Shown here piece after piece: positions 1-52,623 of a DNA stretch of 52,623 bases. The stretch's first letter is position 1; the number at the start of each line of letters is the position of its first letter. The translations under genes were made by a program, and so were the position numbers. The notes below the pieces were generated by a model. That model worked only from the letters and a program-made list of their open reading frames with translations, was not told the origin of the DNA and did not search any database. The stretch spans positions 1 through 52,623 of the IMG/VR virus record IMGVR_UViG_3300044730_000687. The stretch is one strand, 5' to 3'. The stretch comes from a virus.

Positions 1-127
1 TGTAACCACCCGCCACAACCCCCGCGTGGGGGCTGGGACGGAGGGTTAGGGGCGGAAGATCGGGGCCATGGAAAACTTGCCGTGCGCGTAGACGTATTCC
101 CCGTCGCAATCCCGTCCGATCTTCTTG
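1..127. repeat. Terminal direct repeat, copy 1 (circle overlap)
   Basis: These 127 bases are identical to the last 127 bases of the window. This is what an assembler produces for a circular or circularly permuted phage genome, or for a genome with short direct terminal repeats. The repeat covers the 3' end of the first minus-strand gene and the GC-rich stem-loop downstream of it. Confidence 0.97.
18..34 (-). other. GC-rich stem-loop after the 75-residue gene
   Basis: CCCCC at 19-23 pairs with GGGGG at 28-32 around a four-base loop, a few bases downstream of the stop of the gene ending at 46. On the minus strand no U-tract follows, so it is not a classical intrinsic terminator. It could be a processing or packaging-related structure. 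It lies inside the terminal repeat and therefore recurs at 52514-52530. Confidence 0.5.
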
Positions 128-273
128 CGAGTCGTCGATCCGTGAACCAACAGGGTGGCGAACGACCCTTTTCGCTCGATCACCGTTGCGGTGAAGATGC
201 AGTCGTAATCGCAGGCAGAACGGGCCTTGAGCGTCTGGCCGGCTTCGATCGTCGTGCTCGTGTTCGTTTCCAT
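46..273 (-). CDS. Small conserved phage/plasmid protein ending in SMAPIFRP
   Basis: A 75-residue protein starting METNTSTT. The block CDYDCIFTATV and the ending YAHGKFSMAPIFRP match, from memory, a small family widespread on phages and mobile elements whose function is unknown. It is probably a compact beta-rich fold. The ATG at 273 lies only about 8 bases after a good -10 element (TATGGT at 281-286), so the mRNA may be leaderless; an in-frame ATG four codons upstream falls inside the -10 and is unlikely. It is the first gene after the terminator at 312-351 and is followed across the circle junction by the gene at 52257-52478. Confidence 0.85.
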   Translation of the reverse strand: METNTSTTIEAGQTLKARSACDYDCIFTATVIERKGSFATLLVHGSTTRKKIGRDCDGEYVYAHGKFSMAPIFRP

Positions 274-280
274 GGCCAAG

Positions 281-309
281 ACCATATACCTAAGCGGTTG
301 GGTATGCAA
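281..309 (-). promoter_or_regulatory. Putative promoter for the gene at 46-273
   Basis: Read on the minus strand: TTGCAT (304-309), a 17-bp spacer and TATGGT (281-286). It sits directly downstream of an intrinsic terminator, as expected for the start of a new transcription unit. The predicted +1 is at or next to the ATG at 273. Confidence 0.55.
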
Positions 310-311
310 CA

Positions 312-351
312 AAAAGAAAAGCGCGGAGGACTTTTCGAGTCGCATCCGCGC
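312..351 (-). terminator. Intrinsic terminator after the secreted-protein gene
   Basis: On the minus strand GCGCGGA (345-351) pairs with TCCGCGC (321-327), and the stem is followed by a T-rich run ending near 312. It lies 30 bases after the stop of the gene at 382-849 and closes the transcription unit that includes the putative small terminase. Confidence 0.75.
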
Positions 352-381
352 TAAGGTGAACGGGTTAGGGAGTGCGATTTT

Positions 382-849
382 TTACGCGAGAATCTTTCGC
401 GCACTCCAAATCCCGAGCAACGCGCCTCCGATCATGGCCAACACGCTGCCGTTGTCGGCGATCACGCCCGGATTGTGCGTGACGGGGTTAACGTAAGTCC
501 ACTGCCAGACTCCGGGTGACAGCAATCGGTAATTGCTGCCCTCGAATTCCGGAAAGATCAGCCGAAACGGCCGTTGCGTGAACTCGTCGTGCAGCGTATG
601 TCGATACGTCTGCCAATCGACGGTGATATCCACCACGTTACCGCCGGTAGCGTGCGCCCAGATGTCAGCGGTATTCCTGAAGGGTGGATCATTGGCGGTC
701 TGGGTGACCCGATCCCAGCCTTGCTGACCAGTCTCGGTGATGTTGAACACCAGCTTCTGGCTGGTCTGCTCGGTGATGTCGATTCTGACGGCCTGCGCTT
801 GGAACGCAAATGCCATTACCGTCGTGATGATTGCTGGTGTCTTGTTCAT
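382..849 (-). CDS. Secreted protein with VPDSG/PEP-CTERM-like sorting tail
   Basis: A 155-residue protein with a Sec signal peptide (MNKTPAIITTVMAFAFQAQA, likely cut after AQA), a 105-residue soluble domain of no recognised family, and a tripartite C-terminus: ADNGS, a hydrophobic stretch LAMIGGALLGIW, and a basic end SARKILA. That architecture is the one known for VPDSG-CTERM and PEP-CTERM proteins, which are processed by exosortases, here presumably a host enzyme. A simpler reading is a single-pass C-terminal anchor. The start is supported by AGGACA ahead of the ATG, overlapping the stop region of the upstream gene. A terminator follows. A role at the host surface, for example blocking superinfection, is speculation. 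Confidence 0.85.
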   Translation of the reverse strand: MNKTPAIITTVMAFAFQAQAVRIDITEQTSQKLVFNITETGQQGWDRVTQTANDPPFRNTADIWAHATGGNVVDITVDWQTYRHTLHDEFTQRPFRLIFPEFEGSNYRLLSPGVWQWTYVNPVTHNPGVIADNGSVLAMIGGALLGIWSARKILA

Positions 850-857
850 GTTGTGTC

Positions 858-1097
858 CTAAAATACTTCGTCCAGTTTTCTTTCCTCTGACAGTTTACCA
901 ATCGCTTCCCGATGTTCCTTCGTGTTCCTCGCGGCCTCCTGCTCGGCTCCGCACCGGCAGCACTCCAGCTCCCTCATCCCAGGCCCCACGAGCAGCCCAT
1001 CCCATTCCGCGCACCAATGCCACCCGGCCGCAACCTCGCGCTCCGTCAACTGCGCGTCGTCGTCGTCCATCAACCGGGTCCATCGCGTGCGCGTCAT
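858..1097 (-). CDS. Small conserved phage protein (WHWC..EWDGLLVGPGM)
   Basis: A 79-residue protein. The segment EREVAAGWHWCAEWDGLLVG followed by a Cys cluster (ECCRCG) is characteristic of a short hypothetical protein found in many phages; the cysteines suggest metal binding. No function is known to me. It starts two bases from the stop of the putative small terminase gene and runs into the secreted-protein gene, so the three are co-transcribed. Confidence 0.85.
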   Translation of the reverse strand: MTRTRWTRLMDDDDAQLTEREVAAGWHWCAEWDGLLVGPGMRELECCRCGAEQEAARNTKEHREAIGKLSEERKLDEVF

Positions 1098-1098
1098 T

Positions 1099-1947
1099 TC
1101 ATGTCCCTTCCGAAATCTGCGCCAGTTCCTTCGGCTCGTCGAACGTCAAGGCCTCCAACCGTTGCTCCCTAGTCGCCGTCGCGGCCCCGCCCTCAAATCC
1201 GTTACTCGGAAGAACGATCACCCTCATGCCTCCGTCCGCCTGAATCGGGATCGGATTGCCGTCCGGCCCGCTGAACTCCTTCCTTTCCGGTGCATTCAAT
1301 CCCAGGATCTTCGCCCGTTGCGCCCTGATCTCGCTGATGACTCGGAGGAATGACGGGTCGCCTGCCTGCCCTTCTTCCGTCGTGCTCCTCCGCACCTTGC
1401 CTCCCACGTTCTCGCCGATCCCGGTTTCGTCCATCGTTTCTTTCCTGATCCTCGGCTTTCGAGATTCATGCCAAGCGTTCCATGCTTGCTGTTCCTGATA
1501 CTCCATTCCCATTAACTCTCGCGCTCTGAATGTATCGACATCGCCGACAGCTTGCTCGCGCCATTGTCTTTGAATCTCTTTGATGTCCGCATATACCGCC
1601 GACTTTCCAAGAATGTAGTCCCTGCCTTCCCTTGCGTTCCTGTCATTCAGCGCCGTCATGATTTCGACGGTTGGCCAGCCCTGGACAATGCGCTCGGCTA
1701 TGAAGGCTTGGTCGTTCTCCCGCTGGGACTTGTACCGCTTTGCCCCTCCTTTGCTTTGTTGCGTGCCGGGACTTGGCGTGCCACTTACGACGGGTTCATC
1801 GGATCGTTTTGCCGTGTCGTCAGTTCCTTCGATCATGTTTGGTTCCCAGTGCCTCAGTGGACTCGGGGGCTTTGGAACCCTCCTACGGTACAGTCTAATC
1901 CTCTTTCCCATCTTACGACGCTTCTTTTCTGGATTTGCTGTGTCCAT
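1099..1947 (-). CDS. Putative terminase small subunit / DNA-binding packaging protein
   Basis: A 282-residue protein. A basic N-terminus (KKRRKMGKRIRLYRRR) precedes a helix-turn-helix-like region (about 85-130: FIAERIVQGW to ADIKEIQRQW). The middle is alpha-helical and rich in Glu and Arg, and near residue 235 the segment LGLNAPERKEFSGPDGNPIP resembles the tails of many small terminase subunits. The role would be recognition of phage DNA before cutting by the large subunit, encoded about 4.4 kb further along the circle. The start at 1947 is chosen because AGGAG lies 5 bases upstream; an upstream in-frame GTG at 1980 is possible. A generic DNA-binding protein is the alternative. Confidence 0.55.
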   Translation of the reverse strand: MDTANPEKKRRKMGKRIRLYRRRVPKPPSPLRHWEPNMIEGTDDTAKRSDEPVVSGTPSPGTQQSKGGAKRYKSQRENDQAFIAERIVQGWPTVEIMTALNDRNAREGRDYILGKSAVYADIKEIQRQWREQAVGDVDTFRARELMGMEYQEQQAWNAWHESRKPRIRKETMDETGIGENVGGKVRRSTTEEGQAGDPSFLRVISEIRAQRAKILGLNAPERKEFSGPDGNPIPIQADGGMRVIVLPSNGFEGGAATATREQRLEALTFDEPKELAQISEGT

Positions 1948-2012
1948 CTCGCTCCTGTGCGTCGCCCATTCTTCCGTCACCCGCGTTCAATCGGTTAAAA
2001 ACGTCTGTCCCG

Positions 2013-2150
2013 TTACCGGCTTCGAACCTTGTCCTGCCACTCCCCGTTGCGCCATACCCGTTCCTTGCCCGTATTCCGGACGCATCCGAAGGCCAGCAGC
2101 GCCACGATTCCGATGGCCAGCGCAATGATTGTCCAGTCCTGGCGCTTCAC
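2013..2150 (-). CDS. 45-residue single-pass membrane protein
   Basis: The protein starts MKRQDW with a GTG codon that overlaps the stop of the preceding gene (GTGA at 2147-2150). One strong hydrophobic helix (TIIALAIGIVALLAFGC) is followed by a charged tail (ERVWRNGEWQDK). The cysteine at the end of the helix could be lipidated, although FGC is not a perfect lipobox. The function is unknown. It lies next to another exported protein (2147-2629). Confidence 0.75.
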   Translation of the reverse strand: MKRQDWTIIALAIGIVALLAFGCVRNTGKERVWRNGEWQDKVRSR

Positions 2151-2629
2151 GGTTTCACTTCCTTCCAGTCGGATTCCAGCTTCCATACTCGACGAGGCAG
2201 GGATTGTCCGGTTTCGCGGGTCAACCGTATGCCTTGGTCGGTAATGTACGTCTCGTATCGGACGATGTTCGTTCCAGCCCATTTCTCGGTTGGCGAAACG
2301 TATGGAATGCAATTGTGGCCGTCCGTCCGAAACACCGCTTGCACCATGCATTGTGGGTAATTCGGGCACCCGCTCGCGTTGTCTCCAGTCACCACGTTCG
2401 TCTCGGTCCGAACGCACAGAACGTACGTGCCAACCCGCTCCGCCGGGCCGTGCTCCTTATCGTGAGCCTCAGAGAACGTCGGGACGGTGTTGGTAAGGTT
2501 GATCGCACTTTGTGCTGTAGCGTCCCCATTCGTGGTCTTCCCATTCGACGGTATCAGCACGTCCGCCGCGCCAATGGCCCAAGCCATCACGCAACACAGC
2601 ATTCCGACACCGCTCGCTTCCCTATTCAT
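2147..2629 (-). CDS. Predicted secreted protein, unknown function
   Basis: A 160-residue protein. The N-terminus MNREASGVGMLCCVMAWAIG reads as a signal peptide with likely cleavage near AIGAA. The mature part has four cysteines (VLCVRTE, SGCPNYPQC, HNCIPY), compatible with disulfides outside the cytoplasm. No family is recognised. Its start overlaps the stop of the upstream gene by 8 bases, and its own stop overlaps the GTG of the 45-residue membrane protein, so the two exported products are translationally linked. Confidence 0.75.
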   Translation of the reverse strand: MNREASGVGMLCCVMAWAIGAADVLIPSNGKTTNGDATAQSAINLTNTVPTFSEAHDKEHGPAERVGTYVLCVRTETNVVTGDNASGCPNYPQCMVQAVFRTDGHNCIPYVSPTEKWAGTNIVRYETYITDQGIRLTRETGQSLPRRVWKLESDWKEVKP

Positions 2630-2891
2630 CTTGGTCCTCCATTTTGATTGCCGCCGACTTCCTCCAAATCTCCACCGCCTCAATCGCCCGGTCCAGTTCA
2701 TCCCGGCATTCCGTCTCGACCTTGGCCAGAAGCTTCTCGGCCACCACCAACCTTCCGCCGCTCAATCGTGGCTCCTCGCGGCTCCATGCCCTGGCCGTCG
2801 TCGGGTTCAGAACGCTCTGCGGGTGTCGCGTCACACCAGAAAGGCCAGCCGAAGGCGTGCTACGGCTGGCCGTTGACTTCCGGATCTTCAT
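2622..2891 (-). CDS. Hypothetical protein, helical C-terminus
   Basis: An 89-residue protein. The N-terminal half is basic and low in structure (MKIRKSTASRSTPSAG); the C-terminal half (LVVAEKLLAKVETECRDELD onwards) is a clear amphipathic helix. There is no family recognition. It follows the upstream gene by 13 bases and overlaps the secreted-protein gene downstream by 8 bases. Confidence 0.65.
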   Translation of the reverse strand: MKIRKSTASRSTPSAGLSGVTRHPQSVLNPTTARAWSREEPRLSGGRLVVAEKLLAKVETECRDELDRAIEAVEIWRKSAAIKMEDQDE

Positions 2892-2904
2892 TCGGTCGCT
2901 GGCG

Positions 2905-3207
2905 TTACTCGGTTCGCCAGATGCGATGCTTGTCCGCGTCCGCCTCGTTGTGCGAGACCGTGATCTCGGGTCGCGTCACGATCTTGTAGCCAAGCTTCTT
3001 CGCGTGCGTGCGCCAGTTCCCGGACTGCGACTTCGGCACCACAGTCGATCCGCCGATGGGCATTCCCGTCAGAAAGTCCCGAATCTTGGACTTGCGTCCA
3101 CCGGCCGCTTTCGGCGGGATCGGGATGTCGCGGTCAAACTGGCTGCCGGCTTCGTTGTCGGTCGTGCTGGGTTCCGTCTTGTTCTTCGATTTGTTCTTCT
3201 TGCTCAC
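2905..3207 (-). CDS. Basic hypothetical protein
   Basis: A 100-residue protein starting at a GTG with a strong ribosome-binding site (AAAGGAAACCAA before the start), the same leader used ahead of several early genes. The first 15 residues are Lys/Asn/Ser-rich (SKKNKSKNK) and probably disordered; the remainder (ADKHRIWRTE at the end) is compact. The function is unknown. Confidence 0.75.
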   Translation of the reverse strand: MSKKNKSKNKTEPSTTDNEAGSQFDRDIPIPPKAAGGRKSKIRDFLTGMPIGGSTVVPKSQSGNWRTHAKKLGYKIVTRPEITVSHNEADADKHRIWRTE

Positions 3208-3276
3208 TTGGTTTCCTTTGGTTGATGCGTCCTCCCACTTGGTGTGGTGATGACAGGTTGTGTCCGTGCCGGACGT

Positions 3277-3495
3277 TCACCCCACAACGACAGGTTGCGG
3301 GTAAATCCGTTTGATGTGCTGATCCCGTTCCGCATGCCCTTCCGGGTACTGGGCCTCGATCCTGGCTCGCCGTTCGTTTCGCACCGATTGCGTCAGGGTC
3401 CGCACGCGCTGAATCATTTCTCGGTCTTGCTCGGCCCTTGCCGGTGTTCGTTCGGGCATCAAGGCTCGTTGTTCGGGTGTCATGTTCGTTTCCAT
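3277..3495 (-). CDS. Small charged hypothetical protein
   Basis: A 72-residue, highly charged and probably helical protein (PERTPARAEQDREMIQRVRT). Two starts are possible: ATG at 3495, or ATG at 3483 (MTPEQ), which has GGAAAC upstream like other genes here. It has its own promoter candidate (3511-3538) and opens a new unit after the nucleotidyltransferase gene. The function is unknown. Confidence 0.7.
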   Translation of the reverse strand: METNMTPEQRALMPERTPARAEQDREMIQRVRTLTQSVRNERRARIEAQYPEGHAERDQHIKRIYPQPVVVG

Positions 3496-3510
3496 TTCTG
3501 TCTGGCGCTT

Positions 3511-3538
3511 GTTCTACTCTGATTCGTTGCTGCGTCAA
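3511..3538 (-). promoter_or_regulatory. Putative early-type promoter upstream of 3277-3495
   Basis: Minus strand: TTGACG (3533-3538), a 16-bp spacer and TAGAAC (3511-3516). It belongs to the TTGACc promoter family seen at 10366, 13702, 23611 and 24639, but without the GTCGAAAGG leader. Confidence 0.5.
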
Positions 3539-3541
3539 GCG

Positions 3542-4504
3542 TTATGTCATTCTGTCGATCAGTTGGATCAGGTAGGTTTTGTCCACTGCCGTTGCCGATT
3601 TCTCCTTCATTTTGTCCAGCAGTTCCTTGAAGTAGGCCACGTCAACGCCCGTCAACTGCTCCTCCAGCGTTGCGTAGTCGTTGAAATCGAGCGCAGCGCA
3701 TTGCATCACGATCTTGAGCAACTGGCCTGCCCCGATAGTCCACCCACGCTCGATGAACTTCCGGACGCGGAACACCGATGCCACCGGGTACTTGCTCCCG
3801 ATGTAGCGCAGTTCCTTCGTCATGATGCACTCCAACGCTTGCTGGTTCAGCGTAACGCGACGCTGCCAACTGGTCCAGTAGTTGGTGCAATGCACGAAGT
3901 CGTAGTTCTCGTGGATTTGGGCCGGGTCCCCGTAGAACCTGACCACAATCTGGATCTTGTCGGAGAGAGTGATTGCATTCGATGTCAGCCAGATTGGCCG
4001 GTATCGCTCCTTTTCGTCTTCCTTCTTCTCTTCCGCCTTGTCGGGTTCGGTCGCACCATCCAACACCTTCTTCACTTCCTCCGACACGACGCTGCCTTCG
4101 ATGTCGTTTAGGTATTCGGATGCGTTGCCTCCCTGCTCAAAGTATTCGTAAGGCTTGCTCTCGTTCTGGCTCCCGGCAATTCCGGCGCTCTTGACAATGA
4201 TTTTGACGCGCTCGTCTTCCCTGGTCTCGACGTAGATTTCAACTTCCTTGCCGTTGTGGAAGCGTGGCGATTTCGTGGCCTTGAACTGCTTGACGTAGTA
4301 CGCTGCCACCGCTGCCGCCGTCTCCCGGTTGCGGAAGTAGAAGTCGAAGTCGTTGACCTTGTTCTCGGTCAGCAACGTGACGATTGCCCCGCCCGTCAGG
4401 ATCGTGTTCTGATCTACCATCTTCCGCAGGCCTTCGTCCGTGATGCTTCGGCACCATGCGTCGAACTTCCGGCAGATGATCATGTTTGCGACTCGGGTTT
4501 TCAT
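3542..4504 (-). CDS. Phage nucleotidyltransferase-fold protein (Pol beta superfamily)
   Basis: A 320-residue protein. Near the N-terminus GG at residues 38-39 (ILTGGAIVTLL) is followed by NDFDFYF, with D52 and D54 as the acidic pair. This GG...DxD pattern defines the Pol beta/nucleotidyltransferase fold, which moves nucleotides onto nucleic acid, protein or small molecules using two metal ions. A Lys/Glu-rich linker lies around residues 172-187. The start at 4504 overlaps the stop of the ASCH gene (ATGA), making it the last member of the ParB-like/PP-loop operon. The substrate is unknown; the acidic pair makes it likely to be active. Confidence 0.8.
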   Translation of the reverse strand: MKTRVANMIICRKFDAWCRSITDEGLRKMVDQNTILTGGAIVTLLTENKVNDFDFYFRNRETAAAVAAYYVKQFKATKSPRFHNGKEVEIYVETREDERVKIIVKSAGIAGSQNESKPYEYFEQGGNASEYLNDIEGSVVSEEVKKVLDGATEPDKAEEKKEDEKERYRPIWLTSNAITLSDKIQIVVRFYGDPAQIHENYDFVHCTNYWTSWQRRVTLNQQALECIMTKELRYIGSKYPVASVFRVRKFIERGWTIGAGQLLKIVMQCAALDFNDYATLEEQLTGVDVAYFKELLDKMKEKSATAVDKTYLIQLIDRMT

Positions 4505-4902
4505 TTCAGTTTCAGCTTGTTGATGATGTTGGTTTCCACTTCGAATATCGAGAGCCTCGCTCGCATCGGCACGAACGGGAGTGCTCGTGCGTTCGCGAAC
4601 TTCAATCCGCACGGCCCGTCGAACCAGCGGCTCGCGCTCCGGTCAAACGTGATGCCCGTCATGTCCACCATCCCGATGATGCCGCCCGTCAGCAGTTCGT
4701 TCATCGCCGGAATCGCCACCTCGCACCTCGCCACGTTCACGGCCCACCAGCACGCCTGTTCGTACTCGCGCTTTAGCATGGTGCTGCTTGCGTGGATCAG
4801 GAGCGGGCCACGGTAGGGATGGGTCCACGTTCGATTCTCCACGTCCTTGCCGGCGTGCAGAATCATCCAGGCCCATGGTTGCCGAATCGAAATGCACTTC
4901 AT
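4501..4902 (-). CDS. ASCH domain protein
   Basis: A 133-residue protein. It has SIRQPWAWMILHAGKDVENR followed by YRGPLLIHAS and, later, GGIIGMVDMTG, the landmarks of the ASCH fold, a beta-barrel related to PUA that binds RNA or modified nucleobases; one member, YqfB, is an N4-acetylcytidine amidohydrolase. Stand-alone ASCH proteins are common in phages. ATGA overlaps on both sides (4899-4902 and 4501-4504) place it between the small 76-residue protein and the nucleotidyltransferase. A role in recognising or processing a modified nucleotide is inferred from context only. Confidence 0.88.
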   Translation of the reverse strand: MKCISIRQPWAWMILHAGKDVENRTWTHPYRGPLLIHASSTMLKREYEQACWWAVNVARCEVAIPAMNELLTGGIIGMVDMTGITFDRSASRWFDGPCGLKFANARALPFVPMRARLSIFEVETNIINKLKLK

Positions 4903-5129
4903 GCGTTCTTCCTTTGATCCATGTACTGCACGCACTCCTGCCACAACAACTCCGTCTCCTTCACTCCGTTTACTCTGGTTTGATTCACGGCGCAATCCGA
5001 TGTTCGAATCATGCACACCGCGAACCCTGCGTAGAAGGCGTCTTGCAATCCTTCCCATTGCACAGGTTCGCACCCGTCCGGGTAGCTTGCCTGCATCATG
5101 CGAATGAACTCGTCGCGGAGCGTGGTCAT
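4899..5129 (-). CDS. 76-residue protein in the PP-loop operon
   Basis: The start MTTLRDEFIRMMQASYPDG overlaps the stop of the DUF3440 gene (ATGA at 5126-5129). The body contains DAFYAGF and VQYMDQRKNA and looks like a small helical phage protein of the type with a DAFYAG(F/A) motif. The function is unknown. Coupling on both sides ties its dosage to that of its neighbours. Confidence 0.78.
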   Translation of the reverse strand: MTTLRDEFIRMMQASYPDGCEPVQWEGLQDAFYAGFAVCMIRTSDCAVNQTRVNGVKETELLWQECVQYMDQRKNA

Positions 5130-6331
5130 GCTTCCTGCCTTCTGGTTTTCTTGATGTCCATGTACTTCGCGTAAGCCTCGCTCTTTGGTTGGGTCAGTCC
5201 AAGCCCCTTGCACCAATGGTCGTTCCGGAGAATCACTTTGCACAGCCTTCTCCATGAAGGTGCCCAGTGCTTATCCTCAAGCACCTTCGGGGCTTCGTCC
5301 GGGATGCCGTTCACGTACCCTCTCCCTTTCCATCCCGTGATGAACGATTTGAACCTGCCTACGTAGTGCTCTCTCGTTTTGTTGGGCAGTGTGTTGAGCA
5401 GTAGGTTGCAGAAGCTCTTCCACGTATGCCCGTCCGGTTTGCTGATCTTGTTGTACCCTGTGATGTTCCCGGTTTCCTGCACGTACAACGATCCGCTGTT
5501 GGCTCCGCTCACCCTGGTTACCAGCTTGAACCACGTCTTTGGCTCCAGAATGTGGTACAGCCAAAGCCCCCTCCTCTGGTCGTCACCGTACGGTTGGCAC
5601 AACCGCATCTGACTGATCGTAAGCCCTGCTTGGTGCATTCGGTCGTATATTTCGTTGTGCGGTTTTTCGGGATAGTGCGCGTGATACCTCCAAATGTCCT
5701 CCGTTTTCCAGTCGTACACTGGATACACGTTGTAGAGACCTTCCTCCACTTTGGTTGTAAACAGCTTGCCTCCGTGGCATTCCTTCTTCCTGCTCGTCAC
5801 GGTCCGAAATCGGTTAAGGCTCTCGTCTGCCCTGATTCCGACGAACCCACAGCAATCCTTGCCTTGTCCATACCAGACGCCAAAGAGGACCATAAACTCC
5901 TCGAACTCCATTCTTTCCTCGAAGAAGTCGAAGTGCTTGGGGTCCGTTATGACGCCTTTGCGCTTCGGCACTTCTCGCACCCACTCCACACCCGGCTCCC
6001 AGCAGCACCACCTCGGGTTGAATGCGCTCACGGCATTCCTGAGCAGCATCGGTAGGCATACCCAATGAAGTTCGATGTTCTTTTCGTACATGTCGAACAT
6101 CTCGTTGGCGTGCTCTATCGTTTGACTGTACTGCGCCTCCAGGTCTATCAGCAGCACTCCTACGGTTCGGCCGCGCTTGATCGCCTCATCCATCACAAGA
6201 TGGAACATGACGCTTGAGTCTTTGCCTCCCGAGAAGCTGATGTAGATTCGTTCGAAGTTGTCGAACGCATACGCCACCCGTTCGCGTGCTGCCGTAAGCA
6301 CGTCTTTTTCTGAGTATCGCTTGATGCTCAT
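5126..6331 (-). CDS. DUF3440 PP-loop enzyme, PAPS reductase-like (IbrA-like)
   Basis: A 401-residue protein. SFSGGKDSS (PP-loop SGGKDS at 34-39) binds and pyrophosphorylates with ATP. GIRADESLNRFRT, VYPVYDWKTEDIW and QMRLCQPYGDDQRRGLWLYH are signatures of the DUF3440 branch that includes E. coli IbrA. Members are called phosphoadenosine phosphosulfate reductases, but true PAPS reduction is doubtful, because PP-loop enzymes also thiolate tRNA (TtcA, ThiI) or DNA (DndC). It overlaps the 142-residue gene by one base (TGATG), with the ParB-like gene before that, the same gene pairing as ibrA/ibrB. Its length is typical of the family and the motifs look intact. Confidence 0.88.
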   Translation of the reverse strand: MSIKRYSEKDVLTAARERVAYAFDNFERIYISFSGGKDSSVMFHLVMDEAIKRGRTVGVLLIDLEAQYSQTIEHANEMFDMYEKNIELHWVCLPMLLRNAVSAFNPRWCCWEPGVEWVREVPKRKGVITDPKHFDFFEERMEFEEFMVLFGVWYGQGKDCCGFVGIRADESLNRFRTVTSRKKECHGGKLFTTKVEEGLYNVYPVYDWKTEDIWRYHAHYPEKPHNEIYDRMHQAGLTISQMRLCQPYGDDQRRGLWLYHILEPKTWFKLVTRVSGANSGSLYVQETGNITGYNKISKPDGHTWKSFCNLLLNTLPNKTREHYVGRFKSFITGWKGRGYVNGIPDEAPKVLEDKHWAPSWRRLCKVILRNDHWCKGLGLTQPKSEAYAKYMDIKKTRRQEA

Positions 6332-6759
6332 CAGTACAGGTTCGCTTCGGTTTTGGATTGCGCGGCATCCATGGTCAGCTCCGGTTCGCTTCGGCCTTTC
6401 AGCCACTTGTTGAGAGCCCACAGAGCGGTGTAGTCCGCAATGTTTTGCTCCTCTTTTGAGAGCAGATGGAACCCGCCCCTGTAACAGGAAGGCAGCCCTT
6501 TAGCGATGCACGCCGAAGCCTGCCCAAGCCATGCGATTCTGTTCATGTTCTCGTTGGACAGGTAGTGCTCGCATGAGTTCGGCCATTCCTTGAGCACGCG
6601 CATGAGAGCGTCTCTAAACTCCTCTCCGTTTTTCAGGAATGCAGCGTACTCGGCTTCGCACTTGTCCTTGTCTGCCGTTTTCCTTCCGTTCGGCTTGTCG
6701 TTGTAGAACCCGGCAGGGTAGCACTCCCACTTGTCGTACGTGTGGAATATTCGTTTCAT
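6331..6759 (-). CDS. 142-residue protein between ParB-like and DUF3440 genes
   Basis: A mainly helical protein with conserved-looking aromatic and Cys residues (YDKWECYPAGFY, CEHYLSNENMNRIAWLGQAS, GLPSCYRGGFHLL). The segment RIAWLGQASACIAKGLPSCY is, in my recollection, recurrent in phage proteins that accompany DUF3440 enzymes. It has one-base overlaps (TGATG) on both sides. It may be an accessory or substrate-recognition subunit of the cassette; no activity can be assigned. Confidence 0.82.
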   Translation of the reverse strand: MKRIFHTYDKWECYPAGFYNDKPNGRKTADKDKCEAEYAAFLKNGEEFRDALMRVLKEWPNSCEHYLSNENMNRIAWLGQASACIAKGLPSCYRGGFHLLSKEEQNIADYTALWALNKWLKGRSEPELTMDAAQSKTEANLY

Positions 6760-7484
6760 CAGTCCTCCAGTTTTGTTTCTGATTCTTCGTCAACGAAGTC
6801 CTCGACATCCCAGGATTTCGAGAAGTCTTGATCCTTGAACATTTCGGCGAGCCCGGTGATTTGGCAGAGCCGCAGCACTTCGTCGGGGTCCATCCCAAGC
6901 TCACGGCTGATCTTGTCGTCTGACCAGTTCCGACGCTTTAACTCGACCACGATGTCCGACATCGACTCGACGCGATGCTTTCCGCGTGCCCTGTTGTGAC
7001 GAATCGTCGCCGCGATACGGTCTCCCTTGTCCGTTCTCCCCTCGTTGATCTCAACCACTGGAAGGTAACCGTGAACCCTTTCGGCCACTTCTTTCGATTC
7101 CTTGCCAACCCGATTTCGGTGGAAGCCGTCCACCACCTCGTTTCGGCCTTCCGTTTTGAACGTGACGATGGGCTGTGTGTATCCGTCTTCCAGAATGGAC
7201 ACCTTGAGCAGTTCCATTTCGGGCGGAGCCACGCTGTTTGGGTTGTAGTCGTTGGCTTGAATCCTGTCGTTCCTGACCCACAACACACAGTCCACAGGCT
7301 CGCTTGCGAACGGCGATACCTTGTGCAAGGCCCGCTTGATTTCGTTTATCGCCTCGATTCGTTCCGCAATAGGTAGCTCGGCGAGCTTTTGCACTTCGTC
7401 CAATATTCCGCTGGATGATTGATTTCTTTTACATTTAGGTTGTGGCGCATCTTGCAGTCCTAACGGTAGCTCTGTTTCTTGCAT
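6759..7484 (-). CDS. ParB-like nuclease/NTPase-domain protein (IbrB-like)
   Basis: A 241-residue protein. An N-terminal low-complexity leader is followed by a ParB/Srx-type domain (about 64-165: NDYNPN, TQPIV, VVDGFHR at 117-123, RHNRARGKH), then a helix-turn-helix (about 176-212: MSDIVVELKRRNWSDDKISR, then LGMDPDEVLRLCQITG). ParB-like domains bind CTP or ATP, and some family members are free-serine kinases. The arrangement with a DUF3440 enzyme copies E. coli ibrB-ibrA, whose products regulate surface-protein genes. Here it opens a coupled five-gene run after AAAGGAACC. It could act as a DNA-targeting subunit for the PP-loop enzyme. Confidence 0.85.
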   Translation of the reverse strand: MQETELPLGLQDAPQPKCKRNQSSSGILDEVQKLAELPIAERIEAINEIKRALHKVSPFASEPVDCVLWVRNDRIQANDYNPNSVAPPEMELLKVSILEDGYTQPIVTFKTEGRNEVVDGFHRNRVGKESKEVAERVHGYLPVVEINEGRTDKGDRIAATIRHNRARGKHRVESMSDIVVELKRRNWSDDKISRELGMDPDEVLRLCQITGLAEMFKDQDFSKSWDVEDFVDEESETKLED

Positions 7485-7502
7485 TGTTTGGTTCCTTTTC
7501 TT

Positions 7503-7784
7503 CTAATCGCAACACCCGCAGCACGGTGCATTTTCGCATCGGCCGTTGGTGTTGCGGATTTGATGTCCTCCGCCTGCTTTCGTCAAGCTGAATACTCGCG
7601 CCGTTCCGTCCTGACACACTCGATGCACGATTCTTTTTTCGATTTTGTTCGGCGTGATGGTGCCGCCGGCCCTCAATTCCTTTTCCTGCTCGTGCGTGAT
7701 CTCGGCCACCCACTCGACCGCTCCGCCGTGGGCCGGCACGTAGCAACCGCACACCGCGCAAACTCCTTCAGTCGTGGTAGTCAT
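7503..7784 (-). CDS. Cysteine-rich zinc-ribbon-like small protein
   Basis: A 93-residue protein with CAVCGCYVPAHG near the start and GRCENAPCCGCCD at the end, nine cysteines in all, suggesting one or two metal sites. There is no recognised family. It lies 7 bases after the upstream gene and 18 bases before the ParB-like gene. Confidence 0.78.
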   Translation of the reverse strand: MTTTTEGVCAVCGCYVPAHGGAVEWVAEITHEQEKELRAGGTITPNKIEKRIVHRVCQDGTARVFSLTKAGGGHQIRNTNGRCENAPCCGCCD

Positions 7785-7791
7785 GCGAGTT

Positions 7792-8406
7792 TTATCGGCT
7801 TGGATCCGGTTCTCGGATGCCGAACTCGTTATTGTCTGTTTCGCTTGGCGGGTATTTCCTGCGGCAACTTTTGATCGGATAATGCCACACGTTGTTGTTC
7901 TCGATCCTCACCGGGATCGCCAGCGGTAGGCACTCATCTCCCACGACGACTCCTGTCCCGACGTACCGTTCGCAGTTTACCAGCACTTCGGTTCCTGGCT
8001 GGAAATGTTTGGCCTTCCAGTCGTTCAACCGTTTGAGAGCCGCTTCCGCCATGTCGGCTGGATGTGGGTAAATCTGCCGCACAAGGTTTTCGAGGCTTGG
8101 ATGTCCTTCGTAAATGCTCTTGGAGTCTCTCTTTCGACGGTGCGCCGCTATGGTAATGCCCTGAGGATTGCCACGGTTTATTTCGATTCGCACACACCGT
8201 TCGTGTGCCAGCAAAACCAGCGTTGTCAGCCTGTTGAAGTCCCACGTTGAGAGGTCTTGGCTCCAATGGATGCTTACGCCCCGCCCGAATTCTTTTGGCA
8301 TAGGCAGATGATGGAAACCGTGTGCCCAGTCTCCAAGCATCCGAATACAGTATTGCTGATCCTCGTTGAAGTTCTTCAGTTGTCCTTCGTGCATCATCTT
8401 GGTCAT
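7792..8406 (-). CDS. Hypothetical protein, 204 residues
   Basis: Starts MTKMMHEGQL at an ATG overlapping the upstream stop (ATGA at 8403-8406). The N-terminal two thirds are mixed helix and strand (LGDWAHGFHHLPMPKEFGRG, LVLLAHERCVRIEI). The last third, beginning GTEVLVNCERYVGTGVVVGD, resembles a small SH3-like barrel. I do not recognise the family. It sits in a run of coupled accessory genes. Confidence 0.75.
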   Translation of the reverse strand: MTKMMHEGQLKNFNEDQQYCIRMLGDWAHGFHHLPMPKEFGRGVSIHWSQDLSTWDFNRLTTLVLLAHERCVRIEINRGNPQGITIAAHRRKRDSKSIYEGHPSLENLVRQIYPHPADMAEAALKRLNDWKAKHFQPGTEVLVNCERYVGTGVVVGDECLPLAIPVRIENNNVWHYPIKSCRRKYPPSETDNNEFGIREPDPSR

Positions 8407-8846
8407 GTCTTTTTCCTCCAGGCGAACGACACAAGGTTTCGCATGATCCAAAGGTGCCGCAGGTTCGCCACGTTCACCACGTCTCGCGCCCTCGGGTACA
8501 CCTCGACCGCGTCGCACCCAGCGAATCCGCACCCGTCCTTGATGCCCTGCAACTCCTCCCAGCCGATGTCCGCTCGCCATTGGCCGTTGTCGTCGATCTC
8601 GGTCCGGCACACCGACAACCGCATTTCGACACCTTCCTCGCGAAACCCTTGCACGAGAAACTGACTCGATCTCCACACCTTGGCCGGTTTGCTCTCGCAC
8701 TCGGGCCAGAGTTCTTTCGGCACTTCCGTCATGCCGATGCCGTACAGCGCATTGGTTTCGCGCAGATGTTTCCGCGCCAGCGAGAGCCTTCGTTTCCACT
8801 CGCGCTTTCCGAGTTCGTTCCTGTCGCCGAGTAGTTGCGTCTTCAT
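8403..8846 (-). CDS. DUF7694-like phage protein
   Basis: A 147-residue protein. The core WEELQGIKDGCGFAG, AVEVYPRARDVVNVANLRH and LW matches a phage family of unknown function that I know as DUF7694. The start at 8846 overlaps the stop of the 3D-domain gene by four bases (ATGA). Nothing suggests truncation. Confidence 0.82.
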   Translation of the reverse strand: MKTQLLGDRNELGKREWKRRLSLARKHLRETNALYGIGMTEVPKELWPECESKPAKVWRSSQFLVQGFREEGVEMRLSVCRTEIDDNGQWRADIGWEELQGIKDGCGFAGCDAVEVYPRARDVVNVANLRHLWIMRNLVSFAWRKKT

Positions 8847-9139
8847 GGTTTCTTCAGGATTCGCACCGTCACGTTCCGTCTCCCAAACCGTTTCGCTTCC
8901 TCGTGGCTCACCATCAGCACGTCCCACACCCCGTCATGCCGTCGCGCCGTCCTGTCCTCCACCCTCCTGCGGAATCGTCCGTACCCCGGCACGTCCAGCA
9001 ACACCACCGTTCCGAACGGGACGCTGCGCGGAGCCGCAATCGTTAGCCCAACCCGTGGCACCGTCCCGCTCGCCGTCAATCCGCCCTCTCGTCCGCAGCA
9101 AATGGCGCACACACAGTACGCCGTTGCCCAGCCCTTCAC
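8843..9139 (-). CDS. 3D-domain protein (double-psi barrel, MltA-like catalytic core)
   Basis: A 98-residue protein starting at a GTG that overlaps the upstream stop (GTGA at 9136-9139). TAYCVCAICC, TASGTVPRVGLTIAAP, VPFGTVV, GRFRRRVEDRT, GVWDV and EEAKRFGRR follow the 3D domain in order. That domain is named for three aspartates and is the catalytic core of lytic transglycosylases such as MltA and of Rpf-like proteins. It has no signal peptide, so access to peptidoglycan would need the holin. It is a candidate lysis enzyme, but it sits among early genes rather than in a lysis cassette. The extra CxC..CC cluster at the N-terminus is unusual. Confidence 0.78.
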   Translation of the reverse strand: MKGWATAYCVCAICCGREGGLTASGTVPRVGLTIAAPRSVPFGTVVLLDVPGYGRFRRRVEDRTARRHDGVWDVLMVSHEEAKRFGRRNVTVRILKKP

Positions 9140-9489
9140 GCCTTGCGCTCCAGTTGTTCGGCCCGCTCCATCCTGGCCATTCGGTCGAACCGTTCTTCCG
9201 CGTCCCGGCTCGATTCGTCCCACTCGTTAATGTAGACGCGGAGCCATCCGTTAACCACCTTCCCGACCCGTTCCGCGTGGTCCAACATGATGCAGTAGAC
9301 TCGCGGGTTGATCGTGCTGTAGGCGAACAGGAACTTGCCACCGTGCCGCTTCACTTCGGCCAACGCCGGAACGAACACCGGAATGCACCCGTCCGCCTGC
9401 TCGGGTTCGTTCTCGTAAAAATCGAAGTAGAACGCCTTGCCTTGTAGCTCGCCGTAGAACTCGCCTGCGATTTCGATTTTCTTTCTCAT
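9136..9489 (-). CDS. Hypothetical protein, 117 residues
   Basis: Alternating strands and helices (GEFYGELQGKAFYFDFYENE, KFLFAYSTINPRVYCIMLD, LRVYINEW) end in a charged helix. The reading frame is open over its full length and is coupled to the 3D-domain gene by GTGA. I do not recognise the family. Confidence 0.7.
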   Translation of the reverse strand: MRKKIEIAGEFYGELQGKAFYFDFYENEPEQADGCIPVFVPALAEVKRHGGKFLFAYSTINPRVYCIMLDHAERVGKVVNGWLRVYINEWDESSRDAEERFDRMARMERAEQLERKA

Positions 9490-9516
9490 GGTCGTTTCTG
9501 TATGTAGTTCGGCTTT

Positions 9517-10122
9517 TTAACCCCATTGCTCCGCCATCGCGCTAGCAATGCCTGGATACGTCTGACTCCGCAGCCGCGCACGGTTGGGGCTTGGCCCGAG
9601 GCGGTTCTGGCCTGAGTCGGTTTGGTTAGCCCATCGCGCCACAGGCTTCCCATTGACGACCACGATCCGACCCGGGACGTGGAGAGTCGGAACCAGCTTG
9701 GGCAGGCCACGGAGCCACAGCCCTGTCAGCTTCGATGCGTCGTCCCCGAATTGGTACGGCTGGATCCATTGGTCCGCCGGCCGGATCCGCGAACCAATCA
9801 GGCCCACGGGATTCTCAACAGCCACCCGTGCAACCGGCGCGTCGAGGCACATGCGCGCAAACTCCAACGCCTGCTCAGTGAGTGCCGCCCGTTCGGGCCG
9901 GCGGCGGTTCCAATGCAGGCCGGATCCACACAGGTAGGTGCATGGCGGGTGGAGGATGGCAAGGTCCCAACCTCGTCGGAGCACGTCAATGACATCGCCC
10001 TGCATATGCCACGGGCTGCCATCGTCTGCCGGTTCGAAGTCGCAAGACCAAGCGGTGTGCCCGCGTGCTCTAAATGCCTCACGCACCACGCCGCTACGCT
10101 CGCATCCAACGAGGACCTTCAT
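9517..10122 (-). CDS. C5-cytosine methyltransferase-like phage protein
   Basis: A 201-residue protein. The N-terminus MKVLVGCERSGVVREAFRAR is followed by GHTAWSCDFEP, then HPPCTYL (Pro-Pro-Cys at 59-61) and VAVENPVG (E103-N104-P105). These correspond to the AdoMet site, the catalytic PC and the ENV-like motifs of the C5-methyltransferase fold. It is shorter than classical C5 enzymes and lacks an obvious target-recognition domain, as is usual for this small phage family. The likely role is self-methylation against restriction, but activity is unproven. It is coupled by ATGA to the preceding gene. Confidence 0.75.
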   Translation of the reverse strand: MKVLVGCERSGVVREAFRARGHTAWSCDFEPADDGSPWHMQGDVIDVLRRGWDLAILHPPCTYLCGSGLHWNRRRPERAALTEQALEFARMCLDAPVARVAVENPVGLIGSRIRPADQWIQPYQFGDDASKLTGLWLRGLPKLVPTLHVPGRIVVVNGKPVARWANQTDSGQNRLGPSPNRARLRSQTYPGIASAMAEQWG

Positions 10123-10343
10123 TGATTGGCCTTTGCTTTTGCTGAGGCTGCGTGCTTGCGAAGGCTTTCGGCCGTGTAGCCGTTGACCGGCTTGCCTGTC
10201 GCCTCAGCCTTGGCTGCCATCGCCTCAAGCTGCGCGGCATTGCGTAGGTACTTAACCCGAACGTTTTCAACCGGGACGCCAAACATTTTGGACACGACGG
10301 TTGGCGATGGACCTCGAACTGCGGAGAATGGGTCGGTTTTCAT
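10119..10343 (-). CDS. Small early protein (74 residues)
   Basis: Starts MKTDPFSAVRGPSPTVVSKM behind the leader GTCGAAAGGAAACCAA and a strong promoter candidate (10366-10395). The central part FGVPVENVRVKYLRNAAQLE looks helix-turn-helix-like, and the tail is Ala/Lys-rich (AASAKAKANQ). It could be a small DNA-binding regulator. It is coupled to the methyltransferase-like gene by ATGA. Confidence 0.75.
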   Translation of the reverse strand: MKTDPFSAVRGPSPTVVSKMFGVPVENVRVKYLRNAAQLEAMAAKAEATGKPVNGYTAESLRKHAASAKAKANQ

Positions 10344-10365
10344 TTGGTTTCCTTTCGACGTGCGT

Positions 10366-10395
10366 ACTGTTGCGCGAATCTGGTGCATTGGTCAA
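10366..10395 (-). promoter_or_regulatory. Early promoter P(10.4)
   Basis: Minus strand: an A-tract (GCAAAAACACAC) just upstream of TTGACC (10390-10395), an 18-bp spacer and AACAGT (10366-10371), then CGTCGAAAGGAAACC leading to the ATG at 10343. It shares its architecture and leader with the promoters at 13702, 23611 and 24639. Confidence 0.7.
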
Positions 10396-10609
10396 GTGTG
10401 TTTTTGCTGTGCGGTGCCTCGCATCTCGGGGCCATGCCTTTGCCACTCCGCTCGTAGCCCAGCCTTGCCTTCGCTCAACATTGCCCCGCCGCTCGTCGGA
10501 TTTGGTTTGTGGTTTCTCCGAGAAATCTCCCGCGCACTGCATTGCCCGAGGGGATCGGTCAACACTCCAGATTGGACTCATGCGCGGGATGTGGGGTTGC
10601 TGGCAGAAA
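10396..10609 (-). other. Non-coding gap upstream of promoter P(10.4)
   Basis: About 214 bases with no convincing gene. It holds a degenerate promoter-like copy (TTGACC at 10557-10562, 17 bp, CAGTGC at 10534-10539), whose TTGACCGAT...CAATGCAGT matches the promoter at 13702, and a stretch rich in GGCAA/GGCAT words (10420-10485). An open frame across it (10267-10581) runs through the promoter and the next gene out of frame and is not believed. Confidence 0.5.
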
Positions 10610-10999
10610 TCAGACCGTTTCGAAGAACTCGTCCACGTTCGGGCGCTTGGGCCAGTTGGTAATGACCCCGCATGCGTCGATGTTCATGATGATGTAATCC
10701 CCGTACTCCCCGGGGATCAGACCGTGCGGAACGTAGTCGAATTCCATTTTCGCCACTTCCTTCCCGCTGGCGTCGCGCAAGGTGTACTCGCCTTCATCGC
10801 ACACCTTCATGTGGACGTTCGCCACGTAGTTCGGCCAGTTGCGGATGGTTCCGGTGTCAATGTCCACCGTAATGGCCCAAACGTCTCCCGACCGCTTCGG
10901 GAAGTCGTACGGCATGTCCTCGTTTTCAAATCGGACCGGAACCTTGATGTCCACTGTCGCGATTTCGATTTCTACTCGCTGCATTACGGTCGCTTTCAT
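10610..10999 (-). CDS. Hypothetical protein coupled to the SNF2 helicase
   Basis: A 129-residue protein, ATGA-coupled to the helicase gene (10996-10999). It is beta-rich and acidic (KATVMQRVEIEIATVDIKVP, GDVWAITVDIDTGTIRNWP). An internal near-repeat, TGTIRNWPNYV and CGVITNWPKRP, suggests two copies of one small unit. The function is unknown; it could be a partner of the helicase. Confidence 0.78.
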   Translation of the reverse strand: MKATVMQRVEIEIATVDIKVPVRFENEDMPYDFPKRSGDVWAITVDIDTGTIRNWPNYVANVHMKVCDEGEYTLRDASGKEVAKMEFDYVPHGLIPGEYGDYIIMNIDACGVITNWPKRPNVDEFFETV

Positions 11000-13056
11000 T
11001 GTTCCGTTTCTTTCGCTGCAATGTTTCGTGTTGCGCTTTCGACAAGTGCTAACGGGAGTTGCTTGGCGTACCGTCGCACAAGCCTCGCTCCCAACACAAC
11101 TTGTTTGTCGCTCAATCTTCCGCGCATCGCCAAGTCCTTCCCGATTGCGCTGTCCAGCTTGTTGAACCCCGCCCCGTCGATCTTCCGCGCCCCGTCGCAC
11201 GACCCAGCTAGCGATTGCAGGGCCAACCGCACGGCATGCCGTTGTTCGTCCGTCACGAGCAAAGCGTGGTCCTCAAGCTGTTTCCGGGTCGCCAGCGGCT
11301 TCCATTCCTTCGCGACAATCGGCGGCTCTTCCATCACCCGAGCCTTCGTCATGGCGTCCAGCGCACGCTCCGCAAGCTCGGCCTTCGCGACGCACGTCTT
11401 GCCCATCTGCGCGTCAATCGTTCCTGGCACAACGCACACCTGAACCGTGACGTTGTCCTTCTGTCCGATCCGGTGTGCGCGATCTTCGCATTGCACCATT
11501 TTCGATGGCACCCAATCGAACTCATGGAAAACGACAAGCGTTGCTGCCGTCAGTGTCAGTCCCTCGCCCGTTGCTCGGATGCTTCCGAAGAACACGCGGC
11601 ACGTCGGATCCGTCATGAACCGATGCACCCGCTCGTCCCGCAACGCCTGCCCGTGCGCCCCGTGGACCAAGACCGACTCCGACCGAAACGCCGCGTGCAA
11701 CACTTCCAACGCTTCCGTGTGATGCGCGAACACCAACACCTTCCGAGTCTCCTCCAGTTGCTCCCGCAAATGCTCAATCATCTGCCCCACCTTTGCGACT
11801 GCCGTTTCCTTCCGGATTCGCGCCATCTCGGCGAACTCGAATCCGCTCACTTCCTTCAATCGTTCGATGGCCTTTTTGTATTCGTCCTCGTTGTCGCCAG
11901 CCCGTGCCACAACCAACGCCGCCTGTGCCGCCGTCCTGTCTGTCTCGGTCTTGGCCAGCACTTCCTCCTCTTGTCGGATCAGATGCGCCATGCCTTCCGC
12001 GCTGAACTCCACGACGGTCCTGGTCTTGGGCGGCAGTTCGGTCAGCACGTCCTTCTTGAGCCTCCGGATCATGATGTTCTCGCGGAGGTACTGTTGAAGG
12101 TTCGCCAATCCATCCTGGCTCGCCTCCGTCATGCCCGCGCCCGGGACGTACCGCATGCCAGCCAACTTTTGCAGGGCCGATTTGCTCCGGAACTTCTCGC
12201 GATCCAACCAATGAAGTACGGGGAACATTTCTTCGATACAGTTCTCAATCGGTGTCCCGGTCAGCGCCAGTTTGCACTTTGCCGGGATTCCGCTGGATGC
12301 CAACTTCGGATCTTCTTCGCGCTTCGGTTTGTATCCGAATATCGCTTTCGTTCGTTGCGCTGTAGCTGACTTCGCATTGTGACATTCGTCTACGATTACG
12401 CAGTCCCAGTTCCTTTCGTTGAGCCGGTTCTGGTACTTTTTGCAAATGTCAAAGTTGATGATTACCACGTCGGCTGTCGGGAATTCCTTGTCGGCAATTC
12501 CGACCGTGAGATTCCGGTTGACCAGCCACTTCCTGCACTCCCGCCACCAGTTAATTTTTAGCCCGGCCTTGGTGATTACCAAAATATTTGTCCATTCCTG
12601 ATGCGCGTTGCATACTCCGATTGCTTGGATAGTCTTACCTAATCCCATGACATCCCCGATCAGCGTCGAGTTTCGTTTCGTTGCGTACGCGATGCCTGCC
12701 CTTTGGAACGGCATGTAGGCCAGCCCTTCGGGGCACGGCACGTCAATCTCCGCGTCGTTCGCCCGGCTCGCATCCACCGCCGCCTTCCGTTCGCTCGCGA
12801 TCTCGGCCGGAATCTCGCGCCACCACGTTGCCTCCCAATCGCCGCCTTCGTAGTCGTTCTTCCCCACGCCAATGCCGGCTGCCTTCAACTGCTCTTTGCC
12901 AGCCCTCCAAGCGTTCCAAAACCGTTCGCTGTGCTCGTCGCCGTTCAGCTTGCACTTCCGCAGGATGCGAGGCCCGTACTTGGTCGGAACCTCGCGAGCC
13001 GTTCCCCACTGGAGCAACGCCTCAAGTTGCGCGATGATTTCTGGCGCGAGTTGCAT
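10996..13056 (-). CDS. SNF2-family DNA helicase/translocase
   Basis: A 686-residue protein. Helicase motifs appear in order: I GDVMGLGKT (134-142), II VIVDECH (DECH at 223-226), III LALTGTPIEN, then in the second RecA domain VLVFAHHTEAL and motif VI QCEDRAHRIGQ. This is the SMARCAL1/HARP-like set for ATP-driven translocation on double-stranded DNA and fork remodelling or annealing; such enzymes are frequent in phages. The N-terminal 110 residues are phage-specific. The start at 13056 follows TAGGAGC, in which AGGAG overlaps the stop of the pentapeptide gene. No nuclease domain is visible. Confidence 0.95.
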   Translation of the reverse strand: MQLAPEIIAQLEALLQWGTAREVPTKYGPRILRKCKLNGDEHSERFWNAWRAGKEQLKAAGIGVGKNDYEGGDWEATWWREIPAEIASERKAAVDASRANDAEIDVPCPEGLAYMPFQRAGIAYATKRNSTLIGDVMGLGKTIQAIGVCNAHQEWTNILVITKAGLKINWWRECRKWLVNRNLTVGIADKEFPTADVVIINFDICKKYQNRLNERNWDCVIVDECHNAKSATAQRTKAIFGYKPKREEDPKLASSGIPAKCKLALTGTPIENCIEEMFPVLHWLDREKFRSKSALQKLAGMRYVPGAGMTEASQDGLANLQQYLRENIMIRRLKKDVLTELPPKTRTVVEFSAEGMAHLIRQEEEVLAKTETDRTAAQAALVVARAGDNEDEYKKAIERLKEVSGFEFAEMARIRKETAVAKVGQMIEHLREQLEETRKVLVFAHHTEALEVLHAAFRSESVLVHGAHGQALRDERVHRFMTDPTCRVFFGSIRATGEGLTLTAATLVVFHEFDWVPSKMVQCEDRAHRIGQKDNVTVQVCVVPGTIDAQMGKTCVAKAELAERALDAMTKARVMEEPPIVAKEWKPLATRKQLEDHALLVTDEQRHAVRLALQSLAGSCDGARKIDGAGFNKLDSAIGKDLAMRGRLSDKQVVLGARLVRRYAKQLPLALVESATRNIAAKETEQ

Positions 13057-13060
13057 GCTC

Positions 13061-13678
13061 CTAGAATTGGTGAGCTTCGGCCTCGGCTCGCGTAATGTAG
13101 AAGTGAATCCCGCCAGCGCACTCTTGCCATCGGTCTTCGCACCACGCATCGCATCGCACGGTCAGCCCTGGGCTGTATTTCGTTCTTACATCTCGATCCG
13201 AGTATCCTTCGCCTTCCAGCACCTCCACGAATTCTGCGCGGCACTTGCGGCCCGATGCGTTAGATCGGCGAGCGTTTGGTGGAATTCTCAGTTTTACGAT
13301 TGCTCCTCCCCTGACTTTTTTCCATCCAATCAAATCGCCTTCGGGCAAAATGATTATTTGAGCAATGGCCGTTTCCGCATTTTTGGCACCACTCAGGTCG
13401 GCACCACTCAGGTCGGCACTCCTCAGGTCGGCACCACTCAGGTTGGCACTCCTCAGGTTGGCACCACTCAGGTCGGCACTCCTCAGGTTGGCACCACTCA
13501 GGTTGGCACTCCTCAGGTCGGCACTCCTCAGGTTGGCACTCCTCAGGTCGGCACCACTCAGGTTGGCACCACTCAGGTCGGCACTCCTCAGGTCGGCACT
13601 CTTGCCCGCTTCGCGGCCTTGCAGCCACATTGCATGGGCTTCAAGGATTTGTTTGAGTTCTTCCGGCGTTGGTTTCAT
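13061..13678 (-). CDS. Pentapeptide-repeat protein with C-terminal domain
   Basis: A 205-residue protein. Residues 1-27 form a helix ([20 protein letters not shown]). Residues 28-97 are 14 consecutive pentapeptides of only four kinds ([20 protein letters not shown]), predicted to form a right-handed quadrilateral helix. The C-terminal 100 residues form a compact domain ([33 protein letters not shown]) like those found after pentapeptides in phage DUF5758-type proteins. Some pentapeptide proteins mimic DNA and protect gyrase; that role is unproven here. A promoter (13702-13730) lies directly upstream. Confidence 0.92.
13386..13600 (-). repeat. 15-bp tandem DNA array encoding pentapeptides
   Basis: About 14 back-to-back 15-bp units. 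On the minus strand each unit reads (G/A)ACCTGAGTGGTGCC or (G/A)ACCTGAGGAGTGCC, so only three nucleotide positions vary across the array. Third codon positions are otherwise unvaried. That means very recent expansion or ongoing gene conversion rather than old, selected protein repeats. Confidence 0.95.
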
Positions 13679-13701
13679 TCGGTTTTTCTTTCGACGTGGC
13701 T

Positions 13702-13730
13702 AGACTGCATTGGTCCTGTGCATCGGTCAA
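13702..13730 (-). promoter_or_regulatory. Early promoter P(13.7)
   Basis: Minus strand: an A-tract (GCAAAAAAGCAT), TTGACC (13725-13730), a 17-bp spacer and CAGTCT (13702-13707), then CACGTCGAAAGAAA before the ATG at 13678. It is the same cassette as at 10366 and 24639. Confidence 0.7.
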
Positions 13731-14161
13731 ATGCTTTTTTGCAGTTCTTCGACCGTCACCGTGACGCCCGGCTTACCTCGCGTTGTCGTCTGCCCGTACT
13801 GCCACAAGATCCTCCCGTCCTTGTCCTCCAGGCCCAAGCTGGCGGATATCGCGTCCACCAAAGGCTTCAGGCTCGCCTTCAGGTTGTCGTGCTCGTCCAT
13901 CAGCTTCCGACTCCTGACGTGGAGCGTGACGCAAACTCTCGGCGAAGCGTCAGGATCAGTTCTCCCGCCTGACTTCCGACCCGTGTTGCTTCCTGCCACG
14001 CCAGTCCCGCCCGTTTCCTGTGCCGATGACTTGCGCTCCAATGCTCGCCCCGCGTTCGGTTCGGGGACCTGGGAGCCCAATCCACCACGCACGCGGCTTG
14101 GGTGACTCCACCCGTCTCCCGTCTTGATCCAGTGGCTTGGGACATGCGCTGGCCTGTTCAC
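13727..14161 (-). CDS. RusA-like Holliday junction resolvase-like protein
   Basis: A 144-residue protein starting at a GTG in a GTGA overlap (14158-14161). After a Pro/Gly-rich front (SHWIKTGDGWSHPSRVRGG), the C-terminal half has RKLMDEHDNLKASLKPLVDA, then LGLEDKDGRILWQYGQ. The run of acidic residues in D(E)HDNL...KPLVDA and EDKD recalls RusA-type resolvases, which cut four-way DNA junctions. The front half is not RusA-like. The assignment is tentative but fits beside a helicase and an HNH nuclease. Confidence 0.55.
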   Translation of the reverse strand: MNRPAHVPSHWIKTGDGWSHPSRVRGGLGSQVPEPNAGRALERKSSAQETGGTGVAGSNTGRKSGGRTDPDASPRVCVTLHVRSRKLMDEHDNLKASLKPLVDAISASLGLEDKDGRILWQYGQTTTRGKPGVTVTVEELQKSI

Positions 14162-14475
14162 AACACGGGAAGCAATCGTTGGCCGTTCAACAACTCGATC
14201 AGTTCGGGCATCGTGATGTCGCGAGTCGATTCCGTGCGCCCGTGTTTCTTGCGAACCTTCAGGACGTTGTGTTTTGGGTCGTAACAGAATCGCCAGATTT
14301 GCGAGCCGATGGTCGTTTCCCAACGAGCCATTCGGGAGCGTGGTCCCCGTTTCGGTCTTTTCGCGGGGGTTGATTGTGGCCTCGCTTCCAGCCCGCTCGC
14401 CTCTGGGGCCACAACTGGCTCCCGTAGTGGACTGGCTTCGGTTCCTTCGTGTCGCTCGGTTGTCTGCGTTTCCAT
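14158..14475 (-). CDS. Hypothetical DNA-associated protein, 105 residues
   Basis: A disordered, Pro/Glu-rich N-terminal half is followed by a compact C-terminal domain (ARWETTIGSQIWRFCYDPKH, VRKKHG, ITMPELIELLNGQ). The C-terminal part looks like a genuine fold, so I take this frame as the real one over the overlapping frame at 14259-14516. It is GTGA-coupled to the RusA-like gene. Confidence 0.7.
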   Translation of the reverse strand: METQTTERHEGTEASPLREPVVAPEASGLEARPQSTPAKRPKRGPRSRMARWETTIGSQIWRFCYDPKHNVLKVRKKHGRTESTRDITMPELIELLNGQRLLPVL

Positions 14476-14516
14476 GCTTCCTTTTCGGCCTCAGTGTGGG
14501 GAATGAACTTCACCAT
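14259..14516 (-). CDS. Possible overlapping small gene
   Basis: An 85-residue frame starting MVKFIPHTEAEKEAWKRRQP and overlapping the HNH stop (ATGGTGA). Its first 25 residues look protein-like, but the rest overlaps the 14158-14475 gene in another frame. The front may be a short coding segment joined by a frameshift to the next frame, or a separate small gene. Confidence 0.3.
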   Translation of the reverse strand: MVKFIPHTEAEKEAWKRRQPSDTKEPKPVHYGSQLWPQRRAGWKRGHNQPPRKDRNGDHAPEWLVGKRPSARKSGDSVTTQNTTS

Positions 14517-14866
14517 GGTCTCGTTGGTTTCGGGGTTTCGTCCGGCACATTCCAAAGTCCTTTCGCGCACAGGAACCCTTCACGGCGCGATCTTTCCGGG
14601 TTGTTTCCAATCCATGCGTGACACTCGCGGCACACCGCTCTCCAGTGACGCCAATCGAGCAACAGCGTCCCGCTTCGGCCTCGGGTATGATGGACATCCT
14701 GAGTCGGTCGTTGGTTGCATCGTTGACACTCCGGATGGGTCCGCTTGAACCTCCTGACAAGCCTGAAATATTCTACCTCCCGGTCCGGCTGTTCCGGTTC
14801 CATTTGTTCCGGGAATGCAGTGGTCCACAGGGCTTTGGGTCTCGGCTCTTTTCGTCTCGCGATCAC
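14510..14866 (-). CDS. HNH endonuclease
   Basis: A 118-residue protein (GTG start) or 97 residues from ATG 14803. C47-x2-C50, then VHH (H59, H60), a central LLLDWRHWRAV and C79-x2-CH (C82, H83) give the zinc-stapled beta-beta-alpha metal finger of HNH nucleases. The small size suggests a phage-encoded nicking or recombination nuclease rather than a homing enzyme. Most of its length lies inside the SWIM frame. Confidence 0.85.
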   Translation of the reverse strand: MIARRKEPRPKALWTTAFPEQMEPEQPDREVEYFRLVRRFKRTHPECQRCNQRPTQDVHHTRGRSGTLLLDWRHWRAVCRECHAWIGNNPERSRREGFLCAKGLWNVPDETPKPTRPW

Positions 14867-15161
14867 GTTTCGTTTCCTCTCGCTTCATTGCCACGTAACG
14901 GGTCCACCATTCCAACGCGCTGTATTCCCTCACGACCTTGACGTGCCAACAGGCCAGTCGTCTGTCTGGCTTTGCTCCGCGCTCAAGCAATCCCGCGTAG
15001 TGAATCCCGAAGTCTTCGCACCCGCACTTTCCGTTTCCTCCGTACCACGTCATGTCCACCCGATGACGAATGCTTGGCCGGCTCCTGCTTTGCACCCAAT
15101 ACACGCCAAACTCGCCTTCGACAGGTTCGACGACCGGGAGCAATGTCGGTTTCCTTTTCAC
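14580..15161 (-). CDS. SWIM zinc-finger protein with long out-of-frame tail over the HNH gene
   Basis: A 193-residue protein. The SWIM motif CxC...CxH (C46, C48, C71, H73) lies in residues 46-73; such fingers bind DNA or proteins. The start at 15161 is a GTG overlapping the stop of the PP-loop gene (GTGA); ATG 15182 is an alternative. From about residue 100 the frame runs 287 bases across the HNH gene in another frame, and that part looks like non-selected sequence. Either the true gene lost its stop, or the two are read as overlapping genes. Confidence 0.7.
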   Translation of the reverse strand: MKRKPTLLPVVEPVEGEFGVYWVQSRSRPSIRHRVDMTWYGGNGKCGCEDFGIHYAGLLERGAKPDRRLACWHVKVVREYSALEWWTRYVAMKREETKRDRETKRAETQSPVDHCIPGTNGTGTAGPGGRIFQACQEVQADPSGVSTMQPTTDSGCPSYPRPKRDAVARLASLESGVPRVSRMDWKQPGKIAP

Positions 15162-16033
15162 TCGCAATATCCGCTCATGCACTTTGCCCCGTCGTCGTCT
15201 TCCTGAAACATGAAGTCAAATCCGGATTGAACGCCTCCGCGTAACGTCTTTGACCATCGTACCACGTCGTCGATTGTTCCGATTGTATATTCGACTCCTT
15301 TGCGATTCGTGTATCGTTTAGAATGCTGGGCATTTGGAATTGCTGTAGCCGGAAAAAAAGTAGCGATTCCCGCGTGTGGTCTGGCTAATCCTACTAGTCT
15401 CTCCCATTCTCTGTACTCGTCTATTACTTCCGGTCGCTTTTTTGCGGTCCTTCGCACGTCTTCTTTTCCGCTCATGCAGCACAGTCTGCACCCGACGCGC
15501 TTCCATCCCTGCTTATACAAAGGATTGATTGGTATTCCCCATTCTTTATGCGCGTCCCAAACGTCTCCGATTGACCAATCAAGCAACGGGCGCCTCACCT
15601 TAGACTTCATTGGTTCGCTGTAATCCCATTCGTCCAACATTGATCGTTGCACGGATTCATCGCGGCGAACGCCGCTGTGAGAAATCACTTCGTAGCCATC
15701 GAGCCACAGCTCTTGAATATAAGCGATGCTTGGACGGATCTTAAGCCAGTCGGTACAGAATCGAGCCATGGAAGAAGGAAAGCGTTGCTTCCAAATGGCC
15801 AACCGAAGAAAACCCATCGACTTCATCCACCGTACCGGAGCGACGCCCCTAGCCTGACCGTACGCATCCAAGGCACGAATCTGTTCGTATACCTCCGGAT
15901 ATTCGTTCTCCGTGTCAGCAAATGAACCTCGGATTGATTCAATCGAATAGCCCGACTCGTTGATTGCCCACCCCCACAAAGCCGTCGAGTCTTTGCCTCC
16001 GCTCAACCCAAAATGGTTTATGGTTTTTGACAT
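15158..16033 (-). CDS. PP-loop ATPase, phage PAPS reductase-like
   Basis: A 291-residue protein. PP-loop SGGKDST at 11-17; FCTDWLKIRP; HSGVRRDES; RRPLLDWSIGDVWDAHKEWG; INPLYKQGWKRVGCRLCC. The Cys-rich segment after RVGC and the C-terminal KCMSGYCE may hold a metal or Fe-S cluster. The family is called PAPS reductase/sulfotransferase in phages and includes DndC-like DNA thiolation relatives. This is the second PP-loop enzyme in the genome (the other is at 5126-6331) and belongs to a different branch. Its substrate is unknown. Confidence 0.88.
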   Translation of the reverse strand: MSKTINHFGLSGGKDSTALWGWAINESGYSIESIRGSFADTENEYPEVYEQIRALDAYGQARGVAPVRWMKSMGFLRLAIWKQRFPSSMARFCTDWLKIRPSIAYIQELWLDGYEVISHSGVRRDESVQRSMLDEWDYSEPMKSKVRRPLLDWSIGDVWDAHKEWGIPINPLYKQGWKRVGCRLCCMSGKEDVRRTAKKRPEVIDEYREWERLVGLARPHAGIATFFPATAIPNAQHSKRYTNRKGVEYTIGTIDDVVRWSKTLRGGVQSGFDFMFQEDDDGAKCMSGYCE

Positions 16034-16039
16034 GGGGAT

Positions 16040-16294
16040 TCACGCGGCCGGCTTCTCGGGTTCGTCCTTGATGGTCACGACATGGTACGCCACGACGCTC
16101 GGAACAATGCCCTTGATTTGCTGCTCAAGCTGGTCATTCGTCATTGCGAAATACTTCGCATCGTCCATCGGTAGGATCGCCTTCCATTCTTTCAACGTGT
16201 GATGCCCTGCGTACGCCAGCACAACCCTGGTCGGGCACGGCGGGAGTTGGCGTTCCAGCCACTCGATTTGTTCCTTTGTCGCGTTCTTCAGCAT
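16040..16294 (-). CDS. Small hypothetical protein, 84 residues
   Basis: Starts MLKNATKEQIEWLERQLPPC, overlapping the upstream stop by seven bases. A helical start leads into TRVVLAYAGHHTLKEWKA and a beta-rich end (SVVAYHVVTIKDEPEKPAA). The function is unknown; it lies directly upstream of the PP-loop gene. Confidence 0.72.
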   Translation of the reverse strand: MLKNATKEQIEWLERQLPPCPTRVVLAYAGHHTLKEWKAILPMDDAKYFAMTNDQLEQQIKGIVPSVVAYHVVTIKDEPEKPAA

Positions 16295-16869
16295 ACTGCT
16301 TTCGGTTGGTGTTTCGGTTTGTCGCGCCAATCGTAAACGTGCGCGTAAATCTTCGTCCCTCGATTCGCCCCAATCGGAACCCACAACACGTTCACGGCCT
16401 TCCCAAGCGCGGCCAGTGCCGGGTGCCCCTCAAGGTTGCCTTCGACGTGGCAGAACGTCTTGACGCTGTAGCCTTCCTTGTGGATCTCGCTGTGCGCCGT
16501 TGCCGGAACTTCGAACACCTGCTCGCACACGTCCCGCAACAGGTTCTCGGCCGGTCGCAGGTCAGCGTTCGGATCGGGTGCAACGCGCATGTAGCGCGCT
16601 TCCGGTTCCTCGTTCGGAATCATCCGGTCCACCCGCGTCTTGATCCCGCTCCCCGTTGCCATCAGGCCAAGCAAATCGGCCAGCGCACAAATCACGCTCC
16701 CTCGATCTCCCACGAGCCTCTTGGTGTCGCACGGATTCGCTTCAAACGACACGACGCAAACGCCTGGGCTTTGGTCCACCAGCATCTTCATCTGTTCGGG
16801 CACGCGGCAGATTTCCAACGCCACGCGCTCCAACAATCGCAACGCTGAGTCGAGCCGGTTTTCGTTCAT
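16288..16869 (-). CDS. KH-domain-like protein
   Basis: A 193-residue protein. VCVVSFEANPCDTKRLVGDR followed by GSVICALADLLGLMA fits the KH pattern hpxDxxxLIGxxGxxIxAL seen in KhpA-type RNA-binding proteins, with a GDRG loop. A second beta-rich part (YSVKTFCHVEGNLEGHPALA) follows. If correct, it is a phage RNA- or ssDNA-binding protein sitting between a helicase loader and a PP-loop enzyme, possibly guiding RNA modification. The recognition is by motif only. Confidence 0.5.
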   Translation of the reverse strand: MNENRLDSALRLLERVALEICRVPEQMKMLVDQSPGVCVVSFEANPCDTKRLVGDRGSVICALADLLGLMATGSGIKTRVDRMIPNEEPEARYMRVAPDPNADLRPAENLLRDVCEQVFEVPATAHSEIHKEGYSVKTFCHVEGNLEGHPALAALGKAVNVLWVPIGANRGTKIYAHVYDWRDKPKHQPKAVC

Positions 16870-17177
16870 CAGTCCTCGCCTCCCGTCGTGTCTTCCATTG
16901 GGAGCCCCGGTTGCTTCGGGTCCTCGCTCGTGTAGGTCCTGCTGTCCCGCGTCGCGTTGCTGAAGCTCAAGCGCACGACCACGATGGGAGCCGATTGGCT
17001 CGTGTCGATCTTGGCGGAGAACCGCACCGTCACCTTGTTGCCGTCGCTTTCGCTGAGAAGCTCGGTGAGTTTGTCCGCATGATCCTTGAACAGGTCCGAC
17101 ACGCCTCGCGTGATGTTGTCGTGGATTTCCTGCTCGGCTTCCGTCATGCCTTCCAGTTTGACTTTCTTTCGTGCCAT
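16869..17177 (-). CDS. Hypothetical protein, 102 residues
   Basis: Starts ARKKVKLEGMTEAEQEIHDN and ends in an acidic tail (GGED). A helical N-terminus is followed by a beta-hairpin region (KVTVRFSAKIDTS, PIVVVRLSFSNATR). It resembles small phage proteins encoded beside replication genes. The ribosome-binding site GGAAAGGGCGAAC is strong. The stop overlaps the next start by one base (TGATG). Confidence 0.78.
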   Translation of the reverse strand: MARKKVKLEGMTEAEQEIHDNITRGVSDLFKDHADKLTELLSESDGNKVTVRFSAKIDTSQSAPIVVVRLSFSNATRDSRTYTSEDPKQPGLPMEDTTGGED

Positions 17178-17221
17178 GTTCGCCCTTTCCTTCGTTTTGG
17201 TTTCCCGCTTGCGTTAGCTCT

Positions 17222-18043
17222 TTACTCTTTTACTCCACGCTTTGCAACGTGCTTCTTCCGATTGTCCGGTCTCGAACTCTCGGCCGTGATCTTGATCCAG
17301 TGCATCACGACTTCCCGCAACCTGTCCGCCATCCTGGGGCCGAGCACCGCCGCGAACTCGTCGTTGCCAATGTTCGTCGTCATGACGGTCGGTCGCCGGT
17401 TCCCATACCGTTCATCCAGCACTTCGTGGAGCTTCGGGATTTCGTCCTTCCCGCCAACCGACAGGCCCACGTCATCCAACACGAGAAGGCCCGTTTGCTT
17501 CGCGAGCCGCACGGCATCGGGAGCGTAGTGATCGTCGTACCGTGCCCGTAGCGCCGTCAGGAAGCTGCCCTGCGTCCACCACCTTGCCGTTCCGTGCGCC
17601 TGGATCGTGAGCCGCAACAGGCCCGCCGCAATGTGGCTTTTGCCGTTGCCGTACGATCCGCTGAGAATCACGAACGGAAACGCATCCCGATTTTCCAGCC
17701 ATTGGTTGACGTACCGTGGCACCTGTTGATCGGCCGGGTTGCGAGGTTCCCATGTCTCGATTCGGCAGCCCAGCAGGTTCTCCGGAACGCCAGACGACTT
17801 CATGCCGGCCCGCGTGTCGCACTCCTGGCACCGTTGCCAGCGCAGTTCCAACGTCTGGATTGTCGCGGCAGTCGTGGCCGTCAGGTCCAGCTTCACGGGA
17901 GTTGCGCAGTCGTGGCACGTCGCCACCCATTCGGCCCCTCGGAATCGTTCGTCCAACATCGCTTTGATGCGGTCCGTTCGTTCCTTTGCCTTGGCTATGA
18001 CGCGCTCCATCGCCTGCTTCACTTCGGTTGTGTCATGGTGCAT
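17222..18043 (-). CDS. DnaC-like helicase loader ATPase
   Basis: A 273-residue protein. An N-terminal helix is followed by a zinc ribbon (C43-x2-C46, C72-x2-C75), then a AAA+ core: Walker A GSYGNGKS (129-136), Walker B LLVLDD (D190, D191) and sensor region PTVMTTNIG. This matches DnaC/IstB-type loaders, which place the replicative helicase on DNA; since no phage helicase is visible, the host DnaB is the likely client. The start ATG 18043 has GGAG upstream; an in-frame GTG at 18022 overlapping the DnaD-like stop (GTGA) is an alternative. It is partnered with the DnaD-like gene upstream. Confidence 0.9.
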   Translation of the reverse strand: MHHDTTEVKQAMERVIAKAKERTDRIKAMLDERFRGAEWVATCHDCATPVKLDLTATTAATIQTLELRWQRCQECDTRAGMKSSGVPENLLGCRIETWEPRNPADQQVPRYVNQWLENRDAFPFVILSGSYGNGKSHIAAGLLRLTIQAHGTARWWTQGSFLTALRARYDDHYAPDAVRLAKQTGLLVLDDVGLSVGGKDEIPKLHEVLDERYGNRRPTVMTTNIGNDEFAAVLGPRMADRLREVVMHWIKITAESSRPDNRKKHVAKRGVKE

Positions 18044-18939
18044 TCGACTCCTCGTTTGTCCTGTTGTTTCGCGGCCCGTTGCTCGCGCTGCAAGTCGCGT
18101 TCCTTCTGTTCCTCCTCCAACATCGCAAGCCATTCAGCTCCCAACGGATTCTTTTCGGTTGCGCCGGTCGTCCGTTGTTCCTGCGCCAATTCTCCGCCCG
18201 TCTCGTTCCAAAGTTTTGCGAGCGATGGAAGCGTCAGAACCCGCTTGCAGTTCCATCCTTTTGACCGCGTGCATTGGTCAAAGCGTTTGGCCACTTCTTC
18301 CGGAGTGACACCCGACGCGATGAGCGATTGTGCCGCCAGAACGTCCTTCGTTGCATCTGGACGATACGGGGACCCACGGAACCGTTCACCATACACCTGC
18401 GCAAACGATTGAATCATTCGCTTCGCATCCTCTGACGGTTCCAATGGGACAGAACGTTTGCGACGAGAACGAACCAATGGGTTTCCCCCAACGGGGGGTA
18501 GGGGGGATTGTTCTTCTGTTCTTACGGTTGTTCTTACAGATAGTTCGGGAGGACGTTTCGTCCTTTCGGGAGTTTGCGTTTCGTCCTGCACGGAAGGACG
18601 TTTCGCGCTTTCGGGAAAGGACGCGCTTTTTGGGGCTTTTTCTTTCCACTCGATCTCCAACTTTTCGGCGTCAACCGCGTAGAAAGTTCGGTGCTCAAGT
18701 CGGCGATGCTTGACCGTCAGGATGCCTTTCAACCGTTCCTTTGCGGTCTCAATGTTGCGCTCCGAAAGACCCGTTTCGTCCATGATGCGCTCCACCGTAG
18801 CCTCCACCGTTCCGCCCGTGTCGCGTGACTTCCAGATGATCCAGCACAGAAGAATTGCTCCGGTTGGCGTGAACACCTTGGCCAAGTCTGGCGAGTACGT
18901 GAACCAACGGACATCGGAAAGGTAGTCGTGAAGTCTCAT
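18019..18939 (-). CDS. Phage replisome organiser (winged-helix, DnaD-like)
   Basis: A 306-residue protein. The N-terminal about 90 residues (TGAILLCWIIWK, ERIMDETGLSERNIETAKER) form a winged-helix domain like the one in phage replication initiators. A long disordered linker (about 100-180) leads to a helical C-terminal part (SFAQVYGERFRGSPYRPDA). It is expected to bind the origin and recruit the DnaC-like loader encoded next. The start is ATG in an ATGA overlap with the 44-codon gene. Confidence 0.75.
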   Translation of the reverse strand: MRLHDYLSDVRWFTYSPDLAKVFTPTGAILLCWIIWKSRDTGGTVEATVERIMDETGLSERNIETAKERLKGILTVKHRRLEHRTFYAVDAEKLEIEWKEKAPKSASFPESAKRPSVQDETQTPERTKRPPELSVRTTVRTEEQSPLPPVGGNPLVRSRRKRSVPLEPSEDAKRMIQSFAQVYGERFRGSPYRPDATKDVLAAQSLIASGVTPEEVAKRFDQCTRSKGWNCKRVLTLPSLAKLWNETGGELAQEQRTTGATEKNPLGAEWLAMLEEEQKERDLQREQRAAKQQDKRGVECTMTQPK

Positions 18940-19070
18940 GAGTAGCCAAACGAAAAGCCCCCGGAAGGACGACGACGGTGAGAACGAGACGGCAACCAAG
19001 TCTCGCCGGATTGCTCCGGATCGCCGACGCCCTTCCGGGGGCTGTTGTTCTGCTTCTTCATGGTTGCCAT
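18936..19070 (-). CDS. 44-residue basic leader-like protein
   Basis: A short gene whose stop overlaps the start of the replisome organiser (ATGA at 18936-18939). The product is basic (MATMKKQNNSPRK; SRSHRRRPSGG). A 13-bp inverted repeat (18956-18968 with 19031-19043), followed by TTTTC, sits inside it, so translating this frame would melt a terminator-like hairpin. That is how an attenuator leader works; the coding value is otherwise uncertain. Confidence 0.55.
   Translation of the reverse strand: MATMKKQNNSPRKGVGDPEQSGETWLPSRSHRRRPSGGFSFGYS
18952..19043 (-). promoter_or_regulatory. Inverted repeat with T-run: possible attenuator
   Basis: AGCCCCCGGAAGG pairs perfectly with CCTTCCGGGGGCT (13 bp; 19031-19043 and 18956-18968) across a 62-base loop, followed by TTTTC on the minus strand. 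The loop contains a second pair of CCGG words. It lies between the DnaA-like gene and the replisome organiser and overlaps the 44-codon frame. Confidence 0.55.
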
Positions 19071-19100
19071 GTCTCCGCCATCCTGTCGGTTCTCACGCCT

Positions 19101-19571
19101 TCAGGACGCCACCACGTTGTTCCCCGCTTCGCCCGGGTTGCAATCCGATTTGCTCAATCGTTCCATGACGCCCTCAAAGAACGCCACAAATCGGTCGTAT
19201 CGCATCCGGTACTCTCGGTCCGTCGCAAGCAACGAGACGCACGACTTGAACCCGTGCAGCACGCTTCCGTGATCCTTGCCCAGTTGCCGTCCTGCTTCCG
19301 ACGATGAAATGCCGTGGTCCAGCAACACCTTGTAAACCGCCATTCTCGGCATCACGAACCTCATGGGGCGGCGTTTCCCTTTGATGTCGTCGGGCGTCAC
19401 GTCCCACTCGCGACACGCCGCCACTATGGCAATCCGCGCCATGCTACCATCGGACTCTTCATCGTGGTCCATCGGCAACGCCATGACCGTCCCTCGCGTC
19501 GTGTTCACCCGCACCACCTCCCAATCGTCCGGGTACTTGCTGGCGGCCTCGCGCAACTCCGCGATGGTCAT
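19101..19571 (-). CDS. DnaA domain IV-like DNA-binding protein
   Basis: A 156-residue protein. The C-terminal two thirds match the DNA-binding domain of DnaA: IVAACREWDVTPDDIKGKRR, then RMAVYKVLLDHGISSSEAGR and the signature KDHGSVLHG (99-107), which contacts DnaA boxes. The AAA+ ATPase domain of DnaA is absent, so it cannot act as a complete initiator. It may tether the replication complex to DnaA-box-like sites or compete with host DnaA. The start ATG overlaps the upstream stop (ATGA at 19568-19571). Confidence 0.85.
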   Translation of the reverse strand: MTIAELREAASKYPDDWEVVRVNTTRGTVMALPMDHDEESDGSMARIAIVAACREWDVTPDDIKGKRRPMRFVMPRMAVYKVLLDHGISSSEAGRQLGKDHGSVLHGFKSCVSLLATDREYRMRYDRFVAFFEGVMERLSKSDCNPGEAGNNVVAS

Positions 19572-19795
19572 GCCGCCTCCAATCGTAGGACCGCCCTGGT
19601 GGCCGCTTCCGCAAACGTCACGAGGTCCTGGCAGCGGTACTCCGGTTCCGCCACGAACTCCCAGCCGCCGAACTGCCGGCACCGCTTCAGGCTCCCCACC
19701 TCCACCTTGCTATCGGCCCGCTTGATCCGCACCCGATCCCTCGACGTTCGCAACGCTCGAAAGCGTGCTGACTGCGCTATGATCTCGTTTCTCAT
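19568..19795 (-). CDS. Small basic hypothetical protein, 75 residues
   Basis: ATGA overlaps on both ends (19792-19795 and 19568-19571). The composition is Arg-rich (ARFRALRTSRDRVRIKRADS), with a C-terminal helix (DLVTFAEAATRAVLRLEAA). The function is unknown. Confidence 0.75.
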   Translation of the reverse strand: MRNEIIAQSARFRALRTSRDRVRIKRADSKVEVGSLKRCRQFGGWEFVAEPEYRCQDLVTFAEAATRAVLRLEAA

Positions 19796-20466
19796 GCCTC
19801 AACCTCCACGTAGCACGGGAGCCACGTATTGCCGCCGTCGATGGAGCGTTCGATTCCATCGTTCATCAGTCTTTCGTACTTCTCTTCGCCTGGAATCATG
19901 CTCGGACCAATCGCCCCAAGTCCACTCGGTCGAGCCCACAGAATCGCTTGCCAGTGAGTGCACCCTTCCGTTCTCACCACCGTCCCAGGAGGAAAGTGCT
20001 CCGGTCCGCACGGCACCCGCTTCGTCGCCTTGGCAACCGGAACCTTCGCGACGGGTGGCGTGATGGGGACGCGGAAGGTGCCGATGGAGTGTTTATAGAG
20101 CGTGAATGCGTAACCGCTTGGAACTCGATCCCACTTGTCTGTGCACCACCACTCGTTGGCTCCAGTCGCATTTTCGCCAACGTTGAGCAACCTCCACCCC
20201 TCCCCTACCTGCCCATTGGTCAGCCCGTCCGGGTTGTGCCCTTCGGCAAGGCAGGACTCCCATGGGAGGAGGATGTCCATGTTGGACTTGGTTCCGTCTT
20301 GCCATAAACGGCCATTGTTTTGCACTTCGAGGAATCCGTATCCATCCCCCCAAAAAACAGAGCGTTTTCTTGATGCGATGAACTCGCCTTTGACTCCGTT
20401 TCTGTTGACCCCAATCGTCCCTGGCTTCTGCTTCGACCAGTCAACTTCTTTTGGTTCCTTGTTCAT
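19792..20466 (-). CDS. Hypothetical protein, 224 residues
   Basis: Starts MNKEPKEVDWSKQKPGTIGV behind GAAAGGAAACGA. It contains Trp-rich strand segments (SVFWGDGYGFLEVQNNGRLW; GNTWLPCYVEVEA), a Lys/Val/Pro linker (PPVAKVPVAKATKRVP) and then a second small domain. It may be carbohydrate- or nucleic-acid-binding, but I recognise no family. A two-stem RNA structure lies in its 5' leader. Confidence 0.72.
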   Translation of the reverse strand: MNKEPKEVDWSKQKPGTIGVNRNGVKGEFIASRKRSVFWGDGYGFLEVQNNGRLWQDGTKSNMDILLPWESCLAEGHNPDGLTNGQVGEGWRLLNVGENATGANEWWCTDKWDRVPSGYAFTLYKHSIGTFRVPITPPVAKVPVAKATKRVPCGPEHFPPGTVVRTEGCTHWQAILWARPSGLGAIGPSMIPGEEKYERLMNDGIERSIDGGNTWLPCYVEVEA

Positions 20467-20634
20467 TCGTTTCCTTTCGCGTTCCGTCCTCCGACTTAGC
20501 GCACCGGCAGCCTGCTAGGTTATCGGTGCGCCCAGTCCGTAGACTGGAATGCAATCACACGTTGGTTCCGTCTTGTTCGCTACTTCATGCTGCCTCCTTG
20601 GTTCGGGTTTCGTTCGCCGGATCGCTCCGGGAAA
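20467..20634 (-). other. 168-base intergenic leader with structured RNA
   Basis: The gap between the SbcC-like gene and the 224-residue gene holds a good ribosome-binding site (GGAGG near 20590) followed only by a two-codon frame, a possible 12-codon frame starting with the GTG at 20560-20562, and the two-stem element described separately. No larger gene fits. Confidence 0.6.
20499..20547 (-). ncRNA. Two adjacent hairpins, one with a UACG tetraloop (cis RNA element)
   Basis: On the minus strand CCAGUC-UACG-GACUGG (20547-20532) is a perfect 6-bp stem capped by a UNCG tetraloop. It abuts an 8-bp stem GCGCACCG/CGGUGCGC (20531-20524 with 20506-20499) with a 17-base loop. No U-tract follows, so it is not a terminator. 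The position, about 33 bases before the ATG at 20466, suggests a cis-regulatory RNA or an RNA-stability element. I do not match it to a known riboswitch class. Confidence 0.6.
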
Positions 20635-22521
20635 TCACAGGTTGATCGTCACGATTCCATCCGCGTCCGGTGCCGGCGTCGTGCTCGCCCCAATCAAGAT
20701 GGCCTGCGTGATGGTCCCGTTCTCCACAAGTTCCTTCACGCGCACCAACACGTTCCGCCGTCGCTCGTCATCCAACCGGCCGAACTCGTCCAGCACGACC
20801 AACTTGAACCGCGCCGTCCTGGCCAACGCAAGTCCAAATGCCGCCATCCCAATCAGTTCCTCCGTCCCGCTGAAGCTGCGCCACGGAATCCACGACCCCA
20901 TTGGCACGTTCCGACCTGCCTTCCGGTCCTGCTCCGACACGCACCGTCCAAGCTCTCCATCCCGGAACTCCAGCGGCGAGTTCAACAACCCATCCGTGAA
21001 GGCTCGCGACAACGCCAGCACCTTGCCGAACGCCTTCTCGCTCCACTTCCCAACCAGCCCCATCGGGATCTTGATGGACTGAGTCAGGCAATCCAACTCG
21101 CACCGCAACCGGATCAGCTTCCCTTCGCGTTCGTTCCGCCGGTTCAGCACGTCCTGATAGTTCTTCCACGCCGCACCGTTCACAGCCTCTCGGTCCAGTC
21201 GTTGCTGAATGGTCGGCAGTTCTTCCAGCGCCTTGTTGAGTTCGGCGATTCGCTCGTCCCGGTTGGCCATTGCGTTCCGGTCGCTCGCCGCGTGCTCCTC
21301 GATCAGCCGTTCCAACTCGACCTTCCGGGCCTGTTGTTTGGTTGCCAAGTCCACCGCCATCTCGCTTTCGGCCACGCGCATGTCGTACGCGCTTTCGATC
21401 TCGGCGAGGTCCTCGATCCGGTTGACGATTTCCTGCCGTTCCAACAGCACCTTTTCGAGTGCCGTCATGGCCTGTTCCAGCCGGTTCTCCGCGTTCTCAC
21501 GGGCCTTCAGCATGGAACCTTCCGACCCGCAACACGGGCAAATCGTGACGCCCGCCAGCTTGGCAAGTTCATCGTCAAACCTGTCCTTCGCGGCCTCGCA
21601 CAGCTTGGTTTGCATCGCGAGGTCCACGTCGCGATCCCGCATCTTGTCGAGTTCGTCCAGTTCCTTCGGCCGCACCACCGCCACCGGAGCGTTCGACTGG
21701 GCAAGGTCTTTCGTGAGGCTTTCGAGTTCGGCCTTGTACGCCGCCAGCTTTCCGGCCTCCGACCCTTCCGCCTGTTGGACGCGCAGCAACGAGGCGAGTT
21801 CACCACGCAACGCCACGAGTTCATCCCGGCGTTTCTGGATGCTCGTCACGTCAGCCGGTGGATTCGGTGCCTGGGCCGGCAACACGGTCCCGGCGAATTC
21901 CTGCGCGGCCTTCTTCTCGTCAGCCTTGCACGCCTTCAACCGTTCCTTCCATTCGCCCGTCAACCGTTCCAACGCCGCAACCTTGTCGTCCTGCTCCAAC
22001 GCGAACACCGCTTCATCCGTCAAGGCCCGCACCGTCTCGTCACGCACGTTCGCCGGGCTCGCCTCCACCTTCCAAAGCGCCTCCTGCAATTCGTTCGGGT
22101 CATGATCCAACCCACCAGCCGCACGGAACACAACCGCCGTCCGTTCCGCCGCCGTCAGCGCGAAGAACTGGCGCACGTCGAGAATCATCGGGTCCAGTTC
22201 GTACGGTCCCTGCGTCCGGTTCAACGTCTTGACGCTTCCCTTCGCATCCCGCGTCAACCGCGCAAAGCACCCATCAGGATCGGTCGATAGCGTTACCTTT
22301 GCCTCCACCTCGCCCGGCACCTGCGGGTTGCCCGCCAACGCATCCCACAACGCCTGTCCCGTTTTGCCGATGGCCGGCAGGTAACCGGCGAGCGCGAACC
22401 GTACCGCGTCCGCGATTGTGCTCTTGCCCGCGAAGTTCCTGCCCGTGATGAGCGTGACGGGGCCGAGTGCTCGGTTGATGTGCTGACCGCGAAAGTTCTT
22501 GGTTTCGATCTTGGTAATCAT
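20635..22521 (-). CDS. SbcC/Rad50-like SMC ATPase with zinc hook
   Basis: A 628-residue protein. Walker A GRNFAGKST (27-35); two coiled-coil arms (about 165-320 and 340-450) around a zinc-hook CPCC (328-331); ABC-signature-like SFSGTEELIG (549-558); Walker B KLVVLDEFGRLDD (D578, E579). This is the layout of SbcC/Rad50 and T4 gp46: an ATP-controlled DNA clamp that works with an SbcD/Mre11/gp47 nuclease in end resection. No such nuclease is recognisable in the genome, so it may use a host partner or a novel one. The arms are short compared with cellular SbcC. Confidence 0.93.
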   Translation of the reverse strand: MITKIETKNFRGQHINRALGPVTLITGRNFAGKSTIADAVRFALAGYLPAIGKTGQALWDALAGNPQVPGEVEAKVTLSTDPDGCFARLTRDAKGSVKTLNRTQGPYELDPMILDVRQFFALTAAERTAVVFRAAGGLDHDPNELQEALWKVEASPANVRDETVRALTDEAVFALEQDDKVAALERLTGEWKERLKACKADEKKAAQEFAGTVLPAQAPNPPADVTSIQKRRDELVALRGELASLLRVQQAEGSEAGKLAAYKAELESLTKDLAQSNAPVAVVRPKELDELDKMRDRDVDLAMQTKLCEAAKDRFDDELAKLAGVTICPCCGSEGSMLKARENAENRLEQAMTALEKVLLERQEIVNRIEDLAEIESAYDMRVAESEMAVDLATKQQARKVELERLIEEHAASDRNAMANRDERIAELNKALEELPTIQQRLDREAVNGAAWKNYQDVLNRRNEREGKLIRLRCELDCLTQSIKIPMGLVGKWSEKAFGKVLALSRAFTDGLLNSPLEFRDGELGRCVSEQDRKAGRNVPMGSWIPWRSFSGTEELIGMAAFGLALARTARFKLVVLDEFGRLDDERRRNVLVRVKELVENGTITQAILIGASTTPAPDADGIVTINL

Positions 22522-22554
22522 TTCGTGTTCGTTTCGATGTTTCGGTTTCGATCC

Positions 22555-23364
22555 TCAGAACTGCGGCAGGTTCGGCGGGTCCACGTTTGGCACCGATAGC
22601 ATCGTTCCATCCCGCGTCATCTGAATGAAAAACGTGGTGGCGAGTTCCTGAATTCCAGTTGCCGGGATCTCCACACCCATCAGCCGTCCGTCTTCCTGCA
22701 CCTTGCCCGCGACCGAAATGCACCGGAGGTAGGCGCGACGATACTTGTTCAAAACGTGATCGGCCTTCGACCACGCGGCTTTCGCGTCCTGCGCGACGGG
22801 AGGGGCGACGGGAGGCGCGGTTACTTGGGGAGACGGTGCCGTTGGGGCGAGTTCCTCGGGAGCCGGCAGATAATCCGAATCGCTTGGCGGCGGTTCAACG
22901 TACGGCTCGGGCGCCGGTGCCGTCACTGCCGGCCGTGTCGGGCTTGCCGTCGGGGCCATCGCCGGCCGTGTTGCGTTCGCGTGCACCGGAGCCTGCGCCA
23001 TTCCGGCCGGGGCCTGAAACGTTACCTCGCACGATTCCTGCACCGTGAGAATCATGTGCGTCTTGCCCTGGTAGCTGTCCATTTCGGTCTTGAGACCGAT
23101 CCGTCCGCCACCCCGTTTCCCTTCCGCCGACACGATGTAGAGCCGGTGGCCGATGCACTTGACCTTATCGAACTCCGGTCGCCGCCACATCTTCACCTTC
23201 AGTTTGCTCCCGTCGTCGCCCGAGAGCATGAGGTTCTGAATTGCCCACGCCTTCTTGCCTTCACCGCCAGTGATGCGGTCGTAAACCGCCGTCACGATCC
23301 CGTTCACCGCCTCGACGGGGCCGGGTTCTGAGTCCAACAACTGACTGATTGTGCTGACGATCAT
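22555..23364 (-). CDS. OB-fold-like protein with Pro/Ala linker (ssDNA-binding candidate)
   Basis: A 269-residue protein. Residues 1-115 (VEAVNGIVTAVYDRITGGEG, KKAWAIQNLMLSGDD, LKVKMWRRPEF, GHRLYIVSAEG) follow an OB-fold pattern with Trp and basic residues on the strands. Residues about 120-195 are a Pro/Ala-rich linker. The C-terminal 70 residues (AWSKADHVLNKYRRAYLRCI) form a helical domain, perhaps for oligomerisation. Its position just upstream of the SbcC-like ATPase fits a single-strand-binding partner in recombination. The start at 23364 follows AAAAGGAACCAAA. Confidence 0.65.
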   Translation of the reverse strand: MIVSTISQLLDSEPGPVEAVNGIVTAVYDRITGGEGKKAWAIQNLMLSGDDGSKLKVKMWRRPEFDKVKCIGHRLYIVSAEGKRGGGRIGLKTEMDSYQGKTHMILTVQESCEVTFQAPAGMAQAPVHANATRPAMAPTASPTRPAVTAPAPEPYVEPPPSDSDYLPAPEELAPTAPSPQVTAPPVAPPVAQDAKAAWSKADHVLNKYRRAYLRCISVAGKVQEDGRLMGVEIPATGIQELATTFFIQMTRDGTMLSVPNVDPPNLPQF

Positions 23365-23387
23365 TTTGGTTCCTTTTGGTTTTTCGA

Positions 23388-23585
23388 TCAGTGATTCACC
23401 GCAACGAGACGGTAGTCCAGTTTTCCGAGACGCGAGTTCTTCCGGATTCCTCGCACCCAACGCGCCGCGTGCGCAATGTCAATGTGCCCCATGGTTCCGG
23501 TGTGGCGAAGTCCTTTGAGCGTTCCAGCCACAAACTCGCGAGTGATGGTAAGCGTTACGCTGTATGGAGACTTGAAGTGTTTCAT
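23388..23585 (-). CDS. Small early protein, 65 residues
   Basis: Starts MKHFKSPYSVTLTITREFVA after GTCGAAAGGAAACAGGAAC and promoter P(23.6). A short beta segment precedes a basic helix (HAARWVRGIRKNSR). The pattern TREFVAGTLKGLRH...M.H is seen in small phage proteins of unknown function. Confidence 0.72.
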   Translation of the reverse strand: MKHFKSPYSVTLTITREFVAGTLKGLRHTGTMGHIDIAHAARWVRGIRKNSRLGKLDYRLVAVNH

Positions 23586-23610
23586 GTTCCTGTTTCCTTT
23601 CGACGCGCTC

Positions 23611-23639
23611 AACATGCGCGAATCAGTTTCACGTTGCAA
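23611..23639 (-). promoter_or_regulatory. Early promoter P(23.6)
   Basis: Minus strand: an A-tract (GGAAAAAGCAC), TTGCAA (23634-23639), a 17-bp spacer and CATGTT (23611-23616), then GCGTCGAAAGGAAAC. It overlaps the last codons of the upstream gene. Confidence 0.6.
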
Positions 23640-23802
23640 GTGCTTTTTCCAAGTTTCGCACATGTTCGTTCGCCTGCGCCACAGTCGCCGGACACTCCAC
23701 ACCGTGCCGCCAGCTCGCCTCAATCGCGTCCAGCAACACCCCGGCCCACTGGTCCCCCACCACGTCCAACAGAATCAAGAGCGTGAAGTCCGCGATGCTC
23801 AT
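23629..23802 (-). CDS. 57-residue helical protein
   Basis: MSIADFTLLILLDVVGDQWA, then VLLDAIEASWRHGVE, ending NLEKALAT; probably two helices. It is coupled by ATGA to the upstream gene (23799-23802). The function is unknown. Confidence 0.7.
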   Translation of the reverse strand: MSIADFTLLILLDVVGDQWAGVLLDAIEASWRHGVECPATVAQANEHVRNLEKALAT

Positions 23803-24026
23803 GGGTCGTTTTCCGGTTTGGTTCCGTTTCGATGCGCCAGAACTTGGTCGATCCTGTGCGCCAACTCGCGCAAATGATCCCGGACCTGCCGCTTGTCCAG
23901 GCTCGATTCCTGCCCCGCGAACCCGCTCATGCGCTCGATCAGATGCCACATTCGTTTCTCGCGCCAAATCCATTCCGGCTCGGGGCCAAGCGGAGGCTTG
24001 GGAATTGTTCCTTGAATGATGCTCAT
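23799..24026 (-). CDS. Hypothetical protein, 75 residues
   Basis: Starts MSIIQGTIPKPPLGPEPEWI at an ATG overlapping the upstream stop (ATGA at 24023-24026). A Trp-rich segment (WIWREKRMWHLIERMSGF) is followed by a basic helix. The function is unknown. Confidence 0.72.
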   Translation of the reverse strand: MSIIQGTIPKPPLGPEPEWIWREKRMWHLIERMSGFAGQESSLDKRQVRDHLRELAHRIDQVLAHRNGTKPENDP

Positions 24027-24247
24027 GATGCGTGAATTTCGTTGCACCCGGATCGCACCGCGTAGAACACGTCCGCCAGCATCCTGCGCTGAGTGTTCGT
24101 TCCTTGGATTGTGTTCACGTTCCATTCCCTCTTGAGCCATTCGTAAGCCATGCTGTTGCTCACGGGCGGTTTGTCCTGGCAAGCGAACTCCACCATCTTG
24201 GCGCACGCCTCGCGCCACGTCGCCGGGTCTTTCAGGTTTCGTTGCAC
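24023..24247 (-). CDS. Hypothetical protein, 74 residues
   Basis: A GTG start with AAGGAACC upstream. The body is helical (DPATWREACAKMVEFACQDK, SNSMAYEWLKREWNVNTIQG), ending VRSGCNEIHAS. It is coupled to the next gene by ATGA. No family is recognised. Confidence 0.72.
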   Translation of the reverse strand: MQRNLKDPATWREACAKMVEFACQDKPPVSNSMAYEWLKREWNVNTIQGTNTQRRMLADVFYAVRSGCNEIHAS

Positions 24248-24284
24248 GGTTCCTTGGTTTCCTTGGTTATTTCGGTTTCGTCGC

Positions 24285-24392
24285 CTACAGGCTGAACAAA
24301 GCGATCAGCCCCAGCCAAATCAGAACCAACACGGCCCCAGCACTCAGCATCATGCCAAGGCCGTACAAGAGTTCGTTGAGCAACCGCTTCAC
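24285..24392 (-). CDS. 35-residue single-pass membrane protein
   Basis: A GTG start in a GTGA overlap with the gene before it. The product is MKRLLNELLYGLGMM followed by an uninterrupted hydrophobic helix (AVLVLIWLGLIALFSL). This is the size and layout of small phage membrane proteins that modulate host envelope proteins; no homologue is claimed. Confidence 0.7.
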   Translation of the reverse strand: MKRLLNELLYGLGMMLSAGAVLVLIWLGLIALFSL

Positions 24393-24616
24393 GAAAGCAC
24401 CTCCGCCATCGCGTCCGCGTGGTAAGGGTGCGTCGGAACCGTCTCGCACCAGATGAGGCTAGGATCCTGCTGGATCACTTCGTACGCCTCGCCGTAGGTG
24501 ATGCTTTCCTTCGCTCCTTCGACCGGGTCCGCGTACTTGCGCATGACCGAGTCCGTTCCGATTTCGTAGGCGTACGTGAGGGCCGCGCTACCGTGGAGTC
24601 TTGTGCTGTTGCTCAT
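24389..24616 (-). CDS. Small early protein, 75 residues
   Basis: Starts MSNSTRLHGSAALTYAYEIG behind CGAAAGGAAACCAA and promoter P(24.6). The ending THPYHADAMAEVLS and the EAYEVIQQDPSLIW segment look like a compact helical protein of the kind common in phage early regions. It is coupled to the 35-residue membrane protein by GTGA. Confidence 0.75.
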   Translation of the reverse strand: MSNSTRLHGSAALTYAYEIGTDSVMRKYADPVEGAKESITYGEAYEVIQQDPSLIWCETVPTHPYHADAMAEVLS

Positions 24617-24638
24617 TTGGTTTCCTTTCGACATGCGA

Positions 24639-24667
24639 ACCGTAGTGCATGGCTCGCGTTGCGTCAA
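24639..24667 (-). promoter_or_regulatory. Early promoter P(24.6)
   Basis: Minus strand: AAAATCAG then TTGACG (24662-24667), a 17-bp spacer and TACGGT (24639-24644), then GCATGTCGAAAGGAAACC. This is the best-matching copy of the promoter family and stands at the boundary between the tail operon and the early region. Confidence 0.7.
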
Positions 24668-24894
24668 CTGATTTTCGGATGCGTTGCATTGTTCGCCGAA
24701 GCCCTTCCGGTCCGCTCGTAGTAGTCCCACATCGGCGGGTCCATGTCGGGCTTCGTCGCCTCCCATGAGTCCTGCGCCTGTTGCCACGCTCGCATCGTGG
24801 TCATCCTGACGTCCGGCCCGTTATCGCCTCCAACCGTTTTCAGCACGTCGCCCGATCCGCTCACCACCAGCCCAACGAATCTCGGTGTATCCAT
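24664..24894 (-). CDS. Hypothetical protein, 76 residues
   Basis: Starts MDTPRFVGLVVSGSGDVLKT, with a C-terminal WDYYERTGRASANN. It is compact and acidic, and lies 9 bases after the upstream gene. It is the last gene before the early promoter at 24639. The function is unknown. Confidence 0.68.
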   Translation of the reverse strand: MDTPRFVGLVVSGSGDVLKTVGGDNGPDVRMTTMRAWQQAQDSWEATKPDMDPPMWDYYERTGRASANNATHPKIS

Positions 24895-24903
24895 GCGCCC
24901 GGT

Positions 24904-25140
24904 CTACCACGCGCCAGCAGGACACGCAACCCGTCGCCTCCACGGTTCGCGCCTCGCCGGACTTCGCCAACACCCTGCCGCCGGATGAATGCACCTATCC
25001 CCAGTCCCCATCCATTCGCACGCCCTGCAAATCCGCTCCCACGACACCGGATCTCGCTCGCGACGCACGCCAGACCCCACCACGGCTCGGGAATCCTGCT
25101 TCTGCACAAGCCTTGCGGTCACGCGGAACGTCAGGCTCAT
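24904..25140 (-). CDS. Small Cys/Arg-rich protein coupled to the 1188-residue tail gene
   Basis: A 78-residue protein starting MSLTFRVTARLVQKQDSRAV at an ATG overlapping the tail-gene stop (ATGA at 25137-25140). Cysteines in CRACEWMGTGDRC and near the C-terminus (VACPAG) may bind metal. It resembles the small Cys-rich proteins that end phage tail operons, sometimes tail-tip iron- or zinc-binding parts, but this is inference. Confidence 0.65.
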   Translation of the reverse strand: MSLTFRVTARLVQKQDSRAVVGSGVRRERDPVSWERICRACEWMGTGDRCIHPAAGCWRSPARREPWRRRVACPAGAW

Positions 25141-28100
25141 ACCAGCTCGATCTTGATGCTGGATGTTGCGGTGGCCAGCAACGTAATGCTCCACCTGTAC
25201 TCCGGGCCGGCAGTGCAACCGTTGGATGAATAGAACAAGTTTGAGTAACTATCGATTGCTGGTGCCGTAAAGCTGCTTCCTGCAATATCGCAAACTGTTT
25301 CTTCAAGCAGGTAGATTGGTGGAAACGTTAACCAATGACTTCCATCGATGGGCCATTTCTGCCCTGCACAATCCTCGGCAAGTCCGAAGTCGTCCGTTGG
25401 AACTCTTGCGATGATGCCGTGTCTTTTGATGATGCTTGTTAGAACTCGTGGATCTGATTCGAATTGATCTCTCCACGACTCTGGAATTGCGTTCACCAAG
25501 TCGTCGTCCATTGGTGCAAACCTGAACTTCACGGCATCTCGGCTTGTCGTCAAAATCCAATCCGATCCGTCGCACGTACCGTTTAGTAGTGCTGAGCTGA
25601 TTATTTCGTGCCCTCCACCTGCCGGCTCCCACGTCGCCGCGTCCAGAACCGGTTGCGGGATCGGGAACGCTGCATGTTCGTACCAAACTTCGCCCGGAGT
25701 TCCGCATGTCACGGGAGTTCCGTCCCCCGCCAGTGCCGTGATGCTTTCGTCGATGTCCGCCGTCGCGACCGCTTTCTCCGCGTTGCACGGAATCATCACG
25801 CGCACCGTATCGAGCGCATTGATCCCGTTCGCAAACTGATTGAACACGTATGCCATGGCTTCCGTGTTGGGCAATGGTCCGTGCCCCTCGCGGTTGTCCT
25901 GTGTGTCGGTCCAGACAAACGTGTTGAGCCAACGATTTCCAATGGCCTTCAGGCAGAACGATTGCCAAGTGAAGTCGAACAACGAGATTGTGCCTTCCTC
26001 GCACGCATAGTCCTTGGTTGTCTCGCCGTCCACGTAGCCCTCGCACATCGCCCGCAGGTAAAGCTCCATCTGGGCAAATGGATCGTGGTCGAAGTAGCTC
26101 TTGGCCGGACTTGTCGGTGTGTATCGGCCGTCTTGGTACGGTTCAGGAATCAGCTTGGTCAGTCGGAAAGTCGGATAGCACGTTGACCATGGAGCGTCAG
26201 TCAATGTCTCAAGACTTCCGTTGCTCGATTGATCGCCGATCTTGAACACCGGCACCTCTCCGGTTGACTGATACAGAATGTACTCGCGCAGTCCGTTCTC
26301 GATTGATCTGTACGGTTCGGCCTGCAATGCCGCCACGTCCCATCCGGTGCAATCCTCGTCAATCGTCGCGTCCGCCTCGTCGCAATGGTGCAGCCTGCTT
26401 TTCAGCGTCACCTTCAGGATCTCGTCATTGCCTGTGCCTTGCTCCCACTCGACCGATTCAATCTCTAGATCCGGTTCATAGATTCGGCATGACTTGTAAA
26501 AATTCGCCCTGTCCTCGATGCAAACCGTGTCCAGCGGATCGCACGTAATGCCGTTGGCGTTGAGGAACCCAAAGAAAGCCGATCCTCCCAGGTCCGCGTA
26601 GTTGTATCCCGAAGGACTCTCCGGATACCGGACCCTTCCGCTGGCAGTCTGGCCGAACGCGAAGTGTTTCCTGAGTGACGCATCCCCTCCGACGTCCAAT
26701 GCGTCAACGTGGCATCTGTTCTGGATCGGGAAGTAGTCTGCCACGACGGACGGTTTCCAGATTGAGTTTTCATCGTTTCGGAACGGTTTGAACTCGACGC
26801 CAAGAAGCCAGCGATTCGAGACGCCTCCGTAAGGTGCCGTCAGCCTGATCCCATCCGCCTCCCACGCTTCCCCGCTGTATTCGGTCGCACCCAACACCCC
26901 AAGGAACCGTTGACCGTTCGCGTACGTGGCCCCGTTGTAGACCGCGCCTGCCGCCGTCCTGCATTCGTACCAGACGCCCGGCAGGATGTCGCCCGACACG
27001 ATCCGGTCCACGGCAGGACCGATCCCGTCCCACGCATCCGGAGCCGCACCCGCAATCCCCGTCACGCGACGGCGGAACCACAGGATGCTCTTGCCGTCCT
27101 GCACCGCGTAGGCGTTCGGCGTCCAGAACTCTTGTCGTCGAATCAACCGCACGCACTTGGAGAACCTCCTGGCCGCGTCCCATATCGCGCTTCGGTTCAC
27201 GGCCGAATACTTCGGTTCGATGTCGCCCTTACCATTGATGTTCCAAAGACATCCCGTGTTGAAGTAGCCGTCCCCGATTTCCTTCGCGGCAGTCTCGTTT
27301 ATCCCGACGCCGTCCGGGGTTCCGGTGCTGGCCGATGCGACGCGCAGAAACACCGAGTAATCGTGGACGCTTGGCCTGTACCTCATCAGCTCAAGAAACT
27401 CGATATTGAGCAGTCCGTTTGCCCCTTCAAACACCAACGCGCTCGTCAGTCGGCAGTGAAGCCCTACCGGCGTAAAGTCCTCGGTTTCGATCCAGACGAC
27501 CGTATCCCCATCGCCTGCCGGTATCGTGATGGTCCGCCACGATTCGTTCTCGGTTCCGTGCTGCAACTCGATTGTCGCTGTGTTGAGCACTCGCACCCAT
27601 TGCACGCGATACCCAGCCAACACCGTCCCGCTTGCCCACGACTTCGTCAGCCCTCCGATGTTCCATGGAAGGTCCTGCCCGCTCACCGTGTTCTTCGTGG
27701 TCTCGACAAAAGGATAAGTCGCCGACACAAGCCCGCCCGTTTCGGTCCCGGCGGCCGGTGCGAGCCGATACTGCGTCGTGCAAAACCGATGGAAGTCGAA
27801 CGCATGACCAAGATGGTAATTCCGTTCCGCTCGTTGCCCCGTGCTACCTCGATACTCCCGCGCAAACGTGTTGAGCATTCGCGAAATCCCTTCCGCGTCC
27901 TGCTTCATCAGTCGCGTCTCGCCCGTGTACGGTCCTTCGACCCAATCCTGTGTGTTCAGAATGTCAATCGTCCCATCGTTCAGCACGACGTAATAGGCCC
28001 ACGGCAACGACACGATTGCCGCCACGTCGGTCGCGTTCTCACTGCAACTTCCGGAATAGGTCGTGGTGCTTCCGTCCGCCAGTGACGTGAACTTGAATAG

Positions 28101-28703
28101 GTAGTTTGCTTCCGCTGCATCCGCACAGTCTGACCCAAGCTCCGGAGTCGGCGCATACCCTCCGTAGCTGTTGCCATGCGGACTCGTGCGCGAGTTCCTT
28201 ATTCGCCAGTGCGCCCTGGCGGCGTTGAACGATGGCGACGCCATCCCGCCAGTGTCCGGGTCCCACGCGCCACGCTGTTGCTTCGCCAACTCCCACGCAT
28301 CGCCTGCCGTCGGTTCCGTCACGCTCCAAGGGAACTCCGCCAACCTCGTCGCTTCATCGTCCAGTCCATACGCCTCGGCCCCGAACACGAACGCATTCAT
28401 CACGCTCGCAAGGTTCGCCCCTTCCGCTTCCCCTGGTCCAGCTAATGGCCATTCGTACTCGGTTGGATCGACGTGCTGGTACACCTCGAAGAACTCGCCC
28501 ATGGACGGGAATGCTGTGCCTGCCTCGTCGCTGTTCCGCACCTGCCGAAACAGCGCGAACCAATAGAAGAAGACTCGCCACGGGCCATCGCCTAGCCCAC
28601 TGACGAGTCTATCGTTGAACGCCGACGCAAGCTTTGCGAACTGCTCGGCCGTTATCGGGTCGCCAGTCTCAACGGTCGGTGCCCGCGTGAAAGTGACGGA
28701 CAT
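25137..28703 (-). CDS. Large tail protein (tail tip/central fibre candidate), 1188 residues
   Basis: The largest protein of the tail module. The start SVTFTRAPTVETGDPITAEQ and the following aromatic-rich domain (GPWRVFFYWFALFRQVRN) lead into a long beta-rich body with many Trp and Gly residues (about 380-450 looks like a lectin-type jelly roll: ATIELQHGTENESWRTITIP). It lies downstream of the tape measure and three small structural genes, the position of tail-tip or host-contact proteins in siphoviruses. No enzymatic motif is seen and I recognise no named family. Confidence 0.75.
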   Translation of the reverse strand: MSVTFTRAPTVETGDPITAEQFAKLASAFNDRLVSGLGDGPWRVFFYWFALFRQVRNSDEAGTAFPSMGEFFEVYQHVDPTEYEWPLAGPGEAEGANLASVMNAFVFGAEAYGLDDEATRLAEFPWSVTEPTAGDAWELAKQQRGAWDPDTGGMASPSFNAARAHWRIRNSRTSPHGNSYGGYAPTPELGSDCADAAEANYLFKFTSLADGSTTTYSGSCSENATDVAAIVSLPWAYYVVLNDGTIDILNTQDWVEGPYTGETRLMKQDAEGISRMLNTFAREYRGSTGQRAERNYHLGHAFDFHRFCTTQYRLAPAAGTETGGLVSATYPFVETTKNTVSGQDLPWNIGGLTKSWASGTVLAGYRVQWVRVLNTATIELQHGTENESWRTITIPAGDGDTVVWIETEDFTPVGLHCRLTSALVFEGANGLLNIEFLELMRYRPSVHDYSVFLRVASASTGTPDGVGINETAAKEIGDGYFNTGCLWNINGKGDIEPKYSAVNRSAIWDAARRFSKCVRLIRRQEFWTPNAYAVQDGKSILWFRRRVTGIAGAAPDAWDGIGPAVDRIVSGDILPGVWYECRTAAGAVYNGATYANGQRFLGVLGATEYSGEAWEADGIRLTAPYGGVSNRWLLGVEFKPFRNDENSIWKPSVVADYFPIQNRCHVDALDVGGDASLRKHFAFGQTASGRVRYPESPSGYNYADLGGSAFFGFLNANGITCDPLDTVCIEDRANFYKSCRIYEPDLEIESVEWEQGTGNDEILKVTLKSRLHHCDEADATIDEDCTGWDVAALQAEPYRSIENGLREYILYQSTGEVPVFKIGDQSSNGSLETLTDAPWSTCYPTFRLTKLIPEPYQDGRYTPTSPAKSYFDHDPFAQMELYLRAMCEGYVDGETTKDYACEEGTISLFDFTWQSFCLKAIGNRWLNTFVWTDTQDNREGHGPLPNTEAMAYVFNQFANGINALDTVRVMIPCNAEKAVATADIDESITALAGDGTPVTCGTPGEVWYEHAAFPIPQPVLDAATWEPAGGGHEIISSALLNGTCDGSDWILTTSRDAVKFRFAPMDDDLVNAIPESWRDQFESDPRVLTSIIKRHGIIARVPTDDFGLAEDCAGQKWPIDGSHWLTFPPIYLLEETVCDIAGSSFTAPAIDSYSNLFYSSNGCTAGPEYRWSITLLATATSSIKIELV

Positions 28704-28706
28704 GCC

Positions 28707-29078
28707 TCACACCTGCGAAATCCAGAATTGAACCGCGACGGCTGCCGTATTCGCCCTTCCGTACAGACTTGCCGAAGGAACGCCGGCAAGCTGGCAGAAC
28801 TCCCCGGCCGCAAGCTTCGACAGCAAATGCGAGTTTCCGCTGTCCTTGAAAATCTCCACGTAGTTCGTCGAGTCCAAGTTCTTGATCGTGATGTGGACGT
28901 CGCCAGTGATGTCGGTCGTGTTGAAGCTCAACGCCTCGTTCGACGTTCCGATTGCTTGGGTCGTGGTCCCCATGTACGTGCCGGCCATGTCGCTGGTCTT
29001 GGACAGTGTTCCGGTGCTGATTGCGGCTCCGCCTTTCGATACAGTGAACGCCGCTGACCGTGTGAATTCGTTTGCCAT
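28707..29078 (-). CDS. Structural protein candidate, 123 residues
   Basis: Begins MANEFTRSAAFTVSKGGAAI and is all-beta in appearance (DVHITIKNLDSTNYVEIFKD; LAAGEFCQLAGVPSASLYGR). The pattern matches small phage virion proteins that decorate tails or capsids. It lies four bases from the 1188-residue gene. Confidence 0.72.
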   Translation of the reverse strand: MANEFTRSAAFTVSKGGAAISTGTLSKTSDMAGTYMGTTTQAIGTSNEALSFNTTDITGDVHITIKNLDSTNYVEIFKDSGNSHLLSKLAAGEFCQLAGVPSASLYGRANTAAVAVQFWISQV

Positions 29079-29096
29079 ATTGTGCCTTGATCGTTG

Positions 29097-29297
29097 TTAG
29101 CCCCACCTTGGAATCGTGCTGCTCGCACTCGTTGCCGGTTGCTGTTTCGTGTTACGCAACGCCCTTACCACCGTTCCGCGTGTCGTCGTGTCGGTCAGTG
29201 TCGTTGACGTTCGAGCTACCGTCGTCCGCATTCCGACGGCCTGTTGCAACTCGCGAATCGCTCGCGGAAACTTTCCGGTGCCTTTGATGTCTTCCAT
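29097..29297 (-). CDS. Small tail-module protein, 66 residues
   Basis: MEDIKGTGKFPRAIRELQQA is a basic helix; the rest is Thr/Ser-rich and probably disordered (TSTTLTDTTTRGT). It is three bases from the upstream stop. The function is unknown. Confidence 0.65.
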   Translation of the reverse strand: MEDIKGTGKFPRAIRELQQAVGMRTTVARTSTTLTDTTTRGTVVRALRNTKQQPATSASSTIPRWG

Positions 29298-29300
29298 AGA

Positions 29301-30200
29301 TCACCCGTCGATTGCCGTGCCAAGCGCAAAGATGTTCCAAGTCTCGGCCCACCACCACTGCGTTTTGACCGTGAGCTTGTCGCCGTCCGTCGTGACTGTC
29401 GGTGTCTTCTTCATGTAAACCCCATCAGGGATCGCATCCAGCTTGTTCTGCGGAACACCAGCAACGTTCAGCATGTAGCTCCGGGTATGCACGCGATTCG
29501 TGTTTGCCGTCACGCCGCGCAACGAGGAGTTCGTGGGGCCGGTCGCCGTGTGCTCCAACACGTACTGACTCACGGGGAACTTCTCGACGCCCGAAATGAG
29601 TGCTCCGATCAGTCCAATCAAGTTCAGCACGTCGAACGCATGCACGGTTCCAGGCGCTAGAGTCGTGGCTGCCGTAGCCAGCGTCAGAATCTCCGTCATG
29701 GTCAGATTGATTTCGTAGTCCGTACCCGCCGTGTCCTTGTAGGCAAACGTCGTGTTGCCTCGAATGTAGGCGTCAATCGCTGACCGAAGCACAACCGCGT
29801 TATGCACGCCGGCCGTTGTTCCGCCCTGCGCCTTCACCGCCTCCATGATGTACTGAATCTCAGGCTTCTCCCACAGGTCCTTTTCCAGCTCGTTCCCGAG
29901 AATGTTCCAGACGTTCGTGATGAAGTTGTCGGGCGTTACTGCCGGCGCTCCTGTCGCAGGATCAATCGCGCTCGATTCTGCCGTGAGCGCGTGCATGTCG
30001 CCACCCGACTTCGACATGATCCGGACGGGGGACCATCCTGCCGCAATCTTCGCATCTGCCTCCGCCTTGATCTCGGCTGCCCTACCGTTCGCACGATACG
30101 TCGCGGACCATCCTGCCTCCCGCGTGTAAACCATTTCGAGCGGCTCCGCGTTGATCGGGGCTGCTCCGCCTTCCGTTGTCCAAACAGGTGCGTCGGGCAT
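29301..30200 (-). CDS. Tail-module structural protein, 299 residues
   Basis: Follows the tape measure by one base. It contains a helical middle (WNILGNELEKDLWEKPEIQY, DVLNLIGLIGALISGVEKFP) and a beta-rich C-terminus (SYMLNVAGVPQNKLDAIPDG). I recognise no named family; the position suggests a distal tail or hub component. Confidence 0.7.
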   Translation of the reverse strand: MPDAPVWTTEGGAAPINAEPLEMVYTREAGWSATYRANGRAAEIKAEADAKIAAGWSPVRIMSKSGGDMHALTAESSAIDPATGAPAVTPDNFITNVWNILGNELEKDLWEKPEIQYIMEAVKAQGGTTAGVHNAVVLRSAIDAYIRGNTTFAYKDTAGTDYEINLTMTEILTLATAATTLAPGTVHAFDVLNLIGLIGALISGVEKFPVSQYVLEHTATGPTNSSLRGVTANTNRVHTRSYMLNVAGVPQNKLDAIPDGVYMKKTPTVTTDGDKLTVKTQWWWAETWNIFALGTAIDG

Positions 30201-30201
30201 G

Positions 30202-31332
30202 TTACCTCCAGCTCGTTTCCATCACGCTGGCAATTCGTCGATTCAGGTCGAGGCTTTGCTGCGCCACGTCCAGTTGCCTTCGTTGCACGTCAAGATTCGA
30301 TTGTGCGCCCCCTATGAAAAGGCCGATCCGTTGAAGCGCATCACTCGCCGGTCTTGCTGCCGCCTGTGACGCCGTCGCACCACCACCGCGCAACCCTTCC
30401 ACGTCAGCGGAACGTCCCGCCCTGGCTCTCCGTTCGGCCCTGGTTCGCGCTCGGTCCTGTTCGTCGTTCCGCTGCATTTGCTGGACGGCTTCGTCCGTGC
30501 TGTCCAATGCGCCTCGCGTTCCTCCAAGCCCCTTGTAGAACTCGGGATCTTTTCTCGCGTCGTAAGCCGTGATTGCCCCTTGGATGATTCGCTCGGTGAA
30601 GTTGACGCCTTTCTCCCACATTGAAATGACGCTTCCAACGACGCCAGCAAACCCGGCCTTCGCCTTTGCTGCCAGAATTCCAAACCTGTCGCCAACGTCG
30701 TCCAGTTGCTCGATCACTTCCGAGTCAATAATCGTCCCGAAGTCCACGGCTTCCTGTGCCAGCCCTGAGAACCCTTCGCGCAACATTGGGAGAACCTCGG
30801 ACCCCGACCTGCCAAGCAAAGCCATTGCCGCGCTCAACTCGGTCGCGTTGCCTGTCCCGTTCTCGATTGCGTTGCCAACCCGCACCCACAAGTCTTCCGC
30901 GTTCATGCTGCGAAGTTCTTGGACCGATATGCCAAGCTTTCGAAACGCATTCGCATCTTCGCCGCCACGATTCCCGACCGCCGCAACCTGCGACCGTTGC
31001 AGTTCACGAAACGCCGCCGTCGAAGCCCTCAGCGATGTCCCGGTTTTCTCGCCAGCGTACGCCAGCTTCTGCATGAAGTCGGTCGAAGCTCCGACCCGCT
31101 GGCTCATGTCGTTGATGCTCGATCCAAACTCAACAACCGACCGCACTTGATTCGCGAGGTAATCGACCGAGAACACCGCTGCCATTTGGGCTCCAATCCC
31201 GCGAATTGCGCTTGCCGGCAACTCGTTGATTGCCTTCCGGATCTTCCCAATCTCTCCGACCGCAGCCCTGGCAGCCGCGCCAAACCCCTCGTCGTTCCCA
31301 CGGAATCCTACTGTGAATTGCTCGTCAGACAC
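30202..31332 (-). CDS. Tape measure protein (short)
   Basis: A 376-residue protein. It is Ala/Gly-rich and helical, with a typical tape-measure start (SDEQFTVGFRGNDEGFGAAA), the MSQRVGASTDFMQKLAYAGE segment known from tape measures, two hydrophobic stretches (AGFAGVVGSVISMW) and a C-terminal coiled coil (LDVQRRQLDVAQQSLDLNRR). Tail length scales with this protein at about 0.15 nm per residue, so a tail near 55 nm is expected, short for a siphovirus. It overlaps the preceding gene by eight bases. Confidence 0.85.
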   Translation of the reverse strand: MSDEQFTVGFRGNDEGFGAAARAAVGEIGKIRKAINELPASAIRGIGAQMAAVFSVDYLANQVRSVVEFGSSINDMSQRVGASTDFMQKLAYAGEKTGTSLRASTAAFRELQRSQVAAVGNRGGEDANAFRKLGISVQELRSMNAEDLWVRVGNAIENGTGNATELSAAMALLGRSGSEVLPMLREGFSGLAQEAVDFGTIIDSEVIEQLDDVGDRFGILAAKAKAGFAGVVGSVISMWEKGVNFTERIIQGAITAYDARKDPEFYKGLGGTRGALDSTDEAVQQMQRNDEQDRARTRAERRARAGRSADVEGLRGGGATASQAAARPASDALQRIGLFIGGAQSNLDVQRRQLDVAQQSLDLNRRIASVMETSWR

Positions 31333-31951
31333 GTCGTGCTCCCATGGGTTCGGGTTTTGGAATCGGGATCTCGCCTGACTTCAGCTTCTCGATTGTCTCG
31401 GCCTGTGCGTCGTGGACCGATGACCAAATCCGAATGGTCCCGACTTCTTCCATTGCCTCCAGGCGATCCAGAATGGACATGGCAACCGGAGTATCCATCG
31501 CTTCGTCAATCGTCTTGCGAAACGCGGACCGCTGGTGAGCGATCAGGATGTGAACATTCTCCGCGCCCCTCACACCTCCCGACCGGCACCCGTCACCTTT
31601 GAACGTCTGGGGACATCGCCACGCCGCCCGGAAGTAACGCAATGCCGCACCGTTGTCCTCGCGCTCGCAGTCGATTCGCTTCGCCAGCATCCATTTCAGC
31701 CACCAGCGAACCCGCTTTCCGTTCACTCGACTCGCCGCAACGCGCCAGTCCATCGAACACACGTATACGGCAAGCAACGTCTGTTCGTGCTTCAGTTCGA
31801 CTTCTTCCTCGGCACCAAAAGGCGAGTCCAACCGCTTCAGCAAAAGCGCATGTCCAAGCGTCAACTGTTTCAGTTCGACGCCGGCAACCCGGTGCCTGTC
31901 GGGAAAGACTGCGGCACCGTAGTCGGATCGAAATGGACGTGTGCTGCTCAC
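31325..31951 (-). CDS. Tail-module protein, possible tail assembly chaperone
   Basis: A 208-residue protein starting at a GTG (MSSTRPFRSDYGAAVFPDRH). VELKQLTLGHALLLKRLDSP is typical of a family sitting between tube and tape measure in phages with DUF935 portals; tail assembly chaperones occupy that slot. The C-terminus is helical (LDRLEAMEEVGTIRIWSS). No slippery frameshift site was obvious at its 3' end. Confidence 0.65.
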   Translation of the reverse strand: MSSTRPFRSDYGAAVFPDRHRVAGVELKQLTLGHALLLKRLDSPFGAEEEVELKHEQTLLAVYVCSMDWRVAASRVNGKRVRWWLKWMLAKRIDCEREDNGAALRYFRAAWRCPQTFKGDGCRSGGVRGAENVHILIAHQRSAFRKTIDEAMDTPVAMSILDRLEAMEEVGTIRIWSSVHDAQAETIEKLKSGEIPIPKPEPMGARRV

Positions 31952-31953
31952 GA

Positions 31954-32400
31954 TCAGGTCACCACAGCCAATGATGCCGGGGTGTCGCCATGCCTGGACA
32001 GCGGAAGCGTCAACTCCCAGTAGCCTCCCGCCTCGCCATTCAGCGAACCGCCGCCGTCGTAGTTCCACGTCCCATTGATTAGCGTCCCGTTCGTGCTGTC
32101 GAAGTTCGCCAGCGTCACGATTCCAAGCATGGTCGGAAACTGCCCAAGCTTCAGAGCTTCGGCCATCGTCGGGCTCCCGGCCGTCATCTGCACCAACGCC
32201 CGAATCGTGATCTTGTGCTTTCGATCACGCCCGGTTCGCGTCTTGGTGTAACCGTACGAATTGCGCGCCTCGTCAATCGTGAACTCGTCACTCAGACCAA
32301 AGCCTTGCGGGTCCGTCACGGTCGTGGCGCTTCCCGTGAAAGCCAGCGTTGAACCGTCGATTCCGTATGCGGCTACTACGCCTGTCATTACCTTTGCCAT
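31954..32400 (-). CDS. Tail tube-like protein
   Basis: A 148-residue, beta-rich protein (DPQGFGLSDEFTIDEARNSY, DRKHKITIRALV, GGYWELTLPLSRHG), the size and fold type of small phage tail tube proteins. A ribosome-binding site AAAAAAGGACACGAT precedes the ATG. It is next to the tape measure and chaperone candidates. Confidence 0.65.
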   Translation of the reverse strand: MAKVMTGVVAAYGIDGSTLAFTGSATTVTDPQGFGLSDEFTIDEARNSYGYTKTRTGRDRKHKITIRALVQMTAGSPTMAEALKLGQFPTMLGIVTLANFDSTNGTLINGTWNYDGGGSLNGEAGGYWELTLPLSRHGDTPASLAVVT

Positions 32401-32413
32401 ATCGTGTCCTTTT

Positions 32414-32881
32414 TTAGACCGTCGTTCCCGTAATCTTCAACTTTGCCACAAGTTGCACGTCATAGACGAGCCATGGCGTTTGCGATTCCAACGTAATGGC
32501 CGTCGAAGCTCCTTCGAACACGGCCCACGGACTCTCGGTCATGTGCGCATGGTCCAGTGTCGCCAGCACTTCCTCGGCGACGCGCAAAGCCGTCCAATGC
32601 GACACACGACTTGTCCCCCTGTGAATCTTGACCGACTCAAACACCTTGATCGCGCAGGCCACTTCGCGCAAGACGTGGTTCACGCGCACCATCGTTGGCG
32701 TCGAGATGAAAGCGGCAATCCCATCTCGCGACAAACGCTTGTCTATCTCGCTTTCAAAGTCGCCTTCGTCCTCCGTGATAAATGCGACTTTCTCCGCCAT
32801 CCAACGAGCATCGTTTTGCAAAGTGCTTTGCATCCACGTCTGCACTGACCTCATGACGCCTGTCTCGGGTTCACGTACCAC
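32414..32881 (-). CDS. Tail terminator/completion-like protein
   Basis: A 155-residue protein. The start is a GTG at 32881 with GGAGG six bases upstream, inside the end of the holin-like gene (11-base overlap). A helical N-terminus (SVQTWMQSTLQNDARWMAEK) and a beta-alpha body suggest a tail-completion protein between head and tail modules. The assignment is by position and size only. Confidence 0.5.
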   Translation of the reverse strand: MVREPETGVMRSVQTWMQSTLQNDARWMAEKVAFITEDEGDFESEIDKRLSRDGIAAFISTPTMVRVNHVLREVACAIKVFESVKIHRGTSRVSHWTALRVAEEVLATLDHAHMTESPWAVFEGASTAITLESQTPWLVYDVQLVAKLKITGTTV

Positions 32882-33149
32882 GGTTTGCCTCCTTCACGTC
32901 CTTGGCGTCTTGAAGGTCGCCGTTCAACAGGCTCCGGAACGATCCGCATGCCGCACCAATTAGCGCCGCGATCAAAATTGCCAAATCGTAGGCGTATTGC
33001 ACGGGATGCTGAACCATGGCGTTGAACCGTTCCGCTCCCACTTGGGACAACCATGCCGTTACGACGGCTGACAAAGCAATCCCCTCATACGTGATCAGCG
33101 TCAGAACCGCCCACTGCCATCGATTGACGAAGTTTCCTAAGGCTTTCAT
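32871..33149 (-). CDS. Holin-like two-helix membrane protein
   Basis: A 92-residue protein. Two transmembrane helices (about 13-35 WAVLTLITYEGIALSAVVTA; about 53-72 YDLAILIAALIGAACGS) are separated by a short loop, with a charged C-terminus (GDLQDAKDVKEANRGT). This is the class II holin layout. It is coupled by ATGA to the membrane PAS protein upstream and lies before tail genes rather than beside an endolysin. Confidence 0.65.
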   Translation of the reverse strand: MKALGNFVNRWQWAVLTLITYEGIALSAVVTAWLSQVGAERFNAMVQHPVQYAYDLAILIAALIGAACGSFRSLLNGDLQDAKDVKEANRGT

Positions 33150-33763
33150 GTCGCGTATGGGGTCCCGTCGTTGTCTTCCTGCGCTTCTCCAAGCTTGTGC
33201 GGAGCCACCTTTTCGACGACCCCAAACATCCGCAGGATCTTCCCGTCTCTGTTTTTGCTGACGTAGGTGTGGGCCTTCGCGATGAATCGCTCGCCGGTCT
33301 TTCTGTTGTGAACTCTGTAGGTTTCAAGCCACGGCATGCTTCCATTCAATGCGGCTCGCCAGTTGTTTGCTACCCGACTTCGCTCCTTGGCCCCTTCCAT
33401 TCCCTCAAGCCATCCGTTTCCGAGCATGCTGTGCGCGTCGAGACCGAACATGTCCGCAAGTGTTCTCGAAACGTACACGCAGTTCCCAATCTGGTCGCAT
33501 TCAAACGTTGCATCTCCTCCGCAGAAGTCAGCCCTGACTCGCTGGCCATCGCGCAACACCACGAGATCATCCTCAATAGCTGTAACCCGATCGGGAAGCG
33601 TCATGCCGCCGCTGCCAATGATCGCACTGTGAATCGCCGTCAGTTTCCGAATGCTGCTCCAAACCCATACAGCGGCACCTCCGACAACAGGATAGACAGA
33701 CACCACAACGAACTGCTTTACAAGCTCGGAACCGAATGCGTGCTGTAGAAATTCGGCGATCAT
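33146..33763 (-). CDS. Membrane-anchored PAS-domain protein
   Basis: A 205-residue protein. One transmembrane segment (about 17-37 QFVVVSVYPVVGGAAVWVW) is followed by a short coiled linker (LPDRVTAIEDDLVVL) and a PAS domain (about 84-187: ATFECDQIGNCVYVSRTLAD, MLGNGWLEGM, ERFIAKAHTYVSKNRDGKIL, FGVVEK). PAS domains sense small ligands, redox state or light and normally drive kinases or cyclases; no output domain is attached. The ATGA overlap with the holin-like gene implies linked dosage. It may sense a host or membrane state and gate lysis; that is speculation. Confidence 0.85.
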   Translation of the reverse strand: MIAEFLQHAFGSELVKQFVVVSVYPVVGGAAVWVWSSIRKLTAIHSAIIGSGGMTLPDRVTAIEDDLVVLRDGQRVRADFCGGDATFECDQIGNCVYVSRTLADMFGLDAHSMLGNGWLEGMEGAKERSRVANNWRAALNGSMPWLETYRVHNRKTGERFIAKAHTYVSKNRDGKILRMFGVVEKVAPHKLGEAQEDNDGTPYAT

Positions 33764-33782
33764 ATTTGTTGGTCTTTTGAAA

Positions 33783-34115
33783 TTACTCGCGAGTCAGGTT
33801 GCGAACTACAACGGTGAGAACGTTCTCCAACCGTGCAATTCGTTCGTCGCGCGTTCCTGTTCCAAAATCCCGAACGACCCTCCGTTGCTTTTCCAGTCGG
33901 GTATTGTCGTCGCGATTATCCTCCTCCTTTTTGAGTTGGGCCAATTCTTCAGGCAGCAACTCCCTTCCGCCAATCCAAAGCCACGTTGTGCCGTTGTATG
34001 AACAATTGGAAACAACCCACGTCGGACAATCAATATAGCCGTCCGGTGGAACATCTCCGCTGTAAATCTGTGTGGAGATGACTAGCGAGTCCTTGAGCAG
34101 CGCGGAGTTTTTCAT
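33783..34115 (-). CDS. Hypothetical protein with coiled-coil end, 110 residues
   Basis: The N-terminal half is beta-rich with cysteines (GYIDCPTWVVSNCSYNGTTW); the C-terminal half is a charged coiled coil (EELAQLKKEEDNRDDNTRLE). It is coupled by ATGA to the large glycosidase gene. It may be a fibre-associated or chaperone protein; the function is unknown. Confidence 0.7.
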   Translation of the reverse strand: MKNSALLKDSLVISTQIYSGDVPPDGYIDCPTWVVSNCSYNGTTWLWIGGRELLPEELAQLKKEEDNRDDNTRLEKQRRVVRDFGTGTRDERIARLENVLTVVVRNLTRE

Positions 34116-37100
34116 GGTGCGTTAAGTGTCCCGATGGTCGCCGTCCCGATGGTCGCGTTCGGCGGAGTCGACGCAACTCCGTTCGTGACTGCGAATGTGA
34201 TTCCAGAAAGCTCTCCGGTGTTCCCATACTTGTCTCGCGCCTGCACATCTAGCCGATAGACTCCGTTGACCAGATTCGTGAACTCCGCGACTGTACCCTC
34301 GGCCCAGTTTTCCCATGGAGCAGATGGGCCGAGCCGGAATCGGCTCAACACGTTGCTCCTGTAGAGCGGAGTGTTCATCACCGTGTCGTCTAACGCGGTC
34401 CATTTGATGAACGTGTCAGTCAGCCCTTCTCCGTTCAGTGCGGACAGCGGGTACGAGTCCATAGTGATGACTGGCGGATTTGTGTCAGCCCGCGACGCGA
34501 CAACCGCATTGGTCAGCAGAGCAAACATAGCGGCAGGACTGATGGTGCGGCTGACGAGGTACGTGGCCACGCGCCCAATCGGGATGGCTGCGCTGTTGCT
34601 TGTCAGCAGATTCCCGAATACGTCAAGCTGGCCGAAGTTCGTGCTGCCCAGCGTCAAGCTTCGGTTCGTTTTGTCTTGGGTCCAGATGATTGCGGTAGTG
34701 AGATTGCTTTTGCCGAAAACGTAGCAGTCGGTTTTCGGTATGTTGGTCACCGAGGCAGTGTACGAAGGCGGGTCTATCAGCCTCTTGAATTGGAGCATCG
34801 CAGCAAGCTGTGGCCGCGCTTCATCGTAGAAATCCCACACAGGGGAGCTGGTGTCGATTGCTCCGCCGCGAATGTAGGAGCTGTATCGGGCGTCGTAGTA
34901 GTACACCCCCGCAAACCCATGACCCAAGCTGCGAGCCAGCACCGCCAAGGCACGCATCGTCGTGTTGTAACCAGCCCTGTCCATAACCTCGTGCCGAAGC
35001 ATTTCGTACGTCCACGCAGCTCCGGTCTGAATTCCGACATTGTATGTCCGGCAAGGACCGTTGTCGTAGACGCCGGATTCCGAGTTGTACACAGGTTTCC
35101 CGTAGTTGATCCCAAGTTGCTGCCACTGCTGATACCTGGGTCGATCCGTAACGTCGTCATTCATCAACATGACGACGTTGCCGCCTGCCGGGTAGAGATG
35201 GCACGACAGCCCGTGGACGTTGGAGAGTGTGTTCGACGGAAGGATGCCGAGAAACCCGTGAGCGACGTTCGTGTCAGCCATGCCGCCGCATGTCACGTAC
35301 AGCGCCCCGGGATAGGCTGCGTGTAGCGCATTCTCTTCTGTTATGGCGATGTCGCGCAGATTCGCTGCGGTCAGGGTCGAGTGTGGCTCATTCCGCATCT
35401 CATAAAATGCGATTCGGTCAGTGTACCGGCCGGCCACTCGATTAATGTAATCCCAAAGAAGGTTTGTGTGGACCATCGCGCCGCTGGAGACGGCGAATGC
35501 AGGTATCTCAGCATTCGTCCACAAAGTCATCCAGATGTCCTGTTCGTCGTGAGCGCCAACTCGCCAGTCGGTTGACTCGAACGTGAAATTGTTGTCTGTC
35601 GCCTCGATGCTCGTCCATCGCGCATACCCGCCAGGGGACAGAGTTCGGGTCCCGCGAAATCCAAGGACCTTGTTTGTCGCCACCGCGTCTTCGGCAGTCT
35701 GGCTGTGAATGTGGACAATCCCGTTGGTTGCGTCGCTCGACCAGACCTTCGCGAACATAGTCTCGTCCTGTTCTGGATGAGACGTTGACCTGCTCACGAC
35801 TCGGTAGTGGCCGAATTGAATCCACGGAGGAAAAGTGATTGTGTTGGTGGCCTTTCCGGGTGGCACTGACCCATTGAACTCGCCGCTGAAAATGGGCACT
35901 CCGAACTGATGGTTCGTCTGCCCGTAGGCGATGTAAGACCAGTTGAAATTTGAGGAACTCGAACCGTAGTTGTACGTGACGAGATCCATCGACACGGTCT
36001 CGTTGTCGAACCACAGATTGCCATTTCTCGGTGTGGTGAGAACAAACTCTACCCCGTGCTTTGGAGCCCACGGTGTGGCGGTTGCCCCCTCCTCAAGTTG
36101 GACGTCGTCGATGTAAAATGAGGTAAGCGTGACCGATTCGATCGTGAGCTGCCACTCAGCCGTGGGGCGGTCGCTTGCCCAAAAATTCGTCTGGAACCGC
36201 ACCCAGTTCGTGGTCCCCGGTGCGGTCCAATTCCATGAGTACCCCACGTTCGTTGTGCTGGCCGGAACGTAGCGATTCGTCCAAGCCAATGACGTCATCC
36301 TCGCAGTCACCGTTGACGCCAAGGCTTTGGCGTAAAAGCTCAACGTGTACTGACGAGTTCCAGGTCGCAGCTTGATAGGGCTGTTGTAGATCGCGAACCG
36401 AGCTTTACTGTCATTGATCCATGCAATCGTTGATCCAGTCACCGCGTTGTTGGTCGTTGCTACATTCGACTTCAAGAACGTAGGCTTGAAGAGATTGCTG
36501 TCGGTCTGCGAGTTTCTCGCATACATCCAGCGTGGCTGCCAACCCAGCTCAAACGAAGCGTTGCCAAGTTTGTTTCCATGGATGGCGTTGGTCTGAACTG
36601 GAGGCACCGAGTAATCGTAGAATGCGTCCATGTAGGCCGCCGTGCCGATCGGGTCAGTCGTTGCCGGTGCGGCGACGTTGGTGTTTGACGATAGCGCGAA
36701 CGCCTCAAGATAGAAGTCGTGGGCTTGGCTGGGTGCAGCGAGCCACGTAAACCGTACCTGGGCGTTGGTGAACTCCGTGGTCGCGACGTAATTGGTTCCG
36801 ACGTAGCCGGTGGCCTGGCTGAAATCTATGTTCGCCCAAGCGTTTGTTCCCAAGCGAAACTCCGCCACCCCCAGTGTGTTCGGTGGCTGAAAGTTTCGTG
36901 TCCAGGCTTTTAGGAAGGCCCTGTACGTCCCCGGCCCGCCCGACGGCCCGTCGATCGTTGCGGTTACATTCGTGGTCGCAGATGTGGTCCGGAAATACCA
37001 CGAGCCATACGTGAGGTTGACGTCCGACTTGGACCAGTTTGTGTTCTGCTGAGATAGGTCAAAGTCATCCTTCGTCCAGATCCGCAAGCCTGGAATCTGG

Positions 37101-37147
37101 GCCAGACATGAGACCGATGCGAACAGGATTGCAAGAAATAGCTTCAT
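34112..37147 (-). CDS. Exported clan GH-A glycosidase-like fibre protein
   Basis: A 1011-residue protein. Signal peptide MKLFLAILFASVSCLAQ; an N-terminal beta domain; a CBM4/9-like jelly roll (about 195-355, ending FYIDDVQLEEGATATPW); a TIM-barrel region (about 475-800) with the acid/base motif FYEMRNEP (E587) and a candidate nucleophile PVYNSES (E690), the paired glutamates of clan GH-A (GH5/GH39-like). The C-terminus has an Ig-like segment (PPVITMDSYPLSALNGEG). It probably cleaves a host surface or biofilm polysaccharide. A Sec signal is odd for a virion part, so it may be a soluble depolymerase. It is ATGA-coupled to the beta-helix fibre gene upstream. Confidence 0.8.
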   Translation of the reverse strand: MKLFLAILFASVSCLAQIPGLRIWTKDDFDLSQQNTNWSKSDVNLTYGSWYFRTTSATTNVTATIDGPSGGPGTYRAFLKAWTRNFQPPNTLGVAEFRLGTNAWANIDFSQATGYVGTNYVATTEFTNAQVRFTWLAAPSQAHDFYLEAFALSSNTNVAAPATTDPIGTAAYMDAFYDYSVPPVQTNAIHGNKLGNASFELGWQPRWMYARNSQTDSNLFKPTFLKSNVATTNNAVTGSTIAWINDSKARFAIYNSPIKLRPGTRQYTLSFYAKALASTVTARMTSLAWTNRYVPASTTNVGYSWNWTAPGTTNWVRFQTNFWASDRPTAEWQLTIESVTLTSFYIDDVQLEEGATATPWAPKHGVEFVLTTPRNGNLWFDNETVSMDLVTYNYGSSSSNFNWSYIAYGQTNHQFGVPIFSGEFNGSVPPGKATNTITFPPWIQFGHYRVVSRSTSHPEQDETMFAKVWSSDATNGIVHIHSQTAEDAVATNKVLGFRGTRTLSPGGYARWTSIEATDNNFTFESTDWRVGAHDEQDIWMTLWTNAEIPAFAVSSGAMVHTNLLWDYINRVAGRYTDRIAFYEMRNEPHSTLTAANLRDIAITEENALHAAYPGALYVTCGGMADTNVAHGFLGILPSNTLSNVHGLSCHLYPAGGNVVMLMNDDVTDRPRYQQWQQLGINYGKPVYNSESGVYDNGPCRTYNVGIQTGAAWTYEMLRHEVMDRAGYNTTMRALAVLARSLGHGFAGVYYYDARYSSYIRGGAIDTSSPVWDFYDEARPQLAAMLQFKRLIDPPSYTASVTNIPKTDCYVFGKSNLTTAIIWTQDKTNRSLTLGSTNFGQLDVFGNLLTSNSAAIPIGRVATYLVSRTISPAAMFALLTNAVVASRADTNPPVITMDSYPLSALNGEGLTDTFIKWTALDDTVMNTPLYRSNVLSRFRLGPSAPWENWAEGTVAEFTNLVNGVYRLDVQARDKYGNTGELSGITFAVTNGVASTPPNATIGTATIGTLNAP

Positions 37148-40100
37148 TTGTACTGGACAGCAATCTCGTTGAGAGTCGTATCCAGCGATGTCGAACCCGA
37201 AATGACCGCATTCCGCACCGACGCGCCAGCCGCCAAGCCCCAGGGAATATTCGATGAGTTCGTTACAACCGCCACATCATTGTGGTAGCCGATCATATTT
37301 GTGCCGTTAACATGGACACCAAGCTTGTACCACGTGCTTGGTGTGTACGTGATTCCGGTGTCCACCCACGTAACGCCCACGCTGTTCGAGACGCAGCCAA
37401 ACGCCCACGTCACCGCACCGCTGGCGATGTTCGTTTGGTGAATCCAGCCTGCAAACGTCGCTGGACGATTTGTGTCGCCCGTAGCCAGAGAATTGAATCC
37501 AACCTGGAGTGAGTAAATATTGGTCAGTACATTGCCAGATGTTTTGTCCGGCGTACGAATATCAGCGCCGAAGAACAACTGGTTAGTGCTGTTCTGCGTT
37601 GGGATTGCAAACGCACGATTGTCATACCAGCCAAAACACGGCGCTTGATTCGTGTTCTGCGCCCGCATGATGCGAATGCCTTGCCGGCCCGCACCGTTAG
37701 TCGCGCTGGTGTATTGGAACGATCCGCCATTGTTGGCACCGCTCGATCCCATATCACCGGATGTGACCGCCGTATTCAGGTTGAACAAATCATCAACGAA
37801 TAACTGTGATCCACCGATGATGCCTGTCACGAACATCTGAGGCGCGACACTTTCGAGTCGTTCATACACAGCACGCTCAGTCGCGACGTTAGTGCTGCTT
37901 TCCCAGCTTGGCCCGTACGGGTTGTACGAAACGATAAAGTTCGTAACCACGAGGCTGCTCATGATCACGTCTGCAAACGTGGCAGTGCCCGTGAAGGTCG
38001 GCGATGCGATGGTCGAGTACGTTGCGGCGGCGTCGTTGGAGCGAAGGATTGAGGATGGGATTCGGAGAGCGTCAATCGTTCCGGTGAGCAACGTTGCATC
38101 AACCGCCGTTATGTTGGCCGCGCTTGTTCCGTTCGTTCGAACGAAGCTGATGGAGGCCGAGTTGACTAGGTTGGAAACTGCGTTCGTCGCGCTCCCGATT
38201 GTGATGTAACCGGAACCTCCGCCTCCGCTTCCGCTCGCCGTAATCATGATCTTCTTATTCGAAGCGTCGTAGGCGAGACTAATGTTGTTTGACGAAACGA
38301 TTGAGTTCGTGAGCGCAGCCCACTGAACATCAGCAAAGTCGCTGATCGTCGAAGCAGTCTGCGTTCCCGTGTGATTTGCCCTGGAAATCAATGCTTGATA
38401 GGCTGCCGTCGTTAGCTTGTTCGTCCCCAAGCTGCTTGCAACAACCGAGTAGGTATAGTTCGATCCGCTTGTATTCCCCTCGATTTCCGATCCGTCGAGA
38501 AGGTTTAGCGTCGTCTTTTGAACTCCTTCGACCCACAGGGCCGTTCCGTTCGTTGGGCCGCCTCCTCCGCCTCCCGTAATCCCCATCGCGTTGTAAAGGT
38601 TTGCCAGCGTCATGCCGATACCTTCGCGAACTCCGGTTGATGGGTCGGCGGCGAATCCGTAGACGTGCGTCAGTGTGCCGGTGGAAGCCAGCACAGACAG
38701 AGGGCGCTCGAAGTAAATCCCGTTGTTCGTCCCGAAGTGCGCGAGGTTGTTTGCTCCCTTCTGGATCGTCAGCATCGCGTCCGCGTTTGCCTTCAAGACG
38801 AAAGCCTGCGTTGATCCGATTGCCCCTCCGGTAATCAGTCCGTTGAAGTTTGAGAGGACGTTTCCGAGCTTCACGGCTCCAGTTAACTCAGAGAAGCCAG
38901 CCACGTTCAGCCCGTTCGTGATGCTCAGCGAACCGTAAAGCGTGCCGCCGTAGTCCGGCAGGTACGGGTACACGTATCGCGTCCAGGCTGAATTGCGGTA
39001 GGTGAACGTGTCCTCTGTGCCAGCGCGAATCACTGTGTTGATGCCAGTGAACGTGACGGTGTTGGTGCCGGTGTTTCGGATCGTCAGCGTCGTGCCTGGG
39101 TACGTAAACCCGCCAACGCTGAACGTCATGTTGCTGGATCCTGTGATCTCCACCCGACTCGGCAGCAGGTCGCCGGGAATTGAAAGGTTTGTCGTCGCGC
39201 CCGAGACCGTGAAGTTGGTGGTGATAACCGAAAGCGCCGGCTGACTCTGCGTCCAAAGCTTAATCGGGACATTCGCGGGAAGCTCGTAGTCGCTGGCAAT
39301 GTCGGTCGGCGCGGAGTGGATCTCCCAATCGCGGACCAAGGAATTGGTCAGGCTCAAAGCCTTACCACTGTCCGATGTGATGGCGTTGTCCCGCCACCGG
39401 AACCCATAGAGCGTGGTGCCATTCGTGTCACGCAAAGCCCATGTCCCGCCCGTAAAGTCCTGGTAGAAGTAATTGCGGGTGACCGACAGAGCGCTGTGCT
39501 GGCCCGGTCCAAGGGCGATCGGGTTCTGAGTGAATACCTCAAAGTAATTGTGGTCGATGCTGTTGTTGATTTGACCTGAACCAACAACGCCTTCCGGATA
39601 AATTCCGTAGCGCAGACTCTGAAAAACATTCGCTGTGAAGTCGTGGTTTGCCACGCCCCCTTTCCAACGAATACCGATCGCATTGGTAAATCCTGGCGAC
39701 TCAAACTTGTTCCGAAAGATTGAATTTGCTGTCGCTGAAACACCATTAAGATCCAGCCCGATGTCAGAGTTGTTTATGAATGTGTTGAAGGTGATCAGAT
39801 GTCCGTAGTTCTGATTGCCAGTCAGCAACACGCCAACGCCGTTCGCCCTGTAGAAGTCATTTCCAACGATCTTGAACTCCGTCGAATTGTTGATGGTCAG
39901 GATGTTTGTCGCGGTGTTGTTCGCGTCGAACCAAAGATTTTCGATGGTGACGTGCCGCATCGTGTGAAGCGTGAACATCGTCGATGCTGACGTGCCGCGA
40001 ATGATGGACCGAAGCCCCGGCTGGCCTCGCAACGCCAATCCACCAACGAGCCCGGTTCCCGTGAAGCTTACGCTCGAAACCAGAATCGTCCCAACCGGGA

Positions 40101-40503
40101 ACTCAAGCGTCGGGACGTTGTTGGAGTAACAGTAGTTGATCGCGGCTTGCACTCCTGCCGTTCCGTCTGTCGATCCGTCGCTCGCAACTCCAAACCATTC
40201 GGCGCGTTGAGGAATAGCAAGCCTGTCAGCCGAGACCCACTTACCTGAAACTGATCTGTTCGTTAGGTAGTGAACACCGTCGTGCGACTGTGTTGCGGAT
40301 GGATCGTTCCGAAATGTTCGCGGTTGGCTGAATGGGACGGTTGCGCTGTAATTCCTGACTTGAATCTCCTCGCCAACAACGGGGCGTCTGGAGGTCAAGT
40401 CGGCAATCGTCGCGACGCTGTTAACTGGATTCATCTGCTGGCCAAAAGCCGCGATTGAAACGCACGCGCACAGCAGGCTAAGGAGTAGTGTCTGGATTCT
40501 CAT
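37144..40503 (-). CDS. Exported beta-helix tail fibre / depolymerase-like protein
   Basis: A 1119-residue protein. Signal peptide MRIQTLLLSLLCACVSIAAF; a pectate-lyase-3-type right-handed beta-helix (about 95-420: FGVASDGSTDGTAGVQAAIN, then repeated short strands); a fibre stalk with the NHTGTQTASTISDF motif typical of tail fibres; and a LamG-like lectin end (TPSTWYKLGVHVNGTNMIGY). The stalk motif argues for a virion fibre, the signal peptide against simple cytoplasmic assembly. Polysaccharide binding or cleavage is likely. It is coupled to its neighbours by ATGA on both sides. Confidence 0.85.
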   Translation of the reverse strand: MRIQTLLLSLLCACVSIAAFGQQMNPVNSVATIADLTSRRPVVGEEIQVRNYSATVPFSQPRTFRNDPSATQSHDGVHYLTNRSVSGKWVSADRLAIPQRAEWFGVASDGSTDGTAGVQAAINYCYSNNVPTLEFPVGTILVSSVSFTGTGLVGGLALRGQPGLRSIIRGTSASTMFTLHTMRHVTIENLWFDANNTATNILTINNSTEFKIVGNDFYRANGVGVLLTGNQNYGHLITFNTFINNSDIGLDLNGVSATANSIFRNKFESPGFTNAIGIRWKGGVANHDFTANVFQSLRYGIYPEGVVGSGQINNSIDHNYFEVFTQNPIALGPGQHSALSVTRNYFYQDFTGGTWALRDTNGTTLYGFRWRDNAITSDSGKALSLTNSLVRDWEIHSAPTDIASDYELPANVPIKLWTQSQPALSVITTNFTVSGATTNLSIPGDLLPSRVEITGSSNMTFSVGGFTYPGTTLTIRNTGTNTVTFTGINTVIRAGTEDTFTYRNSAWTRYVYPYLPDYGGTLYGSLSITNGLNVAGFSELTGAVKLGNVLSNFNGLITGGAIGSTQAFVLKANADAMLTIQKGANNLAHFGTNNGIYFERPLSVLASTGTLTHVYGFAADPSTGVREGIGMTLANLYNAMGITGGGGGGPTNGTALWVEGVQKTTLNLLDGSEIEGNTSGSNYTYSVVASSLGTNKLTTAAYQALISRANHTGTQTASTISDFADVQWAALTNSIVSSNNISLAYDASNKKIMITASGSGGGGSGYITIGSATNAVSNLVNSASISFVRTNGTSAANITAVDATLLTGTIDALRIPSSILRSNDAAATYSTIASPTFTGTATFADVIMSSLVVTNFIVSYNPYGPSWESSTNVATERAVYERLESVAPQMFVTGIIGGSQLFVDDLFNLNTAVTSGDMGSSGANNGGSFQYTSATNGAGRQGIRIMRAQNTNQAPCFGWYDNRAFAIPTQNSTNQLFFGADIRTPDKTSGNVLTNIYSLQVGFNSLATGDTNRPATFAGWIHQTNIASGAVTWAFGCVSNSVGVTWVDTGITYTPSTWYKLGVHVNGTNMIGYHNDVAVVTNSSNIPWGLAAGASVRNAVISGSTSLDTTLNEIAVQYK

Positions 40504-40991
40504 TGTCGTCGCGTGTAGACCAATCCTGCCGCGTTCACGATGTAGTTGTCCCCATCGTCGGTCCCGGTGTCACCCTTGTTCTCCCACCAGCCGTAATCCT
40601 CGTTTGTTTCGGACTCGCGCACCCAGATTAGGTCGTACGTTTTACGGTTTAGTCGGACCTCTGCGACTGTTTCGAAATATCCAATCACAGCATCTGCCTC
40701 CGTTACGGTTGTGAGAATGTCTTCCAATACCGCATCTTCATCTGGCATCGCCATGTATGCCACGTTTCGCACTGCACCAACTCGGCACTCGAATCGGTAC
40801 AGTCCAGGCACAAGATAAAATCCTGCCGGCACAATACCGCCAGCGCCAGTCGTGAACCACAGCTCTTGCCCCATTACGACGCCATTGGTCGTTTTGTGCG
40901 GGTAGTACAACCTCTGCAACAACACTTCCTTGCCAACGAGAGCCGCCTCTTGCTGGTCCAGAACATGCCCTGACAGTAGGTACTTTGCCAT
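40500..40991 (-). CDS. Hypothetical structural protein, 163 residues
   Basis: All-beta in appearance: AKYLLSGHVLDQQEAALVGK, GFYLVPGLYRFECRVG and YDLIWVRESETNEDYGWWEN. It ends GLVYTRRQ and is ATGA-coupled to the fibre gene, so it may form the fibre base or its attachment. No family is recognised. Confidence 0.7.
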   Translation of the reverse strand: MAKYLLSGHVLDQQEAALVGKEVLLQRLYYPHKTTNGVVMGQELWFTTGAGGIVPAGFYLVPGLYRFECRVGAVRNVAYMAMPDEDAVLEDILTTVTEADAVIGYFETVAEVRLNRKTYDLIWVRESETNEDYGWWENKGDTGTDDGDNYIVNAAGLVYTRRQ

Positions 40992-40994
40992 GCG

Positions 40995-41585
40995 TCACGC
41001 CTTCTTCAGTCGCCAGTCTTTGTAGTAGTCCGCAAGTGCAATTCTGAACCGCTTCACGATGCTGGCCTTTTCCGGAATGCTTCGGGGCCATGGAGCTTGA
41101 TTCACTCCTTTGGACAGTAGGTAGTATTTCACAAGGCTACGTCCCTTCTTGCCTGCAAGGAATGCTTCCCCACGCACCCGCAGAATGAAAAGCTTTATGC
41201 CGAGTTGCTTCTCCAAGTCTCGCGCTCTTGTGCCATGCGCGTCCGGATGCGTCGGGATCGTCAAGGCCCTGGCTCGCACCGGAACAATCGGTCCGCCATT
41301 GATCTTCTGACGAATGCGCGTGTCCCGCACCATTACGGTCACGACGCCGTTTTTGATCTTGGGCTGGGCTTCGACCGAGTTCGAAATCTGCCGCCAGAAG
41401 TGAGTCCTGATGCTCCCCGCGCTGTAGAACGAATTCGGCTCGGCCGCGTCCTTCCGATTCCAGAACAGCTTGAGCATCGCAATGACCGCTTGCCCGGCCC
41501 TGCGGAGCGCAGCGGTTCTCCGTTGCGGACTCGCCATGTCGCGAAGCCGTTCCGTGACCTTGTTCGGTTTGACGTGAAGCTTCAT
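40995..41585 (-). CDS. Phage virion morphogenesis protein (Mu gpG-like)
   Basis: A 196-residue protein. A helical basic N-terminus (MKLHVKPNKVTERLRDMASP) leads to QKINGGPIVPVRARALTIPT, the signature of the virion morphogenesis family (Mu gpG), which acts in tail or head-tail completion. The start ATG overlaps the MuF-like stop (ATGA at 41582-41585). Confidence 0.82.
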   Translation of the reverse strand: MKLHVKPNKVTERLRDMASPQRRTAALRRAGQAVIAMLKLFWNRKDAAEPNSFYSAGSIRTHFWRQISNSVEAQPKIKNGVVTVMVRDTRIRQKINGGPIVPVRARALTIPTHPDAHGTRARDLEKQLGIKLFILRVRGEAFLAGKKGRSLVKYYLLSKGVNQAPWPRSIPEKASIVKRFRIALADYYKDWRLKKA

Positions 41586-42355
41586 TTCATCACGCCGCGA
41601 ATCACGCCACGCGCAATCTCGTAACCGGGTCCCAAGTCCTTCAACAACTGTTGCGCCAATTTCTCGTCCTTCATCACGTTCGACTGCGGAGGTTCCATCG
41701 GCGGAATGCGCCTTGCCGATTGGGTTGCTGGGAAGCGAAGTCCAAGCTTCTCGCCTCGCGCACGCGCCATTCGTCGAACGCTCATTCCAGAGTTGTAATC
41801 GAACGGTGGGTAAGGCGTCCCGAACGCACTGATCGTTTTCCAAATCTTGTCGTTCACCGGAGCCACCATCTTGCCCTGGCGCAAAGCACGCCCAGCTTCC
41901 TGCCATCGCGTAGGCCAATCCCTCGGTTCCTGCCGCAATTCCTTTCGGTACATTTCCCAGAACGGATACTCGTCTAGCGCCTTTTGCGCGTCCACGAACT
42001 GACCGTATCCACGCGCCATGTCCACGTTCGTTCGCACAATCAAATCCAGTCGCGCCGTGCTCGTCAGGTCTTGGATCGTGCCTTCCTTACCTTTCGGTGC
42101 CTTGTACCGCGAACGCTCCACCGTCTCGCGCAACTTCTCGCGTGCCGCGAACGGAGAAATTTTCTTGTTCAACACGCCAAGCGTTACATCTCGGATCGCT
42201 TCGAGGATCTTGCCATTGCTGACTTTTGCGCTGAACACGGCCTGTTGCCGGATGCTCGTTCGTATCTCGCCAAGTTCTTGCGATGAAAGCTTCGTCTTCA
42301 GCAGCCCGACTGCTTCCATCTTCTTGACTGCAACTTGGAGCGTTCGGCTTGCCAT
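41582..42355 (-). CDS. MuF/SPP1 gp7-like head morphogenesis protein
   Basis: A 257-residue protein. After a helical N-terminal half, LDLIVRTNVDMARGYGQFVD, PFWEMYRKE and GTPYPPFDYNSGMSVRRM match the conserved core of the MuF domain; the usual Cys-Arg-Cys is replaced by DYNSGM. It is a minor capsid protein thought to enter the head with DNA and aid portal assembly. It lies after the DUF1320 gene rather than after the portal, a rearranged order compared with Mu. Confidence 0.8.
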   Translation of the reverse strand: MASRTLQVAVKKMEAVGLLKTKLSSQELGEIRTSIRQQAVFSAKVSNGKILEAIRDVTLGVLNKKISPFAAREKLRETVERSRYKAPKGKEGTIQDLTSTARLDLIVRTNVDMARGYGQFVDAQKALDEYPFWEMYRKELRQEPRDWPTRWQEAGRALRQGKMVAPVNDKIWKTISAFGTPYPPFDYNSGMSVRRMARARGEKLGLRFPATQSARRIPPMEPPQSNVMKDEKLAQQLLKDLGPGYEIARGVIRGVMK

Positions 42356-42357
42356 AC

Positions 42358-42843
42358 TCAGATTGCGCTTCCTTCCTGATCGGCTCGCGTCATCTCGGCC
42401 ACTTCGCTCGTCGCCTCGTTGCTGTACTCCATCGGGTACACCGGCCCGTCGTCGTCCTCCGGATTGTCGCTTACAGGAATCTCTGGCCCTTTGCCTTCCG
42501 CGATGTCGCGCAACGTGCGCTCCGCCTGTTCCCACGTCGCCTTTCGGACACCGCTCGCGTCCATCACTTCCCCAAAGCTTCGCCCCATGATGCGCCAGCA
42601 AATGATTGCTAGGGCCACTTCCTTCATGCTCGCCGGCAGTGTCCCGGCCGGTCCCATGCTGTTGGAGTTTCGCTTGTAGGCCGCGATGTATCCACGCACG
42701 TACTCGACAACGTTCGTCGTGATGCCGGCCACAGGGTCCACCTCGGTCCCGTACTTTGCCGCGTTTCGGTACGCCTCAAGCTCGCGCCCGGCCAAAACGG
42801 TGCGGATGTCGGCTTCGCTAATCGTTGTCCAAGTCGCTGCCAT
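42358..42843 (-). CDS. DUF1320-like head-tail adaptor (Mu gp36-like)
   Basis: A 161-residue helical protein (AATWTTISEADIRTVLAGRE, VVEYVRGYIAAYKRNSN, KEVALAIICWRIMGRS, AERTLRDIAEGKGPEIPVSD) with the GK..(I/L)P ending of the domain typical of gp36/DUF1320 adaptors. An acidic C-terminal extension follows. It is the first gene after the terminator at 42865-42897. Confidence 0.82.
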   Translation of the reverse strand: MAATWTTISEADIRTVLAGRELEAYRNAAKYGTEVDPVAGITTNVVEYVRGYIAAYKRNSNSMGPAGTLPASMKEVALAIICWRIMGRSFGEVMDASGVRKATWEQAERTLRDIAEGKGPEIPVSDNPEDDDGPVYPMEYSNEATSEVAEMTRADQEGSAI

Positions 42844-42864
42844 CGTGTGTCCGTTCGTTTTAAC

Positions 42865-42897
42865 AAAAATGGGGCGACACCCTACGGCATCGCCCCA
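42865..42897 (-). terminator. Intrinsic terminator after the capsid operon
   Basis: Minus strand: TGGGGCGA (42897-42890) pairs with TCGCCCCA (42877-42870) around a 12-base loop, followed by TTTTTGTT. It separates the capsid/secreted-protein genes from the adaptor genes and may reduce downstream expression, since no full promoter is visible between it and the next ATG. Confidence 0.88.
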
Positions 42898-42937
42898 CAA
42901 CCCTATCCCAACCCACAGCTATCTCAGGCGAAGCGCG

Positions 42938-43441
42938 TCACTGGATTGTCGGACCGACAAGAGTCTGCCACGGCGGCTTTGCCGAAATTGTGACCGTGAT
43001 GTTCGTCGCGATGTTCGTCGCTGCGTTGCCGTATCGGTTGAACAGAAGGTAACGAGCACTTCCGACGTTGATGTTGGTGCACCAAGTGCGAAGCAAGGCT
43101 CCATCAATCGAGATACTCAACGTGGTGAAGGCCGTGGTCTCGAACGTGGTTCCGTCGATGCTTCGATGAATCGGAATCGTCAACGCTGCCGATGCGTTTG
43201 TGGAAACGTTCCGTGCGCTGATCTGGACGAAAAGATCGTCCTGCTTCCGAACATCCACGATTTCCGTATTGGTCGCCGTGGTACTGGCCGCAATGCTCGT
43301 CGGCACGTTGACCAGCGGTGCCGTGGTGCTCTGCGAGAGCGACGTGGTGGGAGCCTGAGCCATGACGGCCATCGGCAACACAAGCGCCAACACGAAAGCC
43401 CATGCCCCCGTGAACGCCATCGAAAGTTTGCGAGTGCTCAT
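42938..43441 (-). CDS. Signal-peptide protein inside the capsid operon
   Basis: A 167-residue protein. MSTRKLSMAFTGAWAFVLAL to MAVMAQ is a textbook Sec signal peptide cut after AMAQ or AQA. The mature part is all-beta, Thr/Asn-rich (SIAASTTATNTEIVDVRKQD; RYLLFNRYGNAATNIATNIT). It sits between the major capsid gene and a terminator, where a head protein would be expected. It may be a virion surface protein, or an exported factor expressed at capsid levels. Confidence 0.78.
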   Translation of the reverse strand: MSTRKLSMAFTGAWAFVLALVLPMAVMAQAPTTSLSQSTTAPLVNVPTSIAASTTATNTEIVDVRKQDDLFVQISARNVSTNASAALTIPIHRSIDGTTFETTAFTTLSISIDGALLRTWCTNINVGSARYLLFNRYGNAATNIATNITVTISAKPPWQTLVGPTIQ

Positions 43442-43485
43442 AGGTCGTTCTTTGCTGTCGTTTCGGTGATTGTTTCGGCGTTTGC

Positions 43486-44421
43486 TTATGCCACCGTCAC
43501 GTTGACTCGCGCACCAGCAGCCGAGTTCACGGCCTTGATGTCGAAGGACCAATCGAACCCGAACACCTCGCCTCGCCCGTCCTGGGTCGTATAAGCTCGG
43601 GGTCCAAGCCACTGGCCAGTCTGGCGGAAAGTCTTCAGCCACGACGGGTCGGTCCGGGTCGGGATGCTCGACGCCACGAAAATCAGGACGCCGGTATCCA
43701 GCAGGTAGCTGTAGCTCGGGGTGACACCTTCGCCGGCCGTGTCGGCGACCACGTTGCTCACCATGATCTTCGGGTTCCCGATGAACAGGCTCGACGCCAT
43801 CTCCTCGCTCACGTTCGGGATCGCCTTGTTGCCAGCCGCAACGAATCGGGAGCGAACCACGGGAGCGTTCTTGAACCGCTTCCAGGCGGTCGCACCGAAA
43901 AGCAGGCGCGTCTCCATGTTGCCACCGTACGGGACGTTCTGCCGAATCGTGAGAATCCCGGTGTCGATACTGTCCACGATGTCGGTCGTGGCGCTGTTGA
44001 CGTTCACATCGGTCCCGGCACCAGCCGTGGCGAGCGCCAAGTCAATGGCACCCTTCTCGTGACTAAGCATCGCGATTTCGGCCGCGAGGTCAGCCGCTTC
44101 CATCGCGGCATTTAGTCCCACGAGACGCCCTTCCTGAATCTCCGAAGCGTCCAGCGGAACGTCCACACCGTTGATCGTGCAACTGTAGGTGCCGTCGTCG
44201 GCACCAAACCCAACCTGAACGGCCGGGTTGCCCGGGGACCGGCGCGTGTCCGGCAGCCGGAACCGGCTCTTGGCGTTGTAGACCTTGTACCGCCCGACCT
44301 TCGACGCGACCGAAACAGTAGGGGCGAGGAAGTCAGCGACGCGACCAATGCGAAGCTGCGATGCGTTCTGCGCGTATTCGATCAGGACCGGATTTGCGCT
44401 GAGATCAGAAAGTAGGCTCAT
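43486..44421 (-). CDS. Major capsid protein
   Basis: A 311-residue protein. The HK97-type layout is visible: N-arm (LIEYAQNASQLRIGRVADFL), E-loop region (GRYKVYNAKSRFRLPDTRRS), long spine helix (LNAAMEAADLAAEIAMLSHE) and A-domain (ATAWKRFKNAPVVRSRF). The length suits a major capsid protein, and the gene is flanked by protease/scaffold and decoration genes. It resembles capsid proteins of phages with Mu-type portals. Confidence 0.88.
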   Translation of the reverse strand: MSLLSDLSANPVLIEYAQNASQLRIGRVADFLAPTVSVASKVGRYKVYNAKSRFRLPDTRRSPGNPAVQVGFGADDGTYSCTINGVDVPLDASEIQEGRLVGLNAAMEAADLAAEIAMLSHEKGAIDLALATAGAGTDVNVNSATTDIVDSIDTGILTIRQNVPYGGNMETRLLFGATAWKRFKNAPVVRSRFVAAGNKAIPNVSEEMASSLFIGNPKIMVSNVVADTAGEGVTPSYSYLLDTGVLIFVASSIPTRTDPSWLKTFRQTGQWLGPRAYTTQDGRGEVFGFDWSFDIKAVNSAAGARVNVTVA

Positions 44422-44468
44422 TTGTTATCCTGTTGTAATGTGTGTTGCTGCGTTGTTCTTGGTGCGTG

Positions 44469-44882
44469 TTAGACCGTGACGGTTCGGCCCACAGGTCGAA
44501 TCAGCACCAGCCCGCCGCTCGCCACGTCCGTCTCGGCAATCCCGGGAGACCAGTACGTGTCCGCACCAGCCCCAGTCGAAGTCACCACCTTGCCGAAGCT
44601 ACCCGACAGGTAGACCGCGACACCCGCCACAATCGCGCCGTCCGCCACAACCCGGACGTTCCGTTCCGGACTCAGCGGTCGGATCGCAACGTTTGCGCCG
44701 TCCGCCACGGTTTCGAGCGCGACGAACGGGGTCACGTCCGCAACGTCGGTCGGCAGAATCACGCGCAGCTTGTTGTCGCTCGTGTCGGTCGTGATCTTAA
44801 CGAGATATCCTTCCGTGATGGCACCGGAAGCGGTCGCGACAAGGTCGCCTTCAGTCGTGTTGGTCTGTTTTGCAGAAGTCAT
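44469..44882 (-). CDS. Capsid decoration/cement protein (DUF2190-like)
   Basis: A 137-residue, beta-rich protein of the cement type: EGDLVATASGAITEGYLVKI, ALETVADGANVAIRPLSPE, VRVVADGAIVAGVAVYL. This is a small trimeric stabiliser that binds the outside of the capsid. It lies directly upstream of the capsid gene as usual. Confidence 0.8.
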   Translation of the reverse strand: MTSAKQTNTTEGDLVATASGAITEGYLVKITTDTSDNKLRVILPTDVADVTPFVALETVADGANVAIRPLSPERNVRVVADGAIVAGVAVYLSGSFGKVVTSTGAGADTYWSPGIAETDVASGGLVLIRPVGRTVTV

Positions 44883-44925
44883 TTTTCAGTCTTTCGATGA
44901 TTGTTTGCGGTTAATCGGTCAGCCT

Positions 44926-46107
44926 TCAGGCGAGCGTCACGTTGTGCTCGGATTCGATCTGGCGCATCGCCTGAATCGTGGCCTCGGCTCGCGTGCATTT
45001 CCGATTCTTCAGGATGTCGTTCACTCGCCCAGAGACCATGAGCGCATACTTCTCGGATTCGTCCGCGTTGCCCTTGTCGATACTGCCCGGGTTCTTACCG
45101 CCGTTGGCATCGCGATTGAACACCGGCTTGCGGTTCGCCCGGTCCAGCGCGCTCTTGTCCGGAGCCTTGCCTTCCGCCGGCTTCTTCAGCCCCTTCAGGA
45201 TGGCAATGGTCCCGTCCCGGTTTGCCAGCAACGCTGTCTTGATTGCGTCGGCATTCTCGATCACGCCGGCATAATTCTTCAGGTCGTTGTCCACCACTTC
45301 CTCGGTCAGTTTCGTGACCCGGTTCTTGGTCGTGTCCAGCTCGCTGGCCGTTGCGGTCAGCCTGTTCTGAACGCCGGTCAGGGTGGCCAACACACCCGGG
45401 ATGTCCCGGTGCGCCGTCGTGAAGGTCCCGACGCTGGCCTCCATGGCCGCGTCGTCGGCGGTCTCGGGAAGACCGAGAAGCCGCGCCAAGAGTGCTTTGT
45501 GATTCATCGTCGTTTTGCCTTGTTCGTTGTTGCGATTCGGAACCGTTATCGGATTCAACCCCTTGTCATTCGGATCATTCGTCAGAGCCACCCGTTCCAC
45601 CTTGCTCGGCCGAAACTTGTCTCGCTCAAGATGCGCGAACCCACACAGCACGGCCGAAGCAAACCGAAAGTCCCCGTTTGTCACGGCTTCCATCCCTTCA
45701 CCCGTCCACTTGCCCCTCGCCCACACACCATCGGGCCGCGCTTCCATCTCGAAAATCCAACATCCTGCCTTGCTCGATTTGCTCGCGTCGTGGCTGAAAT
45801 GGTCGAAGTCCACCAGCATGCCTGGGAACTCCTTACCTTCGGCCGCGTAAGCGTCGCGCTCGGCATTGAACGTCGCGACAATCGAAGCAATGGCCGCGTC
45901 GTCGATTACCTGAACGATTCGCTCGCCGATCATCGGGCCATCGCTGAACCGGCCGGGATGCTCGCCCTTGCTGCTAATCTGCCACCATCCGTCATTCGCG
46001 ATTCGGAATGGAGCCTTACCTTCTCCGTCCTCCTGGCTTCGGTTTGCCACAAGGCACGGAAGGCCCATTGCCCTTACTGACTTTTCGATGAATGGCGTGG
46101 ACTTCAC
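44926..46107 (-). CDS. Mu I-like head maturation protease/scaffold
   Basis: A 393-residue protein. The N-terminal domain (about 70-190) has MLVDFDHFSHDASKSSKAGC and FRFASAVLCGFAHLERDKFR, the His and Ser region of the Mu gpI protease family; VALTNDPNDKGLNP marks its end. The C-terminal half (about 200-390, RLLGLPETADDAAMEASVGT, then coiled coil) is a scaffold. In Mu a separate scaffold is made from an internal start; ATG with MNHKALLARL near residue 200 could be the equivalent here. It starts at a GTG coupled to the portal stop (GTGA). Confidence 0.82.
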   Translation of the reverse strand: MKSTPFIEKSVRAMGLPCLVANRSQEDGEGKAPFRIANDGWWQISSKGEHPGRFSDGPMIGERIVQVIDDAAIASIVATFNAERDAYAAEGKEFPGMLVDFDHFSHDASKSSKAGCWIFEMEARPDGVWARGKWTGEGMEAVTNGDFRFASAVLCGFAHLERDKFRPSKVERVALTNDPNDKGLNPITVPNRNNEQGKTTMNHKALLARLLGLPETADDAAMEASVGTFTTAHRDIPGVLATLTGVQNRLTATASELDTTKNRVTKLTEEVVDNDLKNYAGVIENADAIKTALLANRDGTIAILKGLKKPAEGKAPDKSALDRANRKPVFNRDANGGKNPGSIDKGNADESEKYALMVSGRVNDILKNRKCTRAEATIQAMRQIESEHNVTLA

Positions 46108-47639
46108 TTTTTCGATTCGACTTGTAGACCTTCCGTGAAACCGTCAACAAGTAATTTTTCAATTATATCGGCTGACTTAGGCTCAACATTCGCGCTTTGT
46201 AGCATGTCGGGAAGCTTTTCGATGAAGCTTTGCAGCGACACCCTGCGTTCGTCCTCGTTTTCAATCCCAAGAACATCCGTGAGGTAACGCATCGCTTCGC
46301 CGCAATCGCCCAAGGCCAATCGCGCCACTTCCTCAAGATCCTGTTCCAATGGATCGTTGGCATCCCGCTTCCGGTTCCGCGCCGTTCCTTCGGCCGGTTC
46401 CTCGCCTTCCTCCGGTTCCACTGCGTTGGATTGTTGGCTTGGTCCTTTGTCGTGCTCCAAGTCCAGGCCCACCAGCTTTTCAGCTTCTTCCTCGTTCACG
46501 CGCCAACCTGCCGACTTCAACGCTCCGAGAATATCCGCGCCTTCCTTCTGGTCCTGCTTCTCGTTGCGCTTGATCGCAAGCCGCACGTAATGCGGCATGC
46601 CTGGAAAGGCTTCGTCCAACCGTGGCTTGGCAATCGCATTGTGAAGGATGTCGGCAATCTGTCCGCCTTCATCCGCCGCGATGTCCTCGAAGGCGTCCTC
46701 GTGCGCTCCCGTTGCTCCGCTGCCAATCCCGGTCGCCTCCGAAAGCATCGTCAACTTCCCGCCCGTCCCGGCCAAAACCAGCATCTTGTCGATGTAATCG
46801 GTGAATCCTGGGAACGGAGTGCTGTCGCTCGATCCTCCACCGAACATCTGGGCCTCGACGCCAACCGGCAGAACACCGCGCCCATTTGACACGTACCGCT
46901 CCAACGTGGCTCGCCATGCCGCCATTTCGTTTGGCGATGGCATGTTGTTTCGGTCCGTCGCCTTCAGGAAGATATTGGGAACGCCAAACGTCCCGACGTA
47001 CGTGGACCAATCGCGCATGGCCAGCGATTTCCTGATCCAATCGAACACGGCCAATTCGTCCAGCGACGACGTTACCTCCCGGCAAACAAAGTGTTCGCCT
47101 TCAACCTCAATCCCGCGATTCGTGTTCATCGCGTCCGGGTTGAACTGCCACTTGAGCGAAGGGAAGTTCTGGCACCAAAACCACTGAGGCACCGGCTCCA
47201 AATGCTTCACGTTGCCGCTCGCGTCATAGTGCTTCTCAAGGTGCGCGTATCCCCTGAATGAAGCTGTGCCTAACCATTTCCATGCGTCGCGCAAGTTGTC
47301 GATTCCGCTGAAGATGCCGTGAATGAATTCCTGTTGCGCTACCGCCTCGGTTTGAACCGATTCATCTTTCGTTGCTTGTTCTGTCAACTCGACTCTCCAC
47401 ACACAACTGCCAAGCGCCGATTGTCTTCGCTCCACCAACGCTTTCATTACGTGTTCCCGTTTCTCGACGTGCGCGTAAAGCCAAGTTAGGTCCGCGTAAT
47501 ATCCTCGTTGTGCAAGCTCAAGAAGATTGACGACTCGCGCCATCGTCAGGTTGCGAAGCGGATTCAGATGGGCGCGGATTGGAGCAATCTGCGGGTCGTA
47601 CAGTTCCGATCCTTCGTCTTGCTTGGTCAAGTTCATCAT
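46104..47639 (-). CDS. Portal protein (DUF935, Mu gp29-like)
   Basis: A 511-residue protein. DLTWLYAHVEKREHVMKALV, RRQSALGSCVWRVELT, FRGYAHLEKHYDASGNVKHL, GVLPVGVEAQMFGGGSSDST and the C-terminal EVARLALGDCGEAMRYLTDV follow the DUF935 portal family. The portal forms the ring through which DNA is packaged. The start at 47639 has GGAG eight bases upstream. It opens the head operon after a terminator and a weak promoter candidate. Confidence 0.9.
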   Translation of the reverse strand: MMNLTKQDEGSELYDPQIAPIRAHLNPLRNLTMARVVNLLELAQRGYYADLTWLYAHVEKREHVMKALVERRQSALGSCVWRVELTEQATKDESVQTEAVAQQEFIHGIFSGIDNLRDAWKWLGTASFRGYAHLEKHYDASGNVKHLEPVPQWFWCQNFPSLKWQFNPDAMNTNRGIEVEGEHFVCREVTSSLDELAVFDWIRKSLAMRDWSTYVGTFGVPNIFLKATDRNNMPSPNEMAAWRATLERYVSNGRGVLPVGVEAQMFGGGSSDSTPFPGFTDYIDKMLVLAGTGGKLTMLSEATGIGSGATGAHEDAFEDIAADEGGQIADILHNAIAKPRLDEAFPGMPHYVRLAIKRNEKQDQKEGADILGALKSAGWRVNEEEAEKLVGLDLEHDKGPSQQSNAVEPEEGEEPAEGTARNRKRDANDPLEQDLEEVARLALGDCGEAMRYLTDVLGIENEDERRVSLQSFIEKLPDMLQSANVEPKSADIIEKLLVDGFTEGLQVESKK

Positions 47640-47656
47640 GGCTTCGCTCCGGTTTT

Positions 47657-47685
47657 AAGTTGTGCCCCACAAGTCGCCTTTACAA
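47657..47685 (-). promoter_or_regulatory. Possible promoter for the head operon
   Basis: Minus strand: TTGTAA (47680-47685), a 17-bp spacer and CAACTT (47657-47662), just downstream of a terminator and 18 bases before the portal start. It fits the yAnnnT -10 of the early promoters but lacks their A-tract and leader. Confidence 0.4.
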
Positions 47686-47691
47686 GCAACG

Positions 47692-47727
47692 AAAAACCCC
47701 GACAAGCGGGAGGAACGCCTGTCGGGG
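47692..47727 (-). terminator. Intrinsic terminator between large terminase and portal
   Basis: Minus strand: CCCCGACA (47727-47720) pairs with TGTCGGGG (47704-47697) around a 15-base loop, followed by TTTTT. It ends the unit carrying the small genes and terminase and leaves the head genes to a separate promoter. The 155-base gap holds nothing else except a six-codon frame. Confidence 0.9.
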
Positions 47728-47794
47728 TCGGGATGCGTGGGGATCTCAGCCCCTGTCGGTATGCACGTCGCGGTTCAATTCATTGGCTCGCCCA

Positions 47795-49198
47795 TCACCA
47801 AGTCAACTGCCGATCTTCACCTCTCACGACTTCTTCAATGTATCCGGTATCTTGCGGTGCCTCGCCCCACGCCGATCCCGCCAATCTCGCGAACGCTCCC
47901 GCAAGGCAATCAACTTGATCGTCCTTCGCGCCATCGGGGAACGATTCGCATTCCGACAGGAAAGCCTCGGTCCAATCCCCTTGCACCACCATCACGTTGC
48001 CAACCTCGACTTGGGGAGACACGACTTCAGCCCTGGCCAATTTGCTTGCCCTTGGGACCGGGTCGAATCGAAGGCCGAGTTCAGGGAGTGTCGTGAGGTA
48101 ATCGTTCGCCTCCACCTTGCCGGCCTGACCTGGGTCGTGCTGAAGCCATTGCTCAACGTTCGGTCCGTCCGACAATGTCGTGTTTCGAATCGCGGCCTTC
48201 ACGTCTCCAGGCGTGCCTTGGAACCTGACAACGTGCGTCACGTAATAGCGCCGATCCATCCCGACGCCCATCCGCAGTCCCACCGTCCAGTCGGGATTCG
48301 GGTTCTTCGATGTCGGTTTCGTTGCGGCTCGATCCCAGTACCGGATGATTCGCGTAAGGCTTTGTGGTGCGGTCGGAACCATCGGGAACCATTCCCTTCG
48401 GAACACCTTGCCGCTTTCGCTCCTCACCTTCCAATCGCCAAGCTCCAACCGTTTCCGAAGCACCAGCGAAAGCGAACGCATCTTTGCGAGGTAAGTCGGA
48501 TCGCTCTGCGTCAGCTTTGGATTGTCCGCCAGCAACGCCGGGATGAACGTGACGCTCAAAGCCCTGTGCTCGCCATAGACCGCCTCGGCCTTTGCCCTGG
48601 TGGGGAACCACACCAAGTCCTCACCGTCCCGCACCATCCATCGAACCTTGCCGGCCTTTGCCGGGTCCGCGAACTGGCCTTCCTCATCCAGCCACCAGCG
48701 AACGAACTTCTTGACCCATGAATCAGCGTCCGGGTTTGTCGTGGCCCTGATTCGTCCCGGGATGCCTGACGTACTGCGCGACCGGCCCAGCATGTTCAGG
48801 AATTGGTCACGGTCGAAGTGCGTCAATTCGTCAAACCCCATGCACGGAATCTGCGCCCCTTGCATCGCGGTCTCGGCGGCGTCGTCCTCCAAATGTCGGA
48901 ACCCAACCCTGAATCCGTTCTTCCATCGCCACTCGCCTTTGCCGGGGAATGGATACCCTCCAGCCGTTGGATACAGTTTGCACGCGCTCGACCACAAACC
49001 GCCAGCCACCCAAATCTGTGCGCCGATTCGACGGAAGATGAGGCTCTCGAAGTCTGGCTCGCGCACGTTCCGCAGCGGGTCCATCAGAAGCGCGAACGTT
49101 TTGCCGCCACCTCCCCCCCCGCCATAAATCACGATGTCGGCTGGAGATTCGAGGAAGTTGGTTTGCGGACCTGCGTTGGCTGCGATGCGTTGCGCCAT
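47795..49198 (-). CDS. terL: Terminase large subunit
   Basis: A 467-residue protein. The ATPase domain has an unusual all-glycine Walker A (seven Gly then KT, 26-34) and Walker B MGFDE (D123, E124). The RNase H-like nuclease domain has RYWDRAAT (near 288) and DGAKDDQVDCLAGAF near the C-terminus as acidic metal ligands. It is the motor that cuts and packages DNA into the procapsid. The length is normal. It starts three bases after the macrodomain-like gene and is followed by a terminator. Confidence 0.96.
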   Translation of the reverse strand: MAQRIAANAGPQTNFLESPADIVIYGGGGGGGKTFALLMDPLRNVREPDFESLIFRRIGAQIWVAGGLWSSACKLYPTAGGYPFPGKGEWRWKNGFRVGFRHLEDDAAETAMQGAQIPCMGFDELTHFDRDQFLNMLGRSRSTSGIPGRIRATTNPDADSWVKKFVRWWLDEEGQFADPAKAGKVRWMVRDGEDLVWFPTRAKAEAVYGEHRALSVTFIPALLADNPKLTQSDPTYLAKMRSLSLVLRKRLELGDWKVRSESGKVFRREWFPMVPTAPQSLTRIIRYWDRAATKPTSKNPNPDWTVGLRMGVGMDRRYYVTHVVRFQGTPGDVKAAIRNTTLSDGPNVEQWLQHDPGQAGKVEANDYLTTLPELGLRFDPVPRASKLARAEVVSPQVEVGNVMVVQGDWTEAFLSECESFPDGAKDDQVDCLAGAFARLAGSAWGEAPQDTGYIEEVVRGEDRQLTW

Positions 49199-49201
49199 GG
49201 G

Positions 49202-49552
49202 TCAACAGTACGGCTCGAAATCCCGTGGCAGTATGCAATTCCCCGGTGCATCGTGGAACATTGGCCCAATCTGATCGGGTCGATATCCGGCCAGTCCGCA
49301 CCCGATGGCCACGACGCAAAACTGAGTATCGGGATTCGCTCTGGCGTAGTCGATGAAGTGCCGAACGTGTCCCTCGATCTCGCACAGTTCCATCCGTTCG
49401 ATGTTCCGATCCTTCGTCGGTATCGCGTAAGCGTTGCCGGTCGGACCAAATCCAATGCCCATCTCGGCCCCCCAGTTCAGTCTCGCTTCTCGCGCCGACC
49501 CTGCGCCATGGATGCCGGCAAGATTGCTTCCGAACACAAAACACTTCTTCAT
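49202..49552 (-). CDS. Macrodomain-like phage protein (A1S_2505-type)
   Basis: A 116-residue protein. MKKCFVFGSNLAGIHGAGSA, AYAIPTKDRNIERMELCEIE, FCVVAIGCGLAGYRPDQIGP and NCILPRDF match a small phage family related to macro domains, which bind or hydrolyse ADP-ribose. The GSN, GAG and IGCGLAG loops are the likely ligand-binding site. It may reverse ADP-ribose signals or modifications used by the host in defence. It is coupled by ATGA to the preceding gene and adjacent to terminase. Confidence 0.82.
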   Translation of the reverse strand: MKKCFVFGSNLAGIHGAGSAREARLNWGAEMGIGFGPTGNAYAIPTKDRNIERMELCEIEGHVRHFIDYARANPDTQFCVVAIGCGLAGYRPDQIGPMFHDAPGNCILPRDFEPYC

Positions 49553-49812
49553 GCGATGGACCTTTTGACCGTGCCGGCGTTGTCCGCTTCGTAGTGCTGC
49601 TGCGTCTTGTCTGGCTCGCTCGGCAGCTTCCACTCCACGATGGCCGTCGATTGCAGATGCATCGAACCATTCGCGAATCGGATCTTCCGGTTGCGCCATT
49701 CGGCCGCAGCCCGTTCGGCCCCATCCCGCGTCACGGCCAGCCCTTCCACCGTCCAACAGTGGGACCCGACGGGCCGCACCATCACGGCAAACGTGCTTCG
49801 TTCCTCGCTCAC
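49549..49812 (-). CDS. Hypothetical protein, 87 residues
   Basis: A GTG start with AAAGGAAACGAA upstream and a GTGA overlap. It is a small alpha/beta protein (SCHWTVEGLAV-like turn near residue 18, AERAAAEWRNRKIRFANGS, STAIVEWKLPSEPD). The function is unknown. Confidence 0.72.
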   Translation of the reverse strand: MSEERSTFAVMVRPVGSHCWTVEGLAVTRDGAERAAAEWRNRKIRFANGSMHLQSTAIVEWKLPSEPDKTQQHYEADNAGTVKRSIA

Positions 49813-50108
49813 TTCGTTTCCTTTCGTTCCTTGTGCGGTTTGAACTTCACGCGACCGAGTGCCCGTGCGTCAAGGCGTTTTGCTGCCGCCCTGGCCGCTC
49901 GCCTCATGTCCGCCATCGGGCCGGTATCGTGCGATTTCTTTGCCTTCGGTTCCGGTTCAGGTTCCTGCGTTATCTTTTCCAGTCGTCCAACAACCTCCGC
50001 CAGTTCTCGTCGCCGTGCTTCGATTTCGTTCATCTCGCTTCCATAGTTCACGATGCGCGTTTTCAGTTCCTCGATCAGGACCTTGAGCTGTTCAAGTGTT
50101 TCGTTCAC
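49809..50108 (-). CDS. Coiled-coil protein with basic C-terminus, 99 residues
   Basis: A GTG start (GTGA overlap with the 28-codon gene). A coiled coil (MNETLEQLKVLIEELKTRIV to VVGRLEKI, about 45 residues) is followed by a Pro/Glu/Lys linker (PEPEPKAKK) and a basic tail (RRAARAAAKRLDARALGRVK). It may bridge protein and DNA near packaging genes; the role is unproven. Confidence 0.72.
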   Translation of the reverse strand: MNETLEQLKVLIEELKTRIVNYGSEMNEIEARRRELAEVVGRLEKITQEPEPEPKAKKSHDTGPMADMRRAARAAAKRLDARALGRVKFKPHKERKETK

Positions 50109-50191
50109 GGCACGTAAACGATGAGTGCCACGCGGGCGTTGGTTGCCGCCAGGGCATTGACATCCAAAACATTGTTGCGCTTTGTGCTCAC
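50105..50191 (-). CDS. 28-residue peptide gene
   Basis: Supported by GTGA overlaps on both sides (50188-50191 and 50105-50108). The product runs MSTKRNNVLDVNALAATNAR and ends VALIVYVP; too short for homology. The start and stop geometry matches every neighbour, so it is probably translated, perhaps mainly to carry ribosomes between genes. Confidence 0.6.
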   Translation of the reverse strand: MSTKRNNVLDVNALAATNARVALIVYVP

Positions 50192-50439
50192 TTCGCGCCC
50201 TCCACGATCACCGGCACCCCGTGCTGGTCCACGCCCCGGGTCTTGGTCCATCCGCAGTACAGTGTGAGAAACGCCGATGCCGCATGCGCTGCGTCAACCT
50301 CTTGCTTGGATGGCTCCCTGAAAGCCGTGCTGGCGCGGTACATCTCGTACGTTGTCCGGTACGCCCCGCACCGCTGGTCTTTGGTTGTTCCGCAGCCGAC
50401 GAGCAGCAGGGCGAGGAGGAGTGAGAGTGAGCGGATCAC
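50188..50439 (-). CDS. Small lipoprotein (o-spanin candidate)
   Basis: An 83-residue protein starting at a GTG in a GTGA overlap. MIRSLSLLLALLLVGCGTTK has a lipobox (LVGC) for signal peptidase II, so the mature protein would be anchored in the outer membrane from Cys16. It has two further cysteines. With the coiled-coil membrane protein at 50708-50983 it could form a spanin pair, although one gene separates them. Confidence 0.75.
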   Translation of the reverse strand: MIRSLSLLLALLLVGCGTTKDQRCGAYRTTYEMYRASTAFREPSKQEVDAAHAASAFLTLYCGWTKTRGVDQHGVPVIVEGAK

Positions 50440-50711
50440 GGCTTCCTCCCTTCTGCCCGGGCGATGGCGGCCCGTGCTGCATACCAAGCGAGGTGATCAT
50501 GTTCGGTGGTTGCCATGATTTCCTTCAGTGCGGCCAAAAGCTCCGGAGCCGTTGCGATCAGATTGCAGTTGGCTTCAGATTCCTGATCTCCAGGGTGATG
50601 CACAACCGCCAAGCGCTTTCCCCTGCCAAACACAACTCGTGATTCTGCGTCGAGATCGTTGTAGTCTCCACGGTCGGCTAGCGACCAAGGCCCCGGCGTA
50701 TGTTTTCTCAC
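50436..50711 (-). CDS. Conserved phage protein (HTPGPWS...LIATAPELLAALK)
   Basis: A 91-residue protein. The start MRKHTPGPWSLADRGDY and NLIATAPELLAALKEIMAT belong to a very common small phage protein family of unknown function. It starts at a GTG in a GTGA overlap with the spanin-like gene. Confidence 0.85.
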   Translation of the reverse strand: MRKHTPGPWSLADRGDYNDLDAESRVVFGRGKRLAVVHHPGDQESEANCNLIATAPELLAALKEIMATTEHDHLAWYAARAAIARAEGRKP

Positions 50712-50983
50712 GGCTTCACCTCCCCGATGATGCGATCCAGTTCTTGGCGCAAAGTTTTCATTTCCGACTTCGTCCGTTTCTCTTCGTGCATCAAGTTGTT
50801 CATGACGCTCAGAGTTTCGAGATAGCTGTCTCTTAAGTGGCCGTTGGCTTGCCTGTAGGTTTCAATCAGCGAATCTTTGGCCCCCAAAACTGAGCGGTGG
50901 TTTTTGGTCTTTTCATGGTTGATGAAAGCAAGCGTAAGGACAGCAATCGCAAGAAACGCATTGAGCGCCAGTGATGTTTTCAT
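50708..50983 (-). CDS. Membrane-anchored coiled-coil protein (i-spanin candidate)
   Basis: A 91-residue protein. An N-terminal hydrophobic helix (MKTSLALNAFLAIAVLTLAF) is followed by about 65 residues of periplasmic coiled coil (LIETYRQANGHLRDSYLETL; KRTKSEMKTLRQELDRIIGE). That is the i-spanin (Rz) layout, which links inner and outer membrane at lysis. It is ATGA-coupled to the small zinc protein upstream. Confidence 0.65.
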   Translation of the reverse strand: MKTSLALNAFLAIAVLTLAFINHEKTKNHRSVLGAKDSLIETYRQANGHLRDSYLETLSVMNNLMHEEKRTKSEMKTLRQELDRIIGEVKP

Positions 50984-51177
50984 TTGTCCTTTGCCTCCCC
51001 AATGATGAGGGCCGATGCGGTGCCTTCCCATTTGCAGTCATCGCAACCGGAGCCTCCGCAGTTGGAACACGCGCCTTTCCGTGGGTTGGCTCTCGCGTGC
51101 GATTGATCTGCCTCCTTGTCCGTTGCCGGCACGCCATGAAGCTTTTCAGCGTTTGGTTCTTCGCTTTTTTCCTTCAT
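50980..51177 (-). CDS. 65-residue protein with C-x2-C zinc knuckles
   Basis: MKEKSEEPNAEKLHGVPATD leads to ACSNCGGSGCDDCKWEGTAS: CxxCGGSGCxxC, like the zinc modules of DnaJ. The start has AGGAAAACGA upstream and overlaps the stop of the 32-residue membrane gene (ATGA at 51174-51177). It may bind nucleic acid or a partner protein. Confidence 0.75.
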   Translation of the reverse strand: MKEKSEEPNAEKLHGVPATDKEADQSHARANPRKGACSNCGGSGCDDCKWEGTASALIIGEAKDK

Positions 51178-51272
51178 TTCGTTTTCCTGTTTCTTGCTCG
51201 CGCCATTAGTCCGACCGTCACGACCAAAACTAGCGTCCCGATCATTACCATCACCTCGGCTCGCATGTCCAT
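51174..51272 (-). CDS. 32-residue membrane peptide
   Basis: The ATG lies immediately after the HNH stop (TAAATG) and the stop overlaps the next start (ATGA). The product is MDMRAEV followed by a hydrophobic helix (MIGTLVLVVTVGLMA) and a basic end (RARNRKTK). It reads as a single-pass peptide of unknown function. Confidence 0.68.
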   Translation of the reverse strand: MDMRAEVMVMIGTLVLVVTVGLMARARNRKTK

Positions 51273-51908
51273 TTATTTCGCTTCCTTTCCTTGTTCGCGT
51301 TTCCGTTGCGCCAACCTCGCTCGCAATGCCTTGGTCTCGGCCATGTGACAACCCCAGCACAACGTGCGGTACGCATCCAGCGTCTTGGGCTGGCCTCCAC
51401 CCTCCGCCACGGGCACAACGTGGTCCGCCTCCCACCAGCTTGATCCAATGTGGATTGGCCAGCCTTCCGCCTCCATTCGACTCAACCGCGCTTTCAACGC
51501 TCGATCCAATCGTGCGCTCCGTTTCGGCCACCCGGCCATCCAAGCACGGTAAAGCGTTTCCTTCCGCTCCGACCACATCGCATTCGTGTGCCGGTACAGT
51601 AGCCAGCGGCGTTCGTTCGGCTCCCAACGTTTGAACAGGCCCCACTTGCTTTCTCCGTGGTACGCCCGTCGCATGGCTCGCGCCACGTCTCGCCCGCACT
51701 TCACGCACACTTCCTTGTCGCGCTCCCGGAGCCGCATGCGGACGTGCTGCGCGTTGTTCGCGATCATCCATTCCTCGACGCACTTCTCTCCAGCCCACGA
51801 CCGCCGGCCCTTGCCCACGGGCTGGCCGCATCCGCACTTGCACGTCTTGGTTCCGTCTGGCGCGACGGGCGTCTTCCGTGGCGCTGACTTCCTCCTGACC
51901 GTGTTCAT
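51273..51908 (-). CDS. HNH endonuclease near packaging genes
   Basis: A 211-residue protein. An N-terminal Cys cluster (CKCGC at 23-27), a mid zinc pair (C68-x2-C71) and a C-terminal HNH module: WEADHVVPVAEGGG (D162, H163), LDAYRTLCWGCH (C184, C187, H188). The form resembles the ZRANB3/McrA-type HNH. Phage HNH proteins near terminase often assist cutting at packaging sites. The start ATG overlaps the preceding stop (ATGA at 51905-51908). Confidence 0.88.
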   Translation of the reverse strand: MNTVRRKSAPRKTPVAPDGTKTCKCGCGQPVGKGRRSWAGEKCVEEWMIANNAQHVRMRLRERDKEVCVKCGRDVARAMRRAYHGESKWGLFKRWEPNERRWLLYRHTNAMWSERKETLYRAWMAGWPKRSARLDRALKARLSRMEAEGWPIHIGSSWWEADHVVPVAEGGGQPKTLDAYRTLCWGCHMAETKALRARLAQRKREQGKEAK

Positions 51909-52054
51909 GTCTTTTCCTTCCTCGGCCCACGCTTCCTCCCCTTCGGCCATCCCCCCTTGCGTCCGTTGCGCCTGGCGGATGCGGTTTTGGCCTCGGAGGT
52001 TTTCGCTCCACCGAGGCGACCGAGGGACTGGGCTGCTGGGTTCATTGGTTTCAT
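51905..52054 (-). CDS. Small basic protein with GRKGG motif
   Basis: A 49-residue protein, ATGA on both ends. SLGRLGGAKTSEAKTASARR continues into NGRKGGWPKGRKRGP, a pattern common in short phage and plasmid proteins; the basic tail suggests nucleic-acid contact. Nothing is known of the role. Confidence 0.72.
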   Translation of the reverse strand: MKPMNPAAQSLGRLGGAKTSEAKTASARRNGRKGGWPKGRKRGPRKEKT

Positions 52055-52260
52055 AGCTCTAAGAAAAGCCGATACTCGGGAGGAGGTCCCACCTTCCAGA
52101 TTCGGGCCTCCTGCCATGGGTTGTCGAGTTCGTGCCGAAATTGAATGGTTGCCCCGACTTCGCTCCCTCGCTCGGAGTATTTGACCCAAGCGCACTCACC
52201 GGGCATTGTCCCGATCTTTACCCATCGGTGGACACCTTTAATGCGATCTTCTCTTGTCAC
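52051..52260 (-). CDS. Small hypothetical protein, 69 residues
   Basis: A GTG start in a GTGA overlap (52257-52260), stop in an ATGA overlap (52051-52054). It is beta-rich (VHRWVKIGTMPGECAWVKYS, RIWKVGPPPEYRLFLEL), like a one-domain barrel. I do not recognise the family. Confidence 0.7.
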   Translation of the reverse strand: MTREDRIKGVHRWVKIGTMPGECAWVKYSERGSEVGATIQFRHELDNPWQEARIWKVGPPPEYRLFLEL

Positions 52261-52478
52261 AGCAAGCCTCCGAGTCCGGCATCTTTGATCTCCGCCTCGC
52301 TCCAGTCCTTGAGCAAATCCTTCCGCATCCTCTCGTTTGCATCCACAAGTTCGCGTAGCATGACTAGCCTTTGATTTTCCAGGTTCGCAAGTTGCTCGAC
52401 AATCTTCTGAACTTCCCACACCGAGTCCGGAGTTCTGCCGGCTTCGGGGAGGCTTTTGAACTTTTCAATGACGCTCAT
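52257..52478 (-). CDS. Helical protein opening the pre-terminase small-gene run
   Basis: A 73-residue protein. MSVIEKFKSLPEAGRTPDSV is followed by a long amphipathic helix (IVEQLANLENQRLVMLRELV, NERMRKDL). The start at 52478 has GGGAAAA upstream. It is the first of a chain of coupled genes running to the macrodomain-like gene. Confidence 0.72.
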   Translation of the reverse strand: MSVIEKFKSLPEAGRTPDSVWEVQKIVEQLANLENQRLVMLRELVDANERMRKDLLKDWSEAEIKDAGLGGLL

Positions 52479-52496
52479 GTTCTTTTTTCCCGGGCT

Positions 52497-52623
52497 TGTA
52501 ACCACCCGCCACAACCCCCGCGTGGGGGCTGGGACGGAGGGTTAGGGGCGGAAGATCGGGGCCATGGAAAACTTGCCGTGCGCGTAGACGTATTCCCCGT
52601 CGCAATCCCGTCCGATCTTCTTG
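52497..52623. repeat. Terminal direct repeat, copy 2
   Basis: Identical to bases 1-127. It contains the stem-loop seen at 18-34 (here 52514-52530). The circle closes at 52496/1. Confidence 0.97.
52542..52623 (-). CDS. Partial duplicate of the 75-residue gene (3' end)
   Basis: The C-terminal part of the gene at 46-273, present a second time only because the window runs past the circle closure. It is not a separate gene. Confidence 0.95.
   Translation of the reverse strand, partial: KKIGRDCDGEYVYAHGKFSMAPIFRP

Follow-up and report, generated by a model that had tools for sequence, protein, structure and literature searches.

On the minus strand of the window, by which we mean the whole stretch of 52,623 nucleotides analysed here, positions 382–849 hold an open reading frame with an ATG start that encodes a predicted secreted protein of 155 amino acids; its coordinates in the list of open reading frames are exactly those first given in the sequence-only reading. 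A gap of 8 nt separates it from the upstream gene, and an AGGA ribosome site lies 6 nt 5′ of the ATG. Directly 3′ of the gene, just past the stop codon, RNA folding places a terminator-like hairpin (about 352–310, minus strand; −18.4 kcal/mol, z −2.95) followed by the T-run TTTTCTTTTT, a structure that a consensus terminator scan did not list. Since GC3 (0.74) and the codon-usage score (+0.19) resemble those of the other genes of the window, while three alternative reading frames overlapping the locus score −0.09 to −0.12, and since ribosome site and hairpin with T-run frame the sequence, 382–849 is a real gene. The listed start of the neighbouring open reading frame 46–345 (minus strand) falls within the hairpin, and translation of that frame more likely begins at an internal ATG at 273 (METNTSTT...).

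Direct repeats of 127 bp at both ends (1–127 and 52497–52623) identify the window as a complete phage genome of about 52.5 kb, so that, once the map is closed into a circle, 382–849 comes to stand a few kb from the packaging genes. It ends the transcription unit before that of the large terminase (47795–49198), which lies a few kb downstream. Genes for terminase, portal, protease and capsid were identified, and all recognisable genes of the window are on the minus strand. Relatives of the Mu-type portal (46104–47639, minus strand) were found at E ≤ 1e-40 in 33 of 388 Verrucomicrobiota genomes, as compared to none of 398 from Pseudomonadota. The major capsid protein (43486–44421, minus strand) has a sole match among 50,697 phage records, in an Akkermansia phage which also has the portal, the protease and one further protein of the window phage. 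The phage thus probably infects Verrucomicrobiota, a phylum-level assignment from sequence similarity that does not name the actual host. The terminase was discarded as a host indicator because its relatives are too widespread. No integrase was detected among the window proteins scanned.

Several other genes of the window deserve mention. In the virion module, two very large proteins (34112–37147 and 37144–40503, both minus strand) have starts resembling Sec signals (MKLFLAILFASVSCLAQ and MRIQTLLLSLLCACVSIAAFGQQ, respectively), and within the tail module a PAS domain (PF08447, E 1.7e-8) follows an N-terminal hydrophobic segment (33146–33763, minus strand). At 5126–6421 and 6759–7484 (minus strand) a PAPS-reductase/DUF3440 protein adjoins a ParB-like gene, recognised as ParB by eye only, a pair that is like IbrA/IbrB. 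Apart from this pair, the phage encodes a second protein of the PAPS-reductase type (listed positions of the group: 5126–6421, 6759–7484 and 15158–16033, minus strand).

Reading of the translation bore out the layout described for the 155-residue protein in the sequence-only reading, namely a signal peptide, a domain of about 105 residues, ADNGS, a hydrophobic helix and basic terminal residues. The order is MNKTPAIITTVMAFAFQAQA, VRIDITEQ...NPVTHNPGV, IADNGS, VLAMIGGALLGIWSA and RKILA. By inspection, MNKTPAIITTVMAFAFQAQA (790–849, minus strand) has the features of a textbook Sec signal peptide, with a lysine at position 3, a hydrophobic core, and AQA before the predicted cut, after which the mature protein would start with V. 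The mature domain (463–789, minus strand; residues roughly 21–130, about 105–110 residues) has no convincing relative. Homologues were found neither in viral contigs nor in phage records, nor in the 11 genomes with exosortase XrtC described below; among 388 Verrucomicrobiota genomes none was convincing, the best matches being spurious frames or unrelated proteins. A single-sequence structure model (pLDDT 41) shows eight strands and is too poor for a fold search; judging from this low-confidence model, the domain is probably rich in β-strands. No related gene turned up in any other phage or prophage searched.

The C-terminal tail (385–462, minus strand) comprises the motif IADNGS, the helix VLAMIGGALLGIWSA and the basic end RKILA, and had been taken for the sorting signal of an exosortase substrate of the VPDSG- or PEP-CTERM type. 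The family models did not confirm this. Among Pfam models, PF18205 (VPDSG-CTERM) ranks first for the 26-residue tail taken by itself, with 13.2 bits over positions 4–25 of 26, against a cut-off of 25; it is no longer listed once the query is extended by six residues of context, and gives nothing for the whole protein. The NCBIfam models, including TIGR03778, are silent. What stood is the VPDSG-like register, the length of the helix and the basic end. We built a VPDSG matrix from 40 host tails of the eleven XrtC genomes, spanning 23 residues from P-D to R. The window tail scores +16.2, below every host tail (28–56 with near-duplicates left out) and above 1006 of 1007 comparable C-termini, i.e. 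those with a hydrophobic segment and a basic end among 37011 open reading frame C-termini from 3.3 Mb of other DNA. D, G at +2, S, G at +9 and R at +19 stand in matching register, the helix directly follows the motif, the first basic residue is found at +19 as in the host tails, and the best host tail is identical at 10 of 23 positions. Shuffling residues only within the head, helix and end blocks reached the window score in 0.05% of cases (p = 0.0005), indicating that residue order matters. The likeness to VPDSG tails is therefore specific, if imperfect. The V-P-D-[ST/x]-G signature itself is absent, however, and is represented by I-A-D-N-G: alanine replaces the proline present in 40 of 40 sampled host tails, and valine at +4 replaces the threonine present in 36 of 40, a conservation inflated by the picking of these tails with the model. 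With these two departures and no score over a family cut-off, the tail is VPDSG-like and no formal member of VPDSG-CTERM. PEP-CTERM (PF07589) was rejected, as ADN takes the place of Pro-Glu-Pro and the score on a PEP matrix is −4.3; PEP-CTERM tails, in turn, average +3.1 on the VPDSG matrix.

The same observations bear on two other accounts of the tail. Small phage membrane proteins are common, and signal peptide and C-terminal helix suffice for a protein that spans the inner membrane once, exposes its domain to the periplasm, is never processed and needs no enzyme; its likeness to VPDSG tails would be coincidental, and it could still serve in superinfection exclusion or lysis. This plain anchor is a live rival mainly owing to the missing proline and to the lack of relatives that could show selection on the motif, and the family models staying below cut-off is in keeping with it. 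The block shuffle argues against coincidence, and so does the background set, in which the single C-terminus scoring as high as the window tail is itself a true, canonical VPDSG tail from an XrtC gene locus; we regard the plain anchor as unlikely, though to be taken seriously. Alternatively, the gene might derive from a VPDSG-CTERM host protein and still be expressed, its tail having drifted from VPDSG to IADNG with loss of recognition. A score intermediate between background and real tails, and the loss of a proline conserved in the host sample, would fit such decay, which is at odds with the intact frame, codon usage, ribosome site and terminator and with the failure to find a host homologue of the domain. 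We consider decay improbable.

The proposal that the phage hijacks host sorting presupposes an exosortase in likely hosts. XrtC scored above 170 bits in 11 of the 388 sampled Verrucomicrobiota genomes, calls of which only one passes the strict 300-bit cut-off of the model and which are separated by a wide gap from the next group at 86 bits. All 11 genomes contain PF18205 matches over cut-off, so that the pairing of XrtC with VPDSG tails in this phylum is clear. The likely host phylum thus has XrtC together with its substrates, but in just these 11 of 388 genomes. XrtC occurs in 3 of the 15 genomes with the portals closest to that of the window (p 0.006, on small numbers). In one XrtC genome (G377), a small host open reading frame with a signal-like start (L241:2705–2920, plus strand), well away from the portal and among host-like genes, ends in VSEGGYTLFFLGLGLVALAVYNLRKRK, with a matrix score of 14.6; this VPDSG-like tail without Pro-Asp hints that the motif may tolerate change. 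In prophage regions near related portals in Verrucomicrobiota, no protein with signal peptide and tail was clearly within a prophage; one locus (L228) has a PEP-CTERM gene at its far end, in an unsettled position relative to the prophage. The window phage has no exosortase gene of its own, as expected of a hijacker, yet this lends no added support.

At E ≤ 0.001 the XrtC model matched 260 of the 388 genomes, nearly all weakly, suggesting that these genomes carry mostly other exosortase types. Conceivably, then, the tail serves an undescribed class of host exosortase that recognises motifs of the A-D-x-G-S type; the abundance of other types, and the fact that the window tail misses precisely the residues that define VPDSG, would suit this idea. 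No set of host proteins with ADNGS-type tails came to light to match it among the host sequences examined for other purposes, and we hold this account to be very improbable.

Tails of this kind were also sought in other phages. A degenerate pattern for VPDxGxTxxLLG, with a recall of 23 of 40 on the host tails, gave 13 stretches in the viral collection, and reading in frame left three lineages with real tails at the ends of open reading frames, all of which exceed the PF18205 cut-off. The viral status of these contigs is the IMG/VR call; terminase and portal were confirmed for the first lineage only. Two of the lineages, unrelated to the window phage, combine a signal peptide with a canonical VPDSG tail. 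The first (G390/G391/L361) comprises three nearly identical contigs, in which a 253-residue protein of this type is encoded between the terminase and a P22-type portal (L360:1138–1899, minus strand; the same in L361 and L364, other samples); a search of 241 Verrucomicrobiota genomes for relatives of its terminase gave none, and the host of this lineage may therefore belong to another group. The second, the 46-kb record G392, encodes a 244-residue protein with signal peptide and tail (L376:15941–16675, corresponding to IMGVR_UViG_3300009678_000075 35941–36675, minus strand) next to a 48%-identical paralogue with neither (L376:15442–16017, corresponding to 35442–36017 of that record, minus strand); from their sequences, the pair gives the impression of a single phage protein existing in two forms, one anchored at the surface and one soluble. 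The structure model of the G392 protein (pLDDT 33) is too poor for a fold search. A 668-residue protein of the same phage (L376:4034–6040) likewise has a Sec-signal-like start.

Tails without a signal peptide occur as well. G392 also has an open reading frame of 33 residues, MVATSFQRCVPDSGATLILLGMGLCGLAVIRRS (L368:1965–2066, minus strand; PF18205 40.5 bits), which is almost only VPDSG tail and is possibly a decoy substrate. In the third lineage, the record G389 (41.8 kb, with a terminal repeat of 91 bp), a reading frame of 119 (or 100) residues ends in VPDGGATIMLLGVVLVALAIWNHQKADHQ (L357:3920–4279, minus strand) and is over the PF18205 cut-off. Such free tails (33 residues in G392, about 100–119 in G389) could compete for the exosortase. 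The domains of all three lineages are unrelated to that of the window protein, and only the tails align. The likeness of the window tail, together with the canonical tag in a few unrelated phages, indicates that some phages may borrow host sorting. The notion of phage use of VPDSG sorting, put forward for the window protein, was thereby strengthened by two other lineages with canonical proteins and weakened by the IADNG motif of the window protein itself. That the VPDSG/XrtC route is used time and again by phages whose hosts carry exosortases, with displayed proteins (G390, G392, window) as well as free tails, is a tentative generalisation, in which our confidence falls somewhat short of even.

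For the product of 382–849, we give about even weight to a diverged exosortase-type accessory protein ('moron') of the cell surface or periplasm, exported by Sec, cut by XrtC and altering adsorption. The protein would be produced in an infected cell of Verrucomicrobiota type and exported via its signal peptide, and the C-terminal helix and basic end would anchor it in the inner membrane, leaving IADNGS at the periplasmic face, where VPDSG-type motifs would meet the exosortase XrtC. The host enzyme might then recognise IADNGS despite the missing proline and cut there, and the domain might be passed to the cell surface or to exopolysaccharide; by analogy with the PEP-CTERM model, the protein is predicted to be cleaved at this motif and then either released or transferred to the envelope. 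Once displayed, the domain would most likely alter adsorption, e.g. by blocking rival phages, so that superinfection exclusion is a conceivable function of the protein. If this reading is correct, phages exploit a surface-sorting system of Gram-negative bacteria, which would provide a handle on the action of exosortases on their substrates and on the remodelling of host surfaces by Verrucomicrobiota phages. A small phage substrate would moreover be a convenient reporter of XrtC activity.

No report of VPDSG phage proteins was found in the literature searched, which included few subscription papers, and the portion of the exosortase, PEP-CTERM and phage literature covered describes no phage substrates of exosortases except for a count of TIGR03118 proteins. 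That family, with a putative exosortase interaction domain, accounts for 13 of the cell-derived virus genes in hot-spring virus contigs, reported as a family count only (PMC11003980). These proteins are likewise located on virus contigs, but belong to another family and not to VPDSG. The signal-peptide proteins of the G390 and G392 lineages share with the window protein their phage origin, signal peptide and VPDSG-type tail, and differ from it in the canonical motif over cut-off, in unrelated domains and in the unrelated phages that encode them. From the VPDSG-CTERM system (PF18205/TIGR03778) with its exosortase XrtC (TIGR04151) the window protein departs in having IADNG without proline and V for T at +4, in a tail below both model cut-offs, and in being phage-encoded. 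In the PEP-CTERM/EpsH model, the signal peptide acts first and the helix then anchors the protein, so that the motif is periplasmic and lies beside the exosortase active site (PMC1569441). The window tail lacks the Pro-Glu-Pro of that system and scores −4.3 on its matrix, whereas the protein agrees with it in the three-part layout; a lack of homology beyond the tail is likewise shared with most PEP-CTERM proteins (PMC1569441).

Follow-up and report, generated by a model that had tools for sequence, protein, structure and literature searches.

An IbrAB-type module of a ParB-like protein, a PP-loop enzyme, and an apparent third subunit in a phage genome

Introduction

Six consecutive genes of a phage genome overlap one another by only one or four bases, and two of them resemble the E. 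coli pair IbrB/IbrA. Do all six form one functional unit, and what might such a unit do? The window analyzed here is a complete phage genome of 52,623 bp, with a 127-nt terminal direct repeat and nearly all of its genes on the minus strand. Its initial annotation had read the six genes as a strictly coupled operon for nucleic-acid or nucleotide modification or for anti-defence.

IbrA/IbrB-type pairs span phages and bacteria of many phyla and include ybdN/ybdM on the E. coli K-12 chromosome, which encode DUF3440 and ParB-like proteins and which transcriptome work places under the repressor YbdO/CitR (PMC9068703). We found no description of IbrAB biochemistry or of a ParB/PAPS-reductase phage system in the open-access literature. 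Annotations commonly name IbrA a PAPS reductase, or it is grouped with sulfur auxiliary genes; a clear definition of the module removes this misleading annotation and gives a concrete protein set, together with a natural fusion protein, for finding its function.

Results

All six open reading frames lie on the minus strand (Table 1), and consecutive genes overlap by 1, 1, 4, 4, and 4 nt, as the initial annotation had it. Overlaps of 1 or 4 nt nevertheless occur genome-wide, in 19 of the 69 neighboring gene pairs (14 of them outside these six genes), and a run of five such overlaps was obtained in ~5% of shuffles. Because short overlaps are so common in this genome, they are weak evidence for coupling, and we rejected them as proof of it.

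Table 1. Genes of the six-gene stretch, with the basis for each assignment.
Feature	Coordinates	Strand	Basis
P0001, IbrB-like ParB/sulfiredoxin-fold protein with C-terminal helix-turn-helix region, 241 aa; core subunit	6759..7484	-	PHROG 2159, fold, motifs
P0002, 142-aa all-helical protein (predicted); third core subunit	6331..6759	-	Adjoins IbrA in relatives; ParB fusions
P0003, IbrA-like DUF3440 PP-loop ATP-pyrophosphatase, 401 aa; catalytic core	5126..6331	-	DUF3440, PAPS_reduct, motifs, fold
P0004, 76-aa protein; neighbor outside the conserved module	4899..5129	-	No family match; 0/80 IbrA loci
P0005, ASCH-domain protein, 133 aa; neighbor outside the conserved module	4501..4902	-	PHROG 3193, ASCH, motif
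P0006, probable Pol-beta-type nucleotidyltransferase, 320 aa; neighbor outside the conserved module	3542..4504	-	PHROG 4400, TGG...DxD

The earlier identification of the ParB-like and DUF3440 proteins as an IbrB/IbrA-like pair was supported. P0003 matched Pfam DUF3440 (E = 1e-35) and PAPS_reduct (E = 2e-13) and was 44% identical over 98% to the annotated IbrA of Escherichia phage PhiR5_2. P0001 matched the PHROG 2159 family, “ParB-like,” at an E value of 5e-71 and Pfam ParB_N at 1e-3, which falls below the curated cut-off, and Escherichia phage IbrB matched the P0001 profile at 1e-82. The motifs NxYNPN, DGxTxP, DGFHR, and RHNRARG were nearly invariant over 72 divergent IbrB homologues. No ParA partner was present among the genes scanned.

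With IbrA (P0003) as the query, viral contigs yielded 402 relatives, of which the best 80 were kept; profiles built from these 80 loci were used to detect module genes in flanks of up to 8 kb. P0002 lay beside IbrA in all 80 loci, and 78 also had the ParB-like gene; the two exceptions are contigs that start inside the module. These figures describe near relatives, because the set holds the 80 closest of the 402. Order and strand of the three genes were constant throughout. The reverse search, from the P0002 family, yielded 78 loci, with IbrA in every one and ParB in 77. ParB and P0002 formed a single reading frame in 64 of 155 viral loci and were separate in 91, counts that pool both searches, whose contig sets overlap and have many contigs in common. 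In all 91 split loci, the P0002 open frame began no more than 4 nt past the ParB stop, abutting or overlapping it, and in the fused proteins ~18 to 32 residues join the two parts. The ParB-like IbrB, P0002, and IbrA thus make up one conserved unit.

The three downstream genes behaved differently. The 76-aa, ASCH, and nucleotidyltransferase genes were found at none of the 80 closest viral IbrA loci (flanks up to 8 kb), and neither of the latter two occurred at 10 annotated phage loci or at 80 bacterial IbrA loci. Seen from the other side, IbrA occurred near none of 13 nucleotidyltransferase relatives and near 1 of 14 ASCH relatives, a divergent IbrA 3.4 kb away. The pair of contigs whose IbrA is most similar (82%) carried downstream genes entirely different from those in the window. 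Co-occurrence therefore bore out the proposed grouping for the ParB-like, 142-aa, and DUF3440 genes and failed for the remaining three; the supposed strict linkage to the ASCH and nucleotidyltransferase genes was not supported. We rejected the six-gene system on these grounds; the core is three genes, and the other three genes of the “operon” are mere neighbors.

As for what these neighbors encode, family searches with P0004 gave no match. P0005 matched PHROG 3193 (E = 6e-40) and Pfam ASCH only at 4e-3; with its clear ASCH motif, SIRQPWA...RGPLLIHAS, it can reasonably be taken as a putative ASCH protein. Assignment of P0006 as a candidate nucleotidyltransferase likewise seems reasonable from a PHROG 4400 match (E = 1e-62; NTase, E = 0.02) and a GG...DxD (TGG...DxD) motif invariant in 13 relatives, and its sequence profile gave chance-level matches only against the PDB. 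Among the genes flanking IbrAB at phage loci more broadly are those for DnaB, RecT, RusA, a PD-(D/E)XK nuclease, and DNA polymerase III alpha; replication genes surround many phage genes, which counts against reading DNA as the substrate from such context.

In bacterial genomes, a ParB-like gene accompanied IbrA at all 80 loci of the best 80 IbrA relatives, nearly always directly adjacent or one small gene apart and mostly in the order A-B. P0002 was present at 4 of these loci, and, because the remaining 76 pair IbrA and IbrB without it, the pair is the ancient core. P0002 was also absent from divergent phages (Escherichia, Streptococcus, and Flavobacterium). At the enterobacterial loci, the flanking genes are recognizable as what we take to be ahpC, ahpF, a LysR gene, and an aminotransferase gene, which fits K-12 ybdN/ybdM. 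Such chromosomal ybdNM-type loci argue for an IbrAB role outside phage replication. On a tree of 57 divergent IbrA sequences, P0002 required three changes, always linked to IbrAB: one in the window's clade, one in a Pseudomonas phage, and one in a Mycobacterium/Pseudoalteromonas phage plus Planctomycetota group. Because three changes are needed, we read P0002 from its distribution as an accessory subunit that has been gained or lost more than once.

P0002 was never seen without IbrA in the loci examined, and it appears to be a third, previously undescribed IbrAB subunit. It matched no family in Pfam, PHROG, NCBIfam, or PADLOC, and its sequence profile found nothing significant in the PDB. The family carries the motifs HTxDKWEC and EHYLTNxxMNRIAWLGQA. 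Structure models were taken from window and viral-contig sequences, with rows from annotated phage records left out. In the model of a fused ParB-P0002 homologue, the P0002 part was predicted to be all-helical (pLDDT mostly 91 to 99 in this block); the fused protein matched the folds of ParB, Noc, KorB, and sulfiredoxin and contained a helix-turn-helix region. Foldseek searches of the PDB and BFVD with this model returned ParB-type folds only, among the matches listed. We also tested whether P0002 is part of E. coli IbrB and did not find it there.

The IbrA active site was strongly conserved. Among 61 non-redundant sequences, the SGGKDS PP-loop and the GIRADES..R region, which supply the PP-loop and substrate-binding motif of a PAPS reductase (CysH), were nearly invariant, with SGGKDS, D63, E65, R167, E170, S171, and R174 essentially so. 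No cysteine was universally conserved in this set; the best column, C245, reached 82% and is Ala in Gram-positive phage, Gaia, and XCL1123 members. C245 could still matter in the window's clade. The AlphaFold model of IbrA (pLDDT 77.5) matched the PP-loop domains of CysH, CysD, and FAD synthase, with target-normalised TM-scores of 0.51 to 0.56 for CysH, 0.62 for the ATP sulfurylase CysD, and up to 0.67 for FAD synthase (the last two being adenylyltransferases), values that discriminate weakly because these folds are closely related and the model's pLDDT is 77. Against the NCBIfam PAPS reductase equivalog, P0003 scored 38 bits (cut-off, 254), and PADLOC gave weak matches to DndC (3e-7) and BrxP (8e-7). 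Since IbrA keeps its PP-loop yet has no cysteine conserved throughout, a role as PAPS reductase seems unlikely, in line with the earlier suggestion that the locus does more than reduce PAPS. ATP-dependent adenylyl transfer would be the likelier activity, judging from the missing universal cysteine and the modeled fold.

Other lineages place different partners around the pair. The gene for an SNF2-type helicase directly adjoins one member of the pair, or overlaps it, in phages and in bacteria from several phyla: in Streptococcus, Lactobacillus, and Flavobacterium phages and in gut Alphaproteobacteria, Bacteroidia, a Desulfobulbus, and an Azoarcus. In some of the alphaproteobacterial copies, the Walker A motif appears to have been lost (GAKK in place of GTGK). 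Within the clade of the window phage itself, several phages have a helicase gene of a second SF2 family directly next to IbrA, and helicase adjacency changes ~10 times on the IbrA tree, a raw count covering both SF2 families. In Clostridia, a protein of ~124 aa with no Pfam match lies between IbrA and IbrB, and two phages encode an ectoine-synthase-type cupin, either there as a separate gene or fused to IbrB. The window phage has an SNF2 helicase of its own, at 10996-13149, not adjacent to the module.

Discussion

The module is best read as an IbrAB variant with an undescribed third subunit: a core pair, joined in many phages by an apparently obligate third protein and recurrently by a helicase partner. 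A nucleic-acid modification role is plausible. The reading that we favor, with a probability of about 40%, is that the three proteins would constitute a DNA-associated, nucleotide-gated PP-loop modification enzyme of the IbrAB type. IbrB, with its ParB/sulfiredoxin fold, helix-turn-helix region, and P0002 arm, would bind DNA and a nucleotide; P0002 would work on or with IbrB, and the two together would act as a loading or switch subunit that brings IbrA to its substrate. Spending ATP, IbrA would then adenylate a nucleic-acid or nucleotide group and thereby activate it. The substrate might be DNA during phage replication, as suggested by the replication-gene context and by the SNF2/SF2 helicases that recur next to the pair in other lineages. 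In a fuller version, possible but distinctly tentative, the ParB-fold protein would be a nucleotide-gated DNA clamp with P0002 as its built-in adaptor, and it would deliver to phage DNA a PP-loop adenylyltransferase that lacks an essential cysteine, for a novel DNA or nucleotide modification; other phages and bacteria would have helicase-coupled versions.

The annotation widely given to IbrAB is “co-activators of prophage gene expression,” which reportedly goes back to Sandt et al. 2002 (cited in PMC10434257). As a transcriptional co-activator, IbrB would bind promoters while IbrA and P0002 modify or assist it, switching on phage or host genes in the way IbrAB acts on eib genes in E. coli. The helix-turn-helix region of IbrB and antirepressor genes near some IbrAB copies agree with such a role, whereas a near-invariant PP-loop active site is not expected in a pure regulator, and we know of no common promoter or regulated gene that would go with obligate IbrAB pairing over many bacterial phyla; we regard a co-activator as rather unlikely. 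An auxiliary metabolic role for IbrA, boosting host sulfur assimilation as a PAPS reductase, seems very improbable. PAPS reductase is the name given by databases (PHROG 2302) and agrees with the PAPS_reduct Pfam match, but IbrA has no universal cysteine where a thioredoxin-dependent reductase needs one, it scores far short of the NCBIfam equivalog cut-off, and its strict partner in viruses and bacteria alike is a ParB-fold protein. Some phage papers also use the label for such genes, PMC10434257 doing so for a different phage gene.

The pair could also belong to a conflict or counter-conflict system in which IbrB and IbrA make, destroy, or sense a small nucleotide and so block or evade host defence. 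The ParB/Srx superfamily does include enzymes that consume NTPs or make nicks, and these have been discussed as antiviral effectors (PMC12839542, PMC10853773), and the partners (helicase, cupin, 124-aa protein, and P0002) vary around a fixed IbrAB core, with P0002 and the helicase repeatedly gained and lost. Against this, the core has no effector or nuclease domain, PADLOC offers only the weak DndC and BrxP matches of IbrA, and the chromosomal location is conserved in enterobacteria. Such a system is, in our judgment, fairly unlikely, and nothing in the analysis shows the anti-defence role that the initial annotation had entertained. Insertion of sulfur into DNA, akin to phosphorothioation, would cast IbrA as an analogue of DndC/SspD and IbrB as an analogue of DndB. 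The Dnd and Ssp proteins likewise combine the ParB superfamily, to which DndB belongs (PMC10853773), with a PAPS-reductase-like PP-loop protein; IbrA does match DndC and BrxP, though weakly, and another PP-loop gene of the phage, at 15158-16033, is SspD-like (SspD, 2e-21). In an E. coli ybdO mutant, moreover, ybdNM and the cys sulfur genes rise together, which is a correlation only (PMC9068703). IbrA differs, however, in its DUF3440 domain and in having no invariant cysteine, in contrast to the sulfur-receiving cysteine dyad of DndC (PMC10853773); the phage genome encodes no cysteine desulfurase (Aminotran_5), although the host could supply one; and no DndD/E or SspB/C genes were seen beside the module in a scan without dedicated models. 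We consider sulfur insertion improbable.

Set beside its other known relatives, the module shares features with each. The IbrA/IbrB genes of the E. coli ECOR-9 island and of prophages, like K-12 ybdN/ybdM, are adjacent, overlapping genes for homologous DUF3440 and ParB-like proteins, but they are arranged A-B, whereas the order in the window is B-P0002-A, and P0002 is missing there. CysH, CysD, and FAD synthase have the PP-loop fold in common with IbrA, whose GxR..ES..R motif lies in the shared domain; IbrA is nonetheless only ~11 to 20% identical to them and has an extra DUF3440 region, no universal cysteine, and an obligate ParB partner. In Microcystis phage Mwe-JY13, all three genes recur in identical order, with an IbrA 69.5% identical to that of the window. 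Its P0002 is labeled “ParB/sulfiredoxin,” a label without sequence support in this analysis. In Mwe-JY13 the module is followed by YqaJ/RecT recombination genes, whereas in the window it is followed by the ASCH and nucleotidyltransferase genes.

SNF2-type helicases adjoin the IbrA/IbrB gene pair (IbrAB) in lineages other than that of the window, which has such a helicase of its own. In the SNF2-like proteins of three proteobacterial loci (L256, L259, and L266), the Walker A position reads GAKK or GVKR and not GTGK; the motif thus seems to be gone, and its apparent loss suggests that these proteins are inactive, structural helicases.

Other lineages carry further proteins around IbrAB. In 14 loci from Clostridia (L248, L257, L258, L261-L264, L267, L269-L272, L276, and L277), IbrA and IbrB are separated by a protein of ~124 aa that matches nothing in Pfam. 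An ectoine-synthase-type cupin is fused to IbrB in Mycobacterium phage Gaia and encoded by a stand-alone gene in XCL1123, and both have a small additional open reading frame resembling the IbrA C terminus. The P0002 protein (third core subunit) of Microcystis phage Mwe-JY13 is labeled "ParB/sulfiredoxin" in GenBank, although P0002 had no ParB similarity in our analysis.

The second PP-loop gene of the window has as its nearest relative the phosphorothioation protein SspD, and no cysteine desulfurase to accompany it was found in the window genome. The window has a 127-nt terminal direct repeat, and the record is therefore a complete genome.

Features of the window and of compared loci
Locus	Feature	Position(s)	Strand	Evidence or remark
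Window	Terminal direct repeat	1-127; 52497-52623
Window	PHROG 757 "DNA methyltransferase"-like gene	9517-10122	-	Upstream of module
Window	SNF2-type helicase	10996-13149	-	Pfam, 6e-27
Window	Pentapeptide-repeat protein	13061-13678	-	Upstream of module
Window	Second PAPS_reduct-domain gene	15158-16033	-	PADLOC SspD, E 2e-21; PHROG 424
L083 (Mwe-JY13)	P0002	5576-6001
L086 (Gaia)	Cupin-IbrB fusion; small ORF	6308-7207; 7829-8143
L089 (XCL1123)	Cupin; small ORF	6311-6703; 7475-7831
L256 (MAG)	SNF2-like protein	6754-8004		Directly upstream of IbrA
L259 (MAG)	SNF2-like protein	1050-2297		Directly upstream of IbrA
L266 (MAG)	SNF2-like protein	6676-7944		Directly upstream of IbrA

Follow-up and report, generated by a model that had tools for sequence, protein, structure and literature searches.

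A widespread and apparently undescribed PAS-bearing variant of a lysis-associated phage single-TM protein family, and its diverged member in a 52.6-kb virus record

What might a phage do with a PAS domain that is held at the membrane by one helix, is followed by no output domain, and is encoded by a gene whose stop codon overlaps the start of a small two-helix membrane protein? The question is raised by a locus in a 52.6-kb virus record, which in its whole length is the stretch of DNA analysed here ("the window"). The timing of holins is commonly seen as a built-in clock that is modulated by antiholins, and a sequence-only reading of the locus had framed the gene pair as a sensor coupled to a holin. 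The locus comprises the following features:

33146-33763, minus strand: PAS protein, 205 aa, ATG start; TM helix, coil, GG hinge motif and PAS domain
33650-33724, minus strand: transmembrane helix of the PAS protein, residues ~14-38; one hydrophobic helix
33572-33616, minus strand: hinge motif GSGGMTLPDRVTAIE of the PAS protein, residues 50-64; diverged copy of the family motif PNGGSSLRDAVNRIE, at which the modelled helix breaks
33203-33514, minus strand: PAS domain, residues 84-187, from Pfam, the AlphaFold model and Foldseek
33146-33149, minus strand: ATGA stop/start overlap of the PAS gene and the two-TM gene (...GCG ACA TGA / ATG AAA GCC)
32871-33149, minus strand: two-TM protein, 92 aa, holin-like by size and layout only

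The layout that had been read from the letters, a PAS domain behind one TM helix and without an output domain, was borne out by Pfam, hydrophobicity, AlphaFold and Foldseek, as was the ATGA overlap with the two-helix gene at 33146-33149. PAS_3 matches about residues 84-186 of the 205-aa protein with E=1.7e-8 (35 bits vs a cut-off of 25.6), and PAS_4 matches the same region with 27 bits (cut-off 23.1). The AlphaFold model, for which the input alignment held 39 sequences, consists of a helix at residues 2-50, a break at 51-55, a second helix at 56-80 and then the PAS fold, across which pLDDT is ~97; the top Foldseek matches of this model in the PDB are PAS/LOV domains (E 2e-7). In both the Pfam analysis and the model, the PAS domain is followed by a short tail and no output domain. 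The protein thus has the PAS_3 fold in common with bacterial membrane PAS sensors (histidine kinases; NifL, LOV-type folds), but unlike them it carries no kinase, cyclase, HAMP or any other output domain. The residues SSIRK stand directly C-terminal of the TM helix, and by the positive-inside rule the protein is predicted to lie N-out/C-in, with the PAS domain in the cytoplasm.

The 92-aa neighbour has hydrophobic stretches at about residues 12-35 and 48-77, and with its small size, two TM helices and charged C-terminus it shows the features of a class II holin. Its two TM stretches stand as described before. The best PHROG match is to a holin family, phrog_18836, but at E=0.13 it is not significant, and "holin-like" is a judgement of layout. 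The 92-aa protein gave no Pfam match, no relatives when used as a direct query against viral contigs and cultured phages, and nothing convincing in a phmmer comparison with known 2TM holins.

Used as a direct query against the same viral contigs and cultured phages, the window PAS protein likewise found no relatives. A match in Vibrio phage VPMCC14 (E=8) was not credible, and PAS matches on bacterial plasmids were set aside as well, because those that carry annotation are either multidomain PAS proteins of the ordinary kind or a PAS gene that stands alone. A degenerate DNA pattern (GNGW...HPDD) led to one viral contig, L011, the PAS protein of which has a TM helix and the motif PNGNSSMRDAV. 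Scanning viral sequences for PNGGxx[ML]RDA returned at least 120 stretches, nearly all of them encoding short single-TM proteins, with a subset that carries a C-terminal PAS domain; ten PAS members were aligned, and the resulting pattern recovered further loci. The PAS-bearing loci number at least 63, with at least 45 unique and at least 35 clusters at 60% identity, in a motif search that favours the motif-bearing members of the family. They have the layout TM, coil, PNGGSSLRDAVNRIE hinge, PAS, stop. The C-side of the TM helix is more positive than the N-side in 31 of 35 relatives, which for the family, too, predicts a PAS domain in the cytoplasm and an N-terminus outside the cell membrane. 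When one genome per species from 84,980 bacteria and archaea was scanned for the motif, 11 loci were found, ten of them actinobacterial and without PAS and one with PAS, so that the family is essentially viral. This TM-PNGG-PAS family is large, widespread and almost exclusively viral, and apparently undescribed so far.

Does the window protein belong to it? A family HMM was built from 35 relatives, with the window protein left out, and linker plus PAS of the window protein scored 80.5 bits on it, vs 64.8 for the PAS part alone, the linker thus contributing +15.7. Bacterial PAS domains also reach up to 72 bits on this HMM, such that PAS similarity alone does not decide membership, and for this reason the linker was put to the test: none of 2000 shuffles of window residues 38-76 reached 80.5 bits (best 73.7). 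In an alignment of GSGGMTLPDRVTAIE to PNGGSSLRDAVNRIE, GG, S/T, L, D, V, I and E are retained and P, N and R are lost; the window hinge keeps GG-x-[ST]-[LM]-x-D and some of the next helix. An HMM of the N-terminal part only was not significant on its own against the window protein, and the closest relative among the matches listed, L167/L230, has about 30% identity to it. Judged by its linker, the window protein is a diverged member of the TM-PNGG-PAS family.

The combination of motif and PAS domain also emerges from a motif-blind survey. A scan for G-W-xxx-x-H-P-D-D found 93 loci, and 31 unique ORFs from it score as PAS. About 17 of about 27 complete ORFs, counted by eye, have a TM helix, a motif of the type PN[GH]G-x-[ST]-[LMI]-[RK]-D and a terminal PAS domain, and kinase-like multidomain proteins are only a few. 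TM, PNGG-type motif and terminal PAS is the dominant layout of HPDD-type PAS ORFs on phage contigs, and not an artefact of the motif search.

Several motif variants were noted in passing. The PAS members L244, L258, L282 and L299 carry PNHGSSIKD or PNHGSSLKD, which resemble PNHGGSIKD of Arthrobacter phage Laroye gp72 and Glutamicibacter phage BIM BV-113. L311 and L319 are TM proteins with the hinge variant PNGT-x-PALFSRV ahead of the PAS domain, and may represent another branch of the family.

The short PNGGSSxRDA membrane proteins have the TM helix, the coil and the PNGG-type motif but no PAS, and fall into PHROG 9869, which is annotated as of unknown function; clustered at 50% identity, most of them chained together. 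They differ from the window protein in that the latter has a PAS domain and a motif without P, N and R. In cultured actinophages, PAS-less members are found in annotated lysis cassettes, beside endolysin and holin genes. Streptomyces phage mu1/6 gp52 is such a member, located after endolysin and holin, and others lie in cassettes as TurkishDelight gp37, Sonali gp22 and in Thermobifida phage P1312. In the Arthrobacter phages Laroye (gp72), Salgado, Wheelbite and LiSara, RefSeq labels short members "holin". Because the short forms are found in lysis cassettes and some of them carry a holin annotation, the PAS protein may itself be a lysis effector or a part of one. The picture of a sensor coupled to a holin is partly supported, but as a framing it gives way to that of a PAS-extended form of a common single-TM protein.

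Endolysins were sought with five Pfam models over 34 viral PAS-bearing records, and were detected in 13 of them, while 21/34 gave none by any of the five models. In nine of the 13 records, endolysin and PAS gene are no more than 1.2 kb apart, vs 1.3 records expected (P=1.7e-7), with a threshold that was chosen after the data had been seen and contigs that are often fragments; in the other four (4/13), the distance is 6-31 kb. The nine are L011, L132, L134, L136, L141, L143, L145, L148 and L152, with the matches in L141 and L143 being below the Pfam cut-off. The endolysins near PAS genes are of several enzyme types, and we therefore do not regard the arrangement as one inherited cassette. In addition, TM helices are commoner in small ORFs near PAS genes (22/69 vs 18/122, p=0.009). 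Overlap with the gene of a small membrane protein is also seen for the PAS genes of L161 and L141.

Individual records illustrate the association. In L011, the PAS gene stands directly ahead of a phage lysozyme gene, and the cassette goes on to include an Rz-like gene. L134 has a complete-looking cassette in the order PAS, M15_3 endolysin, 2TM protein and Rz-like gene with a nested Rz1-like lipoprotein, and in L143 the order is lysozyme-like, Rz-like, Rz1 (PHROG spanin, E=2.8e-5) and PAS. Upstream in L132 are GTA_holin_3TM and a VanY endolysin. A complete lack of holin neighbours among PAS homologues, which would have spoken against the sequence-only reading, is not what was found, since holin, endolysin and spanin neighbours occur above chance. 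A different order, tail fibre, PAS, TerS (E=6e-15), TerL, is seen in the group of L147, L153 and L157. The T7 holin gene 17.5 occupies the tail fibre/terminase position that matches the PAS gene of the L147/L157 group; its likeness to the PAS genes of L147, L153 and L157 is one of position, and no sequence relation is claimed. In a second sample of ten motif-blind records, there was no PF00959 or PF01510 match above cut-off, and several PAS genes of the motif-blind sample have neighbours without any sign of lysis.

The window carries head and tail genes, most of them on the minus strand, with recognisable genes for terminase, portal, protease, major capsid and tape measure; terminase patterns searched for in viral contigs gave no match. 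The PAS gene is flanked by tail-fibre-like genes on one side and tail genes on the other. The search for an endolysin in its neighbourhood gave none, and the sole candidate wall hydrolase found in the window (8843-9223) is 24 kb away. The lysis association is supported statistically at the level of the family, while the window gene itself has only its two-TM neighbour; the link is confined to this level because of the distant or undetected endolysins, the non-lysis contexts and the distance of the window hydrolase.

Some other genes of the window deserve mention. The minus-strand gene at 8843-9223 is by eye a probable 3D/RlpA-like double-psi-barrel wall hydrolase (ATAYCVC...GLTASGTVPRVG...PFGTVV) and a possible endolysin, with a match to PHROG 2307, L-alanyl-D-glutamate peptidase (E=4.7e-6). 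Near the terminase end, 50711-51031 and 50188-50487 (minus strand) resemble a one-TM coiled Rz-like i-spanin and a small o-spanin-like lipoprotein (LLLVGC), and the former had no PHROG match. In tail-fibre position, 34112-37147 and 37144-40503 (minus strand) encode very large proteins of 1011 and 1119 aa, both starting with a Sec-type signal-peptide-like sequence, which is unusual for virion proteins; the 1011-aa protein has a sub-threshold GH10-like match. Two separate PAPS-reductase-like genes (5126-6421 and 15158-16033, minus strand) are present in this one phage genome.

A precedent for a pair of this shape is given by LysF1b and LysF1a, the lysis pair of mycobacteriophages Girr and NormanBulbieJr (PMC13056207). 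LysF1b has one TM helix in N-out/C-in orientation, its gene has an ATGA overlap with that of the 2TM protein LysF1a, and both its deletion and the triggering of lysis with cyanide support a holin function (PMC13056207). The window pair is alike in its N-terminal TM helix, the predicted N-out/C-in orientation, the small two-TM neighbour and the ATGA overlap, but differs in that LysF1b has a charged helical tail without PAS and that the gene order is reversed; around the window pair, no lysis cassette was seen. By eye only, Fruitloop gp32 (DUF2746) contains a faintly motif-like NMRDDLDEI. However, the DUF2746 HMM (PF10874), which detects LysF1b, matched neither the PNGG family nor the window protein, while the positive control, Fruitloop gp32, scored E=3e-13; membership of DUF2746 was therefore rejected, and the window protein is not filed as a LysF1b member.

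Our favoured reading, to which we give about even chances, is that the window protein is a PAS-equipped member of the single-TM family and takes part in host lysis alongside a small two-TM protein, in this case the one encoded by the 92-aa gene. By analogy with LysF1b/LysF1a, we suggest a joint action of the 1TM PAS protein and its 2TM neighbour on the membrane, with the PAS domain biasing the timing. With the N-terminus outside and the PAS domain in the cytoplasm, the state of the PAS domain (ligand, redox, energy or simple dimerisation) could be passed through the GG hinge and the coil to the TM helix, and would set when the 1TM/2TM pair disrupts the membrane, a step that LysF1b/LysF1a would take without PAS. 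Both the ligand sensing and the holin action of the window pair are what we infer here, and ligand-controlled lysis is a good, testable hypothesis. The wider version, in which a widespread, almost exclusively viral class of lysis proteins carries its own cytoplasmic PAS sensor and many phages time lysis by a metabolite, the redox state or the energy state of the host rather than by a fixed holin clock plus antiholin, we put forward tentatively, as possible but with the odds against it.

The PAS domain could also serve for folding or dimerisation only, in place of the charged coil that the short members of the same lysis family have, without any binding or sensing. TM helix, motif and lysis context are indeed common to short PAS-less and PAS members. 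Conservation is far lower in the PAS columns than in the motif (mean top frequency 0.39 vs 0.74, the motif value being inflated by the motif-based search), and the family alignment shows neither a conserved LOV-type Cys column nor a conserved haem-type His in the PAS domain; the LOV flavin cysteine motif of the GxNCRFLQ type is absent from the window PAS sequence. However, the PAS domain is intact and confidently folded in the AlphaFold model, and a single PAS without output domain recurs in at least 35 clusters, and we consider this explanation rather unlikely. A membrane-anchored decoy or modulator of host signalling, which during infection would pair with PAS sensors of the host or with other proteins of the membrane and owe its lysis neighbours to shared late expression, would fit the absent output domain and the several relatives in settings without lysis genes; but endolysin adjacency is far above chance and the PAS-less relatives in lysis cassettes could not act as PAS decoys, which makes it unlikely. 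A virion- or entry-related tethered protein (such as a tail-module accessory or superinfection block) is suggested by the position of the window gene between tail-fibre-like and tail genes, by the recurrence of tail-fibre-adjacent placement among relatives and by a weak match of two members to PHROG 404 ("minor tail protein"), but is improbable given that relatives have lysis-cassette neighbours and that lysis genes, too, commonly occupy places of this kind (T7 17.5).

The PAS-bearing variant of this lysis-associated single-TM family is real and widespread and, apparently, undescribed so far, and the literature searched held no paper linking a PAS domain with phage lysis. For most HPDD-type PAS genes in phage contigs, an architecture and a motif are now at hand, together with a likely context. 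If the preferred reading of the PAS protein as a lysis protein with a two-TM partner is true, the recently described single-TM lysis proteins of the LysF1b type would gain a regulated counterpart, and a membrane helix of lysis cassettes joined to a classic sensor would form a direct path from host physiology to lysis time. The PAS protein may let the phage time lysis according to the state that its host is in.
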